From a virus: a DNA stretch of 20,545 bases. Positions within the stretch are counted from its first letter, which is position 1. Each line of letters starts with the position of its first letter. The notes below the pieces were generated by a model. It searched no databases. It saw only the letters and a list, made by a program, of their open reading frames with translations, and was not told the origin of the DNA. A program made the position numbers and the translations under genes. Shown here in pieces: positions 1 through 20,545 of this stretch. The stretch lies in the IMG/VR virus record IMGVR_UViG_3300009507_000171, positions 1 through 20,545 of that record; one strand, written 5' to 3'.

Positions 1-3000
1 AGGCTGGTTATCGTAAAAGAAACTATCGTAAGTTCTATTGTCGTATCCGGTATTATTATTTTCTAAATCATACAATGCACTTGATAGCTGTATTGTACCG
101 TTTTGTCTGCCAATAGTATCAAAATTGATAGTATAATCTTCAGTAACTTCGTTTGCTACCTTTCTAAGCAATAACCATCCGCCTGTACCAATATTATTAA
201 TTTTAACAATTTCACCTATATTGATTTGATTAGTTTGTAGTTCATAACTTTCGTCAAATGTATAATTTATTTTTGTAAATTCGTTATATCCAGAGGCATA
301 CCAGTTTTCAAAGTCCCAGAAGATAGATGTATCAAACTCTTGTACTTGATACCTAAACCATTCTTTATTTTCGCCTAAACGATATATTGACCATTTGTTA
401 TATACACTGTTATCAGAATTAATTAAAACACTAAAAGGTCTTACACTAATAGTTGTAGCTTCGGTGTAACCTTTGCCAGGATCAATTACATCAATATCAG
501 TAACTTGACCTAAATTGTTTATTGTTATTTCAATTTGTGCATCTTCACCTACTCCATTAATAGTATATGACGGAGCAACTTTATAACCTCTGCCAGAATC
601 TTCGATTTCAATTCTAGTAATCTTGCCGTTTGTAACTATCGGAGTAAGTTTAGCAGGAGTAACTTTTGAAATACCAACAAACTGTAATTCATCTAATGTA
701 TCAATAGCAGTATCATATAAGTTTTCTGTTACTGACGGCGGTTCCTGTTTGCTAGAAAGATCACTAATATCATAAAGGTCAATAATAATGTTTTGTTTTA
801 AAACTAAATTAACTCTTTCAATTACTTGCTTTAATGCTTCTTCTCTATTAACAAACATACTCTGTCTAGGAGTAAATCTATTTCCATAACGATACTTAGG
901 ACTTATGTTAATATCAGGAACAACTTGTAGGTTTTCGTCATATCCTATTAGACTATCAAACCATTTGCGCTCAATATTAGAGTTTAATTTATCAGACTCT
1001 AATCCTTCGCTCATAATTTGATATTGTGTATGAGAATTTTGTTCTACATTTGGGCCTGAAAGCCACTGAATGTTTAATACTACATCATTATCATTTATAA
1101 AACTTTTGCAATTGTGTATTGCAAATTTATTAGATCCTAATAGACTTACAAAACGATATCCACTAGCTGCTGGATCTTTTATTAATCCAGCAACATCAGC
1201 AGCAGAAATTTTTCTGTTTGGTATGCTCGGCACTACTACCTTGTTTCTTACCCAGAAGAAGAATTTTGGAATAAATGTTCCAGTAGTAGCTTCATATTTT
1301 GTCTTAGAAACATATGTTGCATCGCCATATAAACTTACACCGCTGATTTGTTGTCTTAATCCTTCTTCGGAGTCGGCTAGTTGATCCCATTCGCTAGGTA
1401 ATTTATCACTTTCGACCCATTCATAAACATCAATAGTAGTTGCAGGAACAATTTTATTAAAATTATTAACCTGTCTTGTGATTTCACTTTGGTAAGGATA
1501 TAACACTCTTGATTGGCCAATATCCCACCATAACTGACCTACTTGTGCTTCGCCCCAAGTTTTATCAGGAGAATAATAAGTAAGATCTGAACTTAAATTA
1601 TATGATGCTGGATCATATGGTGTTTTAAATGATAGTTCTTGCTCAGCAGGTCCTGCAATTTTTCCTTGTACAGGATCAATATAATCAAGATATGTTAATA
1701 AGTTGTTAGTTCTTTTATTGTAAAGAAACACACCTTTTATTTTTTCTATATCTACAGGAGTAATTGCACTTCTAACAATGTTCCACGACTGTTTTTGAGG
1801 GTTTTTTACATAATCAATAATCGAACCTTCATAATTATCAGTAATTTCTATATTGGGCATACCTATATAAATGTGATTGCTTTGTAAAAATAGATTTTCT
1901 CCTACGAAGAACAAGTTAGGACTTAGTAAGAAGCTATCGTTTTCTAGATATTCAATGCCGTTATCTACTGGATCTTGTCTAGATAATGTTTCTGCATATA
2001 GATATTTTCCATTAACATCTTCAAATACATATATTGCACCACTATCGTAATTTACATTGTTAAATGTAGTAAATGCACCATCAAACGTAGTTTCGTTTCC
2101 GCTATTTTCATCAAAAGAAGTGATATTTTCTAAATCACCATTTAAGCTTGTTATTACTACTCTATTATTATCTGAAACAACAGTATATCCAAACTTTTCA
2201 GTTTGTTCATTTCTAGGGCTGTACAATGTTTGTACATGTGCAAATTTTCCATTTTGTTGTTTATACACATACACTTCACCTTGATCTAATTTCTTAGTAT
2301 CACTCCACGGTTCTGAAACTATTACTGTCATTCCGTCTGGACTTATGCTTATGCTATGTCCATACCCTGTGTTTGTTTCGTTGGAGTTAGTTCTAAGTAT
2401 TTGATCAAGATAGAATTTATCCTTAACACTTCTGTAAATTAAAACAACTACTTCGGGAGAACTGTCTGATGATAATACACAATTTGCTACTAGTACATCA
2501 CCATTTTTATTAACATCAAAAGACTTTGCAAACTGTAGTATATTAGTACTTGGATTGAAAATAGCTTCGTCTCTAGCATCTCTTTCAAGGGTCCAATTCG
2601 TTCTTGTAAATCCTCTACTAGAAGTATCGCTCGAAGGTGTAATATCTCTAGCAGCACTATAAACACTGTTTTCCCAAATTACTAATTCGCCTTGTAGGTA
2701 AGATCGGTCTTGATCAAACATATCAAAATCAAAATATGCAACACCAGTATCATTAGGCAAATAACCAATATAATCTACGCCGTCGGTTATTAAACTCCAT
2801 TCAGAAGATTTAAAATCCTTACCTGATGCAATGTTTGTTTTTGCTCTATAAAGTCGTTGATTTGAACTATCTACTCCGATTTCACTAACAATGTTACCTT
2901 CAAAGTATGGATAATTTTTATCAAACGCTCCTCTATAATTTTCATCAATATTATATTTGAAACTTATATCATTCCAGTATTCTGGAGATCTAACACTTAT

Positions 3001-6000
3001 AAATTCGACATCTGAACTAGGAACAAATGTTTTAGCTTGATAATAAAGTCCTAAATTTTCTACAATATCGCCTGTATTGTATTGTGCATCTTGATTCCAT
3101 TTTCCTTTAAACGATTCTAGATCACTATCTTTAATACCATGCTCAATAATTTCAATATTTCCGCTATTGCCAAAAGTAGTATTACCTCTAGCACTTACAA
3201 ATATTTTATAATATCTCTCACCAGTTTTTGCTACAGAAATTTTATTTCCGAAACCTCTTCCATTATCTCTATCTTGAGAAACAATAGATTTAACATATTG
3301 GAAAGTATTATTAGAATCTTTACGATATATTGATAATGCTCCGCCGTCATATGTATCTGTACCAAATTCATCTACATTTACATTATAAACTTGATTATAA
3401 TCTTTATTTGCACTATCAGGATAATTTGCTGATCTTGATTCCCCTATAATTACTTGCTTTTGTATTAACCAATATTCTTCATCAACAATTTCTGGATTAT
3501 CAACTAAATCAAAATCTTCAGGGGTTTCTAAAACAAGCAGCTTGCCTATTCCAAAATTGCCGTTGATTGAGACATTGTTTTCTTGTAAATCTAAGATGCC
3601 TGTGTCTCTATTAACTTCTCCTGGACGCACAACAATACCTTCCGGATTTGTATAATTGCCCCTGCGTGTAATTTCGTATTTAGAAATTGTGGCGCCAGCT
3701 AACCCCCAATTACCTGATATGTTTCTAATATATACCCTAACATTATTAAATTCTCTTTTGTACCATAGAACTTCTGCAACACTAGTTGTGAAAGTATTTA
3801 AAGAAAGGCCGCCGAATTCATCAACTGGTGTTTGCTTATCAGTGATAATATCTCCGTAACCGTTGTCTGTAATATTTCCAGCAAGATCAATTTGATAGCG
3901 AGGAGTTAATTCAAACGGATTGCCTGAGAAATCAAACTCGCTAAAGGTAAAATCAATAAATCCGTCCCATATATATTTTACTGGAAATTCTGAATTTATA
4001 TATTCTTTACTTTTAAACCCAGCTGAAGCAAAGTCTATTAGATTATCTTCTGTATCAATAAATCTAACATTTACAAGATTGTCAATTTGTGTATCGTTAT
4101 AGTCGTCACTTGCTCTAATTACTAGTAAATTAGATCTATACGTTCCTGAGACATCAAAAGGGTTACCTTGATAAGTTAAACTGAATGCTTGTGATGCCTG
4201 ATTCCTAACTCCTGTATAAGTTCCAACATTACTAGCTAGGGTGCTAGAGTTAGTATAGTTATTTGGATCTCTAGTATCTTCTGCAAGGATAAAGTCTTGG
4301 AATACTAACCCTTTGCCTGTATCATACCAAACATCACCATTATCATATTCAGGAACATTTAAAAGTAAGAATCCACCAAGTGAATCTAAAAAGTTTTCTG
4401 TTCTTTCAATACTATAAGGTCCTATCAAGACTTCGTCTGCATTTCTAAACAGATTACCTGTTAAGTCAAACTCACCGTTTTGATCTTTGGCATAAATTAC
4501 TAATCCTTCTTCAAGTGACTTTGTATAAACGACAGTTGCAGAACCAGTTAGTGTTGATATTATATCTCCATTTTGCGGAATACTAACATAGGGCCTAACT
4601 ACGAATACTTGATCGAATTTTTCTTGTACTTCGAAACTACCACTTATATCACTCGATGACGAAGTAGTTGAACCCTGCCACGGCGGATTAGATATTTCAT
4701 TACCATGAGATATACTTACTTCGTTATATTGTAAAACTATTTTGTCTCCTGCTCCGTACTCTGCCCTTGTTTTAGCTCCCAAGTATGTTAATTTCGGAAC
4801 TCTTACTAAGATGTGATCTGTATCAGTAATATTAGGTAGTCCAGGATTGCCTGTTAATAGCAATGTAATTAAAGTGCTATCACTGTCTTCTTCTTGATTA
4901 ATATCGTAATAACTATTATAACTTGAGAAAGGTTGTGCATCAATTGCCGGTATAATTTCTCTAGTTGCTTTCCACAACGATTCTTTATATTTGACTATAT
5001 CGTTTTTCTCATATGATTGAGTATCGACAAAATCACCTTTATATCTTGTAGGAATATTTGTTGCACTAGGAGTACTAACAAACATATACTCACCGTCGGG
5101 ACTCAATTCAACTGCATAGCCAAAATCAAGTTCGGCACTATCGCTAGACGAAAGTTCTCGAGGTGGTAATATCTCTTCTTCTAGCTTCCAGTTATATGTG
5201 TCGTTATTTCTTCTATAGACAAACGCTTTACCGTTGAAATATCCCGGCACACCTGTAGCAAGAGTTTTATTATTTTCTGTTACACTTAAATTTTTACCAA
5301 AGAAATGGTCTGTACTATCTTCAATATTTGGATTTGAAATTTGACTTATAAACCCAAATACTCTACTATTTTCTATTACTGCCCAGTTATCGTCATAACT
5401 ATCAATCCATAGTCGTTGATTTTCTGATTTATACTGCTGTAATAATTCGTTTCCTTTAGTAACATCTGGAACTCTAACATCCCTTAATAATATTATAGGA
5501 AGATTTAAAATAGTTTCATGATCAAGATCTAATTCTTCAGGTATCGGCCTGTTGTAAGGTATTTCAATAACTAATTCATTTCTTGTTACTTCGATAATTT
5601 TATAAAACGCAGGAAGATTTCTTGTATCGCCATTAACAACACCGATATAATCTCCTACATTAAAATATTCCTGAGGCCAACGATTTAAAATTAAACTTAT
5701 TTGTGCAGGTGATTGTGTTTCTGAAACTCCTGGTCTTATCTCAAAAACGCCGTCGATTTTATATGCGGTGTCGGTAAGTTGCAGCACTGACCAATTTCTG
5801 TTTTCGTCATTTACTACCCAAACGTAATCATCTTTTAATAAACGATTACTGTTAAGCCTGTTTAGATCACTTTTTCGTGTAACTCTAAATTTAACTTCTT
5901 CGTCTAGAACATAACCTGAAGTTTTAATATATTCTTCGTCTATTATTTTTGTCGGTAAAGGATTACTATCATAATCTTCTGGCTTTTCGTAAATTTGATG

Positions 6001-9000
6001 AGGTAACTGTCTATAAACTAAATCAGTGTTCGATGCTTCGGGCAAATTATATACTAGTTCTACAGGCTGTGGCTCTAGTCGATATTGCTCTTCATTTAAA
6101 ACAACTTCAAGTTCTGATATCTTATTTGTTGCTCCATATCTTCCTACTTCTATTGCCCAGTCTTCATAGAAATCTATACTATCTTTATCAGCACTGTTTA
6201 ATGCATCAAATAACTTGTCTATTGCATTTCTAGTACCTTTATCTGCTATCATGCCTTGATAAAATTTATATTGGCTAACATCGTCGTTGATAATATTAGA
6301 CAAATAGTTTCTACTTTGATATCCTATCAAGTGCTGCGCTAATTTCTGCTGTTCTGTATCAAAGTTGTCACTGTCTAAATCATAAAAATCTGCAAACTGC
6401 CCAATTCTATAATCAAAGTTAGTTTGTAATCTGTTTTCTGGTACTTCGTTAATACTCTGCCAATCTTTAGAATTAAAGACTTCCGAACCGGTGACTTTGT
6501 CAATTGCTATATAATAAAATTCTTTATACTTTACTAAACTTCCAATACCAAAGTCTTTCCATGGTTCCCATAATACAACTTTTGCATCGTCATAAACAAA
6601 TCCAGGAGCGTTTAATGTTCCATCCCACTCATCGGATCTATAACCAACAACTTTAATTCTGTCTTGCTTATATCCACTAAATGGTTGGTATAAAATATCA
6701 TTAAAAGAAGTCCTATTATCCAATAATACAACATGTTCTTTTTGTACAATAGGAAGACTGATATGATACAGCCCTTCGTCAGTGTTTGCAAGTCTAATAC
6801 CAAACGAGTTGTCTTTTCTCTCAACACGATTAAAATCTACAGATATTTGACGACCGTCAGCATTTAAAGTTAAACCGTAGTCATAGAAAAAGTTAGATAG
6901 ATTATCTACAGTAACAAAATCTCTTTGGAACTTGATATATTCAGCACTTGGACTAATAGTTAGTGCAGTACCTTCTGCCCAATTCTGTGTTGTCCAAAAT
7001 AAGAATTCTTTTGCAGACTGTACCCAGTTATTAACATATCCTGAATCAATATCAAACTCTTCAAATTCAAACCCTACAGATTTAAGATATTCACCGTAAC
7101 CTAATATAAAATCTACAACTTCTTGCGAGGTTTGGATTATTGTACCGTAAGTGAGTTTTTTAATTTCTCTTTTGTTAAAGGATTTTCTGAGTTGAGCACG
7201 TTTGCCGCCTTCTACAGGAATTTCCGGTAGTATAGCTAAATTTTCTGTAGAAAACACATCTCCCGAAGTAAAATTATTAGTAACTCTATAAAAGTCATTT
7301 CCAATATTAACAATAATACCCTTTGTATATCGTTTATTTGCACGCCATTCTACAAAATTCTCACTTACACCTCCAACTACTATAGTAGGATCTTGTGACT
7401 TTTGTATTGATTCAAAATATTTAAAGAACGGTGATTCAAAGTTATAACCACGAAGAATAAACCCTGCATTAGCCTTTTCAATTACAATACCACTGTAATT
7501 AACTTTTTCTAAAGGAGCACTTGTATTAAGAACTATCTTATAATTTTCTTCAGGAACAAAAACATTTCCTTCATTATAAGGAGTTCTAGAATCTAATAAT
7601 AGTTTTAATTTAGACTTTTCAGTAAAGCCGCCTAATTTAAATCCTAATTGATTTTTGATTAATTTAACTTCGTCTATATAATTTTCATATACTTTAGTTA
7701 CATATCCGCTGATATAATTATAAAGAAAATTCACTAGCCCACTTGTTAATATTCGTTTGTCGTCAGTGTATGTATTTGGAAATACTAGATCTTTTAATTC
7801 TAATTGTTTTCCACTTTCACTATATATTAGTTGTCCAGACAAGTTTCTAGAAATTCTAGAAACATCAAAGCCAATTCCAAATATTTTAGAAGGTTGATTT
7901 AACAAATAGCTTGTGATGAGAGCAAATGGATATTCTGAACTATTTTTCCAAGCAGTTTCAACAGGTGCATGATCGCCGAATGCAAACCTCTGTCTTGTAT
8001 AACTTGCAATATAATTTTTAGCAAAGCTGCTAGCTAAAGGACTAAGCAATTTACCTTGAGCATCGACCGGTATATGATTAGTTAATCCGTCTCTGGCATA
8101 TTTAAGCAACCTAATAACAGGCTTGTTAGGTTCTCTAATAATACCTTCTTCAAGATCTTCCCATAAAATTAAATTGTTTCTTGTATATGGTGCCGGACCA
8201 TAAACATCATTCCACCATGTAGGTTTGATGGGAAATCCTAGCATTTCCCAAGGATGTGTATGCGGACGGTCAGTATCATAAGCCTGTTTATAAACAGCTC
8301 TCCAGTAACCTGGCAAAACTTCATCATTTGGGCCGCTCATATTAGAATAATTAAACGTAAATTGATCCGATCTTTCGTAGAAACTGTTATCGGTATAATC
8401 ACTTTCAACTAGCTGTTGCCACTGAGTAAAATCAGTTAAAACAGATGAATCTATATCTTGTTTTGTAAAACCTGTATTTCTAAAATATCCGCCGACATAA
8501 TCATTTATATCAAAAATATTTGTATTATACGATTGCTTAATATTATTATAAATTCTTCTTTCAAATTCTAAAATTAAGTCGTCTCTATAATCATTAAATG
8601 CTAATGTTCTACTACCATCATGACCCTGAATTATTTTTACAGGCTCTCTATAGGTATCGTCTAAATAAATTTCTGGCTCGTATGCAGGATATAGCCCCAA
8701 CTTAGTCGGAGTAGGAGGTACAAAATTTCCGTCTGTTGATTCATATTCGTATATTTCAATTACATCGCCTGGAGCTTTGTCAGCTATGATTAAACTAAAT
8801 CCGTCATCGGTAAAACTATAATCTGTATTATATGTTAGCTGGGTGCCGTTAAGATATACTAAGACAGCACGCTGAGATAATTCTTTATTAGTATATGTTT
8901 GTGATATTGCATAAAAAGGATTATCACTGTCTAAAACTTCGTATTCTAATTTTTTCGAAGGGCCAAAAGGTGCCATATCGGAAAAATAAAACGGCATCTG

Positions 9001-11820
9001 AGGAACTTTGTCTTTGTTAATTTCTTGTAATATAGAATCTAAATGATCTTTGATAGGACCACTGAATTTAGAATTAGTAGATTCTGCTATTAATTGACGT
9101 TTAAATTTAGAATACTCTCTTTTTGTATAACGTATTGCCTTTATTATATTAAAGTTTTGATTAATAGTATGATACATCGGAAGGTTCAAAGATCCAGAAT
9201 GCTTTACAAATTTTCTTCCAAATACATCTAAGTCACCGAGGTCTCTTAAATTACTATTACCAGGATATACACCATCAAAACTTGATATTTCTGGTATCAT
9301 TGATTCAACATGATCAATAACTTCGCCCAGAGTAAATGTTTCAATATTTTCATTTAACGGATTTCTTTCAAGGTTATGTGGAAACTCGTAATATCCGTTA
9401 TTATTTTTTGCTACTGCACTTGTTGTTTTTATTACAACTTTTTTATTCTCTGCTAAAGGCTTATAAAATCTCACAAACGCAACGTTGTTTATTCGGTCAA
9501 TTTCATAATCTTTTAATCTTATTTGAAATTCATTATCTATATATACAACAACTTTAAGATCAGTTAAGTCTCCTGAACGATTATAAACATCAATTTCAAA
9601 GAAATTATTTAAATCTTCACTCGAAATATATTCTTTAACTACATACTGTTTAGATTTAATAGGCGCACTTGACCATCCATTAACATAATTGAATGTATCT
9701 CTATCTTCGTATTTTCTTAAATTTGCAGTATCAGTTCTAACAGTAATTACATCTGTTTCAGTTTGAACTGTAAAAAAGTCAGTTAAAAGATTAAACTCAA
9801 ATTCAATGTCGCCGCTATTTTCAATATTTCTATAATTTAAAGGAAATCCTAATTCTTCGTCATTAAGCCCGTCGCCTTTTTTATAAGAAAATAGTTTTGT
9901 TCCTTGAAATGTACTACTATCAAAAATATTAAGGTCGGCGTAGAGATTTCCGTTTGGACAACAAAGATCAAACAACGGTTCTTGATTATTTGTTTCTTTT
10001 GCTTGTCCTATCTTCCATTCGTTATCATTATAAAACCAGCTCGAACCTGCAAATTTTTCGCCCTGTGTTACTAGGACTGTTTCTAGATCTAATGGATCAG
10101 TGTCTTCTTCTTCAATTAAACTTATTTGTCGTTGGGCGGCGGTTTGTACTGTTATAAAATTAACTTTGTAAATTTTGTTTTTTACAAGAACATCTGTATC
10201 AGCAGTAAATAAGATTCGCATACCTTGTGTAATATCAATACCGTCGATATTATAACCAATACTTCCTTCAATTGTACTAAACACGTCTGTTGTAAAATTG
10301 TCAATTAAATCAATATCTTTTTTAGCAAATGTACCAAAGTTATAAAGTTTTAAACCTGCTTCAAATTCAATGATAGGTCTTTTAGCTCTAGCATCTTGAT
10401 CAATTTCAGGCAAAATGTCATTAATTAATGCACTTTCTTCTATTACATCTCTATGGAACCATCTATTATATCTTGCCCAAGCATTTCTATCCTTACTGGC
10501 ACGATTAGAAACTATATAATCTTTTGTTTTAGGATAGCTACTTGAATTTCCAAAAGGCAATCTATCAAACCCTTGACTATCAAATGGTACTAATAAATTA
10601 TCTGCATAAGCTGCTGGAATAATCAAGTTTCTTTCTGAAACTAGTTTAATTTTATCACCGACGCCTTCAACATACCATTCATTTTCTGCATAAACATCAG
10701 GAGTTACTAAACCTTGAAAATGTACTTTCATTCCGTTAGATAATGTGATGCCATTTTCACTTGTATAAGTTTTTTTACCTAGTATTTCGTTTTCTACATC
10801 AATTGCTGTATTTTCTTCAATATCGTAAATGCGCATTTGTCCGCTAGTATTCACATCATTTTTTGAAATATAATATAAATTATTAGGAGCATTCATAGGA
10901 ATAGTAAATTCAATAGTACCTTTTTCAAGATACATTGTCGCTACTTGTTCGCCTTCTTCACCTAACTTTCTTATACCATCCGGATATAACTCACTTACAT
11001 TTTCGTCATCTTCAAATGTTACGGTGCCGTTTGATGGTAAGATAATAAAATCGCCGATGTCATAGCTTACACCCTGTTCGTCATAGAGGGTTGCATCAAA
11101 TAATCCTTCTCCTTGAAGTCCTTCAGATCCAGCAGTAAGAATAGCTGATCCTGGCGTAAAGCTTCTACTAACTGCAAATGCAATAGGATGTCCCGGAACA
11201 TCTACTTCAAAGCGATAAGTTTGTCCTCTGTATAGTTTTAATGTGGGATTTCTAGTAAATCCGTTAGGTGTAAAAACATATGCAAAGTTATTATCGTCTT
11301 CAACAACTTCAATAGTATATGTACTTTCAACTTCTAAATTTTGTCCTCTAATATCAATTGTACTAGGACCATTTGGCAACCAATAATATTCACGGAAATT
11401 TACAAACTTATCCCAGTCAATATTAGGATTCCATGCATAACTTTCTTGACTGTTTAATCTGCTGTGGTCATCAACATTAGCACCGAAGGTACTTAATTGA
11501 TTTATGTAATCGTTATAGTCAGCATAAAAATTAACATTATCTAATTCGTCTTTAATTACCGCTGCTGGCTCAAACTGGTAATCTTTTCTATTTTTTGAAA
11601 TATCGCCTATATAATAATCATTAGCAGGATTGTAAGCTTTGGCTGTAGTTCTCCCTATATAACCAGAAAGTTTTTCAGCGACACCATTTTGTATTAACTG
11701 ATCAACAGTTGCTTGTAGGAAATTAACATTCGCAGTTGTTCTAAAAAATTTCGGAAGTAAATTAGAAGATTTTCTTTTATTATTACCAGGTGTTGGCGGT
11801 ACTAAATCATTTTGAGCCAT
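1..11820 (-). CDS. Giant virion structural protein, gp7-position baseplate/tail protein, 3' end outside window
   Basis: The frame starts at ATG 11820-11818 and I read all 3,940 codons to the window edge without meeting a stop, so the product exceeds about 430 kDa. The start shares its A with the gp6 stop (TAATG) and has GGAGG 12 bases upstream. Visible parts by residue: 1-55, a wedge-like start (LLPKFFRTTANVNFLQATV); 185-333, a cupredoxin-like beta domain; 1181-1220, motifs RPHTHPWEMLGF and APYTRNNLILWEDLEEG; 1830-1900, HLIGYQSRNYL, FYQGMIADKGT and FYEDWAIEVGRYG; 2167-3351, seven FG-GAP-like propeller units with two insertions; 3731-3793, two GxGY repeats. Four CBM5/12-like motifs are scattered at 1492-3062. 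No signal peptide or membrane segment is seen. Position after spike, gp25 and gp6 suggests the gp7/P2 I/Afp12 role (wedge to fibre connection), but T4 gp7 is about 1,030 residues and I cannot show homology. A fused wedge-plus-fibre protein is an alternative. Confidence 0.85.
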   Translation of the reverse strand, partial: MAQNDLVPPTPGNNKRKSSNLLPKFFRTTANVNFLQATVDQLIQNGVAEKLSGYIGRTTAKAYNPANDYYIGDISKNRKDYQFEPAAVIKDELDNVNFYADYNDYINQLSTFGANVDDHSRLNSQESYAWNPNIDWDKFVNFREYYWLPNGPSTIDIRGQNLEVESTYTIEVVEDDNNFAYVFTPNGFTRNPTLKLYRGQTYRFEVDVPGHPIAFAVSRSFTPGSAILTAGSEGLQGEGLFDATLYDEQGVSYDIGDFIILPSNGTVTFEDDENVSELYPDGIRKLGEEGEQVATMYLEKGTIEFTIPMNAPNNLYYISKNDVNTSGQMRIYDIEENTAIDVENEILGKKTYTSENGITLSNGMKVHFQGLVTPDVYAENEWYVEGVGDKIKLVSERNLIIPAAYADNLLVPFDSQGFDRLPFGNSSSYPKTKDYIVSNRASKDRNAWARYNRWFHRDVIEESALINDILPEIDQDARAKRPIIEFEAGLKLYNFGTFAKKDIDLIDNFTTDVFSTIEGSIGYNIDGIDITQGMRILFTADTDVLVKNKIYKVNFITVQTAAQRQISLIEEEDTDPLDLETVLVTQGEKFAGSSWFYNDNEWKIGQAKETNNQEPLFDLCCPNGNLYADLNIFDSSTFQGTKLFSYKKGDGLNDEELGFPLNYRNIENSGDIEFEFNLLTDFFTVQTETDVITVRTDTANLRKYEDRDTFNYVNGWSSAPIKSKQYVVKEYISSEDLNNFFEIDVYNRSGDLTDLKVVVYIDNEFQIRLKDYEIDRINNVAFVRFYKPLAENKKVVIKTTSAVAKNNNGYYEFPHNLERNPLNENIETFTLGEVIDHVESMIPEISSFDGVYPGNSNLRDLGDLDVFGRKFVKHSGSLNLPMYHTINQNFNIIKAIRYTKREYSKFKRQLIAESTNSKFSGPIKDHLDSILQEINKDKVPQMPFYFSDMAPFGPSKKLEYEVLDSDNPFYAISQTYTNKELSQRAVLVYLNGTQLTYNTDYSFTDDGFSLIIADKAPGDVIEIYEYESTDGNFVPPTPTKLGLYPAYEPEIYLDDTYREPVKIIQGHDGSRTLAFNDYRDDLILEFERRIYNNIKQSYNTNIFDINDYVGGYFRNTGFTKQDIDSSVLTDFTQWQQLVESDYTDNSFYERSDQFTFNYSNMSGPNDEVLPGYWRAVYKQAYDTDRPHTHPWEMLGFPIKPTWWNDVYGPAPYTRNNLILWEDLEEGIIREPNKPVIRLLKYARDGLTNHIPVDAQGKLLSPLASSFAKNYIASYTRQRFAFGDHAPVETAWKNSSEYPFALITSYLLNQPSKIFGIGFDVSRISRNLSGQLIYSESGKQLELKDLVFPNTYTDDKRILTSGLVNFLYNYISGYVTKVYENYIDEVKLIKNQLGFKLGGFTEKSKLKLLLDSRTPYNEGNVFVPEENYKIVLNTSAPLEKVNYSGIVIEKANAGFILRGYNFESPFFKYFESIQKSQDPTIVVGGVSENFVEWRANKRYTKGIIVNIGNDFYRVTNNFTSGDVFSTENLAILPEIPVEGGKRAQLRKSFNKREIKKLTYGTIIQTSQEVVDFILGYGEYLKSVGFEFEEFDIDSGYVNNWVQSAKEFLFWTTQNWAEGTALTISPSAEYIKFQRDFVTVDNLSNFFYDYGLTLNADGRQISVDFNRVERKDNSFGIRLANTDEGLYHISLPIVQKEHVVLLDNRTSFNDILYQPFSGYKQDRIKVVGYRSDEWDGTLNAPGFVYDDAKVVLWEPWKDFGIGSLVKYKEFYYIAIDKVTGSEVFNSKDWQSINEVPENRLQTNFDYRIGQFADFYDLDSDNFDTEQQKLAQHLIGYQSRNYLSNIINDDVSQYKFYQGMIADKGTRNAIDKLFDALNSADKDSIDFYEDWAIEVGRYGATNKISELEVVLNEEQYRLEPQPVELVYNLPEASNTDLVYRQLPHQIYEKPEDYDSNPLPTKIIDEEYIKTSGYVLDEEVKFRVTRKSDLNRLNSNRLLKDDYVWVVNDENRNWSVLQLTDTAYKIDGVFEIRPGVSETQSPAQISLILNRWPQEYFNVGDYIGVVNGDTRNLPAFYKIIEVTRNELVIEIPYNRPIPEELDLDHETILNLPIILLRDVRVPDVTKGNELLQQYKSENQRLWIDSYDDNWAVIENSRVFGFISQISNPNIEDSTDHFFGKNLSVTENNKTLATGVPGYFNGKAFVYRRNNDTYNWKLEEEILPPRELSSSDSAELDFGYAVELSPDGEYMFVSTPSATNIPTRYKGDFVDTQSYEKNDIVKYKESLWKATREIIPAIDAQPFSSYNSYYDINQEEDSDSTLITLLLTGNPGLPNITDTDHILVRVPKLTYLGAKTRAEYGAGDKIVLQYNEVSISHGNEISNPPWQGSTTSSSSDISGSFEVQEKFDQVFVVRPYVSIPQNGDIISTLTGSATVVYTKSLEEGLVIYAKDQNGEFDLTGNLFRNADEVLIGPYSIERTENFLDSLGGFLLLNVPEYDNGDVWYDTGKGLVFQDFILAEDTRDPNNYTNSSTLASNVGTYTGVRNQASQAFSLTYQGNPFDVSGTYRSNLLVIRASDDYNDTQIDNLVNVRFIDTEDNLIDFASAGFKSKEYINSEFPVKYIWDGFIDFTFSEFDFSGNPFELTPRYQIDLAGNITDNGYGDIITDKQTPVDEFGGLSLNTFTTSVAEVLWYKREFNNVRVYIRNISGNWGLAGATISKYEITRRGNYTNPEGIVVRPGEVNRDTGILDLQENNVSINGNFGIGKLLVLETPEDFDLVDNPEIVDEEYWLIQKQVIIGESRSANYPDSANKDYNQVYNVNVDEFGTDTYDGGALSIYRKDSNNTFQYVKSIVSQDRDNGRGFGNKISVAKTGERYYKIFVSARGNTTFGNSGNIEIIEHGIKDSDLESFKGKWNQDAQYNTGDIVENLGLYYQAKTFVPSSDVEFISVRSPEYWNDISFKYNIDENYRGAFDKNYPYFEGNIVSEIGVDSSNQRLYRAKTNIASGKDFKSSEWSLITDGVDYIGYLPNDTGVAYFDFDMFDQDRSYLQGELVIWENSVYSAARDITPSSDTSSRGFTRTNWTLERDARDEAIFNPSTNILQFAKSFDVNKNGDVLVANCVLSSDSSPEVVVLIYRSVKDKFYLDQILRTNSNETNTGYGHSISISPDGMTVIVSEPWSDTKKLDQGEVYVYKQQNGKFAHVQTLYSPRNEQTEKFGYTVVSDNNRVVITSLNGDLENITSFDENSGNETTFDGAFTTFNNVNYDSGAIYVFEDVNGKYLYAETLSRQDPVDNGIEYLENDSFLLSPNLFFVGENLFLQSNHIYIGMPNIEITDNYEGSIIDYVKNPQKQSWNIVRSAITPVDIEKIKGVFLYNKRTNNLLTYLDYIDPVQGKIAGPAEQELSFKTPYDPASYNLSSDLTYYSPDKTWGEAQVGQLWWDIGQSRVLYPYQSEITRQVNNFNKIVPATTIDVYEWVESDKLPSEWDQLADSEEGLRQQISGVSLYGDATYVSKTKYEATTGTFIPKFFFWVRNKVVVPSIPNRKISAADVAGLIKDPAASGYRFVSLLGSNKFAIHNCKSFINDNDVVLNIQWLSGPNVEQNSHTQYQIMSEGLESDKLNSNIERKWFDSLIGYDENLQVVPDINISPKYRYGNRFTPRQSMFVNREEALKQVIERVNLVLKQNIIIDLYDISDLSSKQEPPSVTENLYDTAIDTLDELQFVGISKVTPAKLTPIVTNGKITRIEIEDSGRGYKVAPSYTINGVGEDAQIEITINNLGQVTDIDVIDPGKGYTEATTISVRPFSVLINSDNSVYNKWSIYRLGENKEWFRYQVQEFDTSIFWDFENWYASGYNEFTKINYTFDESYELQTNQINIGEIVKINNIGTGGWLLLRKVANEVTEDYTINFDTIGRQNGTIQLSSALYDLENNNTGYDNRTYDSFFYDNQP
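442..630 (-). repeat. Two-copy GxGY beta repeat (within giant protein)
   Basis: Residues 3731-3793 hold two related segments about 40 residues apart: NGKITRIEIEDSGRGYKVAP and LGQVTDIDVIDPGKGYTEAT. Both have the pattern G.(I/V)T.I.(I/V)...G.GY. This short repeat is typical of extended beta-rich phage tail and fibre proteins. With only two copies it is probably one small domain. Confidence 0.6.
2635..2700 (-). repeat. CBM5/12-like motif, copy 4 (within giant protein)
   Basis: Residues 3041-3062, core YLQGELVIWENSVYSAARDI ending TP, followed downstream by a Trp (RTNWTLER). It lies near the end of the second insertion, just before propeller unit 4. Confidence 0.45.
3019..3099 (-). repeat. CBM5/12-like motif, copy 3 (within giant protein)
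   Basis: Residues 2908-2934, core YNTGDIVENLGLYYQAKTFV preceded by W six residues earlier and followed by a later EYW. This is the best match to the small CBM5/12 pattern W....Y..GD.V...G..Y.A. It follows propeller unit 3 at the start of the second insertion. Confidence 0.5.
4948..5013 (-). repeat. CBM5/12-like motif, copy 2 (within giant protein)
   Basis: Residues 2270-2291, core YEKNDIVKYKESLWKATREI ending IP. It lies immediately after the break in propeller unit 2, at the start of the roughly 567-residue insertion. Confidence 0.45.
7261..7347 (-). repeat. CBM5/12-like motif, copy 1 (within giant protein)
   Basis: Residues 1492-1520 read W....Y..G.IV...G..FYR, with core YTKGIIVNIGNDFYRV. 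This is the aromatic/GD.V/aromatic spacing of small chitin-binding type modules. It is the most divergent copy, with the acidic residue after G replaced by Ile. Confidence 0.35.
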
Positions 11821-14800
11821 TAGTAACTATAGCCTCCGTTGCTATTAGATGATATATTTGTTGTAGTATTATTTGAACTTTGTACGCCTGTATTTGTACT
11901 TGATACAGAACTTATAACTTTTCCGCTAGATTGTAATTTTGTAGCTGTAATTTCATCAATGATATCAATATCATTTACTGATGCTCCACTAATAAAAATT
12001 TCATCAGCTTCGGATTTTATTTCAAATAAACTTCCAAAAGACTGATCTAACTGTTTAGGAACAATCACTATACTTGCTAGCTTTGGAGCCATTTGATTCA
12101 TTATAAATGTACTCAGTTCTTGGAAGTAAAAAGTATCGCCAAAGTCCCAGTTTTCGCTACTGAAGAATCTATTAATATTTTCAATTACTTGAGATTTAAG
12201 CTCATTATTATTTAATACTAGATCAAGATTTCTAATAATTTTAAATTCAACTTGTAAATCAGGAATAGCTTTCTCTCCAAATAGTACTTTGTACTTAACT
12301 GGATGATATATAACTTCGTCACTAATTGACTTTATTTTGCTGATTTCGCTGCCGTATGTTCTGAACAATAAATCACTACTCGGAGGTAATGGTTTAACTG
12401 GAAGTTCTCCACTTAACCATAGTCTAGTTTGTGAATCATAATTCCTTGTTAAAACATAAGTGTCAATAATATTACTTACACTTGGATCAATTCTTTGATT
12501 ACTATCTGCAACATGTACATACTGGAACTTAAAGTTATCTCTTCCTACAAATGCTTTGTAATCGCTAACAAGTTTAAAACTGTTATTCTGTTTATCTATT
12601 TGTTTAAAAATATCTAATTCAGAAATATAAAAAACTTGCTTATCGTCGTATTGGCTCCATGCGCCAATACTAGACTCGTCTGGAACTGTAAAAATAGTAT
12701 TATTAGAATTGTCAAAGTATGTTAAAGTTTCAACACCTTCTTTGCCAATCGATCTTTTTTGGAATACAAATTTTTGTATTTGATTTACACTCGGTGCGAT
12801 CAATTCTTCAAACAAATCAATGTCATCGACAATTCCGTCATCGTCTGAATCATAAAAGTCTAATTGAACTTTTTTAGTATCTACATATCCGCTTTTATCT
12901 TTATACGAGTCAGTAACAGACCAAGTAAAGTTTCTAGTAAAAGGTTCTAGACTATCAGGCTTATTATTAATAGATAAGATATCTAACTTATCTTTAAGAA
13001 GTTTTCCTGTTTTACTATCGTAAATTTTATCACTGCTGTCATAATAAAAACGAACTTCGTCTTTGCTTTCAAACAGATATCTTAAATTACGATATCTAAT
13101 TTCGTAATTTTCTCCGTTGGTTTTAAAATAAAGTAACCAACTAGAGTCTAAATTTTGTGCATTTATATTTCCAGCTTTGCCTAAATTAAAATTAGAAATT
13201 GTATTAATGTTTTCTTCTAATATAATTTTCCAAGCTCCTTCATTTTGATCAAATCTTAAAGCATAATCGTTATATGCAAATGTCTGATCTATAATCTGTG
13301 ATATAGTATCGTCATTTAAAGTGTTTGATATTACAGGTTTAACTTCTGTAAGAATGCATCCATTAGGAACATTATCGTTTAAGAAGATTGGGCCAACTGG
13401 ATTACTGTTATCAGTACCGTCACGATCTACAGTTACTACACTAGTCCAGATATATGTCTTGCTGCCCACATGATCTGGGGCACCGAGCATTAACTTATTC
13501 CCAGCCATAAAGTGATAACCTTCAGGAGCAATAAATTTTAGCATAGTACCCTTTTTTACAAAACGTAAATTATTAGCAGTAAATGATCCAACTTGATATA
13601 TTGAATTATCTAAATCTGTAAAATACCCAGTATTCTCATTTGTTCCGCTAGTTTTTTGATTCCATGTTGCATTAAGATCTACAGTATTAATCTTAGAATA
13701 ATTTTTATAATAAAAATTCTTAATATTAGGGTTTCTAATAATCGGAAGAATTGTATTATACACAGCACCTTCTATATCAGTCTGAGTTGTAAAGTTAAAT
13801 TTAGCTTTGTCTATAAATTCTTCTCTATATAATATACCGTCATTAGCATATAAATTTGTATTACTATATTTTCCAGTAACATCTCGTAAATCAAAATATC
13901 TTGAAATACCACTAGAAATTCTATTTACAGATTTAACCTTTAAAATATCTTGACTAACTCCTAGAGGTCCGATATTATAATCTTCAGCAGTTACTAATCT
14001 GTTTTGTGTATAATATGTTGCAGGTGCATTTTGTTTAATACTTGCATTTGATTCTGCAGGAGCAGCATTACTTACTGTAGCTTTTAAACTCATTGTAAGT
14101 GTTAAAGTTTCACTAGTATTACTTCTACTCACATAAGGTATTTTAATATTAATATTATTCATACCTTGAGGAGAAATATTTAAAAATCTATTAGCACTTG
14201 TTCTATAATATGTTCTATAATTTCCACTAGGTAAATCGCCAAAAACTCCATCAGCAAATATTAAGTTAATTCTATCTTCTATCCTTGAACTAACTGCATA
14301 AATGTTTCTAATACTTTTTAGCAAACTATTATATATTACATTGTTGCCTTCAACAGCATCAACTTTAGTCCAAAGTTCATTTTCAAATCCGTTTAAATCA
14401 AGACTGTATAACCAAACATCAGAATTATTAATATTTGTACTATCAATGCCAACTATTTGATTTGGTACAGGATTATCAACTTTAAACTCTCCGCGTTCTA
14501 ATTTGCCTTGACGGAAATGCATAAAGAACCCAGTATTGCTACTTCCTGCACCTTGCCCGTCGTCTCTATATAAGAAACTAGGATTGTTAGCAGGTAGCGG
14601 TGGCTCTTCTACAATTTGATTGCCGCTAATTGCAGTTGATACAACTTCAAATTTAGTGCTAACACCTTGTATATTTTTACTAAAGCTATAAACAGGCAAA
14701 CCTGTGTTTAAAGAATTAATTTTATACTGCTCTGTAGGTACTCCATTAATATCTGCGCTCCTCAAAGGCTGGCCAATTGGGTTACTTAATGGTAATGAAT

Positions 14801-15284
14801 TATTTAGAATTTTAATAAATTGTTCAAACCATAATGTATTACTTGGATCATTCCAACTTATTGTAGAACCACTAAGGTTTAATCCTGAACTATCAAAGAT
14901 ATTTTCTGTTGTTTTGATTGATTCAATTTTTAATAATCCGTTTGCTGCTTGATTACGCTTAGGATTATAACTTACTAATCTAGCTAATCGTAAAATGCTT
15001 TCTCTACGCTCTGCTGTTTCAAGAAAGTTTTCACGTGCATTTAGATCAACTCTAAAGCTTAAATTTTGCCCTAGAAATGCGATTAAATCGATAAGTGCAA
15101 CATATTCACTTGTCTCAATATAATCATTAAAGTCTTCTGGATAATTTTCTCTTAGATACTGAATCATAGTTCTACGCAAGTTGTCAAAGTCGTAACTTTG
15201 AAAATCTGCGTTTCTAAAACTTTGATAAATTCTCTTCCAATCTTGATTGATTAGAAGTCTATTCTGCCTATCAGATACTGACAT
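11820..15284 (-). CDS. Baseplate wedge protein, gp6-like (Baseplate_J family), enlarged
   Basis: 1,154 residues; T4 gp6 has about 660. In T4, gp6 dimers form the inner baseplate ring and contact gp25, gp53 and gp7. The N-terminal part matches the family: ALIDLIAFLGQNLSFRVDL followed by ENFLETAERRESILRLARLV (about residues 63-105) and the Baseplate_J signature RLVTAEDYN near residue 430, followed by SVNRISSGISRYFDLRD. Residues 812-823 form an EF-hand-like loop (DSDDDGIVDDID). The C-terminus is a Ser/Asn-rich tail ending GGYSY. The start at 15284 is supported by AAGGA seven bases upstream and a candidate late promoter. The gene follows gp25 by 51 bases and its TAA stop overlaps the giant gene's ATG. 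The extra roughly 500 residues, mostly in the C-terminal half, have no assignment from me. Confidence 0.88.
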   Translation of the reverse strand: MSVSDRQNRLLINQDWKRIYQSFRNADFQSYDFDNLRRTMIQYLRENYPEDFNDYIETSEYVALIDLIAFLGQNLSFRVDLNARENFLETAERRESILRLARLVSYNPKRNQAANGLLKIESIKTTENIFDSSGLNLSGSTISWNDPSNTLWFEQFIKILNNSLPLSNPIGQPLRSADINGVPTEQYKINSLNTGLPVYSFSKNIQGVSTKFEVVSTAISGNQIVEEPPLPANNPSFLYRDDGQGAGSSNTGFFMHFRQGKLERGEFKVDNPVPNQIVGIDSTNINNSDVWLYSLDLNGFENELWTKVDAVEGNNVIYNSLLKSIRNIYAVSSRIEDRINLIFADGVFGDLPSGNYRTYYRTSANRFLNISPQGMNNINIKIPYVSRSNTSETLTLTMSLKATVSNAAPAESNASIKQNAPATYYTQNRLVTAEDYNIGPLGVSQDILKVKSVNRISSGISRYFDLRDVTGKYSNTNLYANDGILYREEFIDKAKFNFTTQTDIEGAVYNTILPIIRNPNIKNFYYKNYSKINTVDLNATWNQKTSGTNENTGYFTDLDNSIYQVGSFTANNLRFVKKGTMLKFIAPEGYHFMAGNKLMLGAPDHVGSKTYIWTSVVTVDRDGTDNSNPVGPIFLNDNVPNGCILTEVKPVISNTLNDDTISQIIDQTFAYNDYALRFDQNEGAWKIILEENINTISNFNLGKAGNINAQNLDSSWLLYFKTNGENYEIRYRNLRYLFESKDEVRFYYDSSDKIYDSKTGKLLKDKLDILSINNKPDSLEPFTRNFTWSVTDSYKDKSGYVDTKKVQLDFYDSDDDGIVDDIDLFEELIAPSVNQIQKFVFQKRSIGKEGVETLTYFDNSNNTIFTVPDESSIGAWSQYDDKQVFYISELDIFKQIDKQNNSFKLVSDYKAFVGRDNFKFQYVHVADSNQRIDPSVSNIIDTYVLTRNYDSQTRLWLSGELPVKPLPPSSDLLFRTYGSEISKIKSISDEVIYHPVKYKVLFGEKAIPDLQVEFKIIRNLDLVLNNNELKSQVIENINRFFSSENWDFGDTFYFQELSTFIMNQMAPKLASIVIVPKQLDQSFGSLFEIKSEADEIFISGASVNDIDIIDEITATKLQSSGKVISSVSSTNTGVQSSNNTTTNISSNSNGGYSY
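11833..11837 (-). promoter_or_regulatory. Ribosome binding site of the giant structural gene
   Basis: GGAGG on the minus strand, 12 bases before ATG 11820-11818 and inside the last codons of the gp6 gene. The spacing is long, and the start overlaps the gp6 stop by one base, so termination-reinitiation coupling probably contributes. Confidence 0.6.
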
Positions 15285-15291
15285 TTATCCA

Positions 15292-15296
15292 TCCTT
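15292..15296 (-). promoter_or_regulatory. Ribosome binding site of the gp6-like gene
   Basis: AAGGA on the minus strand, seven bases before ATG 15284-15282. It supports this start for the gp6-like protein. Confidence 0.65.
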
Positions 15297-15307
15297 AACA
15301 TTTAATG

Positions 15308-15315
15308 TATTTATT
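15308..15315 (-). promoter_or_regulatory. Candidate T4-type late promoter
   Basis: The minus strand reads AATAAATA, seven of eight matches to the T4 late -10 element TATAAATA. It lies in the 51-base gap between the gp25 and gp6 genes. Initiation about six bases downstream would give a leader of about 17 bases that keeps the AAGGA ribosome site. Such octamers arise often in AT-rich DNA, so position is the main support. Confidence 0.35.
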
Positions 15316-15335
15316 AGATTTGATTATGTGCGTGT

Positions 15336-15782
15336 TTAATTTAATAGACCAGCTCTTTGGTCAAATCTAAACTGCATAGTTTGTTGTAAATTGTACGGAA
15401 TGAATATTAAATCAGCCTCAACCTGTATTCCGCTTTCGTAGCTATCGACTAAAATTCTAACTGGATTTACCCTAGGATCATAATTTACAATTTTAGTTAC
15501 ATCTTCTAAAATTGCCTGGCGAAGACTTTCTGTAAATGGTTCAAAAAGTGCATCCCAGATAATTGTTCCAAAACTCGGATCACTTAACTTTTCACCTTTT
15601 CTAATATGAAAATGATTAATAATGTCTTGTTTTACAAGTTCAAAATTATAAAGATTATAAGTGTTACTGGTATAATCTGTCGTAGAAAATCCTCTATAAG
15701 CAACTTCATTTTTGCTTAAATCTTCTACCTTAGCTGGCGCTACTGTTACTCTTTTATAGAGGTTTTTTTCTAAATTACTCAT
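15336..15782 (-). CDS. Baseplate wedge / sheath initiator, gp25-like
   Basis: 148 residues from ATG 15782; T4 gp25 has 132. The gp25/GPW family joins the wedge core and nucleates the contractile sheath. Family features: KQDIINHFHIRKGEKLSDPS (51-70), FGTIIWDALFEPFTESLRQA (71-90) and NYDPRVNPVRI (100-110), followed by a beta-rich end. I chose this start over an upstream in-frame ATG at 15824 because it follows the spike stop by eight bases, has AAAGG 11 bases upstream and gives the family length. The longer form would overlap the spike gene by 34 bases and add 14 residues (MVPKWYSGRKVNIT) that look like read-through of its coding end. The gene lies between spike and gp6, as W lies between V and J in P2. 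Confidence 0.93.
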   Translation of the reverse strand: MSNLEKNLYKRVTVAPAKVEDLSKNEVAYRGFSTTDYTSNTYNLYNFELVKQDIINHFHIRKGEKLSDPSFGTIIWDALFEPFTESLRQAILEDVTKIVNYDPRVNPVRILVDSYESGIQVEADLIFIPYNLQQTMQFRFDQRAGLLN

Positions 15783-15790
15783 AGTAATAT

Positions 15791-18103
15791 TTACCTTTCG
15801 CCCTGAATACCACTTTGGAACCAAGCACTTTCATCAGCACGTCTTTCAATAAGTCCTTGCAAAGGTCTGCCGCCTGCATTTACATATAATAACATTTTTT
15901 GCGCAATAGTAGGGTTATCTCTAGTACCATTTTCTGTAACCTGAGACAAGGCTCCTGTACCTAGGTTATATGCAAAGCTAGTAAGAGAATCTATTTGTGC
16001 AGGGGTCCAACTATATCCATTATCTTGACCAAAGCGTTCAACTTCTTGTCTAAATGTTCCGATACTACTAGATAATCTACGTTCAGCTTCTTCTGAAGTA
16101 ATTACTTCAGTTGAACTTGTTGCTCTAGTGCCGTAACCGATACTGTATTGTGCATAATCCCAGAATGCTCTAGCTCTACCATCTGGCAATTCTTCGCCAT
16201 ATCCTTCTTTAGCTTTAATAAATTCAAATAAATCTGACGGAACTTGTCCGGTTGGACCTGATCTTCCTCTAAGTCCATCATCAGGACCTAACGGATCTAC
16301 ACCCGGAGGAGAGGTGGTTGCAGGCGGTGTTGCTGTAACTCTGTCTCCTTGCCCTGCTATGATTCCTCTATTTGCATCGTTAAATGCTCTTGTGTCGCCA
16401 CCTTTACTAAATGTATCTGGAGTTAAAGGTCTAAATGGCGTTTCTGCTAACCCGCCTGGAGATTCTCTATCCGTTTCATGAGTTTTTACAGCCAAAGGAT
16501 TCATATTTTCGTGATGAGCCCAAGGTTCATGTTGCGGTGACCTACAGAGAATACTTTCGTATATTTCAATATTTCCAGATCCGGGAGGAACATAACTAAG
16601 ATTAATTGTTGGTAAATGTACAACTTCTACAGCATCTTCTGGATCTGCTGACGGTCGTGCTAGACCACTGTTAAGGTGTATATCCGGACCTGCGCCGCCG
16701 CCGGCGTCGATCATCACGAGACTTGCTGCTAAATCATTTATATTAGATTCGCTTTCTCTATACCAACTAAATCCGCTAGTTTCGTGAGTCATTTGATCTG
16801 AACGCTGATACCTATTTTTGTTTGTATGGAAATGATAATCGCCTTTTACTAGAACTTTCATTTTGTCTTCAACAACAGTATCTGAAAACTGATGCACAGT
16901 TAGTTTGTAATCTTTACCAACATCAATATTAGTATTAAACACACTCTCTATTTGAATTCTACCGGACTCGTTACCATTAACATCGTTTTGTTGTTCGCCG
17001 CTATATCTAGCAGTAGCTTTCATATTAATATTTCTACCTGCTTCCATATTGATATCACGTTCTGCTGTAATATTAAGGTCAGCTGCTGTCATTATACTAA
17101 TACTATCATCAGCGTGAATATCAATTTTACCATCACTTGTTAATTCTACCCATGCTGTTCCTCGAGAATTAGAAATATAAATCAAATCCTCCGAGTTGTG
17201 TAGTAGTATTTGATGCCCAGTTCTAGTTCTTAGTCTTGTTAATTCGTTGTGAGGTATAGTTTGGTCGCCAGTAACATCACCTGCTTCTACATTTGCATAA
17301 TCTGGAGGACCGTCTTCTGCATGTGTTCTACGAATAAACTTATCGTCTCCGTCGTCAAATACTAAACTAGAACCTCCTAATCTATTATAAAATTGTTCAG
17401 CTTTCGATGTTTGATTTCCGTAAGGATATGTCGGAGCTCCGGGACGTTTATCAAGAGGTCCAGGACTACTAAACCCAAAAACCATACTAGGAATATCTCG
17501 TCTAGCACTACTAGTAGTTGTGCCTCGTATTTCATCTTTGAGCAGACCTTGTGTTTCTAAAACTTGTGTAAAATCTTTATTATATGGCTTTCTAAACTTA
17601 GTAGGATCTTTTCCCTCGCCAGTTTCAACTCTTTTGTTATATTCTCCTACTGGTAATTTAAAATTTCTCAAAGCACTAGGTGTAGCATCAGTTGTTGCTT
17701 TGGTACTAGCTCTGCCATCAGGTAACATAAAGTTCATAAATTGATCTTGAACACACCCTATCCAATAACCCTGTGCAGCATTGTCTTCTAAAAACATAAC
17801 AACTACCTTTGTACCTACATCCGGAGGCACCATCCAAAAGCCATAAGATTTTTGCGTATAATCATACCCATCATTTGGTTGCTCGTGCCGCTGAGGAGTT
17901 GCTCCATAAAAAGGACTTAGATATCTAACTGTGTGTGTTTGGCCAGTTCTTTCTGGATTATTGCCTGTACCTGTATATTTTAAAAGCTCAACTTCTAAAG
18001 TACCCATATAAGTAGTATCTAAATGATTAACTACAATAGCTTCATACGGACCGCCGGCGCCGTGATGACTTCCGTATGCTCCTGTTCTTGTTAATTCATT
18101 CAT
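15791..18103 (-). CDS. Central tail spike with C-terminal lysozyme, gp5-like
   Basis: 770 residues. It should form the trimeric needle that punctures the envelope and digests peptidoglycan. Order: OB-fold at about 17-120, with GTLEVELLKY, the gp5 block SYGFWMVPPDVGTKVVVMFL and AQGYWIGCVQDQFMNFM; linker; beta-helical needle at about 290-430, with short alternating repeats as in ISIMTAADLNITAERDINME; HEPWAHHENMNP at 525-536; Gly/Pro linker 550-620; GH24-type lysozyme at about 624-765. The lysozyme shows FIKAKEGYG (candidate general acid E633), FWDYAQYSIGYGT (D649), LTSFAYNLGTGAL and a GLIERRADE end. In T4 gp5 the lysozyme lies between OB fold and needle; here it follows the needle. E-to-D spacing is 16 residues against 9 in T4 lysozyme, because of the insert GEELPDGRA, and Ser stands where GH24 usually has Thr in TIGYG. 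Activity is likely but unproven. Confidence 0.92.
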   Translation of the reverse strand: MNELTRTGAYGSHHGAGGPYEAIVVNHLDTTYMGTLEVELLKYTGTGNNPERTGQTHTVRYLSPFYGATPQRHEQPNDGYDYTQKSYGFWMVPPDVGTKVVVMFLEDNAAQGYWIGCVQDQFMNFMLPDGRASTKATTDATPSALRNFKLPVGEYNKRVETGEGKDPTKFRKPYNKDFTQVLETQGLLKDEIRGTTTSSARRDIPSMVFGFSSPGPLDKRPGAPTYPYGNQTSKAEQFYNRLGGSSLVFDDGDDKFIRRTHAEDGPPDYANVEAGDVTGDQTIPHNELTRLRTRTGHQILLHNSEDLIYISNSRGTAWVELTSDGKIDIHADDSISIMTAADLNITAERDINMEAGRNINMKATARYSGEQQNDVNGNESGRIQIESVFNTNIDVGKDYKLTVHQFSDTVVEDKMKVLVKGDYHFHTNKNRYQRSDQMTHETSGFSWYRESESNINDLAASLVMIDAGGGAGPDIHLNSGLARPSADPEDAVEVVHLPTINLSYVPPGSGNIEIYESILCRSPQHEPWAHHENMNPLAVKTHETDRESPGGLAETPFRPLTPDTFSKGGDTRAFNDANRGIIAGQGDRVTATPPATTSPPGVDPLGPDDGLRGRSGPTGQVPSDLFEFIKAKEGYGEELPDGRARAFWDYAQYSIGYGTRATSSTEVITSEEAERRLSSSIGTFRQEVERFGQDNGYSWTPAQIDSLTSFAYNLGTGALSQVTENGTRDNPTIAQKMLLYVNAGGRPLQGLIERRADESAWFQSGIQGER
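15794..15798 (-). promoter_or_regulatory. Ribosome binding site deciding the gp25 start
   Basis: AAAGG on the minus strand, 11 bases before ATG 15782-15780. It lies just before the TAA of the upstream spike gene, as in coupled phage genes, and favours the 148-residue form over the one starting at 15824. Confidence 0.5.
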
Positions 18104-18112
18104 TTTTAAATA

Positions 18113-18116
18113 TCCT
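18113..18116 (-). promoter_or_regulatory. Ribosome binding site of the spike gene
   Basis: AGGA on the minus strand, nine bases before ATG 18103-18101, in the 59-base AT-rich gap behind the 345-residue gene. It supports the start used for the gp5-like spike. Confidence 0.5.
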
Positions 18117-18162
18117 ATATTTTATATACTTTTAAAATTTATTAAAGTATTATGTATGCGGT

Positions 18163-19200
18163 TTAGTTTATGTATCCTTGCTCTGTTGCATAAGCACGCT
18201 CGCCTGGTGTTAATCTTGCTCGGGCTTCGCCGCCGCCTAAATCTGTGTTAAAACTTCTTAATGCCTCTATACTATCTATATCAGATTGTGTATATTGCTC
18301 GCCAGAATCACTTACAAATCTTCCTTCTTCGGCATTGGTTTGTCCATATGCCCCTGAATTAGACGGTTGAGTCGTAGTAACTGATCGTACGTTCTGTCGA
18401 GGTCCTATTTGAGGAGGACTAGTACCTCTAACACCTCGAATATTTCTTGTGCCGCCGCCAAGTCCTGGGCCGGAGCCTCCGCCGTTTCCTGGAGGGCCGT
18501 CGCCTGCTTCACTAAACACTTTTCTACCTGTTAGAAAATTATATCTATCTTCATTAGGTCTAATAGGAACCCAAGGCCTTACAGTAGAAACAGATTGTAA
18601 TCTATTTTGAGTAGGCGGGGGTGCTGAAGCTTGTGTAGTTCCCGAAGCAGTTTCTGTAATACCACCGAGTGGGTTTCTCGGAACTACAAATGTCCTTCCT
18701 CCAATATTCCTTAATGTTTCTGTTGCTTGATCATATGCACCTGAAAATATTCTACTTCCTTCTGCTAGACCAGTGTCTGATAGTGTTCTCGGATCTAGCA
18801 AATCCGGATTTCCTACAACTGACGATACTGCATTAGTTAATGCTGTGCTAGAAAGATTAGCACCTGCTAAGGCACTTTCAATGCCTCCATTTAAACTTAC
18901 TGCATTTCTGTCGCCGATGATAGTTGCATCTGCAAATTCTTGAGAGATACTTCTTACACTTGTAGGAGACAACATATTAGGATTTGTGCTATCAAATACA
19001 CCATTAACTACTTGAGCTCCTGCAGATTGTGCAGCATTTACAATTTCATTTGCTCTGGTAGAATTAATTTCAGCATTAGGCGGAACAACAGCAAACTCAG
19101 TAAAGCCCTGTCCTCTTAAGTTTTCTATAATTGAAGATAAATTTTCAGAACTATTTGTTCCTGCTGTATCTTCTGATCCTAGTGAAATTAGTGCTCTCAT
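18163..19200 (-). CDS. Unrecognised hub-region protein with SGNH-like blocks and Gly-rich C-terminus
   Basis: 345 residues; no confident family. Residues 1-110 look like an alpha/beta domain: ISLGSEDTAG (5-14) resembles the GxND block of SGNH hydrolases, then VVPPN (38-42), then FDSTNPNMLSPTSV (69-82), resembling the D..H block with Asn for His. IIGDRNAV (94-101) recalls the GDS block with Arg for Ser, but it comes after the others, not first. If related, it is permuted and probably catalytically dead. Residues 190-345 are Pro/Gly/Ser-rich, with a glycine cluster near 240-255. No signal peptide or membrane helix. The start follows the hub stop by four bases with GGGA seven bases upstream, so translation is probably coupled to the hub. 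Placement between hub and spike suggests a virion or assembly role. The C-terminal half could instead be a flexible linker. Confidence 0.75.
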   Translation of the reverse strand: MRALISLGSEDTAGTNSSENLSSIIENLRGQGFTEFAVVPPNAEINSTRANEIVNAAQSAGAQVVNGVFDSTNPNMLSPTSVRSISQEFADATIIGDRNAVSLNGGIESALAGANLSSTALTNAVSSVVGNPDLLDPRTLSDTGLAEGSRIFSGAYDQATETLRNIGGRTFVVPRNPLGGITETASGTTQASAPPPTQNRLQSVSTVRPWVPIRPNEDRYNFLTGRKVFSEAGDGPPGNGGGSGPGLGGGTRNIRGVRGTSPPQIGPRQNVRSVTTTQPSNSGAYGQTNAEEGRFVSDSGEQYTQSDIDSIEALRSFNTDLGGGEARARLTPGERAYATEQGYIN

Positions 19201-19219
19201 TATATCATCCCATTATATC
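19198..19219 (-). repeat. Nine-base direct repeat at the hub/345-residue gene junction
   Basis: The minus strand carries GATATAATG twice, separated by GGAT. The first copy encodes the hub C-terminus (Asp-Ile-Met); the second contains the next gene's ATG. GGGA between them (19211-19208) acts as the ribosome site. The two ATGs are in different frames, so they are not alternative starts for one product. Confidence 0.6.
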
Positions 19220-20545
19220 AACTAACCATCGCGGAGCGCCGTCGGATACTGCGTCCGATGTTCCCCAATATCTTGCTCCATATCCTCTCATACCGGGACT
19301 AAGAGTATTTCCGTCAGCAATATCTACGTGATATGTCTGATCGCCCATATAACCGTTGCCGGCGCCGACGCCAGTTGCTCCTGCCGCTTTTGCTGCACGA
19401 ATAAAAGTTTGGACAATCGATAATTCTTCAGGATCATTCACTCTAAGTCTCCTATCGCCATCATACAATATAACATCAGCAGCATATCCTGCATCGTGTC
19501 TTTGAGACCCTACCCGTCTTCCATTTGGATAAACATCTTGGCCGCCACTCGAAATTTCAACTCTTACACCTGCTGCTTCAGCAGCAGATTGTAAAATACT
19601 AAGTAACTGAGGTTGAATTGCTTGATTTCTAGTTTTGCCGCCGAAGCTGCTTACATAACTTATATTAGGAGGCGTTGTTCCTGTTGGTGGACCTGTCGGT
19701 GCTATATCTGGATTAGATCTAACTGCATTTGCACCGGCTGAGCCTTGAGCACTATTTCCACTTCCTGGATCATCACTTAATCTTCCTTGTTCTCTTCCGC
19801 CAATTGGGCCTCCAGTTCCTTGGAATTCATTGTTGCCGCCTTCAGACAAATCTGTTAGAGGATCTTCTCTAATAGACTGAGTATCTCCAGTACCTTCATC
19901 ACTTTGAGATCTTCTACGCATTAAATCTAAAGTTTGTGTAAATTGGCCGTTCTTAAATTTATTAGTTACTGTGATAACTTCATAAAGACCGCTAAATCTT
20001 CTTTGCATTCTTGAGAAAGTCATTAATCCAGTATTCTGATCATAATCGTACGGTAATCTAAAATTAACAATTACAAAATTCTCGTTGTTAAAAGTTTCAA
20101 TAGTTCCGCCTTGAGTTAAGCCAGGTACAACTTGTGCATCGGTAAAATTGCCCATTCCGCTATCTGGAATAAAATAAGGATCTCCCCATATTTCCATTTC
20201 AGCATTAATTAAGTCTGAAACTGAATTTGTTAGTGCTTCATTAAACATTTCAGCAACACGGATTTTGTGAGAATCTGTTTGACCTTCTCTTACGCCGCCG
20301 GCACTTTGTCTATTTTGATTAATAGATTCTACTTGCCTTACGTGTGACTCGTTTGGATCTTTAGGATCGCCTGGCCCTATTCCGGGCGGAGCTCTATTGG
20401 TTGGAGGAGGTTTGCCTTTATCTGTTGTTTCTCCAGAAGCTGCGCCCCTTGCGCCTAAACCTAGTTGTCCTAAATCCGAAGCCATTGCTTCAAAAAATGC
20501 CATTTTATAACCTATGTTAAAATCAATAACATCTTCGTTTAGACC
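19205..20545 (-). CDS. Tail hub-like protein with C-terminal M15-type peptidase domain, 5' end outside window
   Basis: The frame stays open from the TGA at 19207-19205 to the window edge (447 codons including the stop). A Met at 20503 would give 432 residues, but the 14 codons upstream (GLNEDVIDFNIGYK) read as ordinary protein, so I treat the gene as 5'-partial. Numbering from that Met: 84-200 is a hub-like beta region (AEMEIWGDPYFIPDSGMGNF, FSGLYEVITVTNKF, GQFTQTLDLM); 200-280 a Gly/Pro linker; 313-396 a peptidase_M15-like domain with RHDAGYAAD (H336, D343) and YHVDIA (H392), the usual H, D, H zinc ligands. Such enzymes cut peptidoglycan peptides. With the lysozyme on the spike this would give two wall-cutting activities at the tail tip. 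The gp27-type hub role comes from context and the beta region; I cannot prove homology to gp27. Confidence 0.75.
   Translation of the reverse strand, partial: GLNEDVIDFNIGYKMAFFEAMASDLGQLGLGARGAASGETTDKGKPPPTNRAPPGIGPGDPKDPNESHVRQVESINQNRQSAGGVREGQTDSHKIRVAEMFNEALTNSVSDLINAEMEIWGDPYFIPDSGMGNFTDAQVVPGLTQGGTIETFNNENFVIVNFRLPYDYDQNTGLMTFSRMQRRFSGLYEVITVTNKFKNGQFTQTLDLMRRRSQSDEGTGDTQSIREDPLTDLSEGGNNEFQGTGGPIGGREQGRLSDDPGSGNSAQGSAGANAVRSNPDIAPTGPPTGTTPPNISYVSSFGGKTRNQAIQPQLLSILQSAAEAAGVRVEISSGGQDVYPNGRRVGSQRHDAGYAADVILYDGDRRLRVNDPEELSIVQTFIRAAKAAGATGVGAGNGYMGDQTYHVDIADGNTLSPGMRGYGARYWGTSDAVSDGAPRWLVDIMG

Follow-up and report, generated by a model that had tools for sequence, protein, structure and literature searches.

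The analysed window (20,545 nucleotides) is the whole of the viral record IMGVR_UViG_3300009507_000171. Its spike, gp25-like, gp6-like and giant genes follow one another in this order on the minus strand. The gp5-like spike (15791–18103, minus strand; phrog_13211) has a C-terminal lysozyme domain (Pfam Phage_lysozyme), which is located at the far C-terminus of the protein (residues ~644–758); in T4 gp5, the lysozyme domain is carried mid-protein. The gp25-like sheath initiator (15336–15782, minus strand; Pfam GPW_gp25, phrog_261) is presumed to start at an internal ATG, and is followed by a gp6-like baseplate wedge protein of 1,154 aa (11820–15284, minus strand), which matches phrog_10646 (E-value, 1.9 × 10−295) and phrog_219 (E-value, 3.7 × 10−27), as well as TIGR02243 below the cut-off. 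A 345-aa protein (18163–19200, minus strand), encoded between the spike and a hub-like gene, has no PHROGs or Pfam family match. In the 432-aa protein (19205–20503, minus strand), a C-terminal M15-peptidase-like pattern (S.RH..G.AADV...HVDIA) was noticed by eye; it was unsupported by Pfam, NCBIfam and PDB sequence searches. The homolog of this protein in one relative (locus L187) is larger and has an endolysin-like C-terminus. Across the window (1–20545), the GC content is ~0.29–0.34 in the gp6-like and giant genes versus 0.38–0.42 in the spike and hub-like genes.

The giant ORF occupies positions 1–11820 of the minus strand. As originally predicted, the frame running from the ATG at 11820 to base 1 contains 3,940 codons and no stops, as evidenced by both the ORF listing and the translation; the probability of such a stop-free run at the base composition of the window is ~10−149. 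GC at codon positions 1, 2 and 3 of this frame is ~0.44, 0.34 and 0.19, respectively, and is uniform along the full length. The 5′ end is complete, with the start codon overlapping the stop codon of the gp6-like gene as TAATG and GGAGG present upstream, while the 3′ end is cut at the end of the record, and hence the stop codon lies outside the window. The last encoded residue, 3940, is aligned with residue 3992 of the 5,248-residue protein of L009, the closest complete relative among the matches listed, which implies that ~1,250 residues are absent and that the copy in the window is about three-quarters complete. The full-length L009 protein has a computed mass of ~596 kDa.

A scan of IMG/VR with residues 901–2200 yielded at least 599 relatives, and 80 loci were taken for inspection. 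Half of these (40 of 80) carry a complete, uninterrupted ORF of 4,922–5,330 aa, representing 31 distinct proteins, and thus supply the end of the ORF that the flanking sequence was expected to reveal. The original prediction had named an assembly error, by which separate genes are joined, as one outcome that would count against it, and the window is indeed a lone metagenomic contig without reads to check. Since the same single uninterrupted ORF is found in 40 complete relatives from many metagenomes, as well as in isolates, and codon-position GC is uniform along the frame, a joining error is ruled out for practical purposes, and its probability is negligible. The ORF in the window is therefore most of one real, single gene of ~5,000 aa when complete. 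Two of the relatives, L033 and L030, share the same N-terminus and have ORFs of 4,513 and 5,011 aa, respectively, and either a frameshift or a true truncation may account for the difference. The family also occurs on viral contigs of up to 607,744 bp (L221, L210, L239), and thus reaches very large phages.

Comparison with PHROGs revealed that the giant matches phrog_10938, annotated as "virion structural protein", over long stretches (E-value, 0; 1069.7 bits), and the same family is matched by all 104 members of the alignment built for the core described below. Homologs from jumbo-phage isolates, namely RaK2, 121Q/PBECO4, PA5oct (gp355), Atu_ph07, Salicola phage SCTP-2 and Vibrio phage 2.275.O, share ~25–30% identity with the giant of the window and align to it at residues ~15–160, 330–950, 1030–1960 and 3350–3690. 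They are 3,323–4,449 aa in length, versus 4,922–5,330 aa for the marine form; across jumbo isolates, homologs of 3,047–4,449 aa are present. The conserved N-terminal domain (residues 1–170, LLPKFFRT...NFREYYWLP; positions 11311–11820, minus strand) is shared by the marine and jumbo homologs. Like the giant of the window, these isolates combine the place after gp6 with a KGT core: the giant gene directly follows a gp6-like gene in RaK2, 121Q, PA5oct, Atu_ph07 and Vibrio phage 2.275.O, and the SCTP-2 homolog is found in the same kind of gene cluster. The placement of the gene in the gp7/P2 I position, proposed from the order spike, gp25, gp6 and giant, is supported by the gp6-like–giant order in these five phages. 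In PHROGs, phrog_10938 is filed under head and packaging, which conflicts with the wedge position and core of the family.

The carbohydrate-binding-like and propeller-like modules that had been proposed for the giant were recovered by Pfam CBM_5_12 and FG-GAP matches and by the structure match of one module. Six CBM5/12-like modules were located on the minus strand of the window. The first (residues 1485–1530; 7231–7368) was found by Pfam CBM_5_12 together with a small HMM built from seeds of the window itself, on which several of the six mainly rest. The second (residues 1747–1790; 6451–6582) matches the phage Milano baseplate chain 8fqc_P1 in structure (Z, 7.2; 1.4 Å over 45 residues), and chitin-binding domains are also among its structure matches. 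The remaining four served as seeds of the HMM: module 3 (residues 2260–2307; 4900–5043), module 4 (residues 2904–2952; 2965–3111), which is also the best Pfam CBM_5_12 stretch in window positions 1501–5220, module 5 (residues 2962–3011; 2788–2937) and module 6 (residues 3031–3078; 2587–2730). An FG-GAP beta-repeat (residues 3149–3186; 2263–2376, minus strand) exceeded the cut-off of Pfam FG-GAP_2, and further FG-like repeats were seen, by pattern only, near residues 2172, 2234, 2856 and 3210. By the seed-built HMM, three relatives have 7, 5 and 4 CBM5/12-like modules, whereas Atu_ph07 has two above the threshold, PA5oct has one and 121Q has none; overall, the marine form carries 4–7 such modules compared to 0–3 in the phrog_10938 isolates. 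In the marine form, module 2 is an insertion located just ahead of the core, and it is absent from this place in the jumbo isolates. The giant thus seems to have expanded through the insertion of binding-type modules, with the core kept constant. These modules may bind host glycans.

The most conserved 100 residues among the marine relatives (residues 1801–1900; mean identity, 75%) contain the KGT motif at residue 1861. This stretch belongs to a Tail_P2_I-like core (residues ~1795–1895; 6136–6438, minus strand) with the elements FYQGMIADKGT (K1861) and YEDWA, which are invariant or almost so family-wide. The pattern FY.G....KGT...EEWA is retained in the majority of the distant homologs, with KGS replacing KGT in RaK2. 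P2 gpI, a protein of 176 aa compared to the ~5,000 aa of the giant, has the same order of elements (helix, KGT, helix, EW) at similar spacing. A core profile of 150 columns, derived from 104 relatives, was compared by hhalign with 14 gpI-like proteins, and KGT was aligned on KGT over 73 columns (E-value, 1 × 10−4; probability, 57%; score, 32.8). The best scores among 100 column shuffles and 55 reversed slices were 20.7 and 16.0, respectively, and the best other slice of the giant reached 24.6. With the same tools, T4 gp7, an accepted relative of gpI, gave an E-value of only 0.016 against the gpI profile. With a small early gpI set, the core scored no better in hhalign than reversed slices, and the E-value of 1 × 10−4 was obtained with the deeper set of 14 proteins. 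Pfam Tail_P2_I (PF09684) has no match in the window and none over the cut-off in the relatives. Judged from these profile comparisons, homology of the KGT core to the P2 gpI/Tail_P2_I family can be proposed with moderate confidence.

The motif was originally likened to FYSTKGI of T4 gp7, and both motifs are found as claimed. The KGT motif is a weak but real mark of homology to P2 gpI, whereas the link to T4 gp7 is not significant: neither the slices of the giant, whose comparison to T4 gp7 had been suggested as a check, nor the core gave a significant hhalign match to this protein, and the window contains no match to its family (phrog_964). When the N-terminal LLP segment was added to the core, no clear gain resulted. 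T4 gp7 (1,032 aa) shares the place after gp6 and the FY..KG motif with the giant. The giant gp7 of cyanophages, represented by the 5,195-aa gp7 of P-SSM2 and by phrog_2885, has the gp25-gp6-gp7 gene order, giant size and KGI/KGT motif in common with the giant of the window, and the KGI core of P-SSM2 gp7 matches T4 gp7 at the profile level (probability, 96%). In this protein, KGI lies near the N-terminus, at residue 209, versus residue 1861 in the giant, and no overall sequence relation between the two was found by BLAST. Given P-SSM2 gp7 and the jumbo homologs, the size that had been regarded as very large for a phage protein is not exceptional in kind: giant gp7-type proteins are already in the databases, and the giant of the window is not a new kind.

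For the suggested check of virions of a related isolate, data exist for two relatives. The sequence record of the PA5oct giant (gp355) carries an ESI-MS/MS note, and the virion proteome of phAPEC6 includes gp245 (381.88 kDa; 17 peptides), adjoining the wedge protein gp244 of 131.18 kDa (PMC7247149). The computed masses of 121Q gp582 and gp583 are 381.87 and 131.21 kDa, and gp245 was taken as the ortholog because both mass and neighbour agree with this pair. The giant is thus a virion component in homologs, namely those of PA5oct and phAPEC6.

AlphaFold modelling gave a pLDDT of 54 for residues 1480–2050 with 30 close relatives, too low for use, and a pLDDT of 75 overall with 104 diverse relatives, but just ~55–65 in the core. 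When the core modelled at this level was compared with solved structures by Foldseek and VIA-align, no wedge was matched, and only the CBM module was recognised. A structure search of BFVD returned mainly proteins of the phrog_10938 family, and PDB sequence searches of the giant matched no solved chain.

Based on the gene order, the core profile match, the conservation of the core and virion presence in relatives, it is likely (estimated probability, about 75%) that the giant is a gp7/gpI-like baseplate wedge protein enlarged by glycan-binding-like modules and FG-GAP beta repeats. Its place corresponds to that of gp7, P2 gpI and TssG, and the (gp6)2-gp7 wedge, with one gp7 per two gp6, is common to T4, XM1 and T6SS (PMC10457771, PMC6300606). 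One copy of the giant would join two adjacent gp6-like copies via the helical KGT core (residues ~1795–1895) through predicted contacts, six such wedges would be built round the hub, and the gp25-like protein would start the sheath on the wedge-hub assembly. The CBM5/12-like modules, the FG-GAP/propeller-like repeats and other beta domains would presumably project from the wedge, where they may carry fibres and touch cell-surface glycans as putative receptors.

An unlikely alternative is that the giant is a peripheral baseplate or fibre-anchoring protein beside gp6, with the true gp7-like subunit being a small, unrecognised gene elsewhere. The mostly beta-rich length with its CBM-like and FG-GAP modules speaks for such a role, as do the undetected homology to T4 gp7 and the absence of a wedge from the fold search of the core. 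Nevertheless, the core matches P2 gpI in register and above controls, and the position after gp6 is fixed across distant phages. In addition, no separate gp7 (phrog_964) was found in six complete jumbo genomes, a weak argument as the profile also misses the phrog_10938 family. A tail tape measure or another central tail protein could also be a very large single protein within a tail module, one of the outcomes that the original prediction had set against itself, but this identity is highly improbable in view of the beta-rich composition with glycan-binding-like modules, the wedge gene order and the membership in phrog_10938; in Atu_ph07, moreover, the tape measure is predicted to be another protein, gp701.

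If the giant is a gp7/gpI-like wedge protein, insertions outside a small conserved core can enlarge a baseplate wedge five-fold, and a wedge role is assigned to a large, common family hitherto labelled just as a virion structural protein, the gain in annotation being the link of phrog_10938 to the baseplate wedge. Should the modules prove to be glycan binders, recognition of the host by such phages may sit within the wedge itself. The original idea that one protein could unite the roles of wedge, fibre and receptor-binding platform is plausible, given the module content and the adjoining fibre genes in a relative. A bolder scenario, in which a gp7-like wedge of a widespread marine phage lineage absorbed glycan-binding and propeller modules serially, and in which the ~596 kDa protein forms the wedge, docks the fibres as an arm and is also the primary binder of glycan receptors, is put forward tentatively and is considered rather doubtful.

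A relative on a contig of 137.7 kb encodes, after the giant, a small protein and then three fibre-like proteins with a common N-terminal domain. In L186 (13511–19197), the common N-terminal domain of the three consecutive fibre-like genes after the giant corresponds to phrog_15511, phrog_14394 and phrog_8309, which suggests a common docking site for these proteins. The presence of fibre-like genes after the giant is consistent with a fibre-docking role of the wedge. The tail region of the same marine phage also contains three tandem radical-SAM-like genes (L186, 3701–7695).

Follow-up and report, generated by a model that had tools for sequence, protein, structure and literature searches.

A seven-bladed FG-GAP/integrin-type propeller interrupted by inserted domains in a giant protein, probably of the baseplate, from a marine jumbo phage

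Introduction

Can a single beta-propeller be interrupted by long stretches of foreign sequence and still close, and what might such an assembly do in a phage tail? The question is raised by a 20,545-nucleotide stretch of viral DNA (the window), a metagenome contig fragment from a marine jumbo phage in which a giant ORF (1..11820, minus strand) is cut by the contig end, so that 3940 residues are kept and the C-terminus is lost. An initial annotation had traced seven FG-GAP-like units in this ORF and proposed that they form one closed propeller, with unit 2 split into distant halves (2a and 2b) by a first long insertion and a second insertion (insertion 2, ~201 residues) lying between units 3 and 4. 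Our search of the available literature for FG-GAP in a phage baseplate found no paper. In this study, we undertook profile searches, comparison with relatives and structure prediction of this segment.

Results

Giant ORF and its neighborhood

The giant ORF matches phrog_10938, annotated as a virion structural protein, with 1069.7 bits and homology over its N-terminal 2000 residues, and complete relatives are 4449–5343 residues long. It directly follows two baseplate wedge genes, also on the minus strand, in the order gp25-like (15336..15824; PF04965, phrog_261), gp6-like (11820..15284; phrog_10646 and phrog_219), giant ORF; its place after gp6 is conserved in the gene order of L001–L009. From this context, we infer that the giant protein is probably located in the virion baseplate. 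In the 121Q-like phage phAPEC6, gp245, encoded beside a wedge protein, has a mass of 381.9 kDa and was identified by 17 peptides in virion mass spectrometry (PMC7247149), and is equated here with the giant-protein family by position and size.

Sequence evidence for seven blades

The FG-GAP-like units lie at residues 2167–3351, where they had been annotated. The Pfam search that the annotation had suggested was positive for one model and negative for the other: FG-GAP_2 (PF14312) exceeded its curated cut-off in the window segment (30.9 versus 23 bits, E 3e-7) and had matches in 31 of the 37 segments from relatives, the best at E 1e-16, while the older model PF01839 had no match in the window. 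A blade profile trained on relatives only, with the window excluded, scored 18.0 bits for unit 1, 8.9 for unit 2a and 30.5 for unit 5, against a top score of 4.5 bits in 200 shuffles of the segment. Units 3, 4, 6 and 7 are too diverged to be reached by this profile in the window alone, but are visible in alignments to compact relatives and in the structure models. The FG/YG motif is present in window blades 1, 2, 3, 5 and 6, with the P...G part in only some of these, and is degenerate in blades 4 and 7. Searches with the compact propeller of relatives gave only non-significant sequence matches in the PDB, and neither it nor the propeller segment matched cultured phages at the limits used.

The divergence of those four units, together with the Pfam cut-off being clearly passed on one stretch only, could suggest that several FG-GAP-like pieces sit in separate beta-sandwich domains and that the count of seven arose by chance. 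We consider this very improbable, as it is already contradicted by the seven consecutive units of compact relatives, by the complementary ends of the two half-blades and by structure models that match seven-bladed propellers end to end.

Natural compact relatives

Four relatives (L052, L050, L055 and L100) have the seven units in uninterrupted succession within ~410 residues, and no CBM-like unit was found in the three of these that were scanned (L050, L052 and L055). The propellers of L071 and L056 are nearly compact, and L084 has only a short blade-2 insertion, units 2a and 2b being close together there and in others. The annotated split of unit 2 is thus borne out, its halves forming one continuous or nearly continuous blade in relatives without the first insertion; in L011 and L012, which have the insertion, 2a stops at profile position 26–27 and 2b restarts at 26–27.

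Since the window comes from a metagenome and ends within the gene, the insertions might have arisen from a sequencing or assembly artefact that joined two genes or repeats. This is extremely unlikely, since blades and insertions are arranged identically, in one open frame, in dozens of independent contigs, including L011, L012 and L013 (76% identical), and a close relative also lies within a 335-kb contig.

Structure models

AlphaFold2 models were obtained for compact L052 (pLDDT 84.4, pTM 0.84) and for the whole 1200-residue window segment, residues 2156–3355 (pLDDT 82.3, pTM 0.75), both built on 33–37 sequences. The insertion-free propeller, which the annotation had proposed to model by deletion, exists naturally in L052 and is predicted to fold as a seven-bladed propeller. 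Its best structural matches are integrin alpha headpieces (7p2d_A, Z 34.3, 362 residues, 4.6 Å; 5e6s_C, Z 33.8, 345 residues, 3.2 Å), the matches to which begin at integrin residue 1. The window model aligned with integrin alphaM (Z 22.4, 355 residues, 3.6 Å), integrin alpha5 (368 residues, 3.4 Å) and WDR61 (288 of 293 residues at 2.7 Å), all three alignments covering model residues 1 to ~1185–1195. In both models, seven blades of four strands each close into a single ring, in line with the one propeller that the annotation had supposed. Because the window model aligns end to end with closed seven-bladed propellers, 2a and 2b must complete one blade; neither separate beta-sandwich domains nor unpaired halves, the outcomes that would have spoken against the annotation, were seen.

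Most Foldseek matches of the full window model were proteins with several propellers (DDB1), and their TM-scores were poor, a result set aside in favor of VIA-align since long insertions break the Foldseek alignment. For L052, Foldseek placed WD40 G-beta first and integrins lower, whereas VIA-align gave the reverse; our integrin-type label is therefore based on the common seven-bladed ring plus the FG-GAP signature. Taken together, we have very high confidence that residues ~2156–3355 are a single closed seven-bladed FG-GAP/integrin-alpha-type propeller interrupted by insertions.

Map of blades and insertions

All features below are on the minus strand. The chain starts with a predicted N-terminal strand (residues 2157–2162, 5335..5352; E2-7 in the window model, E10-16 in L052) that aligns with the first integrin residues. 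It probably closes the last blade as the fourth strand of blade 7, by analogy with the strand described for integrin alpha in PMC3192720. Blade 1 (2173–2222, 5155..5304), identified by its profile score and model strands, is followed by strands a–b of blade 2, which are unit 2a (2232–2253, 5062..5127; profile positions 2–24, model strands 82–84 and 90–95). Insertion 1 (2254–2823, ~570 residues, 3352..5061) occupies the blade 2 b–c loop and is absent in L052 and mostly absent in L084 and L082. Strands c–d of blade 2, unit 2b, follow it (2824–2852, 3265..3351; model strands 673–679 and 685–692) and adjoin 2a in relatives.

The annotation was correct in placing a long insertion within unit 2 and a gap between units 3 and 4, but the number of insertion points is at least three rather than two. 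The 201-residue gap is not a single insertion; it has an insertion point on each side of blade 3 strand d, with one CBM5/12-like unit in the c–d hairpin and two in the blade 3–4 linker. Strands a–c of blade 3 (2855–2898, 3127..3258; model strands 702–711, 714–722 and 733–741) lead into the hairpin unit (2904–2940, 3001..3111; 40.8 bits, PF02839), and the same hairpin is uninterrupted in L032, L022 and L065. The window model defines strand d of blade 3 poorly; alignment with L084, L032 and L022, in which it directly follows strand c, places it probably at residues 2950–2963, ending YRG (2932..2973). The two linker units are at residues 2962–3008 (2797..2937; 34.9 bits) and 3034–3076 (2593..2721; 29.7 bits).

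The remaining blades are blade 4 (3094–3146, 2383..2541; model strands 939–988), whose strands a and b are joined by the loop DVNKNG; blade 5 (3150–3204, 2209..2373), the blade with the highest profile score and the match to Pfam FG-GAP_2; blade 6 (3208–3283, 1972..2199; model strands 1055–1124), with an inserted hairpin, TTFDGAFTTF; and blade 7 (3305–3352, 1765..1908; model strands 1154–1183), the last two also being supported by relatives.

Content of the insertions

Six CBM5/12-like units were identified in the giant protein with the family or its local profile, four of them inside the propeller. The fourth of these stands at the start of insertion 1 (2260–2300, 4921..5043, minus strand; family profile 50.4 bits, no shuffle match) and is the only recognized family in that beta-rich insertion, which had no match to cultured phages or PHROG at the limits used. 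The two units outside the propeller, found by profile, are at residues 1491–1527 (7240..7350, minus strand), in a region common to other jumbo phages, and 1751–1787 (6460..6570, minus strand). PF02839 scored 31.1 bits against a cut-off of 26.2 (29.0 bits within the propeller segment), and a CBM unit was the only match of the conserved N-terminal profiles in the PDB. The modules resemble sugar-binding modules and may bind glycans; CBM5/12-like folds also occur as plain spacers in phage fibers.

Origin of the propeller

Proteins that bear the propeller group as a single clade in the tree (SH-aLRT 100), separate from those of the reference jumbo phages. The propeller is thus a cassette that was inserted once into a larger, conserved T4-like wedge-associated protein. 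Insertion 1 may have been gained or lost, as the compact clade meets the groups with big inserts at a fork that the tree does not resolve. Both the length and the position of insertions vary among close relatives, with further sites in the blade 4 b–c loop of L084 and in blade 5 of L056 and L087.

Discussion

The architecture of the propeller is strongly supported, its function only moderately so. We propose that the giant protein would be anchored in the baseplate wedge through its conserved parts. At three points (the blade 2 b–c loop, the blade 3 c–d hairpin and the blade 3–4 linker), its chain leaves the propeller to hold extra domains, the four CBM5/12 (chitin-binding type 3)-like units among them, before returning to complete the ring. 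The propeller may be an exposed scaffold presenting glycan-binding-like modules toward the host surface, and contact domains could be gained or swapped by the phage with the anchor undisturbed. A surface-exposed baseplate adhesion platform is its most likely role, and as a whole we give this explanation, a propeller cassette with inserted domains serving in adhesion, a probability of roughly two in three. Host contact is inferred, and host-surface adhesion as its main role is about as likely as not.

Possibly, the propeller and its insertions are instead mainly structural, as spacers or docking surfaces that join baseplate or fiber proteins without host contact. We regard this as a real though less favored possibility, consistent with the giant gene sitting among wedge genes, with the weak similarity of insertion 2 to tail fiber PHROGs (phrog_9851, E 5e-5) and with the integrin propeller also docking the beta subunit, as described in PMC3192720. 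The variation of insertions among close relatives, however, would be expected of an exposed and rapidly evolving surface more than of a conserved interface.

An adhesion platform of this kind suggests an evolvable gripping device within the tail machine itself, and names a candidate host-contact element in these jumbo phages. More tentatively, there may be a large marine clade of T4-like jumbo phages with an integrin-like adhesion head in the wedge, whose cassette was captured once, whose loops acquired domains, glycan-binding ones among them, at lineage-specific points, and whose host contact diversified by scaffold insertion instead of exchange of tail-fiber tips. As intact, partly filled and fully filled propellers can be compared, the growth of such a nested protein is directly testable.

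Among known systems, the phrog_10938 proteins of RaK2/121Q/PA5oct/Atu_ph07-type jumbo phages are homologous before and after the propeller and follow gp6 in the same gene order, whereas the reference proteins of cultured phages that were examined have ~70–1500 other residues at the equivalent place and no propeller. FG-GAP_2 repeats also occur in related phages, in the Atu_ph07 "hemagglutinin" and in Phosso frames of 3702 and 3182 residues, but each of those has a gene of its own, located at a distance from the baseplate wedge gene. The six CBM5/12-like units match a family that includes the chitinase A1 ChBD (1ed7), and differ from it in being repeated as insertions inside another domain, with putative glycan binding. 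Bacterial integrin-type propellers (FG-GAP, FG-GAP_2) share the PF14312 repeat family but consist of uninterrupted repeats; the passages of PMC3192720 consulted describe no insertions of the present kind, and the word phage is absent from that paper.

The closest structural counterpart is the integrin alpha propeller, which likewise has seven blades, FG-GAP-type motifs and an extra domain emerging from it, at 10–16% sequence identity. Calcium loops (DxDxDG), found between strands 1 and 2 of integrin blades 4/5–7, are missing here except for the one similar loop in blade 4, and no such loop was seen in L052, L084, L071 or L056. The giant protein was also considered as an integrin alpha subunit and rejected, as its flanks are those of a phrog_10938 baseplate protein and the set of thigh/calf domains, transmembrane segment and partner beta subunit is not present. 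Integrin alphaI, the best-known case of domain insertion into an integrin-type propeller, has a single vWA-fold domain between blades 2 and 3, whereas this phage tail protein has several inserts at several points, within blades 2 and 3 and in the blade 3–4 linker, comprising CBM5/12-like and unknown beta domains rather than vWA.

Genomic setting of the giant protein

All long open reading frames (ORFs) of the 20.5-kb window, which derives from a virus record, are carried on the minus strand, where a gp5-like hub/lysozyme gene (15791–18103) is followed by a gp25-like wedge gene, a gp6-like wedge gene and a giant ORF (1–11820) of at least 3940 codons that continues past the contig end. The lysozyme domain of the hub protein is C-terminal (residues 644–758), behind OB and needle-like parts. 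In an incomplete ORF (19205–20545), the terminal stretch RHDAGYAADVILYDGD...HVDIADG resembles an M15/VanY-type peptidase by eye; a Pfam search of this ORF gave no match at E values up to 1. The giant ORF belongs to the family phrog_10938, "virion structural protein" (1069.7 bits), and its relatives directly follow the gp6-like gene in the PA5oct/Paride, Atu_ph07/Phosso, SCTP-2, RaK2, 121Q and GAP32 groups of jumbo phages. Purified virions of the 121Q-like phage phAPEC6 contain gp245 (381.9 kDa), encoded beside a wedge protein (PMC7247149), and its place and size point to gp245 being a member of the giant-protein family.

A single seven-bladed propeller

The FG-GAP-like units reported in the initial annotation were confirmed at their positions, with FG-GAP_2 (PF14312) above cut-off in the window as well as in 31 of 37 related segments. 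A blade profile trained solely on relatives detected units 1, 2a and 5 far over the best of 200 shuffles (4.5 bits), while the other units are diverged and were identified via relatives and models. Blade 4 contains a DVNKNG loop (window 2383–2541; family consensus DxSxNG) at the position of integrin calcium-binding loops, the sole such loop in the segment.

IMG/VR contains at least 300 related stretches, and 80 were retrieved for comparison; most share the window's arrangement and several differ. In L052 and three near copies of it (L050, L055 and L100), the seven units of the propeller follow one another without interruption within ~410 residues in total; the propeller of L056 and L071 is near-compact, and in L084/L082 the first insertion is reduced to ~100 residues. 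Units 2a and 2b of the initial annotation are thus a single blade in relatives. In the relatives L011 and L012, profile position 26–27 is both where the first half of the split blade stops and where the second half picks up.

AlphaFold2 models were obtained for compact L052 (pLDDT 84.4, pTM 0.84) and for the 1200-residue window segment (pLDDT 82.3, pTM 0.75). Integrin alpha headpieces ranked first in VIA-align comparisons of the L052 model (Z 34.3 to 32, 345–372 residues). The model of the window segment aligned from its first to its last residues with integrin alphaM (355 residues, 3.6 Å), integrin alpha5 (368 residues, 3.4 Å) and seven-bladed WD40 proteins (WDR61: 288/293 residues, 2.7 Å). 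Given this near-full coverage of a seven-bladed ring, the separated halves of blade 2 must therefore join. Both models start with a strand that aligns to the first integrin alpha residues; in integrins, this strand is the fourth of blade 7 (PMC3192720).

Inserted domains and their putative role

Insertion 1 (residues 2254–2823) occupies the b-c loop of blade 2 and starts with a CBM5/12-like (chitin-binding type 3-like) unit (2260–2300); its remainder is beta-rich and had no match in Pfam, PHROGs or the phage collection. Extra sequence is likewise present at the proposed second insertion, although at two insertion points rather than one: a CBM5/12-like unit (2904–2940) interrupts the c-d hairpin of blade 3 (unbroken in L032, L022 and L065), and two more (2962–3008 and 3034–3076) lie in the linker from blade 3 to blade 4. 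Other relatives have insertions at different loops (for example, blade 4 in L084 and blade 5 in L056 and L087). Two to four CBM5/12-like units occur in every larger propeller counted, and none were found in the propellers of compact L050, L051, L052, L055, L056, L069 and L071. Outside the propeller, the giant protein has two such units (1491–1527 and 1751–1787), and the reference phages with a match (Paride, Atu_ph07, Phosso and SCTP-2) have one each, at about the site of unit 1491–1527.

In integrins, the face bearing the alphaI domain and ligands is the side of the b-c loops and inter-blade linkers, and the c-d hairpin is on the opposite face. Gene order and family suggest that conserved parts of the giant protein would anchor it to the baseplate wedge. 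The propeller may be an exposed scaffold whose loops present the CBM5/12-like and other domains outward, consistent with the variability of the insertions and the integrin parallel. Most simply, the protein would serve to contact glycans on the host surface; a structural or docking role is the main alternative.

Origin and spread of the propeller

At the propeller site, different sequence is present in the reference proteins examined, ranging from ~70 residues (GAP32) through ~410 (SCTP-2) to ~1500 (Atu_ph07 and Phosso), and a blade-profile search of seven of them gave no match. The ~1500 residues of Atu_ph07 (L002, residues 1640–3200) and Phosso (L003, residues 1655–3185) are rich in GYxxxP repeats, for which no Pfam family scored above cut-off. 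The propeller site appears to be a hot spot for insertion in general. A tree of the conserved part preceding the propeller places every propeller-bearing protein in a single, fully supported group, within which compact and short-insert forms cluster (support 92) and the window falls among large-insert forms. This single group, together with the other sequence in the reference proteins, is therefore most simply explained by one entry of the propeller, with either gain or loss of insertion 1 afterwards.

FG-GAP sequences also occur elsewhere in the genomes of reference jumbo phages. In Sinorhizobium phage Phosso (PV764938.1, W03), FG-GAP_2 repeats fill two very long frames of 3182 and 3702 residues (48386–56545 and 60342–68852), far from the baseplate wedge gene. 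Atu_ph07 (W02), whose giant protein is without a propeller, has a separate 409-residue FG-GAP frame (243045–243821), and its UniProt entry A0A2L0UZX4, named "hemagglutinin", has a matching fold. That frame is a possible candidate source of a captured cassette.

Family members occur in large genomes with a T4-type portal: the contig of L052 spans 270 kb and that of L127 335 kb. L127 and L126 (PBPT01000016.1 and PBPT01000082.1; 335 and 153 kb), which carry close relatives of the giant gene, are filed under one Neomarinimicrobiota assembly. Both are probably of phage origin and were placed in a bacterial bin, so this is at most a weak host hint.

Comparison with known propellers

Our results support and extend the initial reading of one propeller with long insertions. 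Propellers with this fold are a known kind, and integrins already illustrate the principle of inserting a domain into one. What appears undescribed in the literature searched is the nesting of multiple insertions, how they vary from relative to relative, and their occurrence in a baseplate protein of a phage.
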